From the NCBI GenBank assembly GCA_000702685.1, contig JNJD01000013.1:1-64000 (forward strand): a stretch of DNA of 64,000 nt, read 5' to 3'. How positions within the stretch are numbered: the first letter of the stretch is position 1; every line of letters begins with the position of its first letter. Shown piece by piece: positions 1 through 64,000 of this stretch. The translations under genes were made by a program, and so were the position numbers. This DNA comes from Lachnospiraceae bacterium AC2028. Its GTDB lineage: Bacteria; Bacillota; Clostridia; Lachnospirales; Lachnospiraceae. The notes beneath the pieces were generated by a model that had not been told where the DNA came from, searched no databases, and saw nothing but the letters and a program-made list of their open reading frames with translations.

Positions 1-30
1 TGTAAACAAATTGTAAATTTGAAAAAAAGC

Positions 31-58
31 CTTAACTTTTTCCGGAACAGTCCGATAT
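31..58 (+). promoter_or_regulatory. sigma-28 (SigD/FliA) type promoter of the flagellin gene
   Basis: CTTAAC at 31-36 and CCGATAT at 52-58 are separated by 15 bases. This resembles the motility sigma factor consensus (TAAA, about 15 bases, GCCGATAA / CCGATAT). It lies about 115 bases before the flagellin start codon, which leaves a long leader. The match is by eye; the assignment follows from the downstream gene. Confidence 0.75.
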
Positions 59-70
59 AATGATTGTAAG

Positions 71-174
71 GCAACAGGAAAGCTCGGGTGAGCGCGGATC
101 CGAACCTTCAAGAAGCCGAAAAACCATTAACAGCCGCAGGGAAGCGGCACTACACATTTCAAGGAGGAAATATT
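71..174 (+). promoter_or_regulatory. Structured flagellin 5' leader with GGA motifs (possible CsrA sites)
   Basis: The leader carries ACAGGA at 74-79, a small hairpin with arms GCCGC (133-137) and GCGGC (144-148) whose six-base loop AGGGAA exposes a GGA, and the Shine-Dalgarno AAGGAGGA at 161-168. A GGA in a hairpin loop plus a GGA at the ribosome site is the arrangement known for CsrA repression of Bacillus subtilis hag. That CsrA acts here is inference. Confidence 0.45.
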
Positions 175-999
175 ATGGTAGTACAACACAATCTTACAGC
201 AATGAACTCTAACAGAATGCTTGGTCTTACTCAGTCCACTCTTACTAAGTCTACTGAGAAGCTTTCTTCCGGATACAAGATCAACCGTGCAGCAGATAAT
301 GCAGCAGGACTTGCAATCTCCGAGAAGATGAGACGTCAGGTCAGAGGTCTGACCCAGGCATCTACCAACGCACAGGACGGTATCTCCGCAGTACAGACTG
401 CAGAAGGCGCTCTCAATGAAGTACACGATATGCTTCAGAGAATGAACGAGCTTGCTGTTCAGGCTGCAAACGACACCAACATGACCACAGACAGGAACTA
501 CATCCAGTCTGAGATCAATGCACTTGTTGACGAGATCGACAGAGTCTCCAAGACCACTACATTCAACGAGCAGAGCCTTCTCGACGGAACATTCACCGGC
601 AAGAAGCTCCAGGTTGGATCCGAAGGCGATGATGAGCAGACCATCACCATCAGCATTGGCAAGATGAGCGCATCAAAGATTGGCGTTTCTAAGGCTAATG
701 TAAGTGTTGCTGATCACGACAAGGCTCAGACCGCAATCGGCAACATCAAGACCGCTCTTCAGAACGTAAGTAAGCAGAGATCTGATCTCGGTGCAATCCA
801 GAACAGACTTGAGCACACCATTTCGAACCTTGACAACGTTGTTGAGAATACCACCGCAGCAGAGAGCCGTATCCGTGATACCGATATGGCTACTGAGATG
901 GTTAAGTTCTCTAACCAGAACATTCTTCAGCAGGCAGGTCAGGCAATGCTGGCTCAGGCTAACCAGTCCAACCAGGGTGTTCTCAGCCTTCTCGGCTAA
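175..999 (+). CDS. Flagellin
   Basis: 274-residue filament subunit, exported by the flagellar type III apparatus and polymerised into the filament. The N-terminal D0/D1 region (MVVQHNLTAMNSNRM, then LSSGYKINRAADNAAGLAIS) and the C-terminal helix (ESRIRDTDMATEM to the final GVLSLLG) are classic flagellin. The central region is short, so the variable D2/D3 domains are essentially absent, as in other short Firmicute flagellins. The start at 175 is chosen over an in-frame upstream codon because AAGGAGGA lies eight to ten bases before it and the conserved N terminus begins there. Transcribed from the sigma-28-like promoter at 31-58 and closed by the terminator at 1048-1075. The adjacent glycosylation block suggests that the product is glycosylated. 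Confidence 0.97.
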   Translation: MVVQHNLTAMNSNRMLGLTQSTLTKSTEKLSSGYKINRAADNAAGLAISEKMRRQVRGLTQASTNAQDGISAVQTAEGALNEVHDMLQRMNELAVQAANDTNMTTDRNYIQSEINALVDEIDRVSKTTTFNEQSLLDGTFTGKKLQVGSEGDDEQTITISIGKMSASKIGVSKANVSVADHDKAQTAIGNIKTALQNVSKQRSDLGAIQNRLEHTISNLDNVVENTTAAESRIRDTDMATEMVKFSNQNILQQAGQAMLAQANQSNQGVLSLLG

Positions 1000-1047
1000 T
1001 AACCGGTACTGCAGAACATTAACCAAGTTAAATAGTTCACGCGCAAG

Positions 1048-1075
1048 AAGAGGAGACCGTAAGGTCTCCTCTTTT
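1048..1075 (+). terminator. Rho-independent terminator of flagellin
   Basis: A perfect 11-bp stem, AAGAGGAGACC paired with GGTCTCCTCTT, closes on a GTAA loop and runs into T residues. The GGAGACC/GGTCTCC stem recurs in the terminators at 11181 and 12249. Confidence 0.93.
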
Positions 1076-1077
1076 GA

Positions 1078-1107
1078 TTGTCTAATACTTAGGATTTGTC
1101 GTATAAT
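1078..1107 (+). promoter_or_regulatory. Candidate vegetative promoter for the first glycosyltransferase
   Basis: TTGTCT (1078-1083), an 18-base spacer and TATAAT (1102-1107), just after the flagellin terminator. A second TATAAT at 1128-1133 lacks a good -35 box. Confidence 0.5.
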
Positions 1108-1156
1108 TTTCCTTGATTTGAACCGGATATAATACGGTCTACATAAAGGATTGAAT

Positions 1157-2365
1157 ATGAAAGTATTATATATAAATATCACCACTTTTTTTGCTAACAG
1201 AGATATGCTAGATGCTCTTGAGCATTATAGGGACGGATCCGGAAATCCGCTTGAGATCATCCGATATCCATATGTGTATGACGAGAAAAAAGCAAGAAAT
1301 GATCCGGAATTTGAAGCAGAGTTTCTTACTGCATTAAGAAAGGAAACTCCAGATTTTGTGTTTTCTTTTAATTTCCTTCCTGTTATATCCAAGGTATGCA
1401 AAATCGATGGTGTTTGCTATGTGTCCTGGATATACGATAATCCGGAGATTTTTCTCTATTCATACCAGGTGATCAATCCTTGCAACCTGGTTCTGATGTT
1501 TGATTCCAAACAGTATGAAACTTTCCGCAAGGGCGGGATAAATACAGTAGAATACCTTCCTTTGGCGGCATCTGTCCGAAGACTTGATGCGTTGATTCCG
1601 GATGATACAATTCGCTCAAAATTTGAGGCACCGATATCATTTGTAGGATCTTTGTATACCGAACGGCAGCAGTATTATGAACAGATTGTTCCCAGGCTCT
1701 CGGACTACCACAGAGGGTATCTGGAAGGCTTGATCAAAGCTCAGCTTCAGGTTTACGGTGATAATTTCATTGAGGAAAGCCTTCCGAAGGATCTGGTCGA
1801 GGATATGCAAAAGGCGAGCAACCTTTATCCGTATCCTGACAGCGCTGAGACGCTGGAGTATCTGTTTGCAAATTATATCATCAACAGACAGATAACCATT
1901 ATCGAGCGAAATGAACTTTTGACGCTGATCGGAGAACATTTCCCGGTAAGGTTATATACATATAAACAAAACGGAGCGTTCCATCCGGCCGGGGTTACCA
2001 ATATGGGGCCCGCGGATTATTTCGAAGAAATGCCCTATATATTTAAATTAAGCAAGATCAATCTGAACATAACGCTTCGAAGCATTCAGAATGCCATACC
2101 CTTACGCGGATATGATATTTTGGGAGCCGGTGGATTTCTTTTGTCCAATTATCAGATTGATCTTGCCCGTCACTTTGTTCCGGGAGAGGATTTTGTGTAT
2201 TTTGAGGATCGGGATGATCTTCTGAATAAGATAGAGTATTACTTATCCCATGAGGACGAACGCAGTGCCATAGCACATAATGCTCACGAGAAAATCACCC
2301 GTGAGCATACTTTTGATGTGAGAGTGGAGCAGATCATTGAAATGGTGAAGGATAGAATGAAATAG
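1157..2365 (+). CDS. CgeB/DUF3880-like glycosyltransferase, copy 1
   Basis: 402-residue cytoplasmic protein of the CgeB-like glycosyltransferase type, with a GT-B-like C-terminal half. The region with GAGGFLLSNYQ (about residue 320) followed by an F-x-D-x-x-D-L block and a closing helix resembles the glycosyl transferase group 1 C-terminal domain. The ATG at 1157 is preferred over a TTG at 1151 because AAAGGA sits six bases before it. It is paralogous to the protein at 6863-8032: both share FSFN(F/Y)xP, a SW(I/V)YD motif and a (T/S)FxGSLY motif. The context, directly after flagellin and with a DUF115 protein downstream, suggests sugar transfer to flagellin or to a surface polymer. The donor and acceptor are not readable from sequence. 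Confidence 0.8.
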   Translation: MKVLYINITTFFANRDMLDALEHYRDGSGNPLEIIRYPYVYDEKKARNDPEFEAEFLTALRKETPDFVFSFNFLPVISKVCKIDGVCYVSWIYDNPEIFLYSYQVINPCNLVLMFDSKQYETFRKGGINTVEYLPLAASVRRLDALIPDDTIRSKFEAPISFVGSLYTERQQYYEQIVPRLSDYHRGYLEGLIKAQLQVYGDNFIEESLPKDLVEDMQKASNLYPYPDSAETLEYLFANYIINRQITIIERNELLTLIGEHFPVRLYTYKQNGAFHPAGVTNMGPADYFEEMPYIFKLSKINLNITLRSIQNAIPLRGYDILGAGGFLLSNYQIDLARHFVPGEDFVYFEDRDDLLNKIEYYLSHEDERSAIAHNAHEKITREHTFDVRVEQIIEMVKDRMK

Positions 2366-2368
2366 TTG

Positions 2369-2818
2369 TTATTCGAGATCTTTTCCGGCATCTCTGCAGG
2401 CGTTTTCGCTAAGATCCAGATCTATGCTGTTCTTGATCATGGTTGATGAAATGCCGTCGGTTCTCTTCAAGCGTACAACCTTTTTGGAATGAGCATTGCA
2501 CCATTGCTCGACAACATCGAATCTGCCGCCTCTATGATCTTCTCCGAGAGCCAGAATATCAAAATCAATTGTCTCGAGCGTTTCGGGACTTACGGTTTCA
2601 TATACGACTACTTCATCAACATCTCTGAGAGATTGTAATATTTCCACTCTTTCTTCGGTGGAATACAGCAGTTTGCAGTCGGGTTTATACTTCAGGACAT
2701 ATTCTTCTTTCTGTACCGCAACTATCAGATAATCTGCAAATTCCTTGCATTGCTTAAAAAGTCTTAAGTGCCCGATATGAAAGTAATCAAAAACTCCGAA
2801 AGTCAGTATTTTCTCCAT
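2369..2818 (-). CDS. Cytidylyltransferase (TagD/glycerol-3-phosphate cytidylyltransferase-like)
   Basis: 149-residue single-domain nucleotidyltransferase. It shows the catalytic HIGH signature at residues 14-17 in the context FGVFDYFHIGHLRLF, YSTEER at 52-57, and the closing TDGISSTMIKN motif at 120-130, all typical of the TagD/GCT family, which makes CDP-linked alcohols from CTP and a phosphorylated substrate. The ATG at 2818 is chosen because GAGGG lies five bases upstream; a longer in-frame start at 2848 would overlap the gene before it. It is the last gene of a leftward trio (racemase, methyltransferase, cytidylyltransferase). It ends three bases from the convergent glycosyltransferase. 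It may supply the CDP-activated group used by the TagF-like protein at 5426-6883; the substrate is inferred and unknown. Confidence 0.82.
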   Translation of the reverse strand: MEKILTFGVFDYFHIGHLRLFKQCKEFADYLIVAVQKEEYVLKYKPDCKLLYSTEERVEILQSLRDVDEVVVYETVSPETLETIDFDILALGEDHRGGRFDVVEQWCNAHSKKVVRLKRTDGISSTMIKNSIDLDLSENACRDAGKDLE

Positions 2819-2832
2819 TTTTCCCTCAATTC

Positions 2833-3588
2833 TCACTCGAAAACCCAATAATAAGTTGTTGTTTCCTTCCTGTTATGAAGATCTCCCTTAGAAAAGGGAT
2901 CTCCCTCGGATATTACTTTTTTATGAGTCAGATTAGATCCGAATAAGTCGGAATATTCACTTATGCTTCTGTATATTGCACTGTAGTTGCTTGTTAATTC
3001 TGAGGAGTAAATATCCACTAAGGTATATCTGTTTTCGGTGCCCACCGATTCTTTTATGTATATACGACAGCTGTCATTTGAGGTTTCATTAAGTGATCTG
3101 AGGCATTCTAAGATGTCTGAATCGTTTATATACATGAACACCCCGGTGATAATGATCACGTCATATTTCATGTACAGATCATGTTGCTTCAATACCGGCA
3201 ATAAATCCTGAAAGCTGCCGACGCAAAATCGTGTATTATCTCTTGGATTTTCAGAAAAATGATCTTTGGCAACGTCTATCAGTTTCTCACTGTAATCTAC
3301 CCCGACATATAAGCCTTCATTTAGATCCTTGGATAGCTCATCGCCCCAGCGTCCAACTCCGCATCCGATATCCAATACTTTTGAATCGCTGTGAATGTTC
3401 AGATAGGGCTTGATCAACGCCTTTTCTTCTATATCGCGCTCTAATGCCAATTCCGGATGATTATCCTGATAATTTACCAGATTATATCTGTGAAACAGAG
3501 ACTTATTGATCCTGTTGTCGAAAAATGAATGGACAGCGTCATCGTCTATCTGCTTTTTCTCATTTATGTATCTGCCTGATTCATTCAT
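2833..3588 (-). CDS. Class I SAM-dependent methyltransferase
   Basis: 251 residues. Motif I, VLDIGCGVGRWG, starts at residue 71, and GVDYS (96-100) places the acidic residue that binds the adenosyl ribose. These are the hallmarks of a class I methyltransferase. The ATG at 3588 is preferred to a TTG two codons earlier because AAGGA lies nine bases before the ATG and only three before the TTG. It sits between the racemase-like and cytidylyltransferase genes with short gaps, so co-transcription is likely. The substrate is unknown; context suggests methylation of a sugar or amino-acid-like moiety used in flagellin modification. Confidence 0.8.
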   Translation of the reverse strand: MNESGRYINEKKQIDDDAVHSFFDNRINKSLFHRYNLVNYQDNHPELALERDIEEKALIKPYLNIHSDSKVLDIGCGVGRWGDELSKDLNEGLYVGVDYSEKLIDVAKDHFSENPRDNTRFCVGSFQDLLPVLKQHDLYMKYDVIIITGVFMYINDSDILECLRSLNETSNDSCRIYIKESVGTENRYTLVDIYSSELTSNYSAIYRSISEYSDLFGSNLTHKKVISEGDPFSKGDLHNRKETTTYYWVFE

Positions 3589-3600
3589 GGTCAAATATCC

Positions 3601-4326
3601 TTATATCATGATCTGCTTAAGAGTCTCGATGGTTTGCTGCAGAGGATTTATGAATCTGAATCTGCCAAGAGCTTCCTTAATATCTTCGTATTCCGTTAAC
3701 GCTGATATAAGCGCCGGAAACTCGGTGCAACCCAGAATTATGCAGTCGGTATTATATGAATTCAGAAAATCTATGAAGCTTGTGCCGATGGATCTGTCGA
3801 TTTTATTTTGCTTGACTGCTTCAATGAATGATCGGATAGTTTGGTAGTCTTTTTCTGCAGGGAGAATAGTCTCAATTCCACGCTCTTCAAAATATGAGTT
3901 GTATACGCGCTTTTTTAATGCTCCTTCTGCAGCAATCACAAGGACCTTATTAATTTCGTTATCGGATAGGTAATCACGGGTGATTTCAATGATATTTAAG
4001 ATATGATTCTTATATTCCGGATGTTTTGATAATACTAGGGGTAGAAACGAGTGTGCTGTGCCACAGACCAGTATGATATGATCACAGCCGCCTTGAATAA
4101 GCCATTTTATGGAATCGGAGATGGAATTGACTATCGTTTCGATGTCTTCTTTGGAGTCTTCGAGCAGGGCTTTTGTGCGTGACGGCATCGTGAAATTATT
4201 ATCCATGCAGATTCTGGGATAATCCCTCTCGTAACCGGTGCCGAATTCTTCAAGTAATTTTTTATAAAAATCGAGAGTAGCATACCCTCCGAAACCACCT
4301 ACAAGTCCTATCGATTGCTTATACAT
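3601..4326 (-). CDS. Aspartate/glutamate racemase family protein
   Basis: 241 residues. The N terminus SIGLVGGFGGYAT is the family's glycine-rich start. The two catalytic-type cysteines are present, C88 in VCGTAHS and C200 in LGCTEFP, so a cofactor-independent racemase or a related isomerase/lyase is expected to be active. It is the first gene of the leftward trio and is divergent from the gene at 4440. Its presence among glycan genes is unusual and suggests that an amino acid or amino-acid-like group is part of the product. It could also be a housekeeping aspartate racemase that happens to be here, but the tight linkage argues against that. Confidence 0.78.
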   Translation of the reverse strand: MYKQSIGLVGGFGGYATLDFYKKLLEEFGTGYERDYPRICMDNNFTMPSRTKALLEDSKEDIETIVNSISDSIKWLIQGGCDHIILVCGTAHSFLPLVLSKHPEYKNHILNIIEITRDYLSDNEINKVLVIAAEGALKKRVYNSYFEERGIETILPAEKDYQTIRSFIEAVKQNKIDRSIGTSFIDFLNSYNTDCIILGCTEFPALISALTEYEDIKEALGRFRFINPLQQTIETLKQIMI

Positions 4327-4439
4327 TTATTCCCCTCACGTATTGCGTTTTACATCGAAATCAATCGAATAAAGCCTGAAATATATGATATTATTATAAT
4401 ACATAAACCCAGTAATATCGATATTTTAAGAGGATTATT
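4327..4439. promoter_or_regulatory. Divergent promoter region between the racemase-like and SGNH-like genes
   Basis: A+T-rich 113-bp gap with TATAAT at 4395-4400 on the plus strand and no convincing -35 box. The ribosome site AAGAGGA precedes the ATG at 4440. Promoters for both directions must lie here or further upstream. Confidence 0.4.
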
Positions 4440-5429
4440 ATGGGATTCAGCGATTTAGGTTGTTTTGAAGATATAAAAACGGCATGCGTACACTATCTTG
4501 CTAAAAACTATGACTACAGCTATCTATCTGCAATGCATCGGAAGAATAGGGAATGCGGAGCAGATACGATAATAGTGGGCAGCTCCCATTCCATGAATGG
4601 TATTGTTGAAGGGGAGTTGGAAGCTGCGGGAGATGTTATCCAATTCAGCATATCTTCACAGGATCTGTTTTATGATTATGAACATGTGAAAAAAGCTGTG
4701 CAGGAAGCAAAAAGACCTATAAAACGCTGTCTGATCAATCTGGGGTATTATACGCTTTTTCATGATCTTTCACTGAGCAAGCTTACGCGTGAATTCATTC
4801 CGTCAACTTATCTGAATATATTTGGCGTGGAGGCGTTTCATAATTGGACGGATGCCGAAAGAATAGATCCTATGTCTCAGGTGACATACGACGAGTCGGT
4901 TTATCCAAAAGAATTAATTGAAGGCATGTGCAGGTTTTGGGCGGAGAATGTCTTGCTGGAGCAGGGGTCATACTATGGATTGCTTCGTACCCGCGAAAGT
5001 GTCAATATGCTTGGAGTAAAGAAGGTTAATTGGGGAGAGCTGACTGCCGATGAACGCAGAGAATATGCGGAAAACAGGGTGCTGAACGGTCATAATAAGC
5101 ATATAGAACATACCGAAACCAGGGAAGAAAACGGAAGGATTCTTTCCGATATGGTTTCTTTTCTATGGGACAATCATATAAAGGTCTATTTTTTCATCAT
5201 GCCGTATACGGACTATTATATGAGTGTGATCGATACAAGATATAAAGAAGATATCGTTAAGACATTGAATGACTTGCCCTATCCGGTCGAGTTTTTCGAT
5301 ATGAACGATCTTTCCGGTACATTTACCGACGAGGATTTTCTTGATTCCGATCATTTGAATCTGCAGGGCGCACACAAAGCGACAGCCTTATTAAATGACT
5401 TTATCGTTATGGTGGAGGGGGAACTATGA
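4440..5429 (+). CDS. SGNH/GDSL-like hydrolase-fold protein
   Basis: 329 residues without a signal peptide. IIVGSSHSMNG (residues 44-54) resembles block I of SGNH proteins, with a serine at 48 or 49. The C-terminal DSDHLNLQGA (from 302) matches the block V D-x-x-H pattern. Proteins of this type are often linked to cell-surface polysaccharide O-acylation or deacylation. The start overlaps no other gene and has AGAGGA before it. The 3' end overlaps the next start by four bases (ATGA), so the two are translationally coupled. A role in trimming or acylating the modification is inference. Confidence 0.62.
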   Translation: MGFSDLGCFEDIKTACVHYLAKNYDYSYLSAMHRKNRECGADTIIVGSSHSMNGIVEGELEAAGDVIQFSISSQDLFYDYEHVKKAVQEAKRPIKRCLINLGYYTLFHDLSLSKLTREFIPSTYLNIFGVEAFHNWTDAERIDPMSQVTYDESVYPKELIEGMCRFWAENVLLEQGSYYGLLRTRESVNMLGVKKVNWGELTADERREYAENRVLNGHNKHIEHTETREENGRILSDMVSFLWDNHIKVYFFIMPYTDYYMSVIDTRYKEDIVKTLNDLPYPVEFFDMNDLSGTFTDEDFLDSDHLNLQGAHKATALLNDFIVMVEGEL

Positions 5430-6883
5430 ATCAGGCAATGGTCACATATTATTCGACACTGGTCGATGAGTTGCTGGTGGGAATAGATAACGGAGATTTT
5501 GCCAAGGAGATCATTCCCGATAAGTATAAGTGGGAACATCTTTTAGCACTTTATCTGTTAAAGGATTCTCTTGACGGAGCTGAGGAACTGTTCACTCAGC
5601 TATATGATCTTGCCATAGAAAATGCGGAAAGACATATAAAACAGAAGGCTCAAAACGGTGAGACTGTTGATGTTGCTTTTCAAAGTTACTCGGCTGCACA
5701 GTGGCCTGCAGAGGATGTTTACCGCAAACTCGAAAAAACACCGAATGTCAAAGTTAAAGTTGTTGTTTCTCCTCTGGTAGACAGGAGTGAGGAAAGCAGC
5801 CTGGATTCTTATATTAAAACGCTGAATTGGTTTAAGGAAAATGATCATAACGTTGTGGAGGGCTATGATCCGAAAACACATGAAATATATAACTGGGACC
5901 AAATGGGAGGATATCCGGATATTCTCTATCAATTGTCTTCCTGGTTTATGAGCCTTCCACGCGTTCAATGGTATAGCAAACTGCCGCTAAGATGTTTAGT
6001 GGCATATATTCCGTATGGAATGTATCTGGCAGACAATTCCGACGGTTCTTTTGCGATTCATGCTGTGTATAACAAGGAATTTTTCAATACGATCTGGAGA
6101 TCATACTGCGACTCGAGATTTAATCTTGACGGTTATAAGAAGTATCAATTGCTGGGCGGGAAAAATATTAGATATTCCGGTTATTCCAAGATGGATTTCT
6201 TTTACAGGGATAAAGAATATTCGGAAGATGATATCTTAAAAATCTGGAAGATTCCCGTTGGTAAGAAGCCTGATGAAGTTAAGAAAGTAATTATAGCGCC
6301 TCATTACAGCGTGGGAGATGAAGGTGTAATACTTTTATCAACCTTTAAGAAAAATGCATGGTTTTGGCTTTATCTTGCGGAAAGGTATAAAGACAGCATT
6401 TCATTCATCTTTAAGCCTCATCCAAATCTTCGCTGGTCATCGGTAGAACACAAATTATTCAAGTCGTATGAAGAATACGATGAATATATTGCCAAGTGGA
6501 ATGATATGCCCAATTGTAAAGCTGTTCAGGAAGCGGATTATCTCGAGATATTTAAGACTTCGGATGCAATGATAATGGACAGCGGTTCATTCTTGGCAGA
6601 GTATCTATACACAGGAAAGCCGTTGCTGTTTTTGACACGTCCTGAGCAGTGCTTTTTGGCGATAGGCAGGAAATTGGTGGATTCGTACTATACGACGTCC
6701 GGTGATGCCTATACCGAGATAGAGCGCTTTGTCGATGATGTTGTGATCGGTGGAGATGATTCCATGAAAAACCTGCGTTCAAAGGTTTTCGAGGAAGAAT
6801 ATGATTATGTGAAGACCAATGGAATGACGGCTTCGGATTATATCTGCAGTGACATTTTTGATCTAATCGGCATTGAACACTGA
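5426..6883 (+). CDS. CDP-glycerol glycerophosphotransferase-like (TagF-like) protein
   Basis: 485 residues. The C-terminal half has the TagF-type signature order: IIAPHYS at about residue 289, FKPHPNL at about 328 and DSGSFLAEYLYTGKP at about 384. In the family these bind the CDP-alcohol and catalyse phosphodiester transfer. The N-terminal third is not recognisable. No membrane segment is evident. The ATG overlaps the previous stop, with a GGAGGGGG ribosome site. The 3' end overlaps the convergent glycosyltransferase by 21 bases. With the cytidylyltransferase at 2369 it forms an activate-and-transfer pair, which suggests a phosphodiester-linked group on the flagellar glycan. True teichoic acid polymerisation is less likely because no other tag genes are nearby. 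Confidence 0.72.
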   Translation: MNQAMVTYYSTLVDELLVGIDNGDFAKEIIPDKYKWEHLLALYLLKDSLDGAEELFTQLYDLAIENAERHIKQKAQNGETVDVAFQSYSAAQWPAEDVYRKLEKTPNVKVKVVVSPLVDRSEESSLDSYIKTLNWFKENDHNVVEGYDPKTHEIYNWDQMGGYPDILYQLSSWFMSLPRVQWYSKLPLRCLVAYIPYGMYLADNSDGSFAIHAVYNKEFFNTIWRSYCDSRFNLDGYKKYQLLGGKNIRYSGYSKMDFFYRDKEYSEDDILKIWKIPVGKKPDEVKKVIIAPHYSVGDEGVILLSTFKKNAWFWLYLAERYKDSISFIFKPHPNLRWSSVEHKLFKSYEEYDEYIAKWNDMPNCKAVQEADYLEIFKTSDAMIMDSGSFLAEYLYTGKPLLFLTRPEQCFLAIGRKLVDSYYTTSGDAYTEIERFVDDVVIGGDDSMKNLRSKVFEEEYDYVKTNGMTASDYICSDIFDLIGIEH

Positions 6884-8032
6884 ACTGAGGATTTTCGGCA
6901 GCAATATATCGTATGAAAAGATTTTTTCTGCTTTTTCACGTCCGTTTGCTGCAATCTGTTCACGCTCAGAATCATGAGCCAGAAAATATGCCGCTTTCTC
7001 GATCAGATCATCGGAATTATCAAACCATACGAGTTCGCTGCCGTTTTCAAAGTATTCCGAAAGCTCGGCCTGATAATTTGTAAGGCAGAAACCGCCTGCT
7101 CCCAGTATATCGATCACTCGTAAAGGAATCCCGGTAAGTATACTGCGGAGAGATATGTTGATGTTGATCTTGCTTGTGGCGAAAATCTCGGGCATTTCTT
7201 TTATATAATCTGCAGTTCCGAGGAAGTTTGCTTTGATCCCATCGGGTTTACTTTTTGAATAAAGGTCCAATGAAAATCTGTTCCCAAGAGCCTTAAGGAG
7301 TGATTCTCTTTCCCTTACGGTGATCTCTTTTCTTATCATATTTCGGAATATCTCATCCCTTGCATCATTGTAATCATTCCCGAGACCGATCTTTACATAT
7401 TGAGCCATTTCTTCGCATTTATCTGCATCAAACAGACTGGAGGTAAAGTCCAGCCCATAGACATGAGTCTGTGCTTCAATGATCCCATCAATAAAACCTT
7501 TAAGCCGGTCGGGGAGATATTTAATCTGTTCGAAGAAATGATATTCGTCCTTATATAGCGAACCCAGGAAGGTGATGTCATGCTTGTAAGTGATTGATGA
7601 AGTATTGTATATGTTTTTCAGCTGATCGTTCAGCCTGTGGGTGTTGACCGGAAGCGGCATATAGTCCACTGTTGTTATCCCGTTTGAACAATATCTGTCG
7701 CAGAGGGCAAAATCAAACAGAAATACGTGATTACACGCATTGTTCAGGTTCTTTGCTTCCAAAGTATAGTGGGGAGAATCATAAACCCATGAGATATACG
7801 GTAAATCTGCCTGCATCGCTGCATCGGATAAAAGAGGAAAATAATTGAACGAGAAGATACAGTCAAAGCCTTCGCTTGTTATCTTTTTGCGGATATCTTC
7901 GGCGAATTTTGCATCTTTCGTATAACTTTCAAATTCGTGGCTCCAGAGACACACTTTGTGACCAAGTCTCGTAAAAGCGTCTATACAGTCGTCTTTTGTA
8001 TTTTCATTCCAATAATAGTACAGGATTTTCAT
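6863..8032 (-). CDS. CgeB/DUF3880-like glycosyltransferase, copy 2
   Basis: 389 residues, paralogous along its length to the protein at 1157-2365. Shared features include the FSFNYFP start of the first domain, ISWVYDSPH, a TFLGSLYKDE region, and the C-terminal GAGGFCLTNYQ with a following WFDNSDDL block. It is a leftward single gene, convergent with the TagF-like gene (21-base overlap). It has only a weak ribosome site (GGAAAAG) and an extended -10 promoter candidate at 8076-8084. Two such enzymes in one block suggest two sugar additions or alternative donors. Confidence 0.78.
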   Translation of the reverse strand: MKILYYYWNENTKDDCIDAFTRLGHKVCLWSHEFESYTKDAKFAEDIRKKITSEGFDCIFSFNYFPLLSDAAMQADLPYISWVYDSPHYTLEAKNLNNACNHVFLFDFALCDRYCSNGITTVDYMPLPVNTHRLNDQLKNIYNTSSITYKHDITFLGSLYKDEYHFFEQIKYLPDRLKGFIDGIIEAQTHVYGLDFTSSLFDADKCEEMAQYVKIGLGNDYNDARDEIFRNMIRKEITVRERESLLKALGNRFSLDLYSKSKPDGIKANFLGTADYIKEMPEIFATSKININISLRSILTGIPLRVIDILGAGGFCLTNYQAELSEYFENGSELVWFDNSDDLIEKAAYFLAHDSEREQIAANGREKAEKIFSYDILLPKILSSVFNAD

Positions 8033-8075
8033 ATGGTCTTTTCCAATCCGAATAAAAATGTGATCATTTGGCTCA

Positions 8076-8084
8076 ATTATATCA
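8076..8084 (-). promoter_or_regulatory. Extended -10 promoter candidate for the leftward glycosyltransferase
   Basis: Read on the minus strand, TGATATAAT is an extended -10 element about 45 bases before the ATG at 8032. No good -35 box is present. Confidence 0.45.
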
Positions 8085-8124
8085 TCTGTACAATTCTGAC
8101 GATATCCCCTGTTTTACGGTAATA

Positions 8125-8133
8125 TGATATACT
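8125..8133 (+). promoter_or_regulatory. Extended -10 promoter candidate for the DUF115 gene
   Basis: TGATATACT on the plus strand fits an extended -10 element, 43 bases before the ATG at 8176. It is divergent from the similar element at 8076-8084. Confidence 0.45.
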
Positions 8134-8175
8134 TTATTCGTGGTTTGTTTTTGAAATCTCAATACGAGGTGCGAT

Positions 8176-10350
8176 ATGCTTGAGGATTTTCTGACAGATA
8201 TATATGAAAAGGCCATGACTTTGGAATTAATCAAGGAAGCATCCTATTATTCCAGCATCAGGCATATATATAATCGTAAGGATCTGTGGAATGAAGCAAC
8301 GGCATATATTGAAAAAATCCTTTACGATCTGAAAGAATCGGATATAAAAAAGGCTGCTGAACTTCTGGATGGAGCACAGAAGGCACAGGCCAGCTTTTCT
8401 AACTGGCACACTTTTTCGGCGGCGATAGATACCGAAGTGGTGCCTAAAGTCACCGAATATCTGAAAAAATTCACCGGAATAGAAGTTGATGACGGGAAGT
8501 GGACTCTGGAAAGCTCACAGACCGGATTCCTTACAATTAAGAACAATAAGCTTGGCTATCTGCACAGCCCTTCAGATCCGATGTGGGAGAGTTTTTTATA
8601 TGCCGAAAGCATATTTGACCTGGATGCGGATAACTATTATATTCTTGGCGGCGGCTTGGGATATTTGGCATATCAGCTCTGGAGAATGTCAGAAGGTGAA
8701 GCTGATATATATGTATTTGAAGTTGATAAGGAGCTGAGTGAATATGCCGAACTGTATGGCGTTCTGAGTTTTATACCTGAAGATAAGATACATGTCATTA
8801 CGGGTGATGATACGGACAGCATCCTGGAACAGTATCAAAAGAACAGGCCCGGTGAAAAGACTGTCCGCACTATTTATCACTGGGATTATGCAAATTATAA
8901 AGGCACATATGCGGATTATTTCAAGGTACAGATTTCCAATGAGGTTACCGGAAGGGCCTGTGAAGTCAGGTGGAGAAAGAATTATAATTCTAATATGCGT
9001 TTGGATCATAAATTCTTATCTGATCTGAATAAAAATGCATTTAAGGATGAGTGGGTAGTGGTTGGAGCAGGACCTTCACTCAATGATAATGTGGATTTTA
9101 TAAAAGAAAGCGTAGGCAAAAGAACTATCTGCGCTATTAATGCATCACTAAAATGGTTTAGCCGCAACGATGTACTGCCTGATGTATGTACGGTATGCGA
9201 TCCACTCGACTCGCTGATTCCCCATATAGAAGGCGTTGAGGGATTCAGCAAGGACATCCCACTGGTTGCTGATCCGATTGCAAACCGTGCATTTGTTGAG
9301 ATGTATAAAGGCCCCAGATATTATGTTTTTTCTACAGTGACCGCAATGACTGCCGGAGTTGATAAAGTTGTCGGAGATATGTGGGAGATTGGCGGTACCG
9401 TTACTAGTATGGCCATCGAGCTGGCTTACCGAATGGGGGCTAAAAAGATCCATGTTATCGGCGCGGATCTTGCATATCCCGATGCCGTGACTTATGCGGA
9501 CGGTGTTGGACATGATGTTGGAAAGTGGAATGTTAATGAAGAAACCGTGGTATCGGTTGATGACAAGATGATTCCAACGTCCATCAAGTTCTATGAGTAC
9601 AAGACTATGATCGAGGAACAGATAGCCGCGTACCGGAATGTGGAAGTGATAAACCGATCACTTCACGGTGCATATATAAACGGAACATTCTGCGGTCAAT
9701 GGTGGGAAAATCTGTCGGTTGATTCCGATGTAAATGCTTATTCCAAATTGTTCGAAAAGCTAAAACAGGATAGTAATTTATTGAATTGGAGAAAGAAGTA
9801 CTATATCTTCTGGCAGCTCATTGCGAGAATGGAATCTTTGGGAGTAAGCTCGGACCCGGATACTGAGACAATAATAGATGATGCATATAAGGCGATTTAC
9901 GAGTCTTTCAAAAGTGAACTGAGTTGGGAGATGCCATCAGCCGGGATCAAATCAAAAGGTCAAACCTATATTTTCACGGATGAGTACGCAGATGATAAAG
10001 ATACGGTTTCAAAAAGGGTGCTGAATATAGCAAAGGCTGAGTCGGACAAGAATCAGAAGATTCTGATCGTGAATACTGCCGAGAAGTTAGGCGGAGAGAA
10101 GGTCCCGCTTCATGACTGCATTGAGGCACGGAAGAATAAAAAAACGGAGTCGGTTGATACTGTATTTTTGGGCAATCGGTCATTTACATATTTTCAGTTT
10201 CCTGAGGGAATGCCCGACATAAAGTATTACAGGGCTTTTCTGGATTCCATATCCGAAAGCATCCCGGATAAAATGATCTTGGCGTCAAAATTCAGTCTTA
10301 TCGCAGATTATTGCAGTGAAAAGATGGGCGTATCTTTTGAAAAAGTATGA
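8176..10350 (+). CDS. DUF115 / motility accessory factor (Maf)-type flagellin glycosyltransferase
   Basis: 724 residues. The central domain begins at about residue 292 with WVVVGAGPSLNDN and continues through ICAINASL and VIGADLAYPDA (about residue 427). This matches the DUF115/MptE-like domain found in Maf proteins, which transfer nonulosonic acids or other sugars to flagellin. The N-terminal 250 residues contain a separate region with a GGGLGYLAYQLW motif. The C-terminal 150 residues are not recognisable. Ribosome site GAGGTG. The GT2 gene follows after 12 bases, so the two form an operon. Position and family make this the strongest evidence that the block modifies flagellin. The transferred sugar is not shown: no pse or leg genes lie in the window. 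Confidence 0.83.
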   Translation: MLEDFLTDIYEKAMTLELIKEASYYSSIRHIYNRKDLWNEATAYIEKILYDLKESDIKKAAELLDGAQKAQASFSNWHTFSAAIDTEVVPKVTEYLKKFTGIEVDDGKWTLESSQTGFLTIKNNKLGYLHSPSDPMWESFLYAESIFDLDADNYYILGGGLGYLAYQLWRMSEGEADIYVFEVDKELSEYAELYGVLSFIPEDKIHVITGDDTDSILEQYQKNRPGEKTVRTIYHWDYANYKGTYADYFKVQISNEVTGRACEVRWRKNYNSNMRLDHKFLSDLNKNAFKDEWVVVGAGPSLNDNVDFIKESVGKRTICAINASLKWFSRNDVLPDVCTVCDPLDSLIPHIEGVEGFSKDIPLVADPIANRAFVEMYKGPRYYVFSTVTAMTAGVDKVVGDMWEIGGTVTSMAIELAYRMGAKKIHVIGADLAYPDAVTYADGVGHDVGKWNVNEETVVSVDDKMIPTSIKFYEYKTMIEEQIAAYRNVEVINRSLHGAYINGTFCGQWWENLSVDSDVNAYSKLFEKLKQDSNLLNWRKKYYIFWQLIARMESLGVSSDPDTETIIDDAYKAIYESFKSELSWEMPSAGIKSKGQTYIFTDEYADDKDTVSKRVLNIAKAESDKNQKILIVNTAEKLGGEKVPLHDCIEARKNKKTESVDTVFLGNRSFTYFQFPEGMPDIKYYRAFLDSISESIPDKMILASKFSLIADYCSEKMGVSFEKV

Positions 10351-10362
10351 GATGAAAAAAAT

Positions 10363-11163
10363 ATGAGCAGAGTTACCGTTATCATCCCAACTTACAACAG
10401 GGCGGATATTATAGAAAAATCCATAAGAAGCGTGCTTGATCAGACGTATGATGATTTTACGCTGATCATAGTTGATGATTGTTCGAAGGATAACACGGAG
10501 GAAGTCGTCAAGGGCGTCGGTGATGATAGGATAATCTATCATAGATTATCCGAGAACAAAGGCGCCGGCGGAGCAAGGAATGAAGGCGCACGCTTGGCTG
10601 ATACGGAGTATATCGCGTTTCATGACAGTGATGATCTCTGGCTTCCGGACAAACTTGAAAAGCAGATAAAGTATATGGATGAGCATCCGGAAGTTTGTCT
10701 GGTTTACGGGAAAATGAGAGTTAACACTCACGATGATTCCTATGCATTTCCGAATGAATCGGTATCGGGTGACCTTGAAGGGGATATTTTCCCTTGGCTT
10801 CTCAGACGAAATTCAATCGGCACTCCGGTCATGTTCCTTAGGAAAAACTGTTTTGAGGATGTCGGTGGATTTGACACCTCACTGAGATGCCTTGAAGACT
10901 GGGAATTTGCGATAAGGTTTTCCAAGAAGTTTAAGATAGGGTATATCGATGACATTCTTATAGATACCTATCCATCGGATGCGGGAGTATCCAGAAATGT
11001 CGGTGCGTATTATGAGACAAGATGCAAAATGATCTCACAATACAGAAATGAGATGATCAGTCTCGGAATCTTTGATGAGGTTGTTACCGACATGTTCAAG
11101 ATTGCCGAAAAATCCGGCATTCTTCCCCAGGTTCAGAAGATGTTGATGAGTTACCTGGCTTGA
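10363..11163 (+). CDS. Family 2 glycosyltransferase
   Basis: 266 residues, GT-A fold. It begins VTVIIPTYNRADIIEKSIRS, with VDDCS at 38-42 and the metal-binding HDSDD at 87-91; LEDWEFAIRF is the acceptor-side motif typical of GT2 enzymes. Cytoplasmic, with no transmembrane segment. The ribosome site is weak (GATGAAAA), so coupling to the upstream DUF115 gene is plausible. It closes the modification block and is followed by the terminator at 11181. Donor and acceptor unknown. Confidence 0.88.
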   Translation: MSRVTVIIPTYNRADIIEKSIRSVLDQTYDDFTLIIVDDCSKDNTEEVVKGVGDDRIIYHRLSENKGAGGARNEGARLADTEYIAFHDSDDLWLPDKLEKQIKYMDEHPEVCLVYGKMRVNTHDDSYAFPNESVSGDLEGDIFPWLLRRNSIGTPVMFLRKNCFEDVGGFDTSLRCLEDWEFAIRFSKKFKIGYIDDILIDTYPSDAGVSRNVGAYYETRCKMISQYRNEMISLGIFDEVVTDMFKIAEKSGILPQVQKMLMSYLA

Positions 11164-11180
11164 TAAAATTTTTATATCTA

Positions 11181-11207
11181 AAAGGAGACCACCCAGTCTC
11201 CTTTTTT
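11181..11207 (+). terminator. Rho-independent terminator closing the glycosylation block
   Basis: AAAGGAGAC and GTCTCCTTT form a 9-bp stem with a six-base loop, followed by T residues. The stem core is the same as in the flagellin terminator at 1048. Confidence 0.92.
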
Positions 11208-11232
11208 GAATTATTATAAAAAAAAATATGGC

Positions 11233-11267
11233 TTGATGGGTGGTGGCATATATGATACCATATATGC
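11233..11267 (+). promoter_or_regulatory. hicAB promoter with palindromic operator
   Basis: TTGATG (11233-11238), 17 bases, TACCAT (11256-11261). A perfect inverted repeat, GCATATATG (11246-11254) and CATATATGC (11259-11267), covers the spacer and -10. This is the expected place for autorepression by a toxin-antitoxin complex through HicB. The palindrome is seen; its use is inferred. Confidence 0.65.
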
Positions 11268-11279
11268 AAGAGGTATTAT

Positions 11280-11543
11280 ATGTCCACATTAGAAAAGCTT
11301 AAAAAGAAGCTATATGAAAAGCCGGTGCGAAACGATCTTACGATAGATGAAGTAGTTCGATTGGCGAAAGCATATGGATGTACAATTGTTACAGGTGGAA
11401 ATCATCAGATAAGGATAGTATATAAACCTACCGGAACAGTAATTCCGTTACCGTGTCATGGAAAAACCGTAAAAGAAGCATACATTATTGAATTGAAAGA
11501 ACTCTTTACTGAAATAGAGAATATGAATGGAGGAAAACTATGA
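11280..11543 (+). CDS. hicA: HicA-like mRNA interferase toxin
   Basis: 87 residues with the double-stranded RNA-binding-like fold expected of HicA. The segment GGNHQIRIVYKPTG (residues 39-52), followed by IPLPCHGKTVKEAYI, matches the family's G-S-H-H ... I-P-x-H-x-x-K-E order. The usual catalytic histidine is kept (NH), but the second histidine is replaced by glutamine. The gene is slightly longer than typical HicA because of an N-terminal extension. It is followed directly by hicB with a four-base ATGA overlap. It is predicted to cleave mRNA when HicB is lost. Confidence 0.78.
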   Translation: MSTLEKLKKKLYEKPVRNDLTIDEVVRLAKAYGCTIVTGGNHQIRIVYKPTGTVIPLPCHGKTVKEAYIIELKELFTEIENMNGGKL

Positions 11544-11896
11544 TCAAGTATCCATTTAAGGTATATCAAACCGAAATAGAGGGTCATATATTCTGGATTG
11601 CCAAGAGCAGTTCTCTTAAAGGCTGCGTAGGTCAGGCAGATATTATGGCCGATGCCATAGCCGAGCTGGAAGAGAACGAGAAGGCATGGCTTGAAACTGC
11701 GAAGGAAACAGGAATACCTATTCCGGAAGTGCATATTGAAATAAATGAGAATTACAGCGGCAAACTGACTCTTCGGCTTGCGCCTTATGTACATATGCAG
11801 GCTGTTATGCTGGCTCAAAGGGAAGGCATAAGCTTGAATCAGTATATTAACAACGCTGTAGTTTCACAGAATTCAGCTTTAGAAGCTATCATGTGA
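11540..11896 (+). CDS. hicB: HicB-like antitoxin
   Basis: 118 residues. The N-terminal part is the degenerate RNase H-like domain that binds HicA (GCVGQADIMADAIAELEEN). The C-terminal part, KLTLRLAPYVHMQAVML then GISLNQYINNAV, is a ribbon-helix-helix DNA-binding domain typical of HicB. It probably neutralises HicA and represses the promoter at 11233 through the palindrome. The ATG overlaps the hicA stop; AATGGAGGAAAA gives a strong ribosome site. Confidence 0.85.
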   Translation: MIKYPFKVYQTEIEGHIFWIAKSSSLKGCVGQADIMADAIAELEENEKAWLETAKETGIPIPEVHIEINENYSGKLTLRLAPYVHMQAVMLAQREGISLNQYINNAVVSQNSALEAIM

Positions 11897-11923
11897 TCTT
11901 TTAACGGATATGATCAAAGTATT

Positions 11924-12232
11924 ATGAATACGGATATGACCAGAAAACCGACTCATCCCGGATGCGTATTTCTTGAAGATGTAATGAAACCCAGAAACCT
12001 GTCTGTAACCGAAGCTGCACGTTTGCTTGGTGTAAGCAGAAAGGCTTTATCTGAATTCGTTAATGAAAAGGCAGCACTTAGCCCTGAAATGGCACTTAGG
12101 ATTAGCAAGGCAACGGGCACATCTGTTGAAAGCTGGATGAATATGCAACAGAAACTCACCCTCTGGTATGCTATGCAGAATGAACCGGATAACGTGATTC
12201 CTTTTCCTCTTCCCATAGTAAAGGAAGGATGA
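11924..12232 (+). CDS. HigA-type antitoxin (XRE family), orphan
   Basis: 102 residues. It begins with the HigA family signature KPTHPGCVFLEDVM, followed by a helix-turn-helix (VTEAARLLGVSRKALSEFVN) and SPEMALRISKATGTSVESW. HigB toxin genes normally lie immediately upstream of higA; here the upstream neighbour is hicB and no HigB is seen. It is either a solitary regulator or an extra antitoxin. The ribosome site is poor. A second in-frame ATG lies at 11936. Closed by the terminator at 12249. Confidence 0.82.
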   Translation: MNTDMTRKPTHPGCVFLEDVMKPRNLSVTEAARLLGVSRKALSEFVNEKAALSPEMALRISKATGTSVESWMNMQQKLTLWYAMQNEPDNVIPFPLPIVKEG

Positions 12233-12248
12233 TCATAAGCACAGATCG

Positions 12249-12276
12249 AGGAGACCCCCGCGGTCTCCTTTTTCTT
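12249..12276 (+). terminator. Rho-independent terminator after the antitoxin cluster
   Basis: AGGAGACC and GGTCTCCT form an 8-bp stem around a five-base loop, followed by TTTTT. It is the third terminator in 12 kb with the GGAGACC/GGTCTCC stem. Confidence 0.92.
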
Positions 12277-12357
12277 TAAATAATTAGCACATTACCATTC
12301 TAGCATTTTTCACAAAATCTCCCTTTCATTTTTATATATCAATTGCACAATAAAAAG

Positions 12358-12405
12358 TTTACTTATTAATTTGTTTCTGCTACTATTTACTAAAAGAAAT
12401 AGTAG
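12358..12405 (+). promoter_or_regulatory. Promoter and operator of the sugar ABC operon
   Basis: TTTACT (12358-12363), 17 bases, TACTAT (12381-12386). A perfect inverted repeat, CTACTATTT (12380-12388) and AAATAGTAG (12397-12405), lies on the -10 and the predicted start point. That is a typical repressor site. No regulator gene is adjacent. Confidence 0.65.
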
Positions 12406-12506
12406 TATACAAGTATGGTAAAACAGCAATAATTGAGAACAACACCGCTTCAGTACTGCTATTGAAAGACACTAAACTTTGCATTTATATGCATCGGGAG
12501 GTAATC

Positions 12507-13556
12507 GTGAGCCAAAGATCCGAAATCAAAAAGCAGAATGTCAAAAAGGCAAATGCGAAGGATGCGGCAGCCGAAAAGACGGATCTCAAAAAGTCCGATC
12601 TTGAAAAGCCCGTTCCTGCAGAACTTGACTTTATTCCGCAGAAAAAATCCATGGCTGTCTATCTTAAGAGATACTGGCAGCTTTATCTGCTTCTGTTCGT
12701 ACCCATCGTGTATTTCATTGTTTTCAAGTACATACCTACCGCTTATGTATCGATCGCATTCAAGAAGTACAGTATCGTGCAGAGCATTTTTGAGATGCCT
12801 CTCGCGGGCAATCACGGCTTTGAATATTTCATCAAGGCTTTCAAGAACAGGGACTTCCTTTTTGCACTCAGGAATACGCTTGTACTTAACCTGCTCGATA
12901 TCCTGATAGGTTTCCCGGTGCCCATTATCTTTGCACTTCTTTTGAATGAGCTTCGTTTCAAGTTCTTCAAAAAGACTGTCCAGACCATAGCATACATGCC
13001 CCACTTCCTTTCATGGGTCATCATCTACGGTCTTGCACTCCAGCTTTTTACTCCGGATAACGGACTCATCAACATGGTCCTCAGACATTTCGGACATGAT
13101 GCCATTCCTTTCCTCAACGAAGGACACACATGGGTGGCAACATATATCGGGCTTGGAATCTGGCAGTCATTCGGATGGAACTCGATCATCTATCTGGCTG
13201 CGATCTCCGGAATCTCACCCGAGCTTTATGAAGCTGCATCTGTTGACGGTGCGGGAAGATTCCAGAAGATGTGGCACATAACCCTTCCCGGCATCAGACC
13301 TACCATCGTGGTACTTCTGATCCTGGCACTCGGTAATGTCCTCGGCTCCAATTTCGACAGACCCTTCGTTTTCCAGAACAACCTGGTAATGGAAAATGCG
13401 GAGGTTATCTCGACCTTCGTATATAAATACGGTATCAAGGCGCTTCAGTTCTCCCTGACAACCGCAGTCGGACTGTTCCAGTCCGTCATCAACGTCATAT
13501 TCCTGGTGCTTGCCAACAGCTTCTCAAAGCGTATGGGCGAGCGTGGACTACTGTAG
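12507..13556 (+). CDS. Sugar ABC transporter permease (LplB/UgpA-like)
   Basis: 349-residue inner-membrane protein with about six membrane spans. The permease EAA loop is clear: EAASVDGAGRFQKMWHITLP. The first 45 residues are lysine-rich and cytoplasmic. The GTG at 12507 is chosen because GGGAGG lies five bases before it; in-frame codons further upstream have no ribosome site. It belongs to the LplB-YtcP-SBP type of carbohydrate importer, which uses a shared MsmX-like ATPase. No ATPase gene is present here, as is usual for the type. The substrate is probably an oligosaccharide or a glycoside. Confidence 0.9.
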   Translation: MSQRSEIKKQNVKKANAKDAAAEKTDLKKSDLEKPVPAELDFIPQKKSMAVYLKRYWQLYLLLFVPIVYFIVFKYIPTAYVSIAFKKYSIVQSIFEMPLAGNHGFEYFIKAFKNRDFLFALRNTLVLNLLDILIGFPVPIIFALLLNELRFKFFKKTVQTIAYMPHFLSWVIIYGLALQLFTPDNGLINMVLRHFGHDAIPFLNEGHTWVATYIGLGIWQSFGWNSIIYLAAISGISPELYEAASVDGAGRFQKMWHITLPGIRPTIVVLLILALGNVLGSNFDRPFVFQNNLVMENAEVISTFVYKYGIKALQFSLTTAVGLFQSVINVIFLVLANSFSKRMGERGLL

Positions 13557-13565
13557 GAGGCTGTC

Positions 13566-14453
13566 ATGGAAGAAACAAGCAGAGAAATACATTCCATAAA
13601 AACCAAGATAGGAGACTGGGTCATAGTTTTCATCTGCGTGCTGATCGCTCTTATCTGTCTTTTGCCGATGGTGAACCTGCTCGCAAGATCGCTTTCCGGC
13701 ACGGACTACCTGTTAAGGCACGAGGTATACCTGATCCCCAAGGGACTTAATATCGATTCCTATGTTACGGTCCTCAAGGATCCCAAGTACATCAAGGCAT
13801 TCGTCTGGACGGTTTTTCTTACCTTCGTATGCACCATCCTGAGCCTTACGATGAGCACACTCTGTGCATACCCGCTCATCTTCCCGGCATTAAAAGGAAG
13901 AAAGGTGATCAATGCGTTCATCACGATCACGATGTTCTTTAACGCAGGTACTATCCCTAACTACCTGCTGATGCAGAGACTGAATCTGCTCGACAATCCG
14001 CTGGTACTGATCATCCCGAGCTGTCTGAGCGTTTACAACATGATCATCTTAAGGAGCTTTTTCTACGGAATACCCGAGTCCTTGAGAGAGTCTGCGGAGA
14101 TAGACGGTGCGAGCTACTTCACGGTTCTTCTGAAGATATATATACCTCTTTCAAAGCCGGTTCTCGCAACACTTGCTCTTTTCTACGCAGTAGGAAGATG
14201 GAACGGTTACTCGGATGCACTCATGTATATGAAGAACAAGGATTTCTATCCACTGCAGCTTCTCATGTACAACATCCTGAACAATATCAACCAGGTAGAG
14301 GTTGCGGCGCAGGAAGGCTTCACTTCACCGGGACTTAAGGAATCGCTCAAGGCAGCGATCGTCATGTTCTCAACGATCCCGATCCTGTGCATCTATCCTT
14401 CACTTCAGAAGTACTTCATCCAGGGCGTTACGCTCGGTGCAGTCAAGGAGTGA
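13566..14453 (+). CDS. Sugar ABC transporter permease (YtcP/LplC-like)
   Basis: 295 residues with about six membrane spans and the EAA motif ESAEIDGASYFTVLLKIYIP. It is the second permease of the heterodimer, nine bases after the first with a TAGGAGG ribosome site. The C terminus PSLQKYFIQGVTLGAVKE is characteristic of this subfamily. Confidence 0.92.
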   Translation: MEETSREIHSIKTKIGDWVIVFICVLIALICLLPMVNLLARSLSGTDYLLRHEVYLIPKGLNIDSYVTVLKDPKYIKAFVWTVFLTFVCTILSLTMSTLCAYPLIFPALKGRKVINAFITITMFFNAGTIPNYLLMQRLNLLDNPLVLIIPSCLSVYNMIILRSFFYGIPESLRESAEIDGASYFTVLLKIYIPLSKPVLATLALFYAVGRWNGYSDALMYMKNKDFYPLQLLMYNILNNINQVEVAAQEGFTSPGLKESLKAAIVMFSTIPILCIYPSLQKYFIQGVTLGAVKE

Positions 14454-14516
14454 TACTTACAAGTTTGAGATTTTAGCGGTACAAAGCCGTTGAAATAAAG
14501 TTTAAAGGAGGAAAAA

Positions 14517-16229
14517 ATGAAAAAGAAAGTTTTGTCATTACTTCTTGCCGGCTCTATGGTCCTTTCCATGGCAGCCTGCGGAAAAACAGCTGACAACCAG
14601 CCTGTAGGCGTTCCCGAAGTAGGCACAGTTGATCAGAGCACCTTCGAAGGCGACGGAACCGAGATTGAGGGAGGAAGCAGCTCCGAACTCGTTGACGGAA
14701 GATTCGCCGAGACCAGACACATCACCGTTGAGATCTACGACCGCGGAAATGACGGCGGCACCGATCCCACCAACAACATGTACACCGAGTACATCAAGAA
14801 GGGTATGCTTGAGGATCACAACGTAGAAGTTGAGTTCGTAGCAGTTCCCCGTTGGACCGAGGTTGATGAGATCAACAACCTTCTCGCAGCAGGCACCGCT
14901 CCCGACATCTGCGTAACCTATTCATATCCCACCATCCAGACCTATGCAGGAATGGGCGGCGTTCTCGATCTTCAGAACTTCGTAGTTGATTACAAGAACG
15001 ACATCCCCAACCTCTGGAACTGGCTCGGAACCACCAATATGTATTGGGATAAGAGCGTTACCGACGGAACCCTTTGGGCAATCGAAGGAAAGAGAGCTAA
15101 TAACAACCGTATCGTATGCTTCATGCGCCAGGACTGGCTCGATACTCTCGGACTTGATGCTCCTACCAACAGACAGGAGTTCTATGAGTGCATCTGCGCA
15201 TTCAGAGACAATGCCGATACCCTTCTTGGCAAGGATGCTTCCAAGATGGTTCCTTTCTCGGTTTCCTACGATGTAGGCTGGAGAGCAGCTCTTCTCATTG
15301 AGTCGATGATGGATCCCAACATCACCGACAAGGAGCTCTATGTTAACGGTTTCGATGACAGAAAGCTCACCCAGAACGGCACCAAGGATGCCCTTAAGAT
15401 CCTTAACCAGTGGTACAACGAAGGACTTATGTGGAATGATTTCGCTCTTTACTCATCAGGCGATTCTACCGAGGATGACATGATGAAGGCCGGCTATGTC
15501 GGAGCATTCATGCACAACTGGGATTATCCCTTCAGAAACGGCGAAGATTCCATCAACGCTAACCTTGCAAGACTTGTAGGACCTGAAGCTAAGTTCGTAG
15601 CAGTTGACTGCTTCGAAGCTTCCAACGGACAGATCATCAAGTACACCGACTCAACTGCCGGCGACAGAAAGATCTTCTTCCCTTCAACCAATGACGAGCC
15701 TCTTGCATCACTCCTTTACCTTGACTGGATCTCCGATCCTTCACACATCGAGTACCTCCAGATCGGTGAAGAGGGAGTTAACCATGAAGTACTTCCCGAC
15801 GGCGCTTACACATTCATGGCTGCTACCGGCGAAGCTATCATGAACTCCGGACAGAACATCGATATGACCATTACCTGTAACGGACTTTGCCTGTCAACTC
15901 CCGAACTTACCGTTGCTTCACTTGCCAACAACTATCCTCCCTGCGATCCTGCAGATGTAGCTCGTGCTAATGAAGTTGCCAACAACGGTAAGAAGCCTTC
16001 TAAGAATTCCAAGATCACCGCTATCGCGGCTGAAGAGGGAATGGGCGAAGCTCTCAATGCAAAGAGAGATATCATCTATGATACCGTAGTTGTATGCTCA
16101 CCCGAAGAGTTCGACGCTAAGTGGGACGAGCTTATGACAGATTATCTCAATGCAGGCGGACAGGCTATCATCGACGAGAGAGCAGCAGCTTGGGAAGCTC
16201 TCTATGGTGACAAGACCATGCTTGACTGA
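14517..16229 (+). CDS. Extracellular sugar-binding lipoprotein of the ABC importer
   Basis: 570 residues with a lipoprotein signal peptide. The lipobox is LSMAAC, with the lipidated cysteine at residue 21. The size and the pattern of the mature part (PDICVTYSYPTIQTYAGMGG near the N-terminal lobe; NTxxDExLASLLYLDW-like block near 400) fit the LplA-type family 1 solute-binding proteins. AAAGGAGGAAAAA precedes the start. Codon choice is strongly biased to preferred codons, which suggests high expression. Terminated at 16273. Confidence 0.92.
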   Translation: MKKKVLSLLLAGSMVLSMAACGKTADNQPVGVPEVGTVDQSTFEGDGTEIEGGSSSELVDGRFAETRHITVEIYDRGNDGGTDPTNNMYTEYIKKGMLEDHNVEVEFVAVPRWTEVDEINNLLAAGTAPDICVTYSYPTIQTYAGMGGVLDLQNFVVDYKNDIPNLWNWLGTTNMYWDKSVTDGTLWAIEGKRANNNRIVCFMRQDWLDTLGLDAPTNRQEFYECICAFRDNADTLLGKDASKMVPFSVSYDVGWRAALLIESMMDPNITDKELYVNGFDDRKLTQNGTKDALKILNQWYNEGLMWNDFALYSSGDSTEDDMMKAGYVGAFMHNWDYPFRNGEDSINANLARLVGPEAKFVAVDCFEASNGQIIKYTDSTAGDRKIFFPSTNDEPLASLLYLDWISDPSHIEYLQIGEEGVNHEVLPDGAYTFMAATGEAIMNSGQNIDMTITCNGLCLSTPELTVASLANNYPPCDPADVARANEVANNGKKPSKNSKITAIAAEEGMGEALNAKRDIIYDTVVVCSPEEFDAKWDELMTDYLNAGGQAIIDERAAAWEALYGDKTMLD

Positions 16230-16272
16230 TCTCAGTTGAGATATAGTTAACGGTTCAAATTCTTTTTTCACG

Positions 16273-16306
16273 GCGGTGCTCCGATCAGGCGGGGCACCGC
16301 TTTTTT
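16273..16306 (+). terminator. Rho-independent terminator of the sugar ABC operon
   Basis: GCGGTGCTCC (16273-16282) pairs with GGGGCACCGC (16291-16300), one G-T pair, followed by six T residues. Confidence 0.93.
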
Positions 16307-16344
16307 AGAGGCTTTCGCCCGCCCTTATTTATGGGGTAAAATCC

Positions 16345-16373
16345 TTGCAAATAAAGGCGATTTTTTGTATAAT
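16345..16373 (+). promoter_or_regulatory. Promoter of tRNA-Val
   Basis: TTGCAA (16345-16350), exactly 17 bases, TATAAT (16368-16373), about 50 bases before the tRNA. With the terminator and the tRNA this accounts for the 328-base gap between the ABC operon and mraY. Confidence 0.75.
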
Positions 16374-16424
16374 ATCCGAGTGGCTGGAAAGAGTCCTTAA
16401 TAGGAATTTTATTCCCGGTCAGAT

Positions 16425-16498
16425 GGGATCATAGCTCAGCTGGGATGAGCGTCCGCTTGACGTGCGGGAGGTCACAGGTTCGAACCCTGTTGGTCCCA
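16425..16498 (+). tRNA. tRNA-Val (anticodon GAC)
   Basis: A cloverleaf can be drawn by hand. The acceptor stem is GGGATCA/TGGTCCC. The D arm contains AGCTCAGCTGGGATGAGC. The anticodon stem TCCGC/GCGGG closes the loop TTGACGT, giving anticodon GAC. The T arm is ACAGG-TTCGAAC-CCTGT. The discriminator base is A (16498) and CCA is not encoded. The A discriminator agrees with the U expected to pair with it in the valS T-box at 26963. Confidence 0.95.
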
Positions 16499-16557
16499 TT
16501 TTTTTCATCCTCTGCAGGCTAAGAGTGCAGAGGATTTTTAATTTTCTGAGGTGAGAG

Positions 16558-17523
16558 ATGCTATATCAATTCATTACTGATGCGGATACGAAAAACACGG
16601 TGATCCTTATCGGGGCGCTGCTGGCCTTTGTGCTTACCTTCATTGCACTCAGGCTGTTCCGGGACAAGCTCCCCACGGACGGCGGAAGGGAATTTGCCGT
16701 CGACGGCAGCAAGTCGATCGGAAAGCCCAGGGGCGCAGGCATAGTATTCATTATCGTCTATACCGTGATCTCTCTCTTTTTCGGGAACCTCAGTTTAGAG
16801 AGTTTTCTGTACTGTCTGCTGATCATATTCTGCATGCTGACCGGATTTTTCGACGATGCTGCGGCCAATCCCTGGGGTGAGATGAGAAAGGGCGTTCTGG
16901 ACCTTGCGGTATCCGTCATGACGGCGCTCGTGTACGTATGGCACAACGGCTCGGATGTGCATTTTGCGCTCGCGGGAGTCACCGTTCATTTCCACCCGGT
17001 CGTATTCGTGATCCTCGCAGTAATGCTCGTATGGGCAAGCATCAATGTGACCAACTGCTGTGACGGCGTAGACGGACTGTGCGGCACGCTTTCGATCACC
17101 AGCGGAATATCGATTTTTGCACTGGCTTTCCTTCTCGGAAACGCTGAAAAGATCGGCTCCGGCATGCTCTTTATGGTGATGGTGCTCCTCGCATACCTCT
17201 GGTACAATTCAACCCCTTCAAGGCTTCTTATGGGCGATGCGGGCTCCAGAGCGATTGGCGTGTTCCTTGCGATCAACATCCTGCTCACCGGCGCGCCTTT
17301 CATGTTCCTGATACTGTGCCTGATAATCCTTCTGGACGGCGGCCTCGGACTTTTGAAGGTCACGATCATCAGGGTTTTCAAGGTTAATCCGATGAAGAAC
17401 TTAAGGACCCCTCTCCACGACCACTTCCGCAAGAAGGGCGGCTGGTCCAACACACAGGTGGTAAACAGATTTATGATCCTGCAGGCGCTGATCTCCCTGA
17501 TAGCGCTGGGAATGGTGAAGTGA
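16558..17523 (+). CDS. mraY: MraY-family phospho-N-acetylmuramoyl-pentapeptide transferase
   Basis: 321-residue polytopic membrane enzyme. It should transfer phospho-MurNAc-pentapeptide to undecaprenyl phosphate to make lipid I. Catalytic signatures are present: FFDD at 97-100, NCCDGVDGLCG at 166-176, MGDAGSRAIG at 225-234, and TPLHDHFRKKGGW at 284-296. The last, a P-L-H-x-H-F, distinguishes MraY from WecA/TagO. The gene is outside any division/cell-wall cluster: no mur or fts genes are adjacent, and greA follows one base later. It could be a second MraY-like enzyme acting on another substrate. Start chosen on GAGGTGAG. Confidence 0.82.
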   Translation: MLYQFITDADTKNTVILIGALLAFVLTFIALRLFRDKLPTDGGREFAVDGSKSIGKPRGAGIVFIIVYTVISLFFGNLSLESFLYCLLIIFCMLTGFFDDAAANPWGEMRKGVLDLAVSVMTALVYVWHNGSDVHFALAGVTVHFHPVVFVILAVMLVWASINVTNCCDGVDGLCGTLSITSGISIFALAFLLGNAEKIGSGMLFMVMVLLAYLWYNSTPSRLLMGDAGSRAIGVFLAINILLTGAPFMFLILCLIILLDGGLGLLKVTIIRVFKVNPMKNLRTPLHDHFRKKGGWSNTQVVNRFMILQALISLIALGMVK

Positions 17524-17524
17524 T

Positions 17525-18025
17525 ATGTATGACAAGCTGACTAAATCCGACATCAAAAAGATGGAGGAAGAAATAGAATACAGAAAGCTGGTGGTCCGTC
17601 CCAAGGCAGTTGAGGACGTGCGTGAGGCTGCGGCTCAGGGCGACAGGTCCGAGAATTTCGAATACTATGCCGCGAAGAAATTCAACAGGCAGAACAATTC
17701 CAGGATAAGCTACCTCGAGCGCATGATCCGCACCGCCACTATCATTGATGATGAGTCGGGAGAGGACGAGGTAGGCCTGAACAACACCGTTACCGTCGAA
17801 TTCCTTTCCGACGGAAGCACGCAGAAGTTCAAGATCGTCACCACGATAAGGGGCGATTCCTTAAACGGCCTTATCACCAACGAATCACCTCTTGGCAAGG
17901 CACTCCTGCACAAGCATGTGGGCGATGTCTGCCATGTCAAGGTAAACGATGCAGTAGAATACGATGTAAAGATAACCGCACTGGAGAACACGGATGACAC
18001 AGGAGACGAGATCAGATCATTCTGA
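17525..18025 (+). CDS. greA: GreA/GreB-type transcription elongation factor
   Basis: 166 residues. The N-terminal coiled coil carries GDRSENFEYYAAK at 39-51, whose D40 and E43 are the acidic tip residues that stimulate RNA polymerase transcript cleavage. The C-terminal FKBP-like domain is recognisable (ITNESPLGKALLHKHVGDVCHV). The gene starts one base after mraY. Its 3' end overlaps the CPBP gene by 32 bases, so translation is coupled. It may be a Gre-type paralogue rather than the main GreA. Confidence 0.88.
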   Translation: MYDKLTKSDIKKMEEEIEYRKLVVRPKAVEDVREAAAQGDRSENFEYYAAKKFNRQNNSRISYLERMIRTATIIDDESGEDEVGLNNTVTVEFLSDGSTQKFKIVTTIRGDSLNGLITNESPLGKALLHKHVGDVCHVKVNDAVEYDVKITALENTDDTGDEIRSF

Positions 18026-18923
18026 TGATAAAAAGAAAACATCCGTGAAACCGGCCGCAGATGCTTCGACGCAGGCTTCAAAGGAGCCCGTCAAGCCCGG
18101 CAAGCTGGTCTTCAGGCTGTTTCTCTTTTTCGTGATGTACATGATCTACAAATTCCTCACGGAGACGATCCTGAGGCTTGCTACGGCGGTTCTGGCGCCT
18201 TCCATAGGCGGAAGCGTGGAATCGCTGCTTATGATGTATTCCGATGAGGGAACGGACTTAAATCCCGACTGGTCCGCGCTCATCACGGGCATTTCATTTG
18301 TTGCCGCGGGGCTGATGATCCGCTCCAAGGCACTGGAGTACGATACCAAATACACTCCGAAAAAAGAATACGATAAGAAATTCGTGGGTTTGACCGGCCT
18401 TATAACGGTTTCACTGGCTGTAGCCCTGAACATCCTGATCTATCAGCTCGGTATCACGCATATGTCCGAGACCTACGAGCAGGTCGCGAAGAACCAGTAC
18501 GCATGCTCATTTGCCGTTGGACTCCTGGTGTACGGCTTCCTGACCCCGTTTTCCGAGGAATTCATGTTCAGGGGCATCCTGTATAACGGCCTTAAGAGGA
18601 TCTACGTGGGCTATGCCCCGATGATCATGTGCAGCGCCCTATTTGCGATCTATCACGGAAACGGCATCCAGGGCATATATGGATTCCTGGCCTCTCTTTT
18701 CATCATCTTTTCCTACGAAAAGAGCGGTGATATCAGGATCTGCGTAATGATACATATGTTATTTAATATTGCTTCCTATGTGCTGACCTATGCGGCTACG
18801 GGACTCGGAAATGCCGGGCTGTGGGCTGTTTTCGGAGTATTCCTTGCTGCCGGTGCAGCCGGAGCCTATCTGCTGTATTATAAAAAAGAAGACAAAAAAG
18901 TTTCTGCCGATGACAAAAACTGA
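17994..18923 (+). CDS. CPBP-family intramembrane metalloprotease
   Basis: 309 residues. A charged N-terminal tail of about 35 residues is followed by about eight hydrophobic segments. The CPBP/Abi motifs are complete: EEFMFRG (188-194), H221 in IYHGNGIQG, and H254 in HMLFN. These place the glutamate and histidine catalytic residues in the membrane. Family roles include prenyl-protein-like cleavage and bacteriocin self-immunity; the substrate here is unknown. It overlaps greA at the 5' end and the next membrane gene by 14 bases. Confidence 0.85.
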   Translation: MTQETRSDHSDDKKKTSVKPAADASTQASKEPVKPGKLVFRLFLFFVMYMIYKFLTETILRLATAVLAPSIGGSVESLLMMYSDEGTDLNPDWSALITGISFVAAGLMIRSKALEYDTKYTPKKEYDKKFVGLTGLITVSLAVALNILIYQLGITHMSETYEQVAKNQYACSFAVGLLVYGFLTPFSEEFMFRGILYNGLKRIYVGYAPMIMCSALFAIYHGNGIQGIYGFLASLFIIFSYEKSGDIRICVMIHMLFNIASYVLTYAATGLGNAGLWAVFGVFLAAGAAGAYLLYYKKEDKKVSADDKN

Positions 18924-20823
18924 AGAAAAAAAATCCCCTGTGGGAATCAGAAAATATATCGAAGAACATGATCACGTGATCCGTGATCTGCTGGATTCGC
19001 TTGCGCTTTTGGTGCTTTCTTTATATCCTTTCCGCAACATTCACGAAGGCCTGGATCTTTGGGACACCGGATATAATCTTTCCAATTTCCGTTATATGAG
19101 CATGGACCATATGGATTCCATGTGGCTCTTTTCAACGTATCTGGCCAATTCGGTCGGACATCTCCTTACGAGACTTCCTTACGGACATACGCTTCTGGGA
19201 ATGAATTTCTACACAGCTTTCGTCCCCGCACTCATGGCCGTCCTTATGTACATCTTCCTTACCAGGCATCTGAAAATGCCCGGATGGATCGCTTTCATAG
19301 CCGAATATGCGGCCCTTTCCATGTGCTGGTCCCCCACGACCGTCCTTTACCATTATCTGACATACATGATAATCACCTTTTCCGCGATAGCGCTCTACAG
19401 GGGGCTTATCGAAGACGAAGCGCTGACACTCGCCATTTCCGGCGGACTTTGCGGACTGGGTATCTTTGTTAGGTTCTCAAACCTTCCCCAGGCGTCGCTC
19501 CTTCTGGCGGTCTGGATGTACGGCGTCTTTGAATTCAGGGAAAGCTACCTTGCCGGTGACGGCGTAAAGATGCCTTCGAGGGTGGATGCGTTCAAAAAGA
19601 CCTTCATACGCGGTTTCTGGTTCTGCCTTGGCTATGCCGTGGCATTTGCGATCTTTTTCCTTTACATGGGCATCAGATACGGATTTGCGGCATATCTGGG
19701 CGGCATACACGAACTCTTTACGATCCCCGAAAGCGCTGCGGGATACGGTCCCTTCGAGATGATCAAGGCTCTGGTCAGATCCTATACCTCGCAGTTTTAC
19801 TGGGTGCTCAGGCTGATGGTCTTTGCCGTGGCAGCGGGCGTGATCCGTTTTATTGCGACATTCGTCAATGACAGGTATTCCCTCGGAAAAGAAGACGAAA
19901 AGGGCAGGGGAACCTCCCAGAGGATCATCGACCTTCTTGCGAACGTATCCGGAGTCATCATAGCGATCTGCGCCGTGATGTTCCTAATCATCAATAATTT
20001 CGTTACATATAATTACAATTCGTACTGGTGCGTCTTTCTTTTGGCAGGACTTATGACCTTCGGAGCACTGGTCTACAGCATCATAGGCGTTTTCAGGAGG
20101 AACTATCCGGCATCCGTAAGGCTGCTGGCCACGCTTTCCGCATATACGCTCCTGATCACCGCGATAGGGGGCAATAACGGAGCCTACAGCGTGTACAACA
20201 ACATGTTCTTCTGGTTCCCGTTCTTTTTGTACGCCGTCTATAATCTGATAAAAAAATACAGGCAGTCGGCACTGTACGGCTTAAAGCTGGTAGTTGTGGC
20301 CGTCATACTGTTCTTCATGGTGCAGTCGACCCTCTTTGGCGCCAATTTCGCATTCATGGAAGGCGATTCGGGTTCCGGAGACGACAGGAGCGTCCGGGTT
20401 GAAGGCGTAGCTACCCTGCGCGGGATCAGGATGGGCTTTGAAAAAGCCACCTGCATAAGCGCTCTTTCATCCTACATTAAGGACAATTCCCTTACCGACA
20501 GGGAACTCATAAGCTACGGATACATCCCGGGTATGTCGTTTTATCTTCAGATGACCCCCGCGTTCAACACCTGGGCCGACCTTGACAGCTACAGCGCGGA
20601 AAAGATGGCAAGAGAGCTGGACGAGATCGCCAGAAGGGCGGATGACTCCTTACAGGAAAATGAAGTCGGAGAGTACTACGAAAAGCCGGTCGTGATCATC
20701 TGCATTTCGGACAACAGTCTGACCAGTGACAATGAAGCCAAGTGGGAGCTCATATATGATTTCCTGGAAAAAGAAGACTATAAGCTGACCTACTCGGATA
20801 CGATATTTGCCGTATACGAATGA
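18910..20823 (+). CDS. Large polytopic membrane protein, possibly GT-C glycosyltransferase-like
   Basis: 637 residues with about a dozen hydrophobic segments. A conserved-looking acidic loop, LDLWDTGYNLSNFR, follows the first membrane span. GT-C enzymes (ArnT/PMT type) carry their catalytic aspartate or glutamate in that place, so a lipid-linked sugar transferase is possible. The C terminus is a soluble domain of about 130 residues. The family is not recognised with certainty. The ATG at 18910 lies inside the end of the CPBP gene, with a weak ribosome site, which suggests coupling. Confidence 0.6.
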   Translation: MTKTEEKKSPVGIRKYIEEHDHVIRDLLDSLALLVLSLYPFRNIHEGLDLWDTGYNLSNFRYMSMDHMDSMWLFSTYLANSVGHLLTRLPYGHTLLGMNFYTAFVPALMAVLMYIFLTRHLKMPGWIAFIAEYAALSMCWSPTTVLYHYLTYMIITFSAIALYRGLIEDEALTLAISGGLCGLGIFVRFSNLPQASLLLAVWMYGVFEFRESYLAGDGVKMPSRVDAFKKTFIRGFWFCLGYAVAFAIFFLYMGIRYGFAAYLGGIHELFTIPESAAGYGPFEMIKALVRSYTSQFYWVLRLMVFAVAAGVIRFIATFVNDRYSLGKEDEKGRGTSQRIIDLLANVSGVIIAICAVMFLIINNFVTYNYNSYWCVFLLAGLMTFGALVYSIIGVFRRNYPASVRLLATLSAYTLLITAIGGNNGAYSVYNNMFFWFPFFLYAVYNLIKKYRQSALYGLKLVVVAVILFFMVQSTLFGANFAFMEGDSGSGDDRSVRVEGVATLRGIRMGFEKATCISALSSYIKDNSLTDRELISYGYIPGMSFYLQMTPAFNTWADLDSYSAEKMARELDEIARRADDSLQENEVGEYYEKPVVIICISDNSLTSDNEAKWELIYDFLEKEDYKLTYSDTIFAVYE

Positions 20824-20865
20824 ATTGATAACTATTGATATTTGATTTTGAGAAGGTGCGCAGAT

Positions 20866-22056
20866 ATGAGTAATAATGCGGTTCCTACGAAAAATAACAC
20901 ACGAAATTACAGCCTCGACCTCCTGAGATGCATAGCAATGATAATGATTGTTATTCTTCATTATCTGGACAAGGGTCACATACTTACATCCCTGTCTTCG
21001 GAGGAGGCTTTTGCCGCAAAAGATTACGTGGCGTGGTTCATGGAAGCGCTTGCAATAGTCGCCGTAAACCTCTACATGCTCATGAGCGGCTACCTGCTTT
21101 ATAAGAGCAGCTTTAAGCTTTCAAGACTTATCAGCCTGGTGATCAGGGTATGGCTTTATTCCGTCATCGTAGGTCTCCTCGGAATCGTTCTCGGAGGTCC
21201 CGTCGAGCCGGTTGATACCTATTTCATCTTAAGGCTGGTTCTTCCGATCTCGATGAACACCTACTGGTTCATGACGGCCTACGTTTTCTTCTATATCCTG
21301 ACACCGGTACTCGGTATCGCTGCAAGGGCTATGAACAGGACTCAGCTCAAGCTCCTGCTTGGCGGACTTATCTTTTTCCACGTGATCATCAAATCAATAG
21401 CACCTGCTACTTTATCCGCGGATGCAGGCGGAATGGATGCCATGTGGTACATCATCCTTTACTTCGTAGCCGTATATATCCGCAGGTTCACGCCCTGGGG
21501 AGATGAGGAAGGCGGTGAGGCGAAAAAGCCCGCGGCCTGGATATCTTTCATCGCTTACGCAGCCGGAGCTCTTCTTATCCTCGGTGAGGCCGTAGTGCTC
21601 AGGGGGATCTTCCTTAAGACCGGAAATCTTTCCTACATCCTCAGCATCAGCTACGCTTACAATCATATCCTGGTGCTCGTAACATCGATCGCACTCTTTA
21701 CAGGATTCCTTGCGGTAAGGATCTCCGTTAAGACAGGACAGTATTTTGCAATAGTCGGAAAGTACTCTCTCGGCGTATATCTTCTCCATGAAAATCTTTC
21801 GATCAGATATGCATGGGAACCGCTTCTGGGTTGTGAAAAGATTAATGGTGTAGCGGGCGTTATTTTAATGACACTGATGGCTGCAATTGCAGTTTTCATA
21901 ATAGGTGTTATCATTGATTTTTGCGGAAGTTTTGCGGCTTTCTGCGTACTCGGTGCGCTTAAGAAAACTCCTGTCGGAAAGAGTTTTTGCAGGCTTATGA
22001 AGAGAGTCGATTCCGTATTTTCCACCGCTTCGGATACAGCAGATAACGAGGCATGA
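20866..22056 (+). CDS. Acyltransferase 3 family membrane protein
   Basis: 396 residues with about ten membrane segments. It begins RNYSLDLLRCIAMIMIVILH, the family's D/R-x-R ... H start, where the histidine and arginine are needed for O-acylation. The end of the membrane part (GKYSLGVYLLHENLSI) is also typical. It is probably an O-acetylase or succinylase of a surface polysaccharide. The ATG at 20866 with AGAAGG nine bases before is preferred over an upstream in-frame start. Ends one base before the helicase gene. Confidence 0.85.
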   Translation: MSNNAVPTKNNTRNYSLDLLRCIAMIMIVILHYLDKGHILTSLSSEEAFAAKDYVAWFMEALAIVAVNLYMLMSGYLLYKSSFKLSRLISLVIRVWLYSVIVGLLGIVLGGPVEPVDTYFILRLVLPISMNTYWFMTAYVFFYILTPVLGIAARAMNRTQLKLLLGGLIFFHVIIKSIAPATLSADAGGMDAMWYIILYFVAVYIRRFTPWGDEEGGEAKKPAAWISFIAYAAGALLILGEAVVLRGIFLKTGNLSYILSISYAYNHILVLVTSIALFTGFLAVRISVKTGQYFAIVGKYSLGVYLLHENLSIRYAWEPLLGCEKINGVAGVILMTLMAAIAVFIIGVIIDFCGSFAAFCVLGALKKTPVGKSFCRLMKRVDSVFSTASDTADNEA

Positions 22057-22057
22057 T

Positions 22058-24607
22058 ATGGGTGATTTTCCGGTAAAGGATGAGATAACCGTATCTGTCA
22101 GGGGACTGGTGGAATTTATCCTAAGGAGCGGAGATATCGACACCTCCGGTGCGGGTCCTTCCGGGACCGATGTCATGCTCAAGGGCAGCAGACTGCACCG
22201 TAAGCTTCAGGGAATGCGCGGACCCGGATATATGGCCGAGGTGCCTCTTAAGATCCGCGTTCCGTATGATGAATATGACATAATCGTCGAAGGCCGTGCC
22301 GACGGCATCTACACAGATCCGGATGAAGAACCCGGGATCTGTATCGAAGAGATCAAGGGAACTTACAAGAAAACAGAGAAAATGAAGGAGCCTGTGCCGG
22401 TACATGCCGCCCAGGCCAAATGCTATGCCCATATGTACCTAAATACCGTTCCGGAAGGGGCCGATCTTCAGTCGATCGGCGTCAGGGTGACCTATGCGAA
22501 CCTGGATGATGAGGCGGTAAAGTATTTTGACCTGGATTTTACGAGGCTCGAGCTGAATGTATGGTTCATGGATCTGGTGGACAGCTACAGCAAATGGGCG
22601 GATCTTGAGCGCAAATGGAAGCAGATAAGGCAGGCTTCGATCAAGGAGATACAGTTCCCGTTTGAATACAGGCAGGGCCAGAAAAAGCTCGCGGTCAGCG
22701 TATATCAGACGATCCTGGAGGAAAAAAAGCTCTATCTGGAGGCTCCCACCGGCTGCGGCAAGACCATGTCCGTTCTTTTCCCTTCTGTAAAAGCAATGGG
22801 AGAGGGGCTCTGCGACAGGGTTTTCTACCTGACCGCCAAGACGATAACAAGGACCGCTCCGGAGGAAGCCTTTGAGATCTTAAGGTCCGAGGGGCTTAAG
22901 GTAAAGACCGTGACCCTGACCGCCAAGGAAAAGATCTGTTTCCTTGAAAAGCCGGACTGTAATCCTATTGCCTGCAAGTACGCCAAGGGGCATTTTGACA
23001 GGATAAACGATGCGCTCTATGCGCTTGTTTCCGAGCAGACCTCCTTTACGAGGGAAGTGATCCTCGAATATGCCGAGCGTTTCAGGGTCTGCCCCTTTGA
23101 ACTCAGCCTTGATGCCGCTCTTTTTTCCGACGGGGTCATATGCGATTACAACTACCTGTTCGATCCCCACGCAAGGCTTAAGAGGTTCTTCGAGAGCGCA
23201 TCCGCGGAAAAATACATATTCCTGGTGGATGAAGCCCATAATCTCCCCGCCAGGGCAAGGGAGATGTACAGCGCATCCATCGGTGAAAAAGAGCTAAAAA
23301 CCCTGAAAAATACGATAAAGCAGTCGCTCGGAGGGGATGCAAAGAGCGAATTTCTGAGAAAAGAATACCCGTCCAAGATCTCGTCCCGCATTTCAAAGGT
23401 TTTGAAGGAGCTTAAGGCCGTAAGGGCTTCGTACGGCGACGATACCGTTATAGCGGGCTTTGATGAGGACTGGTTTAAATTCGACACGGGGTTAGAGGAC
23501 CTTGTAAAGAGCCTTGAAAGGCTGCATTCCGTGCTTTCCGACTATATCGAGGAGAGGGAAAAGCCCGGTAAGATCCAGCAGGATCTGCGGGATAAGCTCC
23601 TGGATATGTATTTCGGAATATCGGATTTTCTGACGGTTTTCGAGGATCTTGGCAACGATTATGTGATCTACGACAAGGATTCTCCCGAGGAAGGCTTCAA
23701 GGTGGTGCTTTTCTGCACGGATCCGGGAAGAAAGACGGCCGAATGCCTGGCCTACGGAAGAGCGTCGGTGCTTTTTTCCGCAACCATGCTGCCTATAAGG
23801 TATTTCAAGGGGCTCCTCGGCGGTACCGACGAAGATTACGAGGTATATGCCGAGTCCGTATTTGACCCTTCGAAAAGAGGAATCTTCATAGCTTCGGACG
23901 TTACCACGAGGTTCAGGGACCGTTCCGAGGATGAATTTTTCAGGACCGCGGACCATATTTCGAGGATAATCAGGCCCAAGCGCGGCAATTATATGGTATT
24001 TTTCCCGTCCTATTCGTATATGTACAGGGTCGCGGAGATCTACGAGGACGCTTTCCTGACCGCTGAGGATACCCTTAGGGTCCAGACGGAAGGCATGACG
24101 GAGAGCGAAAAAGAAGAATTCCTGGAGGAATTCGAGTCGTTCAGAGCCGGAGGTCAGGCCGATCCCGGCGTTCCCGCCGGATCGACTTCCGCGGGGAACT
24201 CTGAGGCCGAGAAAGGCTCGTCCGGTACTCTTATAGGATTCTGCGTTATGGGCGGCATCTTTTCCGAGGGCATTGATCTTAAGGGTGAGTCCCTCATAGG
24301 CGTCATCTGCGTCGGCCCCGGAATCCCCGGCGTCGACCTCGAGCGTGATATCCTCAGAACATATTTCGACGGCTACGATCGTATGGGCTACGAATACGCC
24401 TATATGTACCCCGGCATGAACAAGGTCCTCCAGGCAGCCGGCCGTGTTATCCGTACAGAGGAAGATACCGGCATCGTGGCCCTGCTCGACAAGCGTTTCC
24501 TTAGCGACGGCTACAGAAGACTCTTTCCCAGGGAATGGACCGACATAAAAGTTACCGATCTTGAGCATATTCGTGAGCACGTAGCCTCATTCTGGAACAA
24601 ATTATAA
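22058..24607 (+). CDS. DinG/XPD-type superfamily 2 helicase with N-terminal PD-(D/E)XK nuclease-like domain
   Basis: 849 residues. Residues 1-180 look like a Cas4/RecB nuclease fold: H47, D82 in EGRADGIYTD, E98 and K100 in IEEIK, and Q119 to Y123 in AAQAKCYAHMY follow the motif order. The helicase part has Walker A APTGCGKT at 229-236, a cysteine cluster near 289-346 (CFLEKPDC, IACKY, VCPFE) as in the iron-sulfur domain of XPD/DinG, DEAH at 391-394, and the motif VI segment QAAGRVIR near the C terminus. It should be a 5'-3' DNA helicase with a possible linked nuclease. DNA repair is the likely role. Terminated at 24631. Confidence 0.85.
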   Translation: MGDFPVKDEITVSVRGLVEFILRSGDIDTSGAGPSGTDVMLKGSRLHRKLQGMRGPGYMAEVPLKIRVPYDEYDIIVEGRADGIYTDPDEEPGICIEEIKGTYKKTEKMKEPVPVHAAQAKCYAHMYLNTVPEGADLQSIGVRVTYANLDDEAVKYFDLDFTRLELNVWFMDLVDSYSKWADLERKWKQIRQASIKEIQFPFEYRQGQKKLAVSVYQTILEEKKLYLEAPTGCGKTMSVLFPSVKAMGEGLCDRVFYLTAKTITRTAPEEAFEILRSEGLKVKTVTLTAKEKICFLEKPDCNPIACKYAKGHFDRINDALYALVSEQTSFTREVILEYAERFRVCPFELSLDAALFSDGVICDYNYLFDPHARLKRFFESASAEKYIFLVDEAHNLPARAREMYSASIGEKELKTLKNTIKQSLGGDAKSEFLRKEYPSKISSRISKVLKELKAVRASYGDDTVIAGFDEDWFKFDTGLEDLVKSLERLHSVLSDYIEEREKPGKIQQDLRDKLLDMYFGISDFLTVFEDLGNDYVIYDKDSPEEGFKVVLFCTDPGRKTAECLAYGRASVLFSATMLPIRYFKGLLGGTDEDYEVYAESVFDPSKRGIFIASDVTTRFRDRSEDEFFRTADHISRIIRPKRGNYMVFFPSYSYMYRVAEIYEDAFLTAEDTLRVQTEGMTESEKEEFLEEFESFRAGGQADPGVPAGSTSAGNSEAEKGSSGTLIGFCVMGGIFSEGIDLKGESLIGVICVGPGIPGVDLERDILRTYFDGYDRMGYEYAYMYPGMNKVLQAAGRVIRTEEDTGIVALLDKRFLSDGYRRLFPREWTDIKVTDLEHIREHVASFWNKL

Positions 24608-24630
24608 AAATTTTCACTTTTTTTCGCTGT

Positions 24631-24668
24631 AAACCCTCCTGCCGGGCGCCCCGACACGGAGGGTTTTT
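24631..24668 (+). terminator. Rho-independent terminator of the helicase gene
   Basis: AAACCCTCC (24631-24639) pairs with GGAGGGTTT (24658-24666), followed by further T residues. The G+C-rich loop can fold on itself. Confidence 0.85.
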
Positions 24669-25200
24669 CTGTGTTTTCGCCCCTTCTACATATTGTGCCT
24701 CCTCCAACCTGCTCCACAAGATACATCTTATGACGACACTGACGTTACATGACACGAGTGTCGCGATTAAGTTTGTTAAGTGCACAACAGGTGTGATTTA
24801 GAATGTGCTTCAGTTAACATAAATTTTAATGCCTTATGTTATCCGGGCATTTTTTTCTTGGTTGCATTTTCGATTATGTATCCTGAAAATGATTTTATAG
24901 CATTCATAATTTTTCAATATGACACGCGATTCTGCAAGGAAATGACGTCATTTCCCAATGTGGATAAGTCAGTGGATTCTGTGGAGAAGGCATCGAAATC
25001 CTAGCAAATGACAGTTGATAGTGACACGGTATATAAAACCGGTGTCGTCATATATCGCCCGATATTTTGAATCATGAATTTCGTGACATTTGAAATCGAT
25101 CGTAACAATTCGAATGAAGTTTCGCACTTTATGGTAACCATACTTTTCAGCATTTATCGGGTTAACATAAAAATTTATGCAGGTCAGACGCTCACGGAGA
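24669..25200. other. Gene-free, A+T-rich stretch with short palindromes
   Basis: No open frame here has a ribosome site or a protein-like composition. What can be seen: CGACACT/AGTGTCG (24734-24763); TAACATAA/TTATGTTA (24815-24841); a perfect 18-bp palindrome GGAAATGACGTCATTTCC at 24938-24955; and two related segments beginning GTTAACATAAA at 24813 and 25162. It may be decayed DNA or may carry unrecognised regulatory RNA. Confidence 0.5.
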
Positions 25201-25208
25201 ACAAAAAA

Positions 25209-25236
25209 GAGCCACAGGGACAGTCCCCGTGACTCA
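25209..25236. repeat. Dispersed palindrome, copy 1 (TGAGTCAC-GGGGAC-A-GTCCC family)
   Basis: GAGCCACAGGGACAGTCCCC, then GTGACTC; an imperfect hairpin with T5 on its plus-strand side and T6 on its minus-strand side. It lies about 90 bases beyond the stop codon of the leftward amylase gene, so it could end that transcript, and it could work in both directions. Other copies are at 36571, 37186, 37227 and 52687. Confidence 0.8.
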
Positions 25237-25326
25237 TTTTTCATCTAACCATTTGTGCGCCTGTCAAACGCTTTTTCGTGCGCCGATCATCCGTGCACAG
25301 ACCTTTTTTGGCCGCTGCGGCTCCTC

Positions 25327-26637
25327 TCAGTGCTCGCACTTAAGGAATTTCACGCTGTACGGCTCGAGCTTTGTTCCGCCTCCGAAATCGAAGTCCTTGC
25401 CGGTGATCAGATCTACGGCTTTTCCGCATCCTGCGTCGAAATGGGCCGTGTATTCGTTCTCGTCGATATTGATCGCAACCAGGACCCTTTCGTGCTCGGA
25501 GCATCTCTGGAAGATGCACTGCCTGTTCGTAAGTACCAGTGATCTGAAATCTCCGTAATTGAGAGCTTCGGAACCCTTCTTGGCGGCTGCCATGGCCTGT
25601 ATCGTATCCGTCAGGGCATTCCACTGAGGTGCATCGAAGCATTTTCTCAGTGCCGGGTCGCCTTCCGACTTGTTCGCCTTCTCACCCCATTCGCTGCCGT
25701 AGTAGATCATCGGTATTCCGGGCATTCCGAAGATGAATCCGTACATAAGAGGCAGGTGGTTTTCGTTATTTACGACGCTCGCGGCTCTTGTGACGTCGTG
25801 ATTGTCTACGAATGACCAGAGATGACGGCCCTTGTAGAGTGTCCAGTTCTCGGGACCGAACTGTCTGAGAAGCGAATGGACTATCTCGAAGCAGTTGTAG
25901 CTGTTCATGCTCGAGAAAATGCCCTTGTAGCATTCGTAATTGGTCGCACAGTCGAGGCCTGCGTTAAGCCATTTGTTGTAATCTCCGTGAAGGAGTTCTC
26001 CGCCGAGGAAGAAATCCTGCTTGATGCCGTCCACATGGCCCCTTAAGCGCCTTATGAAGTCCTCGGGCAGGCAGTAGGCCACATCGAGCCTTAATCCGTC
26101 GATATCGTAGTCCCTGATCCAGCCTGAGACCGCATCCATCAGGTGGTTTACCACATCCGGATTCCAGAGGTTGAGCTTTACGAGGTCGTAATTGCCTTCC
26201 CAGCCCTCATACCAGAGCCCGTCGTTATAGTTCGAATTGCCGTCGAAGGCGATGCGGGAAAACCAGGAGACGTAGGGCGAGCTCTCTCTTTTTTCAAGGA
26301 CATCCTTAAATGCCCAGAAGCCGCGTCCGACGTGGTTGAAGACTCCGTCCAGAACAACCTTTATGCCTTCCGCATGCAGAGCCTTGCAGACCTCCGCGAA
26401 ATCCTCGTTGGTTCCGAGCCTTGTATCTATCTTGTTGTAATCCCTGGTGTTGTATCCGTGAGTGTCGGATTCGAAAACGGGAGAGAAATATACGGCTGTA
26501 ATGCCGAGTTTTTTGAGATGGGGGATCCACTCCTTGACCTTTAAGATCCTGTGTTCCTGCACTCCGTCATTTTCAAACGGGGCGCCGCAGAATCCCAGGG
26601 GATAGATCTGGTAAAAAACACTTTCATAAGCCCACAT
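25327..26637 (-). CDS. Alpha-amylase family (GH13) glycosidase
   Basis: 436 residues, without a signal peptide, so cytoplasmic. The four GH13 regions are present: DGVFNH (97-102), GLRLDVA with the nucleophile D185, GGELLHG with the acid E214, and FVDNHD with D281. A short C-terminal beta domain follows. The size and the early TIM-barrel start (VFYQIYPLGFCG) suggest cleavage of imported maltodextrins rather than extracellular starch. Start on AAGGAGA at six bases. The promoter candidate TATAAT (26669-26674, minus strand) overlaps the divergent valS promoter region. Confidence 0.93.
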   Translation of the reverse strand: MWAYESVFYQIYPLGFCGAPFENDGVQEHRILKVKEWIPHLKKLGITAVYFSPVFESDTHGYNTRDYNKIDTRLGTNEDFAEVCKALHAEGIKVVLDGVFNHVGRGFWAFKDVLEKRESSPYVSWFSRIAFDGNSNYNDGLWYEGWEGNYDLVKLNLWNPDVVNHLMDAVSGWIRDYDIDGLRLDVAYCLPEDFIRRLRGHVDGIKQDFFLGGELLHGDYNKWLNAGLDCATNYECYKGIFSSMNSYNCFEIVHSLLRQFGPENWTLYKGRHLWSFVDNHDVTRAASVVNNENHLPLMYGFIFGMPGIPMIYYGSEWGEKANKSEGDPALRKCFDAPQWNALTDTIQAMAAAKKGSEALNYGDFRSLVLTNRQCIFQRCSEHERVLVAINIDENEYTAHFDAGCGKAVDLITGKDFDFGGGTKLEPYSVKFLKCEH

Positions 26638-26668
26638 AAGAAATCTCCTTTTTCGTGTATTTTCCCCT

Positions 26669-26717
26669 ATTATACCACTGTCCGTATCTTGACAAAACAG
26701 CCGTCATCCCCTATCAT
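26669..26717 (+). promoter_or_regulatory. valS promoter, back to back with the amylase -10 box
   Basis: Plus strand: TTGACA (26689-26694), 17 bases, TATCAT (26712-26717), a near-consensus promoter. Minus strand: TATAAT at 26669-26674 serves the amylase gene. The two overlap in the -35 region. Confidence 0.75.
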
Positions 26718-26754
26718 TATCGCAATTGCAGCGAAAAACTGCATACATAAATAT

Positions 26755-27022
26755 ATGGCTGTGACGAAGAGGAGTATGTGAAAACCGCCCGACAGAGAAG
26801 GAAGCATGCAGGCTGAGAGCTTCCCCGAGCAGGATCCCAGAAGGTAGCTTCCGAGCCGGATGGTGAAGGCTTTATCAGAAGTTGTGTAGTCATCCCGTCA
26901 ATCCACGAAACGGTGTAATGAGGCAGAAACGGCAATTGCGAGAATGTCTGTTTTCTGCGAACAAAGGTGGTACCGCGTTTTATACGCCCTTTGCATTCCG
27001 GGAGGAGTGCAAGGGGCTTTTT
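26755..27022 (+). promoter_or_regulatory. T-box leader (tRNA-Val sensing) of valS
   Basis: The leader begins with GACGAAGAGGAGTA, the conserved start of stem I. It contains the T-box sequence AAAGGTGGTACCGCG at 26963-26977 and a terminator with arms 26986-26999 and 27004-27017 plus five T. The stem I base seems to pair ATGGCTGTGA with GTGTAGTCAT, which puts GTT (26881-26883, in AGAAGTTG) at the specifier position, a valine codon. The antiterminator UGGU would pair with ACCA, matching the A discriminator of the tRNA-Val in this window. Uncharged tRNA should favour valS transcription. Confidence 0.92.
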
Positions 27023-27070
27023 GTTTAGCCGGGAACCTGCATTCCTTGAAGACGCGAAAGGAGAAAAATC

Positions 27071-29755
27071 ATGGCAAGAGAACTCGCAAAAACTTACGAT
27101 CCGAAAGGAATAGAGGACCGCTTATATCAGAAGTGGCTCGATAAGAAATATTTCCACGCTGAAGTGGATCATTCCAAGACCCCCTTCACCATAGTCATTC
27201 CGCCTCCGAACATCACCGGACAGCTCCATATGGGACATGCCCTCGATAACACCATGCAGGATATCCTTATCCGCTGGAAGAGGATGCAGGGCTACAATGC
27301 CCTCTGGCAGCCCGGAACCGACCATGCTTCCATAGCAACCGAAGTAAGGATCATCGAGACCCTCAAAAAGCAGGGTATCGACAAGCATGACCTCGGCCGT
27401 GAAGGCTTCCTTGAGAAGGCATGGGAGTGGAAAAAAGAGTACGGCGGACGCATCATCAGCCAGCTCAAAAAGCTCGGTTCCTCATGTGACTGGGACAGAG
27501 AGCGTTTCACCATGGACGAAGGCTGCAACAAGGCCGTAACCGAAGTCTTCGTTAAGATGCATGAAAAAGGCTATATCTACAAGGGCAAGAGGATCATCAA
27601 CTGGTGCCCCATCTGCAACACCTCCATTTCCGATGCGGAGGTTGAATACGAGGAGCAGGCAGGACATCTCTGGCACATCAAGTATCCCCTCATGGATAAG
27701 GAGACCGGAAAGCCTTCAACCACCGAATTCCTTGAGTTTGCAACCACCCGTCCCGAGACAATGCTCGGAGATACCGCCGTTGCGATCAATCCCGATGATG
27801 AAAGATACACCCACCTCAAGGGCAGGAGCGTATGGCTTCCCCTCGTTAACAAGGAGATTCCCATCGTTGAGGATACCTATGTTGACGTTGAGTTCGGTAC
27901 CGGTGTAGTTAAGATCACCCCCGCTCACGACCCCAATGACTTCGAAGTTGGAAAGCGCCATAACCTCGATGTCATCAACATCATGAACGATGATGCGACG
28001 ATCAACGAAAACGGCGGAGAATACGCCGGCCTTGACCGTTACGAAGCAAGAAAGCGCATAGTAGAAGACCTCGATAAGCTCGGACTTCTCGTTGAGATCG
28101 AGGATTACACCCATAACGTAGGCACTCACGACAGATGCAAGGCCACCATCGAGCCCCTCGTTAAGGAGCAGTGGTTCGTCAAGATGGACGAGCTTATCAA
28201 GCCTGCCGTAAAGGCAGTAAAAGAAGGCGATATCAAGCTCATTCCCCAGGAGAGAATGGAGAAGGTCTACTACAACTGGACCGACAACATCCGCGACTGG
28301 TGTATTTCCAGACAGCTCTGGTGGGGCCACAGGATCCCCGCTTATTACTGCGACGAGTGCGGTGAGACAGTAGTTGCAAAGAGCATGCCCGAAAAGTGCC
28401 CCAAGTGCGGATGCACACATTTCACCCAGGATCCCGATACACTCGATACCTGGTTCTCCTCCGCACTCTGGCCCTTTGAGACTCTCGGATGGCCCGATCA
28501 GACCGAAGACCTTAAGTATTTCTATCCTACAGACGTTCTCGTAACCGGCTACGATATCATCTTCTTCTGGGTTATCAGGATGATCTTCTCCGGATTCGAG
28601 CAGATGGGCGAAAAGCCCTTTAAGACCGTTCTTTTCCACGGACTCGTAAGGGATTCCCAGGGCCGCAAGATGAGTAAATCACTCGGAAACGGCATCGATC
28701 CTCTTGAGGTCATCGACCGGTACGGTGCGGATGCGCTCAGACTCACGCTCATCACCGGAAACGCACCCGGCAACGACATGCGTTTCTACTACGAGAGAGT
28801 CGAGAACAGCAGAAACTTCGGTAACAAGATCTGGAACGCTTCAAGATTCATCATGATGAACGCCGACCAGTTCGCCGAAAAGACCGGAAAGACCATTGAA
28901 AAGCCCGCAGCGGAAGACCTTCTTCCCGTTGATAAGTGGATCCTTTCAAGGCTCAACACCCTTGTAAAGGACATGACCGACAACATGGACCGTTTCGAGC
29001 TCGGAATCGCAGTCCAGAAGGTTTACGACTTCCTTTGGGAGGAGTTCTGCGACTGGTACATCGAGATGGTCAAGCCCAGACTCTACGCTACCGACGATGT
29101 AAAGGGTCAGAACGCCGCTCTCTGGACGCTCAAGACCGTCCTCATCGATGCGCTCAAGCTCCTTCATCCTTACATGCCTTTCATCACCGAGGAGATCTTC
29201 TGCAACATCCAGGACGAAGAAGAGTCAATCATGATCAGCAAGTGGCCCGAATACACCGCTGACCGTGCGTTTACCGAGGAAGAAAACGCAATCGAGATCA
29301 TCAAGGCAGCGGTCAAGGGCATCAGAAACGTCCGCTCCGAGATGAACGTAGCTCCCTCCAAGAAGGCAGAGGTATTCGTTGTTTCGGACGATGCGAACAT
29401 CCTCAAGGTATTCGAAGAAGGCAGGCTTTTCTTCGCAAGCCTTTCATATGCATCGGATGTCAAGACACAGTCCGACAAGACAGGTATCGCGGATGATGCG
29501 GTTTCCGTAGTCATCGCCGGCGCAACGCTCTACATTCCTTTCGCAGAGCTCGTTGATATTGCCGCAGAGATCGAGCGTCTGCAAAAAGAAAAAGCTCGTC
29601 TGCAGGGCGAACTTAAGAGAAGCGAGAGCATGCTGACCAACGAAAAATTCCTGTCCAAGGCGCCTCAGGCCAAGATCGACGAAGAGAAGGCAAAGCAGGA
29701 AAAATATAAGCAGATGATGTCGCAGGTCGAGGAGCGTCTTAACTCCCTGTCCTGA
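27071..29755 (+). CDS. valS: Valyl-tRNA synthetase
   Basis: 894 residues, class I synthetase that charges tRNA-Val. HMGH (53-56) in PPPNITGQLHMGH and KMSKS (533-537) are the two catalytic signatures. A CP1 editing domain lies between them, and a CxxC ... CPKCG zinc element is visible near residue 430. The C-terminal coiled coil typical of ValRS is present in the last 70 residues. Start after AAAGGAGAAAAA. Regulated by the T-box at 26755. Confidence 0.98.
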   Translation: MARELAKTYDPKGIEDRLYQKWLDKKYFHAEVDHSKTPFTIVIPPPNITGQLHMGHALDNTMQDILIRWKRMQGYNALWQPGTDHASIATEVRIIETLKKQGIDKHDLGREGFLEKAWEWKKEYGGRIISQLKKLGSSCDWDRERFTMDEGCNKAVTEVFVKMHEKGYIYKGKRIINWCPICNTSISDAEVEYEEQAGHLWHIKYPLMDKETGKPSTTEFLEFATTRPETMLGDTAVAINPDDERYTHLKGRSVWLPLVNKEIPIVEDTYVDVEFGTGVVKITPAHDPNDFEVGKRHNLDVINIMNDDATINENGGEYAGLDRYEARKRIVEDLDKLGLLVEIEDYTHNVGTHDRCKATIEPLVKEQWFVKMDELIKPAVKAVKEGDIKLIPQERMEKVYYNWTDNIRDWCISRQLWWGHRIPAYYCDECGETVVAKSMPEKCPKCGCTHFTQDPDTLDTWFSSALWPFETLGWPDQTEDLKYFYPTDVLVTGYDIIFFWVIRMIFSGFEQMGEKPFKTVLFHGLVRDSQGRKMSKSLGNGIDPLEVIDRYGADALRLTLITGNAPGNDMRFYYERVENSRNFGNKIWNASRFIMMNADQFAEKTGKTIEKPAAEDLLPVDKWILSRLNTLVKDMTDNMDRFELGIAVQKVYDFLWEEFCDWYIEMVKPRLYATDDVKGQNAALWTLKTVLIDALKLLHPYMPFITEEIFCNIQDEEESIMISKWPEYTADRAFTEEENAIEIIKAAVKGIRNVRSEMNVAPSKKAEVFVVSDDANILKVFEEGRLFFASLSYASDVKTQSDKTGIADDAVSVVIAGATLYIPFAELVDIAAEIERLQKEKARLQGELKRSESMLTNEKFLSKAPQAKIDEEKAKQEKYKQMMSQVEERLNSLS

Positions 29756-29784
29756 TTGATTTTTCGGCGATTTTTGGTTATATT
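29756..29784 (+). promoter_or_regulatory. Promoter of the TPR/GH25 operon
   Basis: TTGATT (29756-29761), exactly 17 bases, TATATT (29779-29784). It starts within the last base of valS, about 50 bases before the small gene at 29837. It has the same boxes as the argG promoter. Confidence 0.65.
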
Positions 29785-29836
29785 AAATCTGTATGTGTCT
29801 GCATACATTTAAACGATACAAAAATACGGAATATTT

Positions 29837-30028
29837 ATGATAGATTTTGAAGAAGAACTTAAGAAGTTTTATCCCAGCATGGAGATAGGAGAACTGGAAG
29901 AAACCGTCAACGGCGCGGATCTTACCGATGCCGTAGATCTCTATGTAAGAATGGGCAAGGATTCCGCACAGGCTGCTGCAGCACAGCAGCCTATGCGCGA
30001 TATGCGTCCCGGAAGACGCCCTTATTAA
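29837..30028 (+). CDS. Small protein of unknown function
   Basis: 63 residues, acidic N-terminal half and an alanine/glutamine then arginine/proline-rich tail ending GRRPY. No domain is recognised and no signal peptide or membrane segment is present. The ribosome site is weak. Its place between the promoter at 29756 and the gene at 30039 (10-base gap) and its codon use like that of the neighbours support it as real. Confidence 0.55.
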   Translation: MIDFEEELKKFYPSMEIGELEETVNGADLTDAVDLYVRMGKDSAQAAAAQQPMRDMRPGRRPY

Positions 30029-30038
30029 GCGGTAGTGT

Positions 30039-31451
30039 ATGAAATGTTATAACTGCGGGGCCCAGCTTTCCGAGGTTTCCTTTTGCACCAATTGTAAAAG
30101 AGATGTCACTCTTTACAAGAAGATCATATACATGTCCAACAGACTCTATAACGAAGGCCTTGAAAAGGCCGGAGTAAGAGATCTATCGGGTGCGATTGTA
30201 AGTCTCAGACAGAGCCTCAGACTCAACAAAGAAAATATAGACGCACGCAATCTCCTCGGGCTCATCTATTACGAAATGGGTGAGGCGGCCGAGGCACTCA
30301 GCGAATGGGTGATAAGCTCCAATTTCCGCGACGAAGGAAATATGGCAAGCGAATACATCGGCATGATCCAGAACGATCACGCCGGCTTTGACGTTCTTAA
30401 AAAGTGTGCCAAGGACTATAACGGCGCTCTCGAAATGTGCGTTCAGGGCAATAAAGACCTTGCGATGATCAGGCTCAAGAAGATCGTCCAGACCAACAGC
30501 AGATTTGTCAGGGCATCACAGCTTCTTGCCCTTCTGTATATGGATTCTTCAAGGTTCGATGAAGCCGAGAAGGAAATCTCCAGATCACTTTCCATCGACA
30601 GGAACAATACGCTTTCACTGCGCTATCTTCAGACCATACAGAACCTCACGGATCCTGCGGATTCCGAGAAAAAAGGCCTGTTCAAGCGCGATGAGGAGCC
30701 CACAAGATACGTCATCGACAACGAGCTGATAATCCAGCCCGCAGGCGTACGCGAGCCCAGAAGCGGAAGCATGGGAACGATATTCAATATCTTCATCGGA
30801 CTCATTCTCGGGCTTGCCGTCATGTATTTCCTCGTTCTTCCCACCAGGATCAATGCGGTAAGGGATGAGGTCAAGGCAAGCATAGAGGAGCTCCAGACCA
30901 ACCTGGACCGCAAGAATGCCGATATCGACAAGCTCCAGCAGGATCTTAACGATGTAAATAACGAAAGGATAAGGCTCGAGGAAGAACTCGGAGATTACAC
31001 CGGCGAACAGGGTACCCTCGCCGATATCGATAAGCTTATAGATGCGGCAAATCTTCTCGTTTCCACCCAGGATTACGAGCAGGTGGGCGACATGCTCTGG
31101 GAGATCAAGTCTTCTGTCGATCCTTCACAGCTGTCCGAAAGCTGCAGCAGGCTCTATGATTCGCTCCTTGCCTATGTAAGCCCCCAGCTTTCCGAAAGGG
31201 TTTCATCTGCGGCACTCGGAGCATATTATGCAAGCAATTTCGAAGAGAGCGGACCTCTTTTTGAGAAGGCATACTTCTTCAACGAGAGCAACGCCGATCT
31301 GATCTATTTTGCGGCGGTTTCTTATGAAAAGTCGGGGGACAAGGAAAAAGCCAAGAAACTGTACAGGTATGTCATCGATACATACCCCGGTACCTACATC
31401 GAGGGACAGAGCTCGATCGCTCTAAACCAACTTGAGGGAGAAAACGGATGA
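30039..31451 (+). CDS. Zinc-ribbon, TPR and coiled-coil membrane protein
   Basis: 470 residues. The N-terminal zinc ribbon is CYNC ... CTNC (3-19). TPR-like helices fill residues 25-210. A single membrane span lies at about 247-270 (IFNIFIGLILGLAVMYFLVL). A coiled coil follows (about 275-325), then more TPR-like helices near the C terminus in the extracytoplasmic part. It is probably a scaffold protein at the envelope. Its stop overlaps the start of the GH25 gene by four bases, which suggests a shared cell-wall role. Confidence 0.75.
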   Translation: MKCYNCGAQLSEVSFCTNCKRDVTLYKKIIYMSNRLYNEGLEKAGVRDLSGAIVSLRQSLRLNKENIDARNLLGLIYYEMGEAAEALSEWVISSNFRDEGNMASEYIGMIQNDHAGFDVLKKCAKDYNGALEMCVQGNKDLAMIRLKKIVQTNSRFVRASQLLALLYMDSSRFDEAEKEISRSLSIDRNNTLSLRYLQTIQNLTDPADSEKKGLFKRDEEPTRYVIDNELIIQPAGVREPRSGSMGTIFNIFIGLILGLAVMYFLVLPTRINAVRDEVKASIEELQTNLDRKNADIDKLQQDLNDVNNERIRLEEELGDYTGEQGTLADIDKLIDAANLLVSTQDYEQVGDMLWEIKSSVDPSQLSESCSRLYDSLLAYVSPQLSERVSSAALGAYYASNFEESGPLFEKAYFFNESNADLIYFAAVSYEKSGDKEKAKKLYRYVIDTYPGTYIEGQSSIALNQLEGENG

Positions 31452-32623
31452 ATCTTAAGGACTACGACGAGACCGAACTTTTCGACGACGAACAGGTCGA
31501 GGAGATATACGAGGAAGAATACGAAGAAGAGTACGACGATCTTCCCCATAAGCGCGGTAAAAAGAAAAAGGGATACGGCGGCTTCATTGTCGTCATCATC
31601 CTGCTCATAATAGCTGTTCTGGCGGCTCTGGGAGCTGCCGTATATCTGATCTTTTTTACTCATTTCGATCAGAACAACGTAAATAACGATAAGCCTATCT
31701 ACACGCAGGCTCAGCTCGATGAAGAGCTCCAGGCCGCAAGGCTTTCCGCAGACCAGAGAGTCTCAGATGCGTTCGACTCCGGCTATGAAGAGGGAAGAAG
31801 GAGCACCCTTACATCCCTCATGGAGAACCTCATCTCCACCGGCTCAAGCATCACCAGCCTCAGGCCCTTCTATCCCGACAAGGTCATAGTAGTGAGCAAC
31901 GGAACCTTCAATTTCGTCGATATCGACACTTCCCTGAAGCTTACGGACCTTGCGCAGGAGAATTTCGTAACGGACGTCGACGGCGTCATGAGCTATGTTG
32001 TGGACGGCGAGACGCTTTCCTATAAGGGCATCGACGTCTCCTCCTATCAGGGAGTCATTGACTGGAACCGGGTCAAGGCAGACGGTGTTGATTTTGCGAT
32101 AATCAGGACGACCTTACGCGGCTACGGAACCGGACGCCTTGTGGAGGATGACAATTTCGCGGCCAATATCGAAGGCGCCATGAATGCGGGCATCCACGTA
32201 GGCGTATATGTCTTTTCACAGGCTATCACCGAGGAAGAGGTCATAGAAGAGGCCCAGTCGGCCATAGACGCCCTTGCGCCCTATGCGACCGGAATTCCCA
32301 TCGTCATCGATGTGGAGAGGATCTCGGGCTCACAGGGAAGAATGGACACCCTTACCCCCTCCGAGAGGACCGATATGATCGTCAAATTCGCCGAGGTCGT
32401 ATCGAATGCGGGATATAAGCCTTATGTTTATTACAACACCGAGATGAGCATCATGTACGTGGATCTTCCCAGGCTTGAGAACATCCCCAAGTGGTATGCT
32501 TCATATTCGTCCGATTTCTTTTACCCCTATGATATAGATATCCTCCAGTATTCCGCGACCGGAAGAGTGGACGGAATTACCGGCGACGTGGACATGGATA
32601 TCTGCTTCAAGCCTTTCTGGTAA
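31448..32623 (+). CDS. Membrane-anchored GH25 lysozyme-like muramidase
   Basis: 391 residues. A very acidic cytoplasmic N terminus (about 35 residues) and a basic KRGKKKKG patch precede a membrane span at about 44-70. The GH25 domain begins near residue 192 with GIDVSSYQGVIDWN, and IVIDVE holds the catalytic acid pair. The end DILQYSATGRVDGITGDVD is family-typical. It should cleave the MurNAc-GlcNAc bond outside the membrane. A shorter linker with coiled-coil character (90-180) separates membrane and enzyme. ATGA overlap with the TPR gene. Confidence 0.9.
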   Translation: MNLKDYDETELFDDEQVEEIYEEEYEEEYDDLPHKRGKKKKGYGGFIVVIILLIIAVLAALGAAVYLIFFTHFDQNNVNNDKPIYTQAQLDEELQAARLSADQRVSDAFDSGYEEGRRSTLTSLMENLISTGSSITSLRPFYPDKVIVVSNGTFNFVDIDTSLKLTDLAQENFVTDVDGVMSYVVDGETLSYKGIDVSSYQGVIDWNRVKADGVDFAIIRTTLRGYGTGRLVEDDNFAANIEGAMNAGIHVGVYVFSQAITEEEVIEEAQSAIDALAPYATGIPIVIDVERISGSQGRMDTLTPSERTDMIVKFAEVVSNAGYKPYVYYNTEMSIMYVDLPRLENIPKWYASYSSDFFYPYDIDILQYSATGRVDGITGDVDMDICFKPFW

Positions 32624-32692
32624 AATAAGAGCCCTCCGGGGCGTAAGAATACAGAGATTTTAAAGCGGCCTTACGGCCGGAAGGAGTTAATG

Positions 32693-33106
32693 ATGCTTAA
32701 GCAAGTATCGATCTATGCTGAGAATAAAAAGGGACAGATGGAAAACATAACGGGTGTTCTTGCGAGAGAGAACATCAACATTCTCGGCTCAGTAACCAAT
32801 GACAGTGCAGAATTCGGAATTATCAGAATGGTCACCACAGAGCCCGAAAAGGCTTTTGACGCTCTCGAAAAAGAAGGATATCACTGCAGACTCAATCCCG
32901 TCCTTGCCGTAGAGGTAACCGATGAGGTAGGAAACCTCAACAAGCTCCTCAAGGCGCTCGACGAGAGCAACATCAACCTCGATTACCTGTATCTTTCATT
33001 CAACAGAGAGACCGGCAGACCCATCATGGTATTCCACTGCGAAGGACCTTACGAAGTAGAGGACTGCCTCAGAAGCAAGGGCTTTATCATGACGGAGAAC
33101 CTCTGA
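32693..33106 (+). CDS. Tandem ACT-domain protein
   Basis: 137 residues with two ACT domains: QVSIYAENKKGQMENITGVL and a second copy starting near residue 70 (VLAVEVTDEVGNLNKLLKAL). ACT pairs bind amino acids and act as stand-alone regulators; the ligand is not readable. Two adjacent ATG codons (32690 and 32693) compete. AAGGAG is six bases from the second and only three from the first, so 32693 is chosen. The stop overlaps the next start (TGATG). Confidence 0.85.
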   Translation: MLKQVSIYAENKKGQMENITGVLARENINILGSVTNDSAEFGIIRMVTTEPEKAFDALEKEGYHCRLNPVLAVEVTDEVGNLNKLLKALDESNINLDYLYLSFNRETGRPIMVFHCEGPYEVEDCLRSKGFIMTENL

Positions 33107-33360
33107 TGAGGACGATGGAGTTCAAAATGGAACGCCCCGGAAAGCTTTCCGAAGGGCAGACCGTTTATATCTGGGAGGGAGAGCTTCCCAGTAACTATTA
33201 CTACACCGCCGGGATCAAAGAGGACATGTCGCTTGCGATGAGTCCCAACATCCCCTTCAGAAAGAGACTCAAGTCCAAAGAAGGAACCGTTACCGCGATC
33301 AACGAAAACCCCAAGGGATTCTACATCACGGTGACCTTCGACGAAGACGAACCGGAATAA
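33106..33360 (+). CDS. Small protein of unknown function
   Basis: 84 residues, mixed alpha/beta-looking, basic in the middle (RKRLKSKEG), acidic tail. It overlaps the ACT gene stop (TGATG), so it is translated with it. No domain is recognised. Its last part (GTVTAINENPKGFYITVTFDED) looks like a small beta barrel. Confidence 0.7.
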   Translation: MRTMEFKMERPGKLSEGQTVYIWEGELPSNYYYTAGIKEDMSLAMSPNIPFRKRLKSKEGTVTAINENPKGFYITVTFDEDEPE

Positions 33361-33412
33361 AATAACACGTTACAGTTAATGAAAAACCACGTATTTTAAA
33401 GGAGAGTAACAG

Positions 33413-33784
33413 ATGCAATTTATTTCTACTGAAAATGCACCCGCAGCTATCGGCCCCTATTCACAGGGAGTTGTAACAGGAAATCTTCTCTTTGCATCGG
33501 GCCAGATCCCCATCGTTCCCTCCACGGGCAAGGTCATCGAAGGCGGCATCGCTGAGCAGACCTCCCAGGCCTGCAGGAACGTAGGAGCCATTTTAAAGGC
33601 AGCGGGAACCAATTACGACAAAGTGGTCAAGACCACATGCTTCCTTGCCGATATGAACGATTTCGCGGCATTTAACGAAGTATACGCAAGATTCTTCGTA
33701 GTAAAGCCCGCAAGAAGCTGCGTCGCAGTCAAGGATCTTCCCAAGGGAGTCCTCTGCGAGATAGAGGTTGTTGCCGAGATTTGA
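33413..33784 (+). CDS. ridA: RidA family reactive intermediate deaminase
   Basis: 123 residues. Signature features are APAAIGPYSQG near the N terminus, SGQIP, the conserved arginine in PARSCVAV, and LPKGVLCEIEVVA at the end. RidA hydrolyses reactive enamines and imines from PLP enzymes. AAAGGAGAG ribosome site. It is convergent with the DUF5721-like gene, nine bases apart. Confidence 0.93.
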   Translation: MQFISTENAPAAIGPYSQGVVTGNLLFASGQIPIVPSTGKVIEGGIAEQTSQACRNVGAILKAAGTNYDKVVKTTCFLADMNDFAAFNEVYARFFVVKPARSCVAVKDLPKGVLCEIEVVAEI

Positions 33785-33793
33785 TTGCGGATT

Positions 33794-34291
33794 CTAATTC
33801 TGAGCTGTGAAAGAGATCTCTTTCGAAAGAAGGAACTGCTTGACGGTTTCATCCCAGATCTCTTCTGCGGATCTGTCGAGGACGAAGCTGTCGTAGGAAG
33901 TGCCGGTCATGATGGCAACGGCACCGGATTCAAAACGGATATTTATGACAAGAGCTCTGAGGCCCGTATTTGCGGCTTCAGGGTTCTTTTTTTGCATAAG
34001 AGCATCCATCGCTTCTTTTTTAAGGCAGAGGGTCAGCCTGAGCGAGAGTGGAGTGTTCTTACCCTTTACGGACTCAAAAATAAGAGGGCGGATCTCGCTC
34101 CAGGGAATGAATTCCCCGGTATGCGAAAGGCGTTCCTCTTCGGTGTAGAAATCGGCATGGATACGGCCGTTTACCGTATGCATAACAGATGTTATAATAT
34201 TAGCTTCCTGTAAAAGGAAAGAGTCGAAAGCATCGGATACGAGCAGCTTTCCCATGAAATCCTTTGAACTGTCGATAGCAAGTAATACCAC
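33794..34291 (-). CDS. Uncharacterised protein, possibly DUF5721-like
   Basis: 165 residues. No catalytic motif is recognised. The start (LLAIDSSKDFMGKLLVSDAFDSFLL) resembles, from memory, the DUF5721 proteins common in Lachnospiraceae; this needs a profile search. It lies three bases after the LytTR gene on the same strand, so they share an operon. Confidence 0.6.
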   Translation of the reverse strand: MVLLAIDSSKDFMGKLLVSDAFDSFLLQEANIITSVMHTVNGRIHADFYTEEERLSHTGEFIPWSEIRPLIFESVKGKNTPLSLRLTLCLKKEAMDALMQKKNPEAANTGLRALVINIRFESGAVAIMTGTSYDSFVLDRSAEEIWDETVKQFLLSKEISFTAQN

Positions 34292-34294
34292 GTG

Positions 34295-35002
34295 TTATCC
34301 TTTCCGCGTGTACTGTTTTACCTGCCCCTTGGCAGCGTGGTTTAAGATCACTCTTTTTCCGTTGGTCATAACGGCGATGCCCGGACGGGTCACCGCTTTG
34401 ATGCAGTTGCAGTTTATGATCGTATGATTGTTCGCGTAGATGAATTCCGGATGCTTGTCGCCGAGCGACCTTCTGAACAGCCAGAGCTGGCCGATGCTCT
34501 TAAGGATGCGGCCGTCTTCGAGGCATACGAAGGTGTCAGCGTCTTTTTCCCTTGCATAAATAACATCTGTCACTTTTGCGTAGACGGTCTCCATCAGGTC
34601 TCTGAGCTCGATCGTATCGGGAGCGGCTTCCTTGATCTTTTTGGCCTGTTCGATGACGGCTCTGAGTTCGTCCACCTTGATGGGCTTATCCAGGAAGAGA
34701 GTATTCTCCGGAAAGTCCTGCTTCCGATAATCGACATCCGAGCAACACAGAACAAAGGGGGCGGTTGCTCCCTTTTCGATCAGGGCCTTAACGATGGAGA
34801 GCGAATCCATGCCTTCGGACCTGCACATATCTATGAAAAAGAGATCGTATGCTTTGGGATGTGAGAGCATTACCGTGGGATTTCCGTATGAATCCACGAA
34901 ATACATGCTCGAAGAATCGTCCTCTTTGTCGGATTCCCTTCCGAGAAGCCTTTCCATCTGGTGCCTGTCGGCAAAATTGTCGTCACAAACTGCGATGTGC
35001 AT
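34295..35002 (-). CDS. Response regulator with LytTR DNA-binding domain
   Basis: 235 residues. The receiver domain has the acidic pair in AVCDDN (residues 4-9) and the phosphoacceptor aspartate in FFIDM; LDKPIKVDEL carries the conserved lysine. The LytTR domain occupies about 135-235 (VIYAREKDADTFVCLEDG ... FIYANNHTIINCNCIKAV). The ATG at 35002 with AAGGGG seven bases before it is preferred over an in-frame ATG at 35029. No histidine kinase is adjacent. It may act on a palindrome in its own promoter. Confidence 0.88.
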   Translation of the reverse strand: MHIAVCDDNFADRHQMERLLGRESDKEDDSSSMYFVDSYGNPTVMLSHPKAYDLFFIDMCRSEGMDSLSIVKALIEKGATAPFVLCCSDVDYRKQDFPENTLFLDKPIKVDELRAVIEQAKKIKEAAPDTIELRDLMETVYAKVTDVIYAREKDADTFVCLEDGRILKSIGQLWLFRRSLGDKHPEFIYANNHTIINCNCIKAVTRPGIAVMTNGKRVILNHAAKGQVKQYTRKG

Positions 35003-35035
35003 TTTAAAACCCCTTGTTTCCCCACTCATAAATTA

Positions 35036-35074
35036 CGGACGGATACATTATATATCCGTCCGCAACATTGTGAA
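35036..35074 (-). promoter_or_regulatory. Promoter of the LytTR gene carrying an inverted repeat
   Basis: On the minus strand TTCACA (35069-35074), 16 bases, TATAAT (35047-35052). A perfect 10-bp inverted repeat, CGGACGGATA (35036-35045) and TATCCGTCCG (35053-35062), flanks the -10 box. It could be an operator, or the hairpin could end the argG transcript (only a weak T-rich tail follows). Confidence 0.55.
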
Positions 35075-35084
35075 CCACTAAATT

Positions 35085-36320
35085 TTACTTATTTACGCTT
35101 AAGGGATCGATGCCTGCTTCCTGCTGCTTCATAGCGCGGACCTTGGTTGAAAGTCCGAAGAGATTGATGAAGCCCTCTGCATCGTGGTGATCGTAGAGAT
35201 CTCCGGTGGTGAAGGAAGCGATCGACTCATTGTAGAGTGAGTAAGGAGAGGTCTCGCCTGCCTTGATGATGTTGCCCTTGTAGAGCTTGAACTTAACTTC
35301 ACCGGTAACGTACTTCTGGGTGCTCTCGATGAATGCCTGCTCAGCCTCGCGAAGAGGAGTGAACCACTTTCCTTCGTAAACAAGGCTTGCGAACTTGCCA
35401 CCCATTTCCTTCTTGAATGCGTAGGTGTCGCGGTCAAGGATGAGCTCCTCAAGCTGGTTGTGAGCCTCCATAAGGATGGTTCCTCCGGGAGTCTCGTATA
35501 CGCCGCGGCTCTTCATTCCTACTACACGGTTCTCAACGATATCTACGATTCCGATTCCGTGCTTTCCGCCGAGTGCGTTGAGGGTACGGATGATGTCGGA
35601 AACCTTCATTTCCTTGCCGTTAACGGACTTGGGAACACCTGCTTCGAAGGTCATGGTAACGTACTCGGGCTCATCGGGAGCCTTCTCGGGAGTTACGCCG
35701 AGTACAAGAAGGTGATCGTAGTTGGGCTCATTGGCGGGATCCTCGAGCTCAAGTCCCTCGTGGCTGATGTGCCAGATGTTACGGTCACGGCTGTAGGAAG
35801 AATCTGCCTTGAAGGGAAGATGGATTCCGTGCTCCTCGCAGTACTTGATCTCGGACTCACGTGAATCGAGTGTCCACTTCTCATTTCTCCATGCAGCGAT
35901 GATCTTGAGGTCGGGAGCGAGTGCCTTGATTCCGAGCTCGAAACGGATCTGGTCGTTGCCCTTGCCGGTAGCGCCGTGGCAGATGGCTGAAGCGCCTTCC
36001 TTACGTGCGATCTCGACAAGTCTCTTAGCGATAAGGGGACGAGCCATTGAAGTTCCGAGGAGATACTTATTCTCGTAAACAGCGCCTGCCTGTACGCAGG
36101 GAACAATGTACTTATCACAGAACTCATCGGTAACATCCTCGATATAGAGCTTGGATGCTCCGCAGCTTATTGCTCTTTCCTCGAGTCCGTCGAGCTCCTC
36201 ATCCTGTCCGCAGTCTACGCAGACACAGATAACTTCGTAATCGAAATTCTCCTTGAGCCAGGGGATGATAGCTGTGGTATCGAGTCCGCCCGAATAAGCA
36301 AGTATAACCTTTTCTTTCAT
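35085..36320 (-). CDS. argG: Argininosuccinate synthase
   Basis: 411 residues. It joins citrulline and aspartate with ATP. The N-terminal ATP pyrophosphatase P-loop AYSGGLDTT (residues 8-16) and the family blocks [20 protein letters not shown] and [26 protein letters not shown] are clear. AAAAGGAGAAAAG ribosome site. It is divergent from the GNAT-argJCBD cluster. Its promoter is at 36379-36407 with ARG boxes just upstream. No argH is in the window. Confidence 0.98.
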
Positions 36321-36378
36321 GACTTTTCTCCTTTTATCTCTTGGTATTGAAACCTTGGTTTTTCAAAACTCTTTAGCG

Positions 36379-36407
36379 AATATACAACAGAGCATTTTTA
36401 AAATCAA
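36379..36407 (-). promoter_or_regulatory. argG promoter
   Basis: Minus strand TTGATT (36402-36407), exactly 17 bases, TATATT (36379-36384), about 60 bases before the argG start. Confidence 0.75.
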
Positions 36408-36448
36408 TGCTTTTTCGGAAAAAATTTATAAATATTATTCAAAAATAG

Positions 36449-36504
36449 TGAATATTCATTCAGAAATGCATAAATATACATTTGCACCAATGAATAATGA
36501 ATAA
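36449..36504. promoter_or_regulatory. Tandem ARG boxes (ArgR/AhrC operators)
   Basis: TGAATATTCATTCA (36449-36462) and TGCATAAATATACA (36467-36480) are 4 bases apart, with a third partial site TGAATAATGAATAA at 36491-36504. They match the ARG box pattern TGAATNNNNATTCA, and pairs with short spacing are usual for the hexameric arginine repressor. They lie between the argG promoter and the rightward promoter at 36519, so they could control both. Together with the promoters and a repeat copy they fill the 394-base gap between argG and the GNAT gene. Confidence 0.7.
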
Positions 36505-36518
36505 AAATAAAATTTTTG

Positions 36519-36547
36519 TAGACAAAACACTTTTATATGTATACAAT
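36519..36547 (+). promoter_or_regulatory. Promoter for the GNAT-argJCBD cluster
   Basis: TAGACA (36519-36524), 17 bases, TACAAT (36542-36547). A second possible -10 box, TATAAT at 36673-36678, lies nearer the gene. Confidence 0.6.
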
Positions 36548-36570
36548 GACGGACAATAGTACTTTTTGAG

Positions 36571-36600
36571 TGAGTCACGGGGACAGTCCCCAATGACTCC
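36571..36600. repeat. Dispersed palindrome, copy 2
   Basis: TGAGTCACGGGGACAGTCCC, then CAATGACTCC. The core is GGGGAC-A-GTCCCC, with outer arms GAGTCA/TGACTC. It lies in the predicted 5' leader of the GNAT gene, some 25 bases after the promoter at 36519. Confidence 0.85.
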
Positions 36601-36714
36601 ATGGATGTACTTGCATGTCCATAGCAGGACCCGCGTTATCGAAATTTTAGTGATTTTAGGCGCGTTTTAGGCTATAATATTTTAGATTGTGCATTAATTA
36701 AGAAAAGGTTCGAA

Positions 36715-37188
36715 ATGGCAGACAAGGAAAAGAAAAATTACACCGTGCGTCCCATGGAAGAAAGCGATTATCCCGGCCTTAAGGCGCTGTGGATGACCAT
36801 ACACGGTTTCGGAATAAGAAGCATCGATGATTCGGAGGAGGGCGTTGTCAGATTCCTCAGAAGAAATCCCGGCCAGTCGGTCGTGGCGGTCAATGACGAA
36901 GGCGAGATCGTCGGCGGCATACTGTGCGGCAACGACGGACGAAGAGGATGCCTGTATCACGTATGCGTAAGAGAAGATCACAGAAGAATGGGCATCGGAA
37001 AGAGCATGGTCGTGCACTGCATGAACGCTCTTAAAGAGGAAAAGATCAACAAGGTCAGCCTGATTGCATTCAGCGTCAATGACATCGGAAATGCATTCTG
37101 GAGACAGATCGGCTGGACCAGAAGAGAAGATCTTAACTATTACGACTTCGTTCTCAACGATGAGAACATTACTACATTCAATAAGTGA
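36715..37188 (+). CDS. GNAT family N-acetyltransferase (YpeA-like)
   Basis: 157 residues. The acetyl-CoA loop is in REDHRRMGIGKSMV, and VNDIGNAFWRQIGWTRREDLNYY is the family's C-terminal pattern. It heads the arginine cluster. It could be taken for an N-acetylglutamate synthase, but it looks more like the YpeA type of unknown substrate, and ArgJ already supplies acetylation. Its stop codon TGA (37186-37188) is the first three bases of a repeat copy. Confidence 0.82.
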   Translation: MADKEKKNYTVRPMEESDYPGLKALWMTIHGFGIRSIDDSEEGVVRFLRRNPGQSVVAVNDEGEIVGGILCGNDGRRGCLYHVCVREDHRRMGIGKSMVVHCMNALKEEKINKVSLIAFSVNDIGNAFWRQIGWTRREDLNYYDFVLNDENITTFNK

Positions 37189-37255
37189 GTCACGGGGACA
37201 GTCCCTCTGACTCATAATCGCATAAATGAGTCAGAGGGACTGTCCCCGTGACTCA
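37186..37255. repeat. Dispersed palindrome, copies 3 and 4, as an exact inverted pair
   Basis: Copy 3 (37186-37214) begins TGAGTCACGGGGACAGTCCC and ends TCTGACTCA. Copy 4 (37227-37255) is its exact reverse complement. A 12-base spacer separates them, so a 29-bp perfect long hairpin is possible as well as two small ones. The pair fills the gap between the GNAT stop codon, which it provides, and the argJ ribosome site. Confidence 0.95.
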
Positions 37256-37272
37256 CTCAAAGGAGACGGAAA

Positions 37273-38499
37273 ATGGAACTTTTAAAAGAAGGCGGCGTAA
37301 CGGCCGCACAGGGCTTTAAAGCTACTTCAACCGCAGCAGGGATCAAGTATCAGGGAAGGACCGACATGGCAATGGTCTCATCCGACGTGCCCTGTGTATG
37401 TGCGGGAACATATACCAGCAATGTCGTAAAGGCAGCATGCGTGCTCTGGGATAAGGAGATCACCGAATCCGGAAGGCCTATGCAGGCTGTTGTCGTTAAT
37501 TCCGGTATCGCAAATGCCTGCACTGGTGAGGAAGGCTTTAACGCATGCCGTAAGACCGCCGAGGCAGTCACCGAAGCTCTCGGCATCCCCGCAGATACCG
37601 TTGCCGTAGCATCGACCGGCGTCATCGGAATGCAGCTTCCCGTTGAAAAGCTCGCATCCGGCGTAAAGGCCATGGCTCCCACTCTTTCCGATACGATCGA
37701 AGCGGGCACCGCAGCATCCAAAGCGATAATGACCACCGATACCGTCAACAAAGAGATCGCAGTAACCTTCGAAGCGGGCGGCAGGAAAGTAACTCTCGGC
37801 GGAATGAGCAAGGGCTCCGGAATGATCCATCCCAATATGTGCACCATGCTCGGCTTCCTTACCACAGACCTTTCCATCGAAAAGTCACTCCTTCAGGAAG
37901 CGCTCAGCTCCGTCATTAAGGACACCTTCAACATGATCACCGTTGACGGCGACACCTCTACCAACGATACGCTTCTCATCATGGCTAACGGCCTCGCAGG
38001 AAATACGGCCATTACAAGCAAGAACGCCGATTACGATGAGTTCTACAAGGCACTCGAATATGTCTGCACCTTCCTTGCAAAGCGCATGGCAAGCGACGGA
38101 GAAGGCGCGACCAAGCTCTTTGAATGCAAGGTCGTAAATGCGAAGTCCAAGGAAGACGCAAGAACTCTTTCCAAGGCAGTCGTAGGCTCCAACCTCAGCA
38201 AAGCCGCTATCTTCGGATGCGATGCGAACTTCGGAAGATTCCTCTGCGCCATGGGTTATTCCGGCGCGAAGTTCGACCAGACCGATGTTGAACTCTTTTT
38301 CGAAAGTGCGGCAGGAAGACTTCAGGTATTCGATCACGGCGTGCCCCTCAATTTCGACGAGGACCTTGCCGTTAAGATCATGAAGGAAAGCGAAGTCACC
38401 GTCTTTGTCGACATGCACGAAGGAAGCGACGAAGCAACCGCATGGGGCTGCGACCTTACTTATGATTACGTCAAGATCAACGCAGATTACAGAAGCTGA
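37273..38499 (+). CDS. argJ: Ornithine acetyltransferase / amino-acid acetyltransferase
   Basis: 408 residues. It recycles the acetyl group from N-acetylornithine to glutamate and, in the bifunctional form, uses acetyl-CoA. The self-cleavage region KGSGMIHPNMCTMLGF is at about residues 177-192. The threonine nucleophile is kept, but the residue before it is Cys rather than the usual Ala. The N terminus (VTAAQGFKATSTAAGIK) and the TDTVNKEIAV block fit the family. AAAGGAGACGG ribosome site directly after the repeat pair. First of argJCBD. Confidence 0.97.
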   Translation: MELLKEGGVTAAQGFKATSTAAGIKYQGRTDMAMVSSDVPCVCAGTYTSNVVKAACVLWDKEITESGRPMQAVVVNSGIANACTGEEGFNACRKTAEAVTEALGIPADTVAVASTGVIGMQLPVEKLASGVKAMAPTLSDTIEAGTAASKAIMTTDTVNKEIAVTFEAGGRKVTLGGMSKGSGMIHPNMCTMLGFLTTDLSIEKSLLQEALSSVIKDTFNMITVDGDTSTNDTLLIMANGLAGNTAITSKNADYDEFYKALEYVCTFLAKRMASDGEGATKLFECKVVNAKSKEDARTLSKAVVGSNLSKAAIFGCDANFGRFLCAMGYSGAKFDQTDVELFFESAAGRLQVFDHGVPLNFDEDLAVKIMKESEVTVFVDMHEGSDEATAWGCDLTYDYVKINADYRS

Positions 38500-38534
38500 T
38501 CTTGTAAAAAGAAAACCGTAAAACGGAGAACGAA

Positions 38535-39473
38535 ATGAAAACCAGGATTTACATTGACGGACAGAGCGGAACCACGGGACTTCAGATCTATGACCGCATC
38601 TCATCCAGAGGCGACCTCGAACTTATGAGGATCGATGAGGACAAAAGGCACGACCTTGATGAAAGGAAAAAATTCCTGAACAGTGCCGACATCGTATTCC
38701 TCTGCCTTCCCGATGATGCTGCGAAGGAGTCCGTATCACTTATCGAAAATGAAAACGTAAAAGTGATCGACGCATCCACCGCGCACAGAACGAACGATGC
38801 ATGGGACTACGGATTCCCCGAGCTTTCGAAGGAGCAGCGTGAAAGGATCGCCGTATCCAAGAGAGTTGCCAATCCCGGATGCCACGCTACCGGATCGATC
38901 GCAACCATCGCTCCTCTCATTAAGACAGGCATTCTTCCCGCGGATTATCCCGTAAGCATCTATTCGCTCACAGGCTATTCGGGCGGCGGCAAGAAGATGA
39001 TCGCCGATTACGAAGCTGACGGAAGAGATATCAGGCTTTCGGCTCCCTGCATCTACGGAAGAACCCTCAAGCATAAGCACGTTCCGGAGATAACCAAGGT
39101 TACCGGTCTTGCATACGCTCCCAATTTCCTTCCCGTAGTCGATGATTATTACAAGGGAATGGCGACCACGATAATGCTTCAGTCAAGGCTTTTGAACGGC
39201 ACTCCCACCGCAAAGGAAGTATGGGAAAAGCTCAGCGAGTATTACGCAGACGAAGCACTTGTAAAGGTCACTGACTTCGAAGAAAAGCCTGCCAACATCT
39301 ACGCAAATACCCTTGCCGGCAAGGACAGCCTGGAGATCCATGTCTGCGGATATGAAGACCAGATCGCCGTCACAGCACTTTTCGATAACCTCGGAAAAGG
39401 CGCATCCGGAGCGGCCGTACAGAACATGAACATCATGCTCGGTATAGATGAAAAGACCGGACTTAACGTATAA
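38535..39473 (+). CDS. argC: N-acetyl-gamma-glutamyl-phosphate reductase, type 2
   Basis: 312 residues, the length of the shorter class 2 ArgC. It begins with the class signature YIDGQSGTTGLQIYDRI, and the catalytic cysteine is in VANPGCHATGSI (about residues 115-126). NADPH-dependent third step of ornithine synthesis. CGGAGA ribosome site. Confidence 0.96.
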   Translation: MKTRIYIDGQSGTTGLQIYDRISSRGDLELMRIDEDKRHDLDERKKFLNSADIVFLCLPDDAAKESVSLIENENVKVIDASTAHRTNDAWDYGFPELSKEQRERIAVSKRVANPGCHATGSIATIAPLIKTGILPADYPVSIYSLTGYSGGGKKMIADYEADGRDIRLSAPCIYGRTLKHKHVPEITKVTGLAYAPNFLPVVDDYYKGMATTIMLQSRLLNGTPTAKEVWEKLSEYYADEALVKVTDFEEKPANIYANTLAGKDSLEIHVCGYEDQIAVTALFDNLGKGASGAAVQNMNIMLGIDEKTGLNV

Positions 39474-39513
39474 AACAAGCCGCAAAAGCGGAATTTAAAA
39501 GGAGTACACCATC

Positions 39514-40428
39514 ATGTCTGAGAACAAAGATATGGATCTTGCAATGAAAAAAGCCGAGGTGCTCGTTGAAGCTCTCGCATATATCCAGAAGTTCAACCGC
39601 AAGATCATAGTTGTAAAATACGGCGGAAGTGCAATGGCATCTCCCGAACTCCAGAAGAACGTCATCAAGGATGTAACCCTTCTTAAGCTGGTAGGCTTCA
39701 AGCCCATCGTCGTACACGGCGGCGGCAAGGACATCAGCAGATGGGTTGCGAAGGTCGGCAAGGAGCCCGAATTTGTCAACGGACTCAGAGTTACCGACGA
39801 AGAGACCATGGAGATCGCAGAGATGGTTCTCGGAAGAGTCAATAAAAAGCTCGTCAGCATGGTCCAGGAACTCGGCGTAGGCGCTGCGGGAATCAGCGGC
39901 AAGGACGGCGGACTCCTTAAGGTTAAAAAGAAACTCTCAGGCGGCCAGGATATCGGCTTTGTCGGTGATGTAAAGCAGGTCAATCCCAAGATCCTTTACG
40001 ATCTTCTTGACGACGATTTCCTTCCCATCGTTTCCCCCATCGGCGTGGACGATGATTACAACACCTACAACATCAATGCGGATGATGCGGCATGTGCGAT
40101 TGCGTCCGCACTAGGCGCAGACAAGCTTGTTTTCCTTACGGACGTAGAAGGACTCTACAAGGATTTCAACGACAAGAGCTCATTCATCGGAAGACTTTCC
40201 GTATCGGAGGCAGATGCCCTCATCGATTCCGGAATGATCGGCGGCGGAATGCTTCCCAAGCTCACCAACTGCACCAATGCGATCAAGAGCGGCGTAAACA
40301 GAGTACATATCCTCGACGGAAGAGTACCTCACTCAATGCTGCTTGAGATCTTTACCAAGAACGGATTCGGAACTGCGATAGTTGCCGATGACGATACCAT
40401 TGCCAAAGAAGGCGGACAGGATGACTGA
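39514..40428 (+). CDS. argB: Acetylglutamate kinase
   Basis: 304 residues. [10 protein letters not shown] (about 33-42) and [12 protein letters not shown] (about 67-78) form the phosphate-binding loops of the amino acid kinase fold. LTDVEGLY and [11 protein letters not shown] are the nucleotide-side motifs. It should be the arginine-inhibited kinase of the acetyl cycle. AAAGGAG ribosome site. The 3' end overlaps argD by eight bases. Confidence 0.97.
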
Positions 40429-41626
40429 CATGAACATGAAAGAATACATCGAAGAGGCCGAGCGCGACCTGCTTCACACATATAACCGTTATCAGATAGT
40501 ACTCGATAAGGGAGAGGGCGTACATCTCTATGACATCGAGGGAAAAGAATACCTTGATTTCGTTGCCGGCATTGCAGTATTTGCTCTCGGCTACGGCAAC
40601 AAGGAATACAACGATGTGCTGAAAGGTCAGATCGACAAGCTCCTTCACACATCAAATTATTACTACAACGTACCTGCGATCGAGGCTGCAAGGGCACTCA
40701 AGAAATTCTCCGGAATGGACCGCGTGTTCTTCACCAATTCAGGTGCCGAGGCAGTCGAAGGGGCGATCAAGACCGCAAGGAAGTACGGCTTCAACCGTGA
40801 CGGCAAGACCGATCACCAGATCATTGCAATGAACCACTCATTCCACGGACGTACCATGGGCGCTCTTTCCGTGACCGGAAATCCCCATTACCGTGATGCA
40901 TTCGAGCCCGGTATAGGAAATATCCGTTTCGCGGATTACAACGATCTTGAGAGCGTTAAGAAGCAGGTCAACGACAAGACCATCGCGATCCTTCTTGAGA
41001 CCGTTCAGGGCGAGGGCGGACTTACTCCCGCAAGCGATGAATTCATCAAGGGTATCCGCGAGATCTGCGATGAAAAAGACATCCTCATGATCTGCGATGA
41101 GATCCAGTGCGGAATGGGAAGGACAGGTTATCCCTTCGCATTCATGAAGTACGGAATAAAGCCCGATGTCATCACATGTGCCAAGGCTCTCGGCTGCGGC
41201 GTTCCCATCGGTGCATTCGCTATGACCGAAAAGGTAGGACAGTCTTCACTTGTTGCGGGCGACCACGGAACAACCTACGGCGGAAATCCCTTCTGCTGCG
41301 CAGCTGCTGCCAAGGTTCTCGAGATCATGGAAAGGGATAATATCCCCGCAAAAGCCGCTGAGACCGGAGAGTATCTCTGGAAGAAGCTCGACGAAGTCAT
41401 GGCGGAATTCCCTCAGATCAAGGAGCACCGCGGACGCGGACTCATGCAGGGACTTGTTTTCGACCGCCCCGTCGGCGACATCATAAATAAGGCTCTCAAA
41501 AAAGGCCTCATCCTCATCAATGCGGGAAGCGACATCATCAGGTTCGTTCCTCCTCTTGTCATCACCAAGGGAGACGTAGATGCGATGATCGCTATCCTTA
41601 AGGACGCCATCAAAGAGACCGTATAA
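40421..41626 (+). CDS. argD: Acetylornithine aminotransferase
   Basis: 401 residues, class III PLP aminotransferase. [14 protein letters not shown] binds the cofactor phosphate; [13 protein letters not shown] holds the PLP aspartate; [16 protein letters not shown] holds the Schiff-base lysine. Three nearby ATG codons are possible (40421, 40430, 40436). The first is taken because it overlaps argB and leaves no gap, but the second has AGGA at a better distance. Completes the acetylated ornithine pathway. Confidence 0.96.
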
Positions 41627-41643
41627 AGAACCAATGAAAGGCT

Positions 41644-41677
41644 AAGGATCCGCCGCATCAAAGCAGTGCGGATCCTT
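41644..41677. other. Hairpin after argD without a T run
   Basis: AAGGATCCGC (41644-41653) pairs perfectly with GCGGATCCTT (41668-41677). Only ACTG follows, so it is not a standard terminator. It may protect the argD mRNA end or be a processing site. Confidence 0.6.
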
Positions 41678-41688
41678 ACTGAAGGTAT

Positions 41689-43113
41689 ATGAACAGAACA
41701 TCAAGACTAATAAGTGTATTTCTGGTGGTTCTTCTTTTCCTGTATGTGTTCATCGGATCCGGTAAACAGATCAGGGAAGTGAATGCCGAAAGCTCGGGCG
41801 CTTCGTGGCTCGGAAGAAGCGGCAACCTGACCGTCTGGTACACGGATGAGAGATTATCTCCATTTATCAGCAAGGCCGCTGTTGAATTCGGTGAAAAAGA
41901 AAACATTACTGTAATCCCGGTGCTCAAGCCTGCGGAGAATTTCCTCGAAGAGTGCTATAAGGCATCGTCTTCGGGCGAAAGCTTTCCCGATGTCATCATA
42001 ACGGGAAGCGAAACTCTCGAAAAAGCTTATCTTTCCGGACTTGCAATGGAGATACCCAACGAAGGCATGCAGATAGGAATCCTCAACTATTCCGAAGCCG
42101 CCGTAAGAGCCGTTACGTATCACGATATGACTCTGGGTTACCCTCTTAGCTTCGATACATCCGTAATGGTCTATAACAGAACCTATCTCGAGCAGTGGGC
42201 TTCACAGATGGCCATCGCCGATCTTACCGGCAATCCCATCGATATGGAAGGCGGAAGCTCCGAGAGCGAGGATTCCGGAAACAGCGGACTTACCGAAGCA
42301 GACATCGATCCCGAAGAACTCGAGGCCCTTACCAGCGAATACATCCAGAGGATGGTTCCCTATACACTCGAAGACCTTATGACCATCGCAAACAGCTACT
42401 CGGTTCCCGACGGAGTCGAGGGTATCATGAGCTGGGATGTGTCATCGATCATGTACAATTACTGGCTTGTCGGCGGTGCATTCAGCGTCGGAGGTCCTAA
42501 CGGCGATGACAGAAATGACATCTCTGTCAACAATGAGACTGCAGTCACCTGTCTTAATAAGTATCAGGCCCTTCACGATTATTTCTCGATCGAGAGCCAG
42601 GAAGTTACTTACGACAGCGTCATACAGGATTTCATCGACGGCAAGACCGTGTTTACCATCGGCGGATATGATCTTGTAAAAAGACTTAAAGAGGCTACGG
42701 ATGACGGCTCGTTTGCATATGAGTACGGTTTTTCCGAGATGCCCAACGTAACCAGCGACATACCAAGCGCATCGCTTGCGATAACCAGCGTTGCATGTGT
42801 CAACGGATTTTCGACCAAGACCGAGCTTGCTAAGGAATTCGCACTTTTCCTTACCAGGGATGAAGCCGAAAAACTTACCGATCTTACCGGACTTGCATCC
42901 TGCTCGAGATCGTTCGGAATGGAAGGCGGCGCCGATCAGATCTACGCCATCGAATATGCGGGAAGCGTTTCACTCCCCAAGATGATGGAGACCGAAAATA
43001 TCTGGATGCAGCTTGAAGTACTGTTTTCCAAGATTTGGGAAGGCGGAGATGTCAAGGAAGAACTCGGCACTCTCGACAGCAATCTCAACTACGTACTGAA
43101 CGCGACTCTGTAA
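41689..43113 (+). CDS. Extracellular solute-binding protein, family 1-like, orphan
   Basis: 474 residues. An N-terminal membrane segment (about residues 7-24) without a lipobox cysteine serves as signal or anchor. GNLTVWYTDERLSPFISKAAVEFGEK is the usual first lobe of maltose-type binding proteins; LGYPLSFDTSVMVYNR and VFTIGGYDL are typical later segments. An acidic serine-rich insertion lies near 185-205. No permease or ATPase is linked, so it may serve a distant transporter or have become a sensor or scaffold. The ribosome site is weak (GAAGG). Confidence 0.75.
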   Translation: MNRTSRLISVFLVVLLFLYVFIGSGKQIREVNAESSGASWLGRSGNLTVWYTDERLSPFISKAAVEFGEKENITVIPVLKPAENFLEECYKASSSGESFPDVIITGSETLEKAYLSGLAMEIPNEGMQIGILNYSEAAVRAVTYHDMTLGYPLSFDTSVMVYNRTYLEQWASQMAIADLTGNPIDMEGGSSESEDSGNSGLTEADIDPEELEALTSEYIQRMVPYTLEDLMTIANSYSVPDGVEGIMSWDVSSIMYNYWLVGGAFSVGGPNGDDRNDISVNNETAVTCLNKYQALHDYFSIESQEVTYDSVIQDFIDGKTVFTIGGYDLVKRLKEATDDGSFAYEYGFSEMPNVTSDIPSASLAITSVACVNGFSTKTELAKEFALFLTRDEAEKLTDLTGLASCSRSFGMEGGADQIYAIEYAGSVSLPKMMETENIWMQLEVLFSKIWEGGDVKEELGTLDSNLNYVLNATL

Positions 43114-43159
43114 CGGCATTTCGGTGCTACCGTGAAAAGCACCGTTCATAACCTTTGAC

Positions 43160-43175
43160 CCCTCCGCAAGGAGGG
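43160..43175 (+). promoter_or_regulatory. Hairpin that hides the comEA ribosome site
   Basis: CCCTCC (43160-43165), loop GCAA, GGAGGG (43170-43175): a perfect 6-bp stem with a GNRA tetraloop. Its 3' arm is the Shine-Dalgarno of the gene starting at 43179. Folding should block ribosome entry. Confidence 0.7.
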
Positions 43176-43178
43176 AAT

Positions 43179-43883
43179 ATGAAAAAAATAAATATCTGTG
43201 CACTGCTTATCATTACCGCGATCCTCACATCATGTGGGAACTCCGGTGAAACAACGCTTTCACAGCTTACGCAGGAAACACAGGCCGAAGGCGGCGCGCA
43301 AATCGCCTATGAAACGGATCCCGGCGAGCCCGTAAAACCCGCTCAGGTAACATCCGGCACAGACAGCGCTTCCGGCGCGGCATCCGGCACATCATCTGCC
43401 GAAAACGCACCCGCCACGCCTGCCACGATCTTTGTCTATGTCTGCGGATGCGTTGAAAACCCCGGCGTATACGAACTGCCCGCAGACAGCAGGGTATGTG
43501 ATGCACTCGATGCGGCAGGAGGATTTTCCGAAGGTGCCGACGAAAGCCGCATTAATCTTGCAGGATTACTGACGGACGGGGATATGGTCTTTTTTCCGAA
43601 AGCGGGAGAAAATCTGCCTGACGGAGCATCGGACTATATCGCATCAGGCGCAGGCAGCACAGGAAATGCAGGAAGCACAGGCACTGCGCAGTCGCTTGTG
43701 AATATCAACACCGCAGGCGAAGATGCGCTCTGCACGCTGCCCGGAATAGGCCCTTCAAAGGCACGTGCGATAATCGGATACCGTGAAGAACACGGATGCT
43801 TTAAGGACATCAGGGAAATAATGAATGTAAGCGGCATAGGCGAGAATCTTTTTAAGCAGATAGAAGATCTCATCTGTGTCTGA
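43179..43883 (+). CDS. comEA: ComEA-like DNA-binding lipoprotein (SLBB and helix-hairpin-helix)
   Basis: 234 residues. The start is ATG at 43179, three bases after AAGGAGGG. The signal peptide ends in LTSC (cysteine at about 18), so it is predicted to be a lipoprotein; many ComEA proteins instead have a membrane anchor. After an Ala/Ser/Thr-rich linker comes an SLBB domain (VYVCGCVENPGVYELP), then two helix-hairpin-helix motifs (VNINTAGEDALCTLPGIG and IREIMNVSGIG) that bind double-stranded DNA. Probable receptor for DNA uptake with ComEC (50197). Regulated perhaps by the hairpin at 43160. Confidence 0.9.
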   Translation: MKKINICALLIITAILTSCGNSGETTLSQLTQETQAEGGAQIAYETDPGEPVKPAQVTSGTDSASGAASGTSSAENAPATPATIFVYVCGCVENPGVYELPADSRVCDALDAAGGFSEGADESRINLAGLLTDGDMVFFPKAGENLPDGASDYIASGAGSTGNAGSTGTAQSLVNINTAGEDALCTLPGIGPSKARAIIGYREEHGCFKDIREIMNVSGIGENLFKQIEDLICV

Positions 43884-43902
43884 ATTTCGGAAGAGGACAA
43901 GA

Positions 43903-44607
43903 ATGGCAACCAGGGTACTTATCGTCGATGATGAAAAACTCATCGTTAAAGGAATTAAATTTTCTCTCGAGCAGGACGGTTACGAGACCGACTGCGCATA
44001 TGACGGGGAGGAAGCGCTTGAGATGGCTAAGGCGAAGGATTATGACATAATCCTTCTCGATCTTATGCTTCCCAAGCTCGACGGCTATGAAGTCTGCCAG
44101 AGGATCAGGGAATTTTCCAAGACGCCCATCATCATGCTCACCGCCAAGGGAGATGATATGGACAAGATCCTCGGACTTGAATACGGCGCCGACGATTACA
44201 TGACCAAGCCCTTCAACATCCTTGAAGTAAAGGCCAGGATCAAGGCCGTCATGAGAAGAAGCCGCAGGGAGGAGCCCGTAAAGCCTAAGGGAGAGACTCT
44301 TTCCGCAGGAGGACTTGTTCTCGATCTCGAAAACCGCAGGACATTCAAAAACGGTGAGGAGATCCCTCTTACATCCAAGGAATTTGAGATCATCAGGATC
44401 CTTATGGAAAATCCCGGCAAGGTCTATAAAAGAGACGATCTCTTAAGGGCCGTATGGGGCGATGATTTCCCCGGCGATGAGAGAACCGTTGACGTGCATG
44501 TAAGGCGCCTTCGCGAAAAAATAGAAAGTGATGCCGGCAATCCTACATATGTCCACACCAGGTGGGGTATAGGATATTATTTCAGCGTTTCCGCTTCGGG
44601 CAACTGA
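43903..44607 (+). CDS. OmpR/PhoB-family response regulator
   Basis: 234 residues. Receiver: DD at 9-10, phosphoacceptor D53 in ILLDLMLP, and the conserved lysine in MTKPFN. The winged-helix DNA-binding domain is in the last 100 residues (LTSKEFEIIRILMENPGKV ... ERTVDVHVRRLREKI ... TRWGIGYYF). The ATG at 43903 is chosen on AAGAGGA. It is paired with the kinase gene three bases later. Confidence 0.95.
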   Translation: MATRVLIVDDEKLIVKGIKFSLEQDGYETDCAYDGEEALEMAKAKDYDIILLDLMLPKLDGYEVCQRIREFSKTPIIMLTAKGDDMDKILGLEYGADDYMTKPFNILEVKARIKAVMRRSRREEPVKPKGETLSAGGLVLDLENRRTFKNGEEIPLTSKEFEIIRILMENPGKVYKRDDLLRAVWGDDFPGDERTVDVHVRRLREKIESDAGNPTYVHTRWGIGYYFSVSASGN

Positions 44608-44610
44608 TAT

Positions 44611-46101
44611 ATGACAGAGCTCTTTTCAAATCTCAGATCCGTTATAAGGCTCAGATCACTCAGGGCGCGGATTTTCCTGATCATCCTGGTTCTGGGGATA
44701 GTTCCCTGCATACTCGTAAGAGTGACGATCGTGTCCGATTACGAGTCCAGGGCTGTCGAAAACCGTGTTTCGGCCGTTCAGAACCAGCTTACGATCACAG
44801 CCAATCACCTTGTTGCCAATAAATACATATCAGCACTTACAGGCAGGGCCGATGACTACACCGGCTCTCTTGACGTTATGGATGCCGAGATCGAGATGCT
44901 TTCTAATGTGTACGAAGGAAGGATCATGATCATCGGTGCTAATTTCAAGGTGCTCAAGGATACGTACGGAATATCCGAAGGCAAGACCATCATTTCCGAA
45001 GAGGTCATCAAATGCTTTCAGGGTGTATCAACTTCGTATTATGACAAGAACCTCGGATACATAGAGCTGACCACTCCCATCGCGGATACAACAGCGGAGG
45101 GAGGATCGGGTGTCATAAGAGGAGTCATGCTCACATCTATCTCCGATGACAGCATCATCGGTATGGCGGATGTCCTCGGGAATAACGCTTTGATCCTCGA
45201 GATTACAATGGTCATTATTGTTGCGGCGCTTGCTGCGATCCTTTCAGGATTTCTGGTAAGACCGATCAGTAAGCTCACGGGCAGGATCAATGCCGTAAAA
45301 GCGGGATATAACAATTTCGTCGAACCCGTCGATGACTGCACCGAGACGGAGCATATCTCAGAAGCCTTCAATAACCTGCTCACACGTATCAACGCACTCG
45401 ATGAGAGCAGGGGTGAATTCGTTGCCAATGTCTCGCATGAGCTTAAGACGCCGATGGCATCGATGAAGGTTCTGTCCGATTCGCTTCTTGCAAGCCCCGA
45501 TGCGAGCGTGGAAGATTACAGGGAATTCATGGAGGATATAACCTCACAGATAGACAGGGAAAACAGGATCATAACGGACCTTCTCGCACTCGTCAAGATG
45601 GACGATACATCGAGCCAGAACCTCAAGCCCGTGCCTACTGATATCAACGAACTTACCGAGCTTGTTCTAAAGAGGCTCAGATCCATAGCAAGAAAACAGA
45701 ATGTCGATGTGACATTTGAGACCAAGAGACAGGTCATTGCCGAGGTCGATGAAGTCAAGATCACTTCGCTTATCACAAACCTTGTCGAAAACGCGATCAA
45801 ATACAATCATGAAAACGGCTGGGTCAGAGTAAGCCTTGATGCCGATCATCAGGATTTCAAGCTCGTCGTGGAAGATTCCGGACTCGGTATTCCCGAAGAA
45901 TCGCTCGCACACATCTACGAAAGATTCTACAGGGTCGATAAATCACATTCCCGCGAGATAGGAGGAACCGGACTCGGTCTTGCGATATGCAGGAAAGTAG
46001 TCCTTATGCACCACGGAACGATAGACCTTACAAGCAAGGAAGGCGAAGGAAGCAAATTCGTTGTGACCATTCCGCTCAGTTATATAGCAGATGCAAAATA
46101 A
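44611..46101 (+). CDS. Membrane sensor histidine kinase
   Basis: 496 residues. Two membrane spans (about 20-40 and 190-215) bound an extracytoplasmic sensor domain. A HAMP region follows. The phosphorylated histidine is H276 in VANVSHELKTPMAS. The ATPase domain has NLVENAIKYN, DSGLGIPEE and GGTGLGLAIC. It is the partner of the regulator before it. The signal is unknown. The 3' end overlaps the GerMN gene by 11 bases, which links the system to that lipoprotein. Confidence 0.95.
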   Translation: MTELFSNLRSVIRLRSLRARIFLIILVLGIVPCILVRVTIVSDYESRAVENRVSAVQNQLTITANHLVANKYISALTGRADDYTGSLDVMDAEIEMLSNVYEGRIMIIGANFKVLKDTYGISEGKTIISEEVIKCFQGVSTSYYDKNLGYIELTTPIADTTAEGGSGVIRGVMLTSISDDSIIGMADVLGNNALILEITMVIIVAALAAILSGFLVRPISKLTGRINAVKAGYNNFVEPVDDCTETEHISEAFNNLLTRINALDESRGEFVANVSHELKTPMASMKVLSDSLLASPDASVEDYREFMEDITSQIDRENRIITDLLALVKMDDTSSQNLKPVPTDINELTELVLKRLRSIARKQNVDVTFETKRQVIAEVDEVKITSLITNLVENAIKYNHENGWVRVSLDADHQDFKLVVEDSGLGIPEESLAHIYERFYRVDKSHSREIGGTGLGLAICRKVVLMHHGTIDLTSKEGEGSKFVVTIPLSYIADAK

Positions 46102-47059
46102 ACTTGGGAAAAAGATAATATCATTCTTTTCAGCTGTGATGATGATCTTCGTCATGGCCGGCTGTTCTGCGCAGCAGCAGAGCGTTTCGGACGCAAACTC
46201 GATCTATGTTTATTACATCAATAATGATGAGACCAGGACCGAGAGCTATCCGTATACACTTAAGTCGGAAGATGCAAGGGGAGCCGTGGAAGAACTTCTC
46301 GAAAAGCTTTCCGAAAAATCCCCGAATGCGCAGTATAAGGCACCGCTTGCAATGGGCTTTGTGATCACCGATTACACATTCGATAACGGAAAAGTCGTTC
46401 TGGATATGAGCGCCGATTACAAGAAGCTCGTCTTTACCACGGAGGTTCTTGTAAGAGCTGCGATAGTAAGGACGCTTTGCGGATCAGGATATGTGAAGGA
46501 AGTGTATTTTACCGTGGAGGGCGAACCTCTCAAGGATCACAGCGGCTTTGATGTCGGAAGAATGGATTCCGGCACATTCATAAGCAATGACGGAAATGAG
46601 ATTAATACATACGAAGAAGCCGACATCATTCTCTGCTTTGCATCGGGCGACGGAAATACGCTCATAAGCGTCAACAGAAATAAATTCTATTCGACATCCA
46701 TGCCCCTCGAAAGATTCGTTGTGGATGAGCTTATAGCAGGCCCCAGCGGAAATGCCGATATACTGTATCCTTCGGTCAACCCGCAGACTACGGTCCTGAG
46801 TGTGAATTCCAAGGATGGAGTATGCTATGTAAATCTGTCCGGCGATTTCCTTATCCCCTACGGAAACGTACCGACGAACATATCGGTGTATGCGGTGGTT
46901 GATTCACTCTGTGCACTTCCCGGAATCGACAAGGTCCAGATCCTTGTTGACGGTGTGGTTCCCGAAACCTTAGAATCCTCTTATGAGATGAATACGGATA
47001 TTGTCATAACTCTCGCCGATGCCCAGGCAATGAGCGCAGCAGCGACGGAAACCGAATGA
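46091..47059 (+). CDS. GerMN-domain lipoprotein
   Basis: 322 residues. The lipobox is VMAGC (cysteine at about 25). Two GerMN domains follow (starts near 38, IYVYYINNDE, and near 180). In Bacillus GerM is a sporulation/germination lipoprotein, and the same domain occurs in LpqB next to the MtrAB two-component system of actinobacteria. Here too it overlaps a histidine kinase, so a role in modulating that kinase is plausible. Envelope function is otherwise open. Confidence 0.85.
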   Translation: MQNKLGKKIISFFSAVMMIFVMAGCSAQQQSVSDANSIYVYYINNDETRTESYPYTLKSEDARGAVEELLEKLSEKSPNAQYKAPLAMGFVITDYTFDNGKVVLDMSADYKKLVFTTEVLVRAAIVRTLCGSGYVKEVYFTVEGEPLKDHSGFDVGRMDSGTFISNDGNEINTYEEADIILCFASGDGNTLISVNRNKFYSTSMPLERFVVDELIAGPSGNADILYPSVNPQTTVLSVNSKDGVCYVNLSGDFLIPYGNVPTNISVYAVVDSLCALPGIDKVQILVDGVVPETLESSYEMNTDIVITLADAQAMSAAATETE

Positions 47060-47060
47060 T

Positions 47061-48119
47061 ATGAAACCAAGAGAAGCGGCGGCAAGCCTTGAACAGCTGA
47101 AGAAGGATCTTTCCGAAGGTAATTACAGAAAGTGCTACCTTCTTTTCGGATGCGAGCGCTACCTTCGCAATTTCTATGAAAAGAAACTGATCGCTGCGCT
47201 CGGCGGATCAAGGGACGATATGAACACGAACATATTCGATACGAATCCCGTATCCGCTGCGGATGTCATTTCGCAGGCACAGACGCTTCCTTTTTTTGCC
47301 GACAGGCGTATCGTTGTCGTAAGGTATTCGGGATTTTTCAAAAAGAATTCCGAAGAGCTTGCAGAGTTCATCTCCGAAGCTCCCGAAACCACGACATTCA
47401 TCTTTGTCGAAGACGAAGCCGATGCAAGGCTCAAGATGTACAAGCAGATAGCCAAGAACGGACTCTGCGTGGAATTTACGACCCAGCCCGACAGATATCT
47501 GCTCCAGAACATCGGTGCATTCCTGAAAAAGAACGGCAAGCGCATGAGCGAAGACGATGCAAGATACCTGCTCGATGTCATCGGAAGCGACATGGGCCGT
47601 CTTATGTCGGAGCTTGAAAAGCTCATTTCCTACGCTCTCGACAGGGAAGTCGTTACGAAAAAAGATATCGATGAGATCTGCTCGAGAAATATCGAAGACA
47701 GGATCTTTGAGATGATAGATGCGATAATGCGCAAGGATATAAGGACCTGCCTCGACCGTTACGAAGACCTTCTTGCGCTGAAGGTTTCTCCGGTCAAGAT
47801 AATCGTGCTTCTGGAAAACCAGTTCCTCTGGATGCTGCAGCTTAAGAGCATGTATGATTCCGGCTACAACAATCAGAGCATCATTGAAAATGTCGCTTAT
47901 AAAAAAGAGACCGATCCCGATACCGGTGCGGTCAGGAAAGCAAGGGGCGCCATAGGAGAATACCAGGTCAAGATCTATCTCGAACAGGCGCTTCGCATGG
48001 AAACCGCAGAATTGCAGAGAGCGGTTGCACTTTGCGGGAAGGCGGATGAATCCTTCAAGACCGGCAAAATGAACGACCGTATGGCCGCCGAAGTACTTAT
48101 GACGGGGCTTTGCACCTGA
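47061..48119 (+). CDS. holA: DNA polymerase III delta subunit
   Basis: 352 residues, clamp-loader wrench subunit that opens the beta ring. It follows the family pattern: CYLLFGCERYLRNFYEKKL at the start, TLPFFADRRIVVVR, then EADARLKMYKQ-like and IEKLISYAL-like helices. In many Firmicutes holA follows comEC; here comEC is 3 kb downstream. It starts one base after the GerMN gene and one base before trmL. Confidence 0.9.
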   Translation: MKPREAAASLEQLKKDLSEGNYRKCYLLFGCERYLRNFYEKKLIAALGGSRDDMNTNIFDTNPVSAADVISQAQTLPFFADRRIVVVRYSGFFKKNSEELAEFISEAPETTTFIFVEDEADARLKMYKQIAKNGLCVEFTTQPDRYLLQNIGAFLKKNGKRMSEDDARYLLDVIGSDMGRLMSELEKLISYALDREVVTKKDIDEICSRNIEDRIFEMIDAIMRKDIRTCLDRYEDLLALKVSPVKIIVLLENQFLWMLQLKSMYDSGYNNQSIIENVAYKKETDPDTGAVRKARGAIGEYQVKIYLEQALRMETAELQRAVALCGKADESFKTGKMNDRMAAEVLMTGLCT

Positions 48120-48120
48120 T

Positions 48121-48618
48121 ATGCTGAACATTGTTTTATACGAACCCGAAATTCCATATAATACCGGAAACATAGGAAGAACCTGCGTTGCGACAGGGTG
48201 CAGGCTGCACCTTATAAAGCCCCTGGGTTTTTCGCTCGATCAAAAAGAGATCAGGAGAGCGGGCCTCGATTACTGGCCGCGCCTCGATCATATTGAATAC
48301 GAAAGCTTTTCGGATTTCCTTGAAAAGAATTCGAACCCGAAAGTCTGGATGGCTACGACCAAGGCACATAAGGTTTACAGTGATGTAAGCTATTCGGACG
48401 GGGACTTCATAATGTTCGGACCCGAGAGCAGGGGAATACCCGAAGAGATCCTTGTCGACAGGGAAGAGGAGTGCATACGCATTCCGATGATAGAAGGCGA
48501 AAGATCGATCAACCTCTGCAATTCCGTTTCGATAGTTTTGTTCGAAGCACTCAGGCAGATGGATTTTGCGGGACTTGAAAAATGCGGTGAGCTGCACCGC
48601 TTGAGCTGGAAAGACTGA
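48121..48618 (+). CDS. trmL: tRNA (cytidine/uridine-34-2'-O)-methyltransferase
   Basis: 165 residues, SPOUT-class trefoil-knot enzyme. The start NIVLYEPEIPYNTGNIGRTC is the TrmL signature. MFGPESRGIPEEIL and IRIPMIEGERSINLCNSVSI form the knot and SAM site. It methylates the wobble ribose of tRNA-Leu. Tightly packed between holA and the acyltransferase gene. Confidence 0.95.
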   Translation: MLNIVLYEPEIPYNTGNIGRTCVATGCRLHLIKPLGFSLDQKEIRRAGLDYWPRLDHIEYESFSDFLEKNSNPKVWMATTKAHKVYSDVSYSDGDFIMFGPESRGIPEEILVDREEECIRIPMIEGERSINLCNSVSIVLFEALRQMDFAGLEKCGELHRLSWKD

Positions 48619-48619
48619 T

Positions 48620-49696
48620 ATGGCTGATGAGTCGGAAAAAAATTTAAAGCGTGATTCCCTGCAGGCGCTGCGCGGCCTTGCGTTCGTGGGAATCTTCCTC
48701 GGACACTTCTACTATTTCGGATGGACACCGATCTCAGTGTCCGTGTTCTTCATATTGTCGGGATTTCTGCTTACGACCAAGAAAGATTCCGGCTATGAAA
48801 AGTACGGACTTGGTGATTCCTTCAAGGAAGCGGTAAGGCGCGTTTCGAAGCTTTATCCGCTTCACATCATCATGATGCTTGTCAGCATTCCGTTTGTCAT
48901 CTACAGGGCGGGCGGAGTGAATGTGAGCGATCTTCTTTTGAAGATCGCATGCAACGTACTGCTCATTCAGTCGCTTGTTCCGAGCGCGGATGTTAACGCA
49001 TCGCTCAACGGCGTGTCGTGGTTTCTTTCGAACATCTTCGTGCTCTATATCGCTTTTCCATTTCTGTACAGATTATTCAAAAAGATAAAGAGCAGATACG
49101 CGCTGATGCTGATGATCGTATCACTCATCGCGCTGCAGACGCTTTACGTTTATGTCGTAGGCCTCACCGTGCACACTGCGGACGTCATGACCTATCTGAT
49201 CCACTCGTCACCGCTGTACAGAGTATTTGATATGTCCTACGGCATAATGCTCGGCTTCATGTCCCTGAAGGAAAGGAAAGAAGAGGAAGCAGGCGTAACG
49301 CTTCTGTCATCTGTCGTAGAACTTGCTGCTCTGATCATCACGGGACTGCTTGTCTTTATCTGGAGCAGGGAGAACATGATCGTGTACCTGTCCTACGCAC
49401 CCGTATGTCCGCTCATGTCCGTCATATGGATGCAGCTTTTCTTCAAGAAGGCCGGGATCGTTACGAAGCTGCTCACGAATAAAGTTACAGTATTCCTCGG
49501 AAACCGCAGCGGAAGTGCATTCCTCATCCACTTCCCGATAGTCGTCTATATCAACACATTCATCTTCCCGCACCTTACCGTGCTCAAGCGCACCATCATC
49601 CACGGGATCCTTTTCCCCGGCAGCGTTGCCCTCACCCTTGTCCTTTCCTACCTCTACGACAAGTGGTCCGCCTCGCACCGCAGGACAAAAGAATAG
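48620..49696 (+). CDS. Acyltransferase 3 family membrane protein
   Basis: 358 residues with about ten membrane spans. The family start is RDSLQALRGLAFVGIFLGHF, followed by SVSVFFILSGFLL and later KLYPLHIIMM. Likely O-acylation of an envelope polysaccharide. One base after trmL, so it appears to be part of the same transcript. Distinct in sequence from the acyltransferase at 20866. Confidence 0.9.
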   Translation: MADESEKNLKRDSLQALRGLAFVGIFLGHFYYFGWTPISVSVFFILSGFLLTTKKDSGYEKYGLGDSFKEAVRRVSKLYPLHIIMMLVSIPFVIYRAGGVNVSDLLLKIACNVLLIQSLVPSADVNASLNGVSWFLSNIFVLYIAFPFLYRLFKKIKSRYALMLMIVSLIALQTLYVYVVGLTVHTADVMTYLIHSSPLYRVFDMSYGIMLGFMSLKERKEEEAGVTLLSSVVELAALIITGLLVFIWSRENMIVYLSYAPVCPLMSVIWMQLFFKKAGIVTKLLTNKVTVFLGNRSGSAFLIHFPIVVYINTFIFPHLTVLKRTIIHGILFPGSVALTLVLSYLYDKWSASHRRTKE

Positions 49697-49706
49697 GAGG
49701 ATAACT

Positions 49707-49931
49707 ATGACTGAATTTATAAAACATCTCAGCTGTATCCCTGATGTATATGATGATTTTGTTTATGGCGTGATCAGTTATGCGATGAAAAATCCTATGC
49801 ATATTCAGGTTTTAAATGACTATATGAATGATAATCCTGATGCTACATCATCGGATATAGTAAGATTCATCTCTATGCAGCCTGATTTTCATGATTATAG
49901 CGCTGCCAAAGAACGTGTAATGGTAGGCTGA
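49707..49931 (+). CDS. Small protein of unknown function
   Basis: 74 residues. The start at 49707 is supported by TAGGAGG eight bases upstream; a longer frame reading back into the acyltransferase gene is not needed. It is acidic, helical-looking and rich in Met, Asp and Tyr, without membrane segments. It is A+T-richer than its neighbours. The terminator at 49946 follows. Confidence 0.7.
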   Translation: MTEFIKHLSCIPDVYDDFVYGVISYAMKNPMHIQVLNDYMNDNPDATSSDIVRFISMQPDFHDYSAAKERVMVG

Positions 49932-49945
49932 AAGATTAAATGATA

Positions 49946-49975
49946 AGACCGGTTCGTCTTGACCCGGTCTTTTTT
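49946..49975 (+). terminator. Rho-independent terminator
   Basis: AGACCGG and CCGGTCT form a stem with a short loop, followed by TTTTTT. It ends the run of genes that begins at about 41.7 kb. Confidence 0.88.
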
Positions 49976-50085
49976 ATGTTGTATTTTGTGGTGGAGAGAA
50001 TTCCGGATTTTCCCGGAGAGCGATTCTGCTGCACGTTCTGTGCGGCCGCTGATCTTACGGCACATCGCCGGATTTTTACCTGAAA

Positions 50086-50154
50086 ACAAAAAAAGAAACG
50101 AGCACCCCGCTTGGCTGTTGTTGACCAACACGTACGGTATAAAACCCGTTTCTT
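50086..50154 (-). other. Possible minus-strand terminator or structured RNA
   Basis: AAGAAACG (50093-50100) and CGTTTCTT (50147-50154) are perfect arms. Inside are GTTG/CAAC and GGT/ACC helices. Read leftward, the hairpin is followed by seven T residues. No minus-strand gene lies nearby, so a small RNA or a relic is possible. Confidence 0.4.
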
Positions 50155-50196
50155 GCCGTGAATAGTAGCAAGATAGACTTTATTTGTCAATAAAAG

Positions 50197-52686
50197 ATGA
50201 GAAGACCTTTGGCTTTTGTCTGCTCTCAGATCGTCGTGATCATTTCTGTTCTTGTATATGCAGGAATTCTTCCCTTCGGAAAAAAGAACACGCTTCCCGA
50301 GGACGGAAAATACGTCACGGTCACCGGAAGAGTAGATGAGATATATGAAAAATACATAGTGTTTAAAGCGGATGGGATTCCGCAAAACGATCCGGATAGT
50401 GGGAACGCTGTATCATGCTACTCCCCGGGGCAGATTGTCCTTATGGTCTACTTCCGCGAAGCCCCCGCCTTCCACCTCGGCGAAACCGTCACCGTCCGCG
50501 GTCGCTTCGAGTGCTTTTCGCATGCGATGAATCCCGGTCAGTTCGATGCATACGACTACTACACATCAAAAGGATATGAGGGAAAATTATCGGACTCCGA
50601 ACTCATCACACGTGACGGCTGCATCGCACCTATAAGAGAACCTCTCAGACAGCTCCGCCTTCGCATGAAAGCGCGCATCTACTCGGTCTGTCCCGATAAA
50701 GAAGCCTCCGTCCTTTGCGACCTTCTCCTCGGCGACAAAGAAGGTCTCGACAAAGAGACTAAGGAACTCTATCAGAACAATGGCATCGCCCACATCCTCA
50801 GCATCTCGGGCCTTCACATTTCCATTCTCGGCATCGGCTGCTTCGGCCTCTTAAGAAAACTCCGCTGCCACAAGATTCCGGCCGCGATCGCCTCCGCAAT
50901 CTTTCTTGCCCTGTACCTTGTCATGACCGGCATGAGCGTATCCGCCACCAGAGCCGTGGGCATGTTCGCAATCCGCATGCTCGCATTTCCTGCAAAGCGC
51001 ACCGAAGATCCACTGACATCCCTCAGCCTTATGGCGGCGATCGTTCTGATCATTGATCCGCTCAGTATTCGCAACGTGAGCTTTCTGTTATCCTACGGCG
51101 CCGCACTCGGGATCTATACATTTCTTCCCGCAGTCGATGCCCTTATTTTCTCAGGTGAAAAGAAAGAGCGCTTCTACGAAGAAGACACCTTGAAAAACCT
51201 CATCCGCAATCTTTCGAAGAAAGCCGCATCCGCAACTCTCCATAGCCTTGCAGCAAGCCTTGCCATCACTCTGTTCACAATGCCCATACAGCTTTACTTT
51301 TTCTACAAGGTGAGTATCTATGCCGTTTTCCTAAACCTCTTGATCCTTCCCTGCATGTCCCTTCTTGTCTTCTCGGGAATGATCATGCTCGTGCCCGGCC
51401 TTGGCTTTGTATCGAAGATAAGCTGCTTTCTCCTGAATGCTTTTGAATTCCTGTGCCGTCTTTCCGAGAAGCTCCCGCATCATACCTGGAATCCCGGCAG
51501 ACCCGGAAAGCAATTCATCATCATTTATTATCTGATCATCCTCGCGCTCACCGCCGCAGGCAGACTGATCATCGCATCCCGTAACGGCTACATCATCCGC
51601 ATGCTTCCTTATTTCTCGAAAAAAGGAAAACGCAGAATAATCCGCATCAACTCTCTTGTCGAAAAAACAGATACCGCCCACCGTCGCTCCGCATCCGTCT
51701 CGGAGCCTGCCGTTTACCTGCGCTCCGCATCTGCCGCAATAGCCTCCCTCCTCCGCCCCGCATTTCTCCTTACATCCGTCTGCTTCATACTGATGGTTTT
51801 CCTGATCCGATTTCCACTTCCTGCGCATAACTCCTGTACCCAGCTCTATGTGGGACAGGGTAACTGCAATGTGATGATCACGGATGCGGGAGAGGTGTAT
51901 ATGTTTGACGGAGGCTCATCATCAGAGAAAAACATCGGACAGTACACGATCCTTCCCTTCCTCCGTTACAGCGGCCTCAGCACGATCGATGGAATATTCA
52001 TATCTCACTCCGATGAAGACCACATAAATGGCATACAGGAACTGATAGAAAACAGCTCTGAACAAAACCTCCGCATCCGTGGCATCTACATCACTCCGCA
52101 AATGCGTTCTGACGGAACTGAAAACACTGCCAGACTCATATCTTCATGCGAGGCAGCAGGCGTCCCCGTCATCTGTATCAGCGCCGGAACGCAGTGGGAG
52201 AGCGGAACCACGCATTTCACCTGCCTTCACCCTGACACTGATTTTCTTCCCGAAGACCCCAACTCCGGCTCCATGTGTATCCTCGCAGAATTCAACTGCG
52301 GACCCTCCGACTCGAACCTCGCCCTGCCACAAGGTGCATCCTCGCGTGCCTCCTTCTCCCTCCTCCTACCCGGCGATGTCCAGGGTGCCGGTGAATCCGT
52401 CCTTACCGCCGCTATCGCCGAGAGCCTGTCCGGACGCCCCCTCGATGTCTACCTCACCGCCCACCACGGCTCTTCCGGCACCACCACAGAGGACTTCCTT
52501 GAAGCCTGCCGGCCCCGCCTTGCCATAAACAGTGCAGGCCTGAACAATTCCTACGGTCACCCGCATCCCGAAACCCTTGCCCGCCTTGAAAATGCAGGCT
52601 GTGCGCACCTTACAACCTACGAAACCGGCGCCGTGACGCTTGTCTTTACCGAAACCGACATACAGATCCAAACTTTCAACCCCTAA
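50197..52686 (+). CDS. comEC: ComEC/Rec2 DNA uptake channel
   Basis: 829 residues. N-terminal membrane spans and an OB-like domain come first (TGRVDEIYEKYIVF). The Competence membrane domain has the signature GIAHILSISGLHISILG (about 197-213). The C-terminal metallo-beta-lactamase-like domain begins near 547 (NCNVMITDAGEVYMFDGG), with SHSDEDHING for its metal-type motif and HHGSSGTTTEDFL later. It should carry single-stranded DNA across the membrane during transformation. The start has no clear ribosome site. A repeat copy abuts its stop. Confidence 0.95.
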   Translation: MRRPLAFVCSQIVVIISVLVYAGILPFGKKNTLPEDGKYVTVTGRVDEIYEKYIVFKADGIPQNDPDSGNAVSCYSPGQIVLMVYFREAPAFHLGETVTVRGRFECFSHAMNPGQFDAYDYYTSKGYEGKLSDSELITRDGCIAPIREPLRQLRLRMKARIYSVCPDKEASVLCDLLLGDKEGLDKETKELYQNNGIAHILSISGLHISILGIGCFGLLRKLRCHKIPAAIASAIFLALYLVMTGMSVSATRAVGMFAIRMLAFPAKRTEDPLTSLSLMAAIVLIIDPLSIRNVSFLLSYGAALGIYTFLPAVDALIFSGEKKERFYEEDTLKNLIRNLSKKAASATLHSLAASLAITLFTMPIQLYFFYKVSIYAVFLNLLILPCMSLLVFSGMIMLVPGLGFVSKISCFLLNAFEFLCRLSEKLPHHTWNPGRPGKQFIIIYYLIILALTAAGRLIIASRNGYIIRMLPYFSKKGKRRIIRINSLVEKTDTAHRRSASVSEPAVYLRSASAAIASLLRPAFLLTSVCFILMVFLIRFPLPAHNSCTQLYVGQGNCNVMITDAGEVYMFDGGSSSEKNIGQYTILPFLRYSGLSTIDGIFISHSDEDHINGIQELIENSSEQNLRIRGIYITPQMRSDGTENTARLISSCEAAGVPVICISAGTQWESGTTHFTCLHPDTDFLPEDPNSGSMCILAEFNCGPSDSNLALPQGASSRASFSLLLPGDVQGAGESVLTAAIAESLSGRPLDVYLTAHHGSSGTTTEDFLEACRPRLAINSAGLNNSYGHPHPETLARLENAGCAHLTTYETGAVTLVFTETDIQIQTFNP

Positions 52687-52716
52687 TGAGTCACGGGGAC
52701 AGTCCCCCCTGACTCA
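52687..52716. repeat. Dispersed palindrome, copy 5
   Basis: TGAGTCACGGGGACAGTCCC, then CCCTGACTCA. It begins at the base after the comEC stop codon (TAA 52684-52686). It has the same core and outer arms as the other copies. Confidence 0.93.
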
Positions 52717-52762
52717 TTCCCAAACACATCAACCCAGGTAAAGGAGGAAAACATGGACACAC

Positions 52763-52800
52763 TTGTTAGAAAACCCAGAATGATATACAATGTATATCAT
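52763..52800 (+). promoter_or_regulatory. mazEF promoter and palindromic operator
   Basis: TTGTTA (52763-52768), exactly 17 bases, TACAAT (52786-52791). A perfect palindrome, ATGATATACA-A-TGTATATCAT (52780-52800), covers the -10 box and start point. This is where a MazE-MazF complex would repress. Confidence 0.75.
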
Positions 52801-52815
52801 AAAGGAGGAACTGCT

Positions 52816-53076
52816 ATGAACGTAACCGTTTCAAAATGGGGAAACAGCCTTGGAATAAGGGTTCCCGGGATCATCGCCGAATCCCTTGAATTACAGGCCG
52901 GAGACCGCGTGGATTTTGAACTCAGGGACGGAGGCATGTTCCTGAAAAAGAAACAGAGCACATCCGAAATGTTTGAGCAGTTCTACGGAAAGCCCTTTTC
53001 GCAGATAACTCCCGAAGACCTCGGAACCGCAGAAAACATCGACTGGGGCGAAGATGTGGGAGGTGAAGTGTTCTGA
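52816..53076 (+). CDS. mazE: MazE-like antitoxin (AbrB-type DNA-binding)
   Basis: 86 residues. The AbrB/MazE swapped-hairpin N terminus is clear: VTVSKWGNSLGIRVPGII, then GDRVDFELRDGG. The acidic C-terminal tail should wrap MazF. The ATG at 52816 with AAAGGAGG is preferred because the promoter's start point lies just before it. An in-frame ATG at 52753 also has AAAGGAGG, and would add 21 residues if transcribed from further upstream. The stop overlaps mazF (TGATG). Confidence 0.88.
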   Translation: MNVTVSKWGNSLGIRVPGIIAESLELQAGDRVDFELRDGGMFLKKKQSTSEMFEQFYGKPFSQITPEDLGTAENIDWGEDVGGEVF

Positions 53077-53402
53077 TGTTCAAAAAAGGCGATATCGTAA
53101 AAGTAAACCTGAATCCCACCAAAGGCCATGAACAGAGCAATTACAGGCCGCTTCTCGTAATGAACTCAGTTCCGCTTCCCGGCGGTGTAAACATTGTTCT
53201 TCCGATAACCTCGAATCCAAAGTCCTATCCGCTCGAAGTGGAGCTTGACGACAGGACCGAAACAAAGGGCGTAGTCCTGTGCTTTCAGATAAGGACTCTG
53301 GACCTGAAAGCAAGGGGAGGGGAGCTCATAGAAAGAGCCCCCGAAGACATAGTCGAACTCTGCAACGATTATCTTCACCGCCTCACCGATGATGTAGACT
53401 GA
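53076..53402 (+). CDS. mazF: MazF-like mRNA interferase toxin
   Basis: 108 residues. It has the PemK/MazF pattern: KKGDIVKVNLNPTKGHEQSNYRPLLV holds the conserved G-x-E-x-x-x-x-R-P segment, and PITSNPK and KGVVLCFQIRTLDLKAR follow. Predicted sequence-specific RNA endonuclease, inhibited by the upstream MazE. Complete and apparently intact. Confidence 0.93.
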   Translation: MFKKGDIVKVNLNPTKGHEQSNYRPLLVMNSVPLPGGVNIVLPITSNPKSYPLEVELDDRTETKGVVLCFQIRTLDLKARGGELIERAPEDIVELCNDYLHRLTDDVD

Positions 53403-53417
53403 TATGCCATTTATCCC

Positions 53418-53446
53418 TTGTAACCCCCCTGTAAAATTGGTAAAAT
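53418..53446 (+). promoter_or_regulatory. mscL promoter
   Basis: TTGTAA (53418-53423), exactly 17 bases, TAAAAT (53441-53446), about 37 bases before the start codon. Confidence 0.65.
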
Positions 53447-53483
53447 ATATTGGGTTCACAGGGGACCTGAAAGGAGCTGTAAA

Positions 53484-53984
53484 ATGGCAGAAGATGAGAA
53501 AAAGAAAACAGCGGTAGCCGCTGAAAAGACCAAAGGTTTTATCGGAGAATTCAAGAAATTCATCATGCGTGGAAATGTACTCGACATGGCAGTCGGTGTC
53601 ATCATCGGAGGCGCATTCCAGGCTATCATCTCCAGTCTTGTTAATGACATCATCATGCCCGTGATCACACTTCTCACCGGCGGCATCGATTTCACTGACT
53701 GGTTCGTCGCACTTAACGGCGAAAGCTACGCTTCTCTCGAGGCAGCTCAGGAAGCCGGCGCAGCAACCCTCAACTACGGCGTTTTCATCACCGCAGTCAT
53801 CAACTTCCTTCTCATGGCCATCGTGGTATTCCTTATCGTCAAGGCTATGAACAAGGCATCCGAGAAGGTTAGCAAGAAAAAAGAAGACGCTCCCAAGACC
53901 ACCAAGATCTGTCCTTTCTGCAAGAGCGAGATCAATATCGAAGCAACCAGATGCCCTCACTGCACTTCTGAACTTAAGGATTAA
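53484..53984 (+). CDS. mscL: Large-conductance mechanosensitive channel with C-terminal zinc ribbon
   Basis: 166 residues. The channel part is typical: EFKKFIMRGNVLDMAVGVIIGGAF for the first membrane helix and pore, a periplasmic loop, and a second helix (INFLLMAIVVFLIVKAMN). The last 25 residues add CPFC ... CPHC, a zinc ribbon, where the usual protein ends in a short helical bundle. It releases solutes on osmotic downshock. The zinc ribbon may be a binding site for a partner or a ligand. ATG overlap (TAATG) with the next gene. Confidence 0.96.
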   Translation: MAEDEKKKTAVAAEKTKGFIGEFKKFIMRGNVLDMAVGVIIGGAFQAIISSLVNDIIMPVITLLTGGIDFTDWFVALNGESYASLEAAQEAGAATLNYGVFITAVINFLLMAIVVFLIVKAMNKASEKVSKKKEDAPKTTKICPFCKSEINIEATRCPHCTSELKD

Positions 53985-55069
53985 TGAAACTTTCTAACAG
54001 CACTACCAAATCAAACAGACTTCACAACAGAGCAGGCTCTGCCGTTAAGGCAGTGCTTGCTTTGTGCATATGTATGGCACTTTGCGGATGCGGCAAAAAG
54101 GCAGATAACCTTAAGACTGCATACGAAGCGCTCAGCATCATGGATTACGATGCGGCACTCGCCGCTCTTTCAAATGCCGAAGAAGCCGGAGAAGATGCCA
54201 GGGAGATCGCAAGGGCAAGAGGCATAGCCTATATGGGCAAGGCCGACTATGTCAGTGCATCTGCGCAGTTCGTAACAAGCCTTCATTCCGGCACCGGTTA
54301 TCCCGATGAGATGGATACCGACATCAATTTCTACCTTGCCGCAGCTTATGACAGCATGGGAGATTATGCTTCCGCGGAAGACAGATACAATGCGATCATC
54401 GCATTCAGCGACGATACCGAAAGCTATCTTCTCAGAGCATCGGCAAGACTTAAACAGGGCAATTTCGACGGCGCGGTTTCCGACTTCAACGTAGTCATTT
54501 CCAGAAACCCCGACGATTACGATACACTCATCAGCATCTATGAAATGCTTTCCGCGATAGGATACAGGGATGCGGGACTTGAATACTTAAGGACCGCCAT
54601 TTCCCAGGATACCGGCAAGATGACCGATTCTGAAAAAGGAAGGATGTATTACTACCTCGGAGATTACACACAGGCAGCCGCGCTTTTGGAGAGTGCCAGA
54701 AATGCCGACAGCTCCGTAACAAGCTCTCTCTTCCTCGGAAGAACTTACGAGGCTATGGGAGAATACAATTACGCCGCCAATGTCTACGAAAGCTACATAG
54801 GCTCCAAGGGCGCCAATTCGGAGCTTTACGACCAGCTGGGTCTGTGCAGGCTCAAGATGGGCGAATACGAAGCAGCTCTCGAAGCATTCAAGGCAGGCAT
54901 CGAAGCCGATGACGGAACATTTTCCAAGAGCCTCGAATACAATCTCGCGGTAGCTTACGAATACACCGCGGATTTCGAAACGGCTTACGAACTCATGAAA
55001 GCTTACATTGCCAAATATCCCGATGATGCGGATGCGGCAAGAGAATTACAATTTCTGGAGACGAGATAG
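53984..55069 (+). CDS. TPR-repeat lipoprotein
   Basis: 361 residues. A lysine/arginine-rich start precedes a hydrophobic segment and the lipobox MALCGC (cysteine at about 36). The rest is tetratricopeptide repeats (YDAALAALSNAEEAGED, then FDGAVSDFNVVISRNPDD, YEAALEAFKAGIEADDG and others). Extracytoplasmic protein-protein adaptor; partner unknown. It shares a start/stop overlap with mscL. Confidence 0.85.
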   Translation: MKLSNSTTKSNRLHNRAGSAVKAVLALCICMALCGCGKKADNLKTAYEALSIMDYDAALAALSNAEEAGEDAREIARARGIAYMGKADYVSASAQFVTSLHSGTGYPDEMDTDINFYLAAAYDSMGDYASAEDRYNAIIAFSDDTESYLLRASARLKQGNFDGAVSDFNVVISRNPDDYDTLISIYEMLSAIGYRDAGLEYLRTAISQDTGKMTDSEKGRMYYYLGDYTQAAALLESARNADSSVTSSLFLGRTYEAMGEYNYAANVYESYIGSKGANSELYDQLGLCRLKMGEYEAALEAFKAGIEADDGTFSKSLEYNLAVAYEYTADFETAYELMKAYIAKYPDDADAARELQFLETR

Positions 55070-55093
55070 TTTTCCAACCGTTAGGAGAGAAAA

Positions 55094-56026
55094 ATGATCG
55101 AAACACTTGTAAAGAAGATAAAAGAAACCGGAGCCCCCATCGTTGTCGGCCTCGACCCCAACCTCAATTTTGTCCCCGACTTCATCAAGGAAAAAGCATA
55201 CAGGGAAGCAGGCGAAACCCTCGAAGGTGCTGCACTTGCTTTCAAGGAATACAACAAAGGCATCATCGATTCCATCGCCGATCTCGTACCCGCTGTAAAG
55301 CCCCAGATCGCAATGTATGAGCAGCTCGGAATCCCCGGAATGGAAGTCTTCGAATGGACTGTGGATTACGCTCATAAGAAGGGCCTCGTGGTCATCGGAG
55401 ACATCAAGCGCGGTGATATCGGATCAACCTCAGAGATGTATGCCGTAGGCCATATCGGAAAGACTAAGATCGGTGATAACCTCATCCCCGCATTCGACGA
55501 AGATATCGTTACCGTCAATCCTTACCTTGGATCCGACGGCGTTCTTCCCTTTGTTAAGATCTGTGAGCAGGAAAAGAAAGGCATCTTTGTCCTCGTAAAA
55601 ACCTCCAATCCTTCCAGCGGAGAATTCCAGGACCGCATAATCGACGGAAGAGCTCTCTATGAGCACGTTGCAGAGAAGGTTGTCGAGTGGGGACAGTCCA
55701 CCATCGATCCCGAAACAGGCTATTCCGAGGTCGGTGCCGTTGTAGGCGCGACTTATCCCGAGCAGGGCAAGATCCTCAGAAAGCTCATGCCCAAGGCTTA
55801 CATCCTTGTTCCCGGATACGGAGCACAGGGCGGCAAGGGATCCGATCTTGCATACTTTTTCAATGACGACGGACTCGGTGCGATCGTCAATTCCTCACGC
55901 GGCATAATCGCTGCTTACAAACAGGAACAGTACGCTAAGTGCGGTGAAGAAGGATACGCTGAAGCTTCAAGACTCGCTGTGCTCGATATGAAAGAAGACT
56001 TAAGACAGGCTATTGAAAACAGGTAA
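55094..56026 (+). CDS. pyrF: Orotidine 5'-phosphate decarboxylase, type 2
   Basis: 310 residues, the long (subfamily 2) form. GLDPN (19-23) and the catalytic DIKRGDI (103-109) are present. It makes UMP in pyrimidine synthesis. It is an isolated pyr gene here. TAGGAGAG ribosome site, 24 bases after the TPR gene. Confidence 0.96.
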   Translation: MIETLVKKIKETGAPIVVGLDPNLNFVPDFIKEKAYREAGETLEGAALAFKEYNKGIIDSIADLVPAVKPQIAMYEQLGIPGMEVFEWTVDYAHKKGLVVIGDIKRGDIGSTSEMYAVGHIGKTKIGDNLIPAFDEDIVTVNPYLGSDGVLPFVKICEQEKKGIFVLVKTSNPSSGEFQDRIIDGRALYEHVAEKVVEWGQSTIDPETGYSEVGAVVGATYPEQGKILRKLMPKAYILVPGYGAQGGKGSDLAYFFNDDGLGAIVNSSRGIIAAYKQEQYAKCGEEGYAEASRLAVLDMKEDLRQAIENR

Positions 56027-56047
56027 TTTTACCGGAGGGTAAAGACC

Positions 56048-57493
56048 ATGAAGAAAGTTTTGTTTGTTGCATCTGAGGGAGTGCCTTTCATCAAGACCGG
56101 AGGATTGGCGGATGTTGTCGGATCTCTCCCCAAGTATCTCGACAAGAGATATTTTGATGTCAGGGTTTTCCTGCCCAAATATGCCTGCATGAAGCAGGAG
56201 ATGAAGGACAAGCTTGAGTACATCGACTCCTTCTACATGGATTACAACTGGCAGAATATCTATGTCGGCCTGTTCAAAGCCGTAGTCGACGGGATAACCT
56301 ATTATTTCATCGACAACGAATATTATTTCAGCGGACCCAAGGTTTATAACGACGATCCCAGATATGAGATCGAAAGATATACATATTTCTGCAAAGCGGT
56401 TCTTTCATCGCTTCCGATCCTTGATTTCAGGCCCGACCTCATCCACTGTCACGACTGGCAGACCGGTCTTATTCCTGTTTATCTCAAGGAGCGTTTTGCG
56501 GGCGGTGAATTCTACAGAGGCATCAAGACCGTCATCACTATCCACAACCTCAAGTTCCAGGGCAAGTGGGACGTCAAGACAGTCAAGAACATCACGGGAC
56601 TTCCCGATTATTATTTCACTCCCGATAAGCTCGAATCCTACAAGGATGCGAACCTCTTAAAGGGCGGTATTGTTTTCGCAGATGCGGTCACCACCGTAAG
56701 CGACACCTATGCCGAGGAGATCAAGACCCAGTTCTACGGCGAGGGCTTGGACGGACTTCTGCGTGCACGCAGCAATTCCCTACGCGGCATCGTAAACGGA
56801 ATCGACTACGAGAAGTTCAACCCCGAGACCGATGAGTGTCTTGTAAAAAAGTACAACGCATCCAACTTCCGTAAAGAGAAGGCCAAGAATAAGAGAGCGC
56901 TCCAGGAGCAGCTCGGACTCACCGTCGATGAAAAGAAGATGATGATCGGCATCGTTTCCAGACTTACCGACCAGAAGGGCTTCGACCTCATCGCCTATGT
57001 CATGGACGAGCTCTGCAGGGATGATATCCAGATAGTTGTCCTCGGAACAGGCTCCGAGCAGTATGAGAACATGTTCAGGCATTTCGACTGGAAATATGCC
57101 GACAAGGTTTCCGCGAACATCTATTATTCCGATGAGCTTTCCGACAGGATCTACGCATCCAGCGACGCGTTCCTTATGCCCTCGCTCTTCGAGCCCTGCG
57201 GCCTTTCACAGCTCATTGCGCTCCGCTACGGAACAATTCCCATCGTAAGGGAAACAGGCGGCCTCAAGGACACCGTAAAGCCCTACAACGAGTACGAGGG
57301 AACCGGCACCGGATTCTCGTTCGTCAACTACAATGCGCACGAGATGCTCCACACCATCCGCTACGCGGAAAAGATATACTACGACCGCCGCAGAGAGTGG
57401 AACAAGATGGTCGACCGCGCAATGGCAGAGAACTTCTCCTGGGAAGTCTCAGCTAACAAATATCAATGCATGTACGACTGGCTCATTGGTTAG
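56048..57493 (+). CDS. glgA: Glycogen synthase (ADP-glucose type)
   Basis: 481 residues, GT5. The substrate loop KTGGLADVVGSLP is at 16-28 and the late FEPCGLSQLIALRYGTIPIVRETGG block is intact. Extends linear alpha-1,4-glucan. GGAGGG ribosome site. The end of the gene (last five codons) and the following bases are duplicated at 61959-62003, so its original 3' flank now lies 4.5 kb away. Confidence 0.97.
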   Translation: MKKVLFVASEGVPFIKTGGLADVVGSLPKYLDKRYFDVRVFLPKYACMKQEMKDKLEYIDSFYMDYNWQNIYVGLFKAVVDGITYYFIDNEYYFSGPKVYNDDPRYEIERYTYFCKAVLSSLPILDFRPDLIHCHDWQTGLIPVYLKERFAGGEFYRGIKTVITIHNLKFQGKWDVKTVKNITGLPDYYFTPDKLESYKDANLLKGGIVFADAVTTVSDTYAEEIKTQFYGEGLDGLLRARSNSLRGIVNGIDYEKFNPETDECLVKKYNASNFRKEKAKNKRALQEQLGLTVDEKKMMIGIVSRLTDQKGFDLIAYVMDELCRDDIQIVVLGTGSEQYENMFRHFDWKYADKVSANIYYSDELSDRIYASSDAFLMPSLFEPCGLSQLIALRYGTIPIVRETGGLKDTVKPYNEYEGTGTGFSFVNYNAHEMLHTIRYAEKIYYDRRREWNKMVDRAMAENFSWEVSANKYQCMYDWLIG

Positions 57494-57510
57494 AACCTGC
57501 ATGAACACTG
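57466..57510 (+). repeat. Direct repeat, left copy (glgA 3' end)
   Basis: The 45 bases from ATGCATGTACGACTGG to GAACACTG match 61959-62003 at 42 positions. All three differences are C-to-T type. The repeat takes in the last glgA codons and stop. Confidence 0.9.
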
Positions 57511-57535
57511 CGTTTCAATCTAATAAGTGAAGTGT

Positions 57536-57587
57536 AAAAAGACACTTTCTTCGGAAGACTGAATCTGGTCTGAGAGAGTGTCTTTTT
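57536..57587 (+). terminator. Terminator downstream of glgA (islet side)
   Basis: AAAGACACT and AGTGTCTTT arms enclose a second small hairpin, then T residues. It belongs to the inserted side of the left direct repeat. Confidence 0.8.
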
Positions 57588-57823
57588 TGTATTCGGAAAA
57601 ACAAAGAAAAACTCAGAAAAAGATAAAAATATAAACTATCAACTTTAAATGTAGAATAACTAATAATCTAGATGGTTTATTACTTGTATGTCTAATGTAT
57701 TCTTTCTAAAAAGAGTTTATAATATATGTTATAATTAATTACAAGCGTTATATCAACTAACGCCTTCAACTGCCTAAAGAATTATTCAATTGAAAAATAT
57801 TCTTTTATTTATGAGGTACATTT
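57588..57823 (+). promoter_or_regulatory. A+T-rich promoter region of the zinc-ribbon gene
   Basis: TGTTATAAT at 57727-57735 is an extended -10 element. Just beyond it GCGTTA (57745-57750) and TAACGC (57758-57763) form an inverted repeat at the expected start point. The rest of the 330-base gap after glgA is very A+T-rich and holds the terminator at 57536. Confidence 0.5.
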
Positions 57824-60100
57824 ATGGGATTGGTTAAATGTCCTGATTGCGAAAAACTCGTTTCTGAAAGAGCAACAAGTTGCCCTGTTTGCGGATGTCC
57901 TAGGGAATATTTCATAAAATTTAGCGAGAAAACTGATGAGGAAATTACTAAGCCTAAAGAGATAACATCCTTGGCTGAGAATGACATTGTATTTCGAATT
58001 GGATCAATAAAAATCAGTTATAAAAAGAAATCTGAAGAATGCGCAAAACTATTTGGCAAGTATGCTTTTATGGCGCATAAAAGTGTAGCAGAGATACGAG
58101 AAAAGTATTCATCTGCCAGAGATATAAATGAAATTTCCAGTAGAGTCATACCGTTTGGAATGAGTGAATTAAGACGTTCCATTGATATGATGATAGATGA
58201 TTTATATAAACGAGGCATTATGGTGTCTCCAAGTGAATTTGAAGATAAAGATAATGCTTATTCTTTTGATTATAAGAATCGGTGCAGTATTGTTGAAAAA
58301 CTAATTGACAGATGTATTAGATATAGAACTGAACTTGAACAAGATGAAATGATTAGGCAATCTAGTCGTGGACGTTGGCAAGCTGGAGGCTTTAACGTTA
58401 AAGGTGCAATTAAAGGGGCTGTCACAGCTGGTGCGATGAATGCAGCTTCGGATATTTTACATGCTTCAGGAGACAGAGCAAGAGAAGAAGATATTAAAAG
58501 GAGCTATGCTGAAAAATTAAAGGAAGCTAAAGATAATTCGGAAGCCTATTATTCTGTGTGCGATGGACTCGGGTTTTGCATTTTAAATGCATTTAGGGCA
58601 TATGCAGATATTCTTGAGAAGAATGGTTGCTTGGAGATAATACCTCTTTCTCCTAAAGATGCACAAAGATTTTACGGTGATGCTAAAAGATATAAAACTC
58701 AAGGAAATAGGGAACAATATATTACTCTTTTGACTAGGAGTATAATGAATAACCCTGGATTTGAAGCTTGTTATGATGAGTTGATGTATGAACTTGTTGA
58801 TACTGAACCGAATGAATTACTTGAATTCATGCATTTTTGGAATGTCTCATATATATCAGATAAGTATGAGGCAGAAATTAAGATCGGAAGAATATTTGAT
58901 GAAGAATGGAGAAATGATGAAATAGCTCAATGGTGGGGGAGCGATAAAGATTATACTATGTCATATATTCGTTCTAGAGAGTTTTGTATGAAATTTTACT
59001 TCTCTCACAATTATTTGGGTATTCCGAATTTATCACATTATGGTTCCATGTTGATAAAAACTTTTCGTGAAACCTCCAATACATATTTTATTAAAGACTA
59101 TAAAATTATTGAATGGATTCCGGCGGACGTTTCTTTTGGAGAATTTCTCATATATATAAAAAATGAACGTTATGCTCTTCCGAATTGCGCAATTACAAAT
59201 GCTTGGTTTATAGGAGATGATATTAATTCATTGACAAGCATTCCTAATTCAATAGATAAGAATGTTCTTCTAATGGTTGTGTTTGCCACTCCAGGATTGT
59301 TTAGGAGTGCAAGAGGAATTGGTCTTACAAAGGATGGAATTTATGATATTAAATATCCCAAAATCTATATCCCCTTTTGCGAAATAAGAAGTGTAATTGC
59401 ATATCCGAACAACACATTAGAAATTGCTGTAAATGAGAGCTTGAAAATAAAATTTGCTGATAAAAAACAGTTTTCTAATGATGCATTGATTTATCTTGCT
59501 AATCTGATAAAAGTAATATGCGTAAGATATGGAAATAATGGAATGGTTTGGTCAGAAGAAATGTCTTCTGAGCGCCCAGAGAGTAATATGAAGTTTTGCT
59601 TTAAATGTGGGCAAATATTGGACAAAAATGTTAGGTTCTGCAGCAGATGTGGCAGTGATCAGGAACAAACACAAACAGGCATCTCTGATGCCGCAAATGT
59701 AGATAATTCATTGAGCCCCCAAAATGAGGTTGACTCTTATGATTATATAGAGAAATTCAAGTTTTGCTTTAGATGTGGTCAAAAACTGGATGAAAACATA
59801 AGATTCTGTAGCAAATGTGGCAGTGATCAAGAACAATTTAGAGAAGAAGCACCAAATCAAGATAATAATGGTAACTGTGATGATAAAGACGGTGTAGTTA
59901 ACAATTCTGATGTAATTGATAATACTACAGGTAATTCATCTGATTCTGCTGAAGAAGAAAAAATAGTCTTTTGTGCATTTTGCGGAAAGCCAATATCCAT
60001 TAAAGTGAAGTTCTGTAATTTTTGTGGAAAGCCTAATACTTATATAGTAAAGCCTAACGTGTTGGATGAAACAAACGATCCTAGTGCAAATCAGATATGA
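57824..60100 (+). CDS. Large multi-zinc-ribbon protein of unknown function
   Basis: 758 residues. One zinc ribbon opens the protein (CPDC ... CPVCGC, 6-24). Three more close it: CFKCG ... CSRCG, CFRCG ... CSKCG and CAFCG ... CNFCG, the first two being near-copies separated by about 45 residues. The 560-residue middle has alternating helical parts (a glycine/alanine segment near 190-215) and a part that looks like a PH-type beta fold (about 480-580). No enzyme motif is seen and no membrane segment is convincing. The coding sequence is clearly more A+T-rich than the flanks, which suggests transfer. A weak AAAA/GAGG-type ribosome site precedes the ATG. Confidence 0.75.
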   Translation: MGLVKCPDCEKLVSERATSCPVCGCPREYFIKFSEKTDEEITKPKEITSLAENDIVFRIGSIKISYKKKSEECAKLFGKYAFMAHKSVAEIREKYSSARDINEISSRVIPFGMSELRRSIDMMIDDLYKRGIMVSPSEFEDKDNAYSFDYKNRCSIVEKLIDRCIRYRTELEQDEMIRQSSRGRWQAGGFNVKGAIKGAVTAGAMNAASDILHASGDRAREEDIKRSYAEKLKEAKDNSEAYYSVCDGLGFCILNAFRAYADILEKNGCLEIIPLSPKDAQRFYGDAKRYKTQGNREQYITLLTRSIMNNPGFEACYDELMYELVDTEPNELLEFMHFWNVSYISDKYEAEIKIGRIFDEEWRNDEIAQWWGSDKDYTMSYIRSREFCMKFYFSHNYLGIPNLSHYGSMLIKTFRETSNTYFIKDYKIIEWIPADVSFGEFLIYIKNERYALPNCAITNAWFIGDDINSLTSIPNSIDKNVLLMVVFATPGLFRSARGIGLTKDGIYDIKYPKIYIPFCEIRSVIAYPNNTLEIAVNESLKIKFADKKQFSNDALIYLANLIKVICVRYGNNGMVWSEEMSSERPESNMKFCFKCGQILDKNVRFCSRCGSDQEQTQTGISDAANVDNSLSPQNEVDSYDYIEKFKFCFRCGQKLDENIRFCSKCGSDQEQFREEAPNQDNNGNCDDKDGVVNNSDVIDNTTGNSSDSAEEEKIVFCAFCGKPISIKVKFCNFCGKPNTYIVKPNVLDETNDPSANQI

Positions 60101-60220
60101 AATATTGTTCTCATATATTAATTCTGAAATGCTTATTATTTTTGATAAAGATATTCTTATTTCTGCTTCTTATCTTTTCGTTAAATTGCTTCAAAATTAT
60201 TAACAGGGGGGGCTGATAGT

Positions 60221-61954
60221 ATGAAATGTTTAAAATGTGGATACGAATTTTCAGAAGGTACTTTTTGCCCGGAGTGTGGAACTCCTATTGACGATGCAAC
60301 ATTGAAACTCAAACAAGAAGAGATTGAAAAGCAAGAAGCGCTAGCAAAGGAGCAAAGAGATCTTGAAATAACTAAGGCAAAAGCTGAACAAGAGCGATTG
60401 GCACTTGAACGTGCGGAACGCGAAATCGAGTTAGCACGTTTGAATAATGAGAAAATAAAGCTAGAACAGGAACAAGCGCAAAAGAAGGCTGAAGAAGATA
60501 AAATTCGTGCAGAGCAATCATCACGGACTTTCAATGGTGTGCTTTATTCTTCAGTTGAAGAGATGCAGAATGCTAAATCTAAATCGGAAAGGGAAGCAGC
60601 CGAAGCAAGTCATAGGAAGAAAGTGAATTTGATGGCAATATGGTGCTTGATTCTATCAATTGTCGCCATTCTTCTTGGCTTAACTGTAGTAGGTGCGATA
60701 GCTACAATTATTGCATCAATTATCCTTGGAATATTTGCTTTAAAGGGAAAAACAGAGAAAAAAGGTTGCGTAATTGCTGGATATATTGTGGATGTTCTGG
60801 TTATAGTAGCGCTTGTTTTAATTGTTATTTGGGGAAATCCTTTAAAAGACAATTCAAGTAATGAAAGCGATTCTGTTACAGACACTAGAACTAATGACGA
60901 TGAATCAGAAGAGGATGATGAAAGAATTGATTTGTATGAGATCAGAGATTTATCGGAATCTGAACTGATAAATGAATTGGGATTCGATAAGAATGACTTT
61001 GGAATGTATCCGGATGAAAATAATTTGGCCATCAGTTATGACGTGGATGGTAATATCTATATTGTGATTGCGCGAGATAATAAGGATGATTATGAATTTT
61101 GCGGATTGATGATTGGAGATGATTTGGACTCTATTGACTCATCAATTTCAAAGAAATTCACATATTTAGGAGTGTATTCTACGAGTGGATCAGACTATAT
61201 AGTATATCGCGATAATAAAAATGAAAATGGATATCTTAGAATAGAAGGCTCTTCTAGAATTGTATCGATTAACTACTTTGTCACATATGAAGATATTACC
61301 GATATGCTTGATGAATCAGAGGATATGCAAACTGGTGATTCGGAAGATGATCATGAAGAAGAGGCAGTTTCGACAACTCCATATGACAAAGATATTACTG
61401 GCGATTATGAGATGCTAATCGGACAGAGTTTTATCTATGCGAACATTCAATGGGTATCTATACAACATGACGATTATTTATATATATCTATTGAAGGTAT
61501 AGACGAAACTGGCAAAGAGTATATAGCAGATGGATATTTATTTGAATGTGATGGTAAATATGATTGTTATTTCTGCTATGGTAATTTGAAGTTTATGATA
61601 AATGTTTCTGGAGACACCTTGGATATAACTACAGAAGATGATCCAGAGTCTTATAATCGCGAAGAAAAGCCGATAGCTTATCTTTTCACTGGAACATATT
61701 ATAAATCATATGCTGATGTAGTCGGCGGAAGTAATGACATTTATTGCGTTGTTGCTGCACCTGACGGATACGTAAATTTCCGTACTGGACCTGGAACAAA
61801 TTACGACATAATTATGCCTATATATAATGGCGAAGAATTACTTGTCACTGGTTCGGAGGGTGAAAATTCAAATTGGATCACAGTTGTCTATTATGATTCT
61901 AATGGAATTCGATATGAAGGTTGGGTTAATCAAACACAGGTTAAATTTGAATAA
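60221..61954 (+). CDS. Zinc-ribbon, coiled-coil, membrane and SH3 protein
   Basis: 577 residues. A zinc ribbon (CLKCG ... CPECG, 3-20) is followed by a long charged coiled coil (about 28-100), two membrane segments (about 141-172 and 186-208), a long acidic extracytoplasmic region, and a C-terminal bacterial SH3 domain (VNFRTGPGTNYDIIMPI ... GWVNQTQVKF). It may link a cytoplasmic signal to cell-wall binding. GGGGGG ribosome site. A+T-rich like its neighbour. It ends five bases before the right direct repeat. Confidence 0.78.
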   Translation: MKCLKCGYEFSEGTFCPECGTPIDDATLKLKQEEIEKQEALAKEQRDLEITKAKAEQERLALERAEREIELARLNNEKIKLEQEQAQKKAEEDKIRAEQSSRTFNGVLYSSVEEMQNAKSKSEREAAEASHRKKVNLMAIWCLILSIVAILLGLTVVGAIATIIASIILGIFALKGKTEKKGCVIAGYIVDVLVIVALVLIVIWGNPLKDNSSNESDSVTDTRTNDDESEEDDERIDLYEIRDLSESELINELGFDKNDFGMYPDENNLAISYDVDGNIYIVIARDNKDDYEFCGLMIGDDLDSIDSSISKKFTYLGVYSTSGSDYIVYRDNKNENGYLRIEGSSRIVSINYFVTYEDITDMLDESEDMQTGDSEDDHEEEAVSTTPYDKDITGDYEMLIGQSFIYANIQWVSIQHDDYLYISIEGIDETGKEYIADGYLFECDGKYDCYFCYGNLKFMINVSGDTLDITTEDDPESYNREEKPIAYLFTGTYYKSYADVVGGSNDIYCVVAAPDGYVNFRTGPGTNYDIIMPIYNGEELLVTGSEGENSNWITVVYYDSNGIRYEGWVNQTQVKFE

Positions 61955-61958
61955 TCAT

Positions 61959-62003
61959 ATGCATGTACGATTGGCTCATTGGTTAGAATTTGCATGAACA
62001 CTG
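61959..62003 (+). repeat. Direct repeat, right copy (duplicated glgA 3' end)
   Basis: Begins ATGCATGTACGATTGG. It could encode the glgA tail but has no gene in front of it. The sequence after it runs straight into a terminator at 62010, which may be the original glgA terminator. Confidence 0.9.
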
Positions 62004-62009
62004 AACTTC

Positions 62010-62043
62010 AAGGCACTTCCCCGCACCGGGCAAGTGCCTTTTT
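62010..62043 (+). terminator. Rho-independent terminator (probable original glgA terminator)
   Basis: AAGGCACTT (62010-62018) pairs with AAGTGCCTT (62032-62040), followed by T residues. It lies just right of the direct repeat. Confidence 0.88.
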
Positions 62044-62073
62044 CTTATTCATTTTTCCGCTCGAGACCGGCAA

Positions 62074-62110
62074 TTGCAAAACGTTCTTTAAAATGATAGT
62101 ATTAAAGAAC
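62074..62110 (+). promoter_or_regulatory. abiEi promoter and palindromic operator
   Basis: TTGCAA (62074-62079), exactly 17 bases, TAGTAT (62097-62102). GTTCTTTAA (62083-62091) and TTAAAGAAC (62102-62110) form a perfect inverted repeat that flanks the -10 box. AbiEi antitoxins are known to repress through such repeats. Confidence 0.72.
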
Positions 62111-62131
62111 GAAATGAAAGGCGGTGATGGT

Positions 62132-62731
62132 ATGGATTATACATATGATAGCCTGAAGATTTTGATAGAAAAGCAGGGCGGAGTCGTTTCATCCGGTGAT
62201 CTTATAAAGGCTGGGGTGGACAGAATGATGCTTTATACGCTCCTTGCACAGGGGGTTCTGAGAAAAGAATCCCATGGCAATTATGTTCTGGCGGATGATG
62301 AACCCGATGAATACAGGATCATTCAGAACCGGTCCGAAAAACTGATCTATTCGCATGGGACGGCCCTGTTTCTGCATGGGATGTCCGACCGGGTCCCCCA
62401 TGTTTTGGACATAACCGTTCCGCAGGGTGATAATGTCTCCCGCATTAAGAAAGATTATCAGGGTACAAGATTTCATTATTGCAAAAAGGAATTATGGGAT
62501 CTCGGAATCACGAATGCAAATACCCCGCAGGGATACAGTGTCAGGGTATATGATCCCGAGAGATGTATCTGCGACTTGATCAAAGACAGGGATAATGTCG
62601 ATAAGCAGATCTTTATTCAGGCTTTGCAGGAGTATTTCAGAGGAAAATGTAATCCCCGGAAAATTCTGAAGTATGCTAAAGCGTTAAACATAGAATCCAA
62701 GGTAAGAAATTACATGGAGGTGCTTCAGTGA
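62132..62731 (+). CDS. AbiEi-type antitoxin / transcriptional regulator
   Basis: 199 residues. The N-terminal winged helix is clear (LKILIEKQGGVVSSGDLIKAGV, then LLAQGVLRKESHGNYVL). The C-terminal AbiEi region follows (SHGTALFLHGMSDRVPHVLDITVP ... VRVYDPERCICDLIKDRD). In full type IV systems it represses its operon and counters the AbiEii nucleotidyltransferase toxin. The ATG at 62132 with AAAGGCGG is preferred over starts further upstream. The expected toxin gene is missing (see the following entry). Confidence 0.85.
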   Translation: MDYTYDSLKILIEKQGGVVSSGDLIKAGVDRMMLYTLLAQGVLRKESHGNYVLADDEPDEYRIIQNRSEKLIYSHGTALFLHGMSDRVPHVLDITVPQGDNVSRIKKDYQGTRFHYCKKELWDLGITNANTPQGYSVRVYDPERCICDLIKDRDNVDKQIFIQALQEYFRGKCNPRKILKYAKALNIESKVRNYMEVLQ

Positions 62732-62775
62732 AAGAAATAGGCAGAAGAGTATCCGGGACTGATTCCGGTAATTGA
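62728..62775 (+). pseudogene. Vestigial second cistron after abiEi (toxin remnant?)
   Basis: GGAGG at 62715-62719 and a GTGA overlap start (62728) are exactly what a coupled abiEii would have, but the frame closes after 15 codons (VKEIGRRVSGTDSGN). No other frame continues. It reads as a deleted toxin gene; it may also be chance. Confidence 0.4.
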
Positions 62776-62838
62776 GTAAAATTCCCCCACGGAGTTGTAT
62801 AATGTCATTAGTGAAACTGCAAACAGGAGAAGATGGCT

Positions 62839-64000
62839 ATGGCTGACATTTCTTTAAAATTCGGAACCCCGAAAGCGGTAAGCTTCAGGGAAAAAGGAAT
62901 AAGTGATCCTTTGTATGCAAGGTTTTTCGGCTCTGCGGTTATAAGTGAATACGACACATCAAGATATCCCGATGACGATGCTGCGATCATCGCTGTCAAG
63001 TCGGGTGTCATGGATATGTCGGATGAGATATTTGCTGATTGGCCCGCAGGGGATGTCATGGATTCCAATAAAGAGGAAGTGCTGGCTTCATGCTTTACCG
63101 AGAGGTTCGAAAAGCTCGGGATCAAAGCGTCTTTTGAAGTTCTGAATTTTCAGCTGACCGAAGAATCCCAGAAAACTTACGACGCCCTCGGCAAAAAGAA
63201 AATAGTACTCGACTATACCTCCGGACAGCCCAAGCTCTCGGATCTTACTCCCGAAGACCACGGACCGGTCATTGAGATCCACTATTCGCACTCGTCTCAC
63301 GGAATGTCGATGGGAAGCGGGGCTACTAACAGTGACGACATTGTGTGGCAGGAAGACGGAAGTGTCATCATCGAAAGCAGGGATCACAGCAACGGAACCG
63401 ACACATACTCAAAATACATAGCAGGCAGTAAAGCGGCAGAAAAGCTCCGCAAATATGTAAAGGATGCACATCTTGCCGAGATGGCCCAGGTCAGCTTTAT
63501 CCCTTCCCCGTTCCAGATGACTGACTATTCATCTAGTTCAAGCCTTAGATTAACCTTTGATGACGGTAAGGATGGAACACAGGTAAAGGTCACAAGATCT
63601 TTGAACACCGGATCCTACTGGAAGCTTCAGAGCGATGCCGTCAGTGGAATGTTCGACATTGTAAATGAATGCACGTCCACCGGTACCTGTCTTGAGACGA
63701 AAATAACCCCGTATGATATCTTTTCTCCCGCCGGCACCTTCACAGGTTTTGTGGGAATGGGAATGATGGGAATGATGGGCGGCAATGCTCCCGCACCTGC
63801 AGATCCCAAACCTATAGCACCGGAACCGGCTAAGCCCTCTCCGGGCACCTGGTTCTGCACCTGCGGTTCCGAAAACAGTGACTCCGCAATATTCTGTCCC
63901 GAATGCGGCACCCCCAGACCTGCCGAGCCCTCTAAGCCCGGAGCTTGGAACTGTCCCAGCTGCGGTGCCGAGAACTTCGGAAAATTCTGCGCCGAGTGCG
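62839..64000 (+). CDS. Zinc-ribbon protein of unknown function, cut by the window end
   Basis: At least 387 residues, open at the right edge. ATG at 62839 has AGGAGA eight bases before it (an ATG at 62833 is too close). A TATAAT at 62798-62803 may be its promoter. The first 290 residues are not recognised; a Gly/Met-rich segment (GFVGMGMMGMMGG) and a Pro/Ala linker follow. Two zinc ribbons are visible, CTCG ... CPECG and CPSCG ... CAECG, the latter at the edge. Codon use is like the core genome, unlike the islet genes. Confidence 0.8.
   Translation, partial: MADISLKFGTPKAVSFREKGISDPLYARFFGSAVISEYDTSRYPDDDAAIIAVKSGVMDMSDEIFADWPAGDVMDSNKEEVLASCFTERFEKLGIKASFEVLNFQLTEESQKTYDALGKKKIVLDYTSGQPKLSDLTPEDHGPVIEIHYSHSSHGMSMGSGATNSDDIVWQEDGSVIIESRDHSNGTDTYSKYIAGSKAAEKLRKYVKDAHLAEMAQVSFIPSPFQMTDYSSSSSLRLTFDDGKDGTQVKVTRSLNTGSYWKLQSDAVSGMFDIVNECTSTGTCLETKITPYDIFSPAGTFTGFVGMGMMGMMGGNAPAPADPKPIAPEPAKPSPGTWFCTCGSENSDSAIFCPECGTPRPAEPSKPGAWNCPSCGAENFGKFCAEC

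What the first reader, a model, noticed from the sequence alone, without database searches (positions are those of the whole stretch)
1157..11163. Flagellin modification block that may build a phosphodiester-linked, amino-acid-like decoration
Seen: next to flagellin lie a TagD-like cytidylyltransferase, a TagF-like phosphotransferase, a SAM methyltransferase, an Asp/Glu racemase-like protein with both cysteines, an SGNH-like protein, a DUF115/Maf-type protein and three glycosyltransferases. Known: Clostridioides difficile type A flagellin carries GlcNAc linked by phosphate to N-methylthreonine, made by a cluster that includes a nucleotidyltransferase and a TagF-like protein. Inferred: this block may make a related decoration, with the racemase adding D-stereochemistry to the amino acid-like group. 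I know of no described system with this exact gene set.
Basis: partly seen in the sequence, partly recalled or inferred. Interest (0 to 1): 0.8.

Follow-up and report, generated by a model that had tools for sequence, protein, structure and literature searches.

The report
Flagellin phospho-amino-acid cap island with racemase
A clostridial bacterium carries, beside its flagellin gene, an island that probably caps the flagellin sugar with a phosphate-linked, N-methylated amino acid, and it includes a racemase, seen in similar gene clusters elsewhere, that may make that amino acid the D form.

Summary
The methyltransferase (MT) is 33% identical over 252 aa to the MT of what gene order and names show to be the Pseudomonas aeruginosa b-type flagellin glycan cluster, whose cap is N,N-dimethylthreonine phosphate (PMC11833859). 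Two other loci near flagellin (L041, L061) hold TagF-like, MT, racemase, HAD phosphatase and nucleotidyltransferase genes in order. In all 6 loci found with this racemase subgroup a nucleotidyltransferase lies within two genes; none of 18 general-racemase control loci (2.4-3.6 kb) matched my references for one. The window is not a member of the known pathway: the genome lacks the type-A HAD protein and nucleotidyltransferase, and a non-homologous TagD-like enzyme stands in. The exact window set was seen in no other locus. I propose that the racemase inverts a phospho-amino acid, perhaps O-phosphoserine. Substrates, D form and the SGNH protein's role are inferred. Against: MT relatives also sit in LicD clusters, so an amino-alcohol cap remains possible. 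New variant of a known kind.

The parts
175..999 (+). flagellin gene (274 aa)
   Evidence: Flagellin_N 156 bits; window 1-1078 is identical to the end of contig C10
1157..2365 (+). glycosyltransferase A, DUF3880 + Glyco_trans_1_2; probable flagellin-sugar transferase (inferred)
   Evidence: Pfam E 5e-24 and 1e-18
2369..2848 (-). TagD-like cytidylyltransferase, likely start 2818; proposed CTP:phospho-amino-acid cytidylyltransferase (inferred)
   Evidence: PF01467 E 4e-17; TIGR01518 76.1 bits against cut-off 165.4; 60% identical TagD in L063 two genes from an MT
2833..3594 (-). SAM methyltransferase, proposed N-methyltransferase of the amino acid
   Evidence: 33% over 252 aa to the MT of the P. 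aeruginosa b-type cluster, E 4e-49; 36-38% to MTs of L041, L043-L046, L061
3601..4326 (-). Asp/Glu-family racemase with both cysteines
   Evidence: PF01177 E 4e-17; TIGR00035 94.1 bits (cut-off 93.1), CuyB model 120.9 (cut-off 190); 46% and 44% to L041 and L061
4440..5429 (+). SGNH-fold protein, possible acyltransferase (inferred)
   Evidence: AlphaFold model, Foldseek best DltD; S49, D302, H305 invariant in 12 of 12 rows
5426..6883 (+). TagF-like phosphotransferase (GT-B fold)
   Evidence: PF04464 21.2 bits, just under cut-off; Foldseek: UDP-GlcNAc 2-epimerases first, also Bcs3 8a0c and TarL 8va1
6863..8032 (-). glycosyltransferase B, DUF3880 + Glyco_trans_1_2
   Evidence: Pfam E 5e-21 and 9e-16
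8176..10350 (+). Maf/DUF115-type protein (PF01973)
   Evidence: E 1e-32; weak match to flagellin modification PseD model, 39.9 bits, cut-off 670
10363..11163 (+). GT2 glycosyltransferase
   Evidence: PF00535 E 9e-41

Best explanation
The block is a flagellin-glycan island whose TagD-MT-racemase and SGNH-TagF parts put a phosphodiester-linked, N-methylated amino acid cap on the flagellin sugar. It works like C. difficile type A and P. aeruginosa b-type without being a member. Proposed steps: glycosyltransferases and the Maf-type protein sugar the flagellin (inferred from families). TagD joins CTP to a phospho-amino acid, giving a CDP-amino acid (inferred). The MT N-methylates it (homology to the b-type enzyme shown; substrate inferred). 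The racemase inverts the alpha carbon (family and catalytic residues shown; substrate inferred), most simply on the phospho-amino acid before cytidylylation, since its family takes acidic side chains, its best curated model is cysteate racemase, and cysteate resembles O-phosphoserine. The TagF-like enzyme moves the phospho-amino acid to the sugar (inferred from family and fold). As the genome has no type-A HAD protein, O-phosphoserine, a normal metabolite, is likelier than phosphothreonine. My odds: phosphodiester cap 0.75; amino acid, N-methylated, in it 0.6 (lowered from 0.65 on re-reading the LicD-type neighbourhoods of MT relatives); D form 0.5; serine-derived 0.35. The SGNH role is open.
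For: MT homology to the b-type cluster, whose mutants lack the cap (PMC11833859, passages). L041: SGNH, TagF, radical SAM, MT, racemase, HAD, NTP transferase, flagellin in a row; L061: TagF, MT, racemase, HAD, NTP transferase, flagellin 7 kb on. L041's HAD and NTP transferase match the b-type ones (28%, E 5e-31; 34.5%, E 3e-26). TagD and MT recur together with a PF04464 protein in L063. A nucleotidyltransferase lies within two genes of the racemase in 6 of 6 subgroup loci; 0 of 18 control loci matched. Racemase C88, C200, R50, K172 align with 1jfl C82, C194, R48, K164. CDP-L-serine is mentioned as known in prokaryotes by PMC10714395.
Against: No HAD or type-A NTP transferase in the genome. TagD substrate unknown; solved relatives take glycerol-3-phosphate, phosphoethanolamine and phosphocholine. 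The MT profile's best solved relatives are phosphoethanolamine N-methyltransferases, and MT relatives in L062, L065, L066 and L075 lie by or in LicD-type genes with no TagF match. Window TagF did not find the P. aeruginosa record; direct match 20% over 225 columns, E 2e-6. The b-type cluster, L043-L046 and L063 have no racemase match. SGNH unexplained. No biochemistry.
Confidence: 0.5

Rival explanations
1. Amino-alcohol cap: TagD makes CDP-ethanolamine (or a like amine), the MT N-methylates it, and TagF adds the phospho-amine to the flagellin glycan. The racemase serves something else.
For: MT profile's best solved relatives are phosphoethanolamine N-methyltransferases, E 8e-10; TagD's third solved relative is ethanolamine-phosphate cytidylyltransferase, E 6e-16; MT relatives lie by LicD and aminotransferase genes in L066 and L075.
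Against: Closest characterised MT cluster makes N,N-dimethylthreonine. Leaves unexplained why the racemase follows or precedes MT directly in 3 of 3 flagellar racemase loci.
Confidence: 0.2
2. Glycerol-phosphate decoration: TagD and TagF make and transfer glycerol phosphate as in teichoic acids; MT and racemase act on other parts of the glycan.
For: TagD's best solved relatives are glycerol-3-phosphate cytidylyltransferases, E 1.5e-20. A tagD gene has been reported in a Geobacillus flagellin glycosylation island (PMC5109656, passages).
Against: TIGR01518 score 76.1, far under 165.4; TagD's 60% relative sits two genes from an MT; TagF is only marginal to PF04464.
Confidence: 0.12
3. D-aminoacyl ester decoration: the racemase makes a free D-amino acid and the DltD-like SGNH protein esterifies the glycan with it, separately from the phosphodiester.
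For: Foldseek's best match of the SGNH model is DltD.
Against: TMq only 0.38. Of 12 SGNH loci, 2 have a racemase match; of 6 racemase loci, 2 have an SGNH match. No gene of the block matched an amino-acid ligase or carrier family in Pfam.
Confidence: 0.08
4. A mixed island of horizontally gained glycan genes without one common product; the co-occurrence in the window is accidental.
For: Low GC; in the window's genus only the own genome has this racemase; exact set not seen elsewhere.
Against: Tight gene runs and the same pairs in other genomes (MT-racemase, SGNH-TagF, racemase with nucleotidyltransferase, MT with TagD).
Confidence: 0.07

Closest known systems
P. aeruginosa b-type flagellin glycan cluster, PA1088-PA1091 (PMC11833859), here as NZ_CP131792.1
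   Same: beside flagellin; MT homologous at 33%; TagF-type domain, weak match E 2e-6
   Different: window has TagD instead of the NTP transferase, no HAD protein, plus racemase and SGNH protein
C. difficile 630 type A glycan cluster CD0240-CD0244 (PMC10714395)
   Same: flagellin-linked set of glycosyltransferase, nucleotidyltransferase, MT and TagF-like protein; same TagF / UDP-GlcNAc 2-epimerase double resemblance
   Different: other nucleotidyltransferase family, no HAD; racemase added; C. difficile sequences not compared directly
L041 and L061 clusters (Ruminococcus sp. MAG; genome G175)
   Same: TagF 49/46%, MT 37/36%, racemase 46/44%, flagellin near
   Different: they have HAD and NTP transferase instead of TagD; L061 has no SGNH match
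Aspartate racemase (1jfl, 5b19) and cysteate racemase CuyB
   Same: family, both cysteines, R48 and K164 equivalents
   Different: under the CuyB cut-off; CGTAH and AAEGA in place of CNTSH and ATDGx of most control racemases

Membership tests
Type A / b-type flagellin phospho-amino-acid pathway | cluster beside flagellin | tested here: met
   flagellin 175-999
Type A / b-type flagellin phospho-amino-acid pathway | methyltransferase of the PA1088/CD0243 type | tested here: met
   33% over 252 aa to the b-type MT, only plasmid hit; CD0243 itself not compared
Type A / b-type flagellin phospho-amino-acid pathway | nucleotidyltransferase of the CD0242/PA1090 type | tested here: not met
   own genome best E 9.4e-4 over 50 residues; a TagD-like enzyme is present instead
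Type A / b-type flagellin phospho-amino-acid pathway | HAD (phosphoserine phosphatase/ThrH-like) protein CD0241/PA1089 | tested here: not met
   own genome best E 0.064
Type A / b-type flagellin phospho-amino-acid pathway | TagF-like phosphotransferase | tested here: inconclusive
   PF04464 just under cut-off; fold agrees; weak direct match to the b-type protein
Type A / b-type flagellin phospho-amino-acid pathway | phosphodiester-linked N-methyl amino acid on flagellin | not testable with these tools
   needs mass spectrometry
Asp/Glu amino acid racemase (TIGR00035, PF01177) | family score and two catalytic cysteines | tested here: met
   94.1 bits against 93.1; C88 and C200
Cysteate racemase CuyB (NF052483) | equivalog cut-off 190 bits | tested here: not met
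   120.9 bits
Glycerol-3-phosphate cytidylyltransferase TagD (TIGR01518) | equivalog cut-off 165.4 bits | tested here: not met
   76.1 bits
CDP-glycerol glycerophosphotransferase TagF (PF04464) | gathering score 22.1 bits | tested here: not met
   21.2 bits for the window protein; 24.0 for its L041 relative
DltD D-alanyl transferase | fold | tested here: inconclusive
   best Foldseek match, E 8.7e-5, but TMq 0.38

The most novel reading that the evidence does not exclude
The racemase is a phospho-amino-acid (or CDP-amino-acid) racemase: a two-cysteine, PLP-independent enzyme that makes D-configured, N-methylated amino acid phosphates for surface glycans through CDP-D-amino acids, on flagellin here and on other surface polymers in L070-L072. 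The SGNH-TagF core is combined with at least three different donor-making cassettes.
Probability: 0.35. Interest if true: 0.85.

Novelty: new variant of a known kind. Interest (0 to 1): 0.6.

Why it matters
The two phospho-amino-acid flagellin caps in the papers read both carry threonine, in two pathogens. This island suggests that the scheme also runs in other clostridia with a different cytidylyltransferase and a racemase. If right, it predicts CDP-D-amino acids and a racemase for phospho-amino acids. The names I searched for (CDP-D-serine, CDP-D-threonine, CDP-D-alanine, phosphoserine racemase, phosphothreonine racemase) occur in no held paper. Both predictions can be tested with small soluble proteins. 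D-amino acid caps might change protease resistance or host recognition of flagella (speculation).

Tried and rejected
Sigma-28-like promoter scan: 21 matches in the first 12.5 kb, overlapping spacings counted apart, against a mean of 9.35 in 20 base shuffles. Convincing to me only before the flagellin genes, so no regulatory claim is made. An extra arginine in the racemase (R165), seen, was dropped: in the alignment it pairs with R157 of 1jfl. Racemase profile in the phylum sample: own genome only, 1 of 398. Racemase against plasmids: 72 records, 15 listed, those at most 28.6% identical. TagF and SGNH profiles against sequences of solved structures: no match at E 0.1 and 1. A link to the taurine cap of C. 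difficile type B was considered because of the CuyB match; the paper has no word beginning with racemase (PMC5207245, passages). SGNH family sample: 5 of 199 genomes at E 1e-5, of which G112 and G179 are weak.

Not done: CD0240-CD0244 sequences of C. difficile were not obtained. No tree was built. No signal-peptide program was run. The second structural aligner was not available.
Full report
What is there. The window is the first 64 kb of contig C13 of a 2.77 Mb, 14-contig genome. Two same-family handles, G049 and G031, have contigs of the same length as two Lachnospiraceae records (326,650 and 71,684 bases), so I read the host as a member of that family (inference). Every gene in the finding is at its place. 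On the minus strand racemase (3601-4326), MT (2833-3594) and TagD-like gene (2369-2848, likely start 2818) follow one another closely. On the plus strand the SGNH-like gene (4440-5429) overlaps the TagF-like gene (5426-6883) by 4 bp. Two DUF3880 glycosyltransferases, a Maf/MptE-like protein and a GT2 complete the block. GC is 0.40-0.41 over 2-12 kb and 0.47-0.51 over 14-56 kb except 0.45 at the end of that stretch.

Link to known systems. In C. difficile 630 the type A cap is N-methyl-L-threonine joined by a phosphodiester to GlcNAc. The revised model uses a HAD protein (CD0241), a nucleotidyltransferase making CDP-threonine (CD0242), a methyltransferase (CD0243) and a TagF-like transferase (CD0244); it also says that CDP-L-serine and CDP-L-glutamine are known (PMC10714395, parts 1 and 3 of 6 read). 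In P. aeruginosa PAO1 the b-type cap is N,N-dimethylthreonine phosphate and needs PA1088-PA1091 (PMC11833859, part 1 of 6 and passages). A tblastn search of 72,556 plasmid records with the window MT hit one record, NZ_CP131792.1 of P. aeruginosa. There the hit lies in the row flgL, methyltransferase, HAD phosphatase, NTP transferase, CDP-glycerol transferase family protein, B-type flagellin; by gene order and names I take this as the b-type cluster. The two MTs are 33% identical over 252 residues, E 4e-49. The L041 HAD protein matches the one there at 28%, E 5e-31, and the L041 NTP transferase at 34.5%, E 3e-26. The window TagF matches the large protein there only weakly (20% over 225 columns, E 2e-6) and did not find that record in its own search.

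Related loci. A genome-collection scan with an SGNH alignment gave 13 loci. L048 and L049 match only about 100 residues and are left out, so SGNH counts use 12 loci: the window and L037-L047. L041 (Ruminococcus sp. MAG) reads FlaG, FliD, FliS, FlgN, GT2, SGNH, TagF, radical SAM, MT, racemase, HAD, NTP transferase, flagellin. L061 (genome G175, found by MT) reads TagF, MT, racemase, HAD, NTP transferase, with a flagellin N-terminus 7 kb further on and no SGNH match. L043 and L044 have SGNH, TagF, MT, HAD and NTP transferase without a racemase match; L045 and L046 have SGNH, a TagF match, MT and NTP transferase without a HAD match. L037, L039 and L040 have SGNH, TagF, a TagD and an asparagine-synthase-like gene without MT or racemase matches. 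L038 has SGNH-TagF among four flagellins and no match to my donor references. L042 and L047 have SGNH near flagellin and no TagF match; in L042 it is the end of a 1083-residue protein with a GT2 domain. Flagellin lies in the held DNA of 7 of the 12 (window, L038, L039, L040, L041, L042, L047); L037 is only 4.8 kb long. L063 (genome G052) has MT (48%), a PF04464 protein (46.8 bits) and a 60% identical TagD in a row, with no racemase, SGNH or flagellin match in 20 kb. Reading: an SGNH-TagF core with exchangeable donor cassettes: MT+NTP transferase with or without HAD and racemase; TagD+Asn-synthase-like; TagD+MT+racemase in the window.

MT relatives that do not fit. The MT search found 8 places in 7 of 396 family genomes at E 1e-30 and 1 further genome among 391 of the class at E 1e-40, so 9 places in all. 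At 4 of these 9 (window, L061, L063, L046) MT lies with a TagF-like and a nucleotidyltransferase gene. The other five differ: L062 (LicD and TagD-like genes about 3 kb off), L064 (no clear partner), L065 (MT within a LicD-type protein), L066 (LicD, IspD, aminotransferase and weak NTP transferase match, near flagellins) and L075 (LicD, weak NTP transferase match). The MT family therefore serves more than one kind of cluster, which keeps the amino-alcohol rival alive.

The racemase. A profile of the window, L041 and L061 racemases found relatives at E 1e-35 or better in 4 of 391 class genomes (own, G596, G637, G658), 1 of 398 phylum genomes (own), 1 of 29 genomes of G175's genus (itself) and 2 of 2 of G596's family (the same two). 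In the window's genus 17 of 31 genomes have some match, but every match except the window's is 25-29% identical. In L070 and L071 (G596, G658) the racemase gene overlaps an NTP transferase gene by 4 bp and is followed by a TagF-like gene (L070: PF04464 21.8 bits, just under cut-off; L071: its homologue) and a GT2; in L070 the next gene looks like a flippase (my reading of its sequence, no search). In L072 (G637) it overlaps an NTP transferase gene too. These NTP transferases resemble the L041 one only weakly (40, 36 and 15 bits). So 6 of 6 loci have a nucleotidyltransferase within two genes of the racemase and 5 of 6 a TagF-like gene (not L072). Three of the six were found by racemase alone. 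Flagellin is near in 3 of 6 (window, L041, L061); L071 is a 6.3 kb contig. Control: the 18 other racemase loci (L019-L036, 2.4-3.6 kb long) were searched with the same references; none matched a nucleotidyltransferase, TagF or MT. In one of them, L033, even the racemase did not match at that threshold, and the control sees only relatives of my references. C88, C200, R50 and K172 align with C82, C194, R48 and K164 of 1jfl (their roles are recalled). The three flagellar racemases have CGTAH and AAEGA where most controls have CNTSH and ATDGx; L070-L072 have CNTSH and ATEGT. The best curated model is cysteate racemase, under its cut-off.

What is missing. The genome has no relative of the L041 HAD protein (best E 0.064) or of its NTP transferase (best E 9.4e-4 over 50 residues). 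Hence the window cannot be filed as type A. TagD's substrate is open: solved relatives include glycerol-3-phosphate, ethanolamine-phosphate and choline-phosphate cytidylyltransferases. The MT profile's best solved relatives are phosphoethanolamine N-methyltransferases.

SGNH and TagF. The SGNH model (pLDDT 88.4) matches SGNH proteins, DltD first (E 8.7e-5, TMq 0.38); S49, D302 and H305 are invariant in 12 rows. The TagF model (pLDDT 81.9; residues about 204-249 poor) is GT-B: UDP-GlcNAc 2-epimerases first, then among the 50 listed the capsule enzyme 8a0c (TMq 0.51, the highest listed) and TarL with CDP-ribitol 8va1. PMC10714395 reports the same double resemblance for CD0244.

A second phosphodiester module. 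The last 1078 bases of C10 equal window 1-1078, so C10 probably adjoins C13 there, or the flagellin is duplicated. C10's end carries FlaG, FliD, FliS (my reading), a FlgN match, a 767-residue LicD protein, and ribulose-phosphate 3-epimerase-like, IspD-like and zinc dehydrogenase genes, then two flagellins. By family this looks like a CDP-pentitol and LicD transfer set, so the flagellin may carry a second phosphodiester unit (inference, outside the window).

Literature. Paper searches listed no paper that, by title and start of abstract, puts a racemase in a flagellin phosphodiester cluster; one search found CDP-L-threonine in one paper (PMC10714395) and the other five names in none. These cover only the held open-access library. 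PMC13317340 holds none of six terms asked. PMC5109656 (passages) reports a tagD gene in a Geobacillus flagellin island.

Verdict. New variant of a known kind.

Noticed in passing
L013 (G000:C10:222000-233835) 4959-9708: LicD-domain protein, ribulose-phosphate 3-epimerase-like, IspD/TarI-like and zinc dehydrogenase genes between FliS/FlgN and two flagellins: looks like a CDP-pentitol plus LicD module for flagellin.
   Followed up: partly
window 1-1078 and end of contig C10: 1078 bases with flagellin are identical at both contig ends; contigs probably adjoin there or the flagellin is duplicated.
   Followed up: partly
L037 351-1895; L039 1-1208; L040 2201-3720: TagD beside an asparagine-synthase-like protein without a matching MT or racemase, with the same SGNH-TagF pair: a different donor cassette.
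   Followed up: partly
L070 8253-10889; L071 3058-5694; L072 9561-11023: The same racemase subgroup overlapping an NTP transferase gene in other clostridial families, with no flagellin match in the held DNA.
   Followed up: partly
L077 4490-10155 (NZ_CP140104.1): The best plasmid match of window TagF (28.6%) follows a PEP-utilizing enzyme, a gamma-glutamyl hydrolase and a phosphocholine cytidylyltransferase family gene, like the Campylobacter O-methyl phosphoramidate set (likeness recalled).
   Followed up: no
L076 (NZ_CP131792.1 400297-418899): An 847 kb plasmid record of P. aeruginosa, typed conjugative, carries flagellar genes flgF to fliD with the b-type glycan cluster.
   Followed up: no
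L066 2898-10707; L075 4996-10734: Relatives of the MT lie with LicD, weak NTP-transferase matches and, in L066, an aminotransferase gene, suggesting other N-methylated phospho-amines.
   Followed up: no
L015 11226-11612 (same place as L046 9222-9608): The nucleotidyltransferase frame is short (128 aa) and looks interrupted; assembly error or real is unknown.
   Followed up: no
window 11280-12232: HicA-like frame (19.9 bits, under cut-off) followed by a HicB-like and a HigA-like frame (my reading) directly after the block.
   Followed up: no
window 57824-61954: Low-GC (0.34-0.35), strongly G-skewed stretch with two long frames that bear CxxC pairs like zinc ribbons.
   Followed up: no
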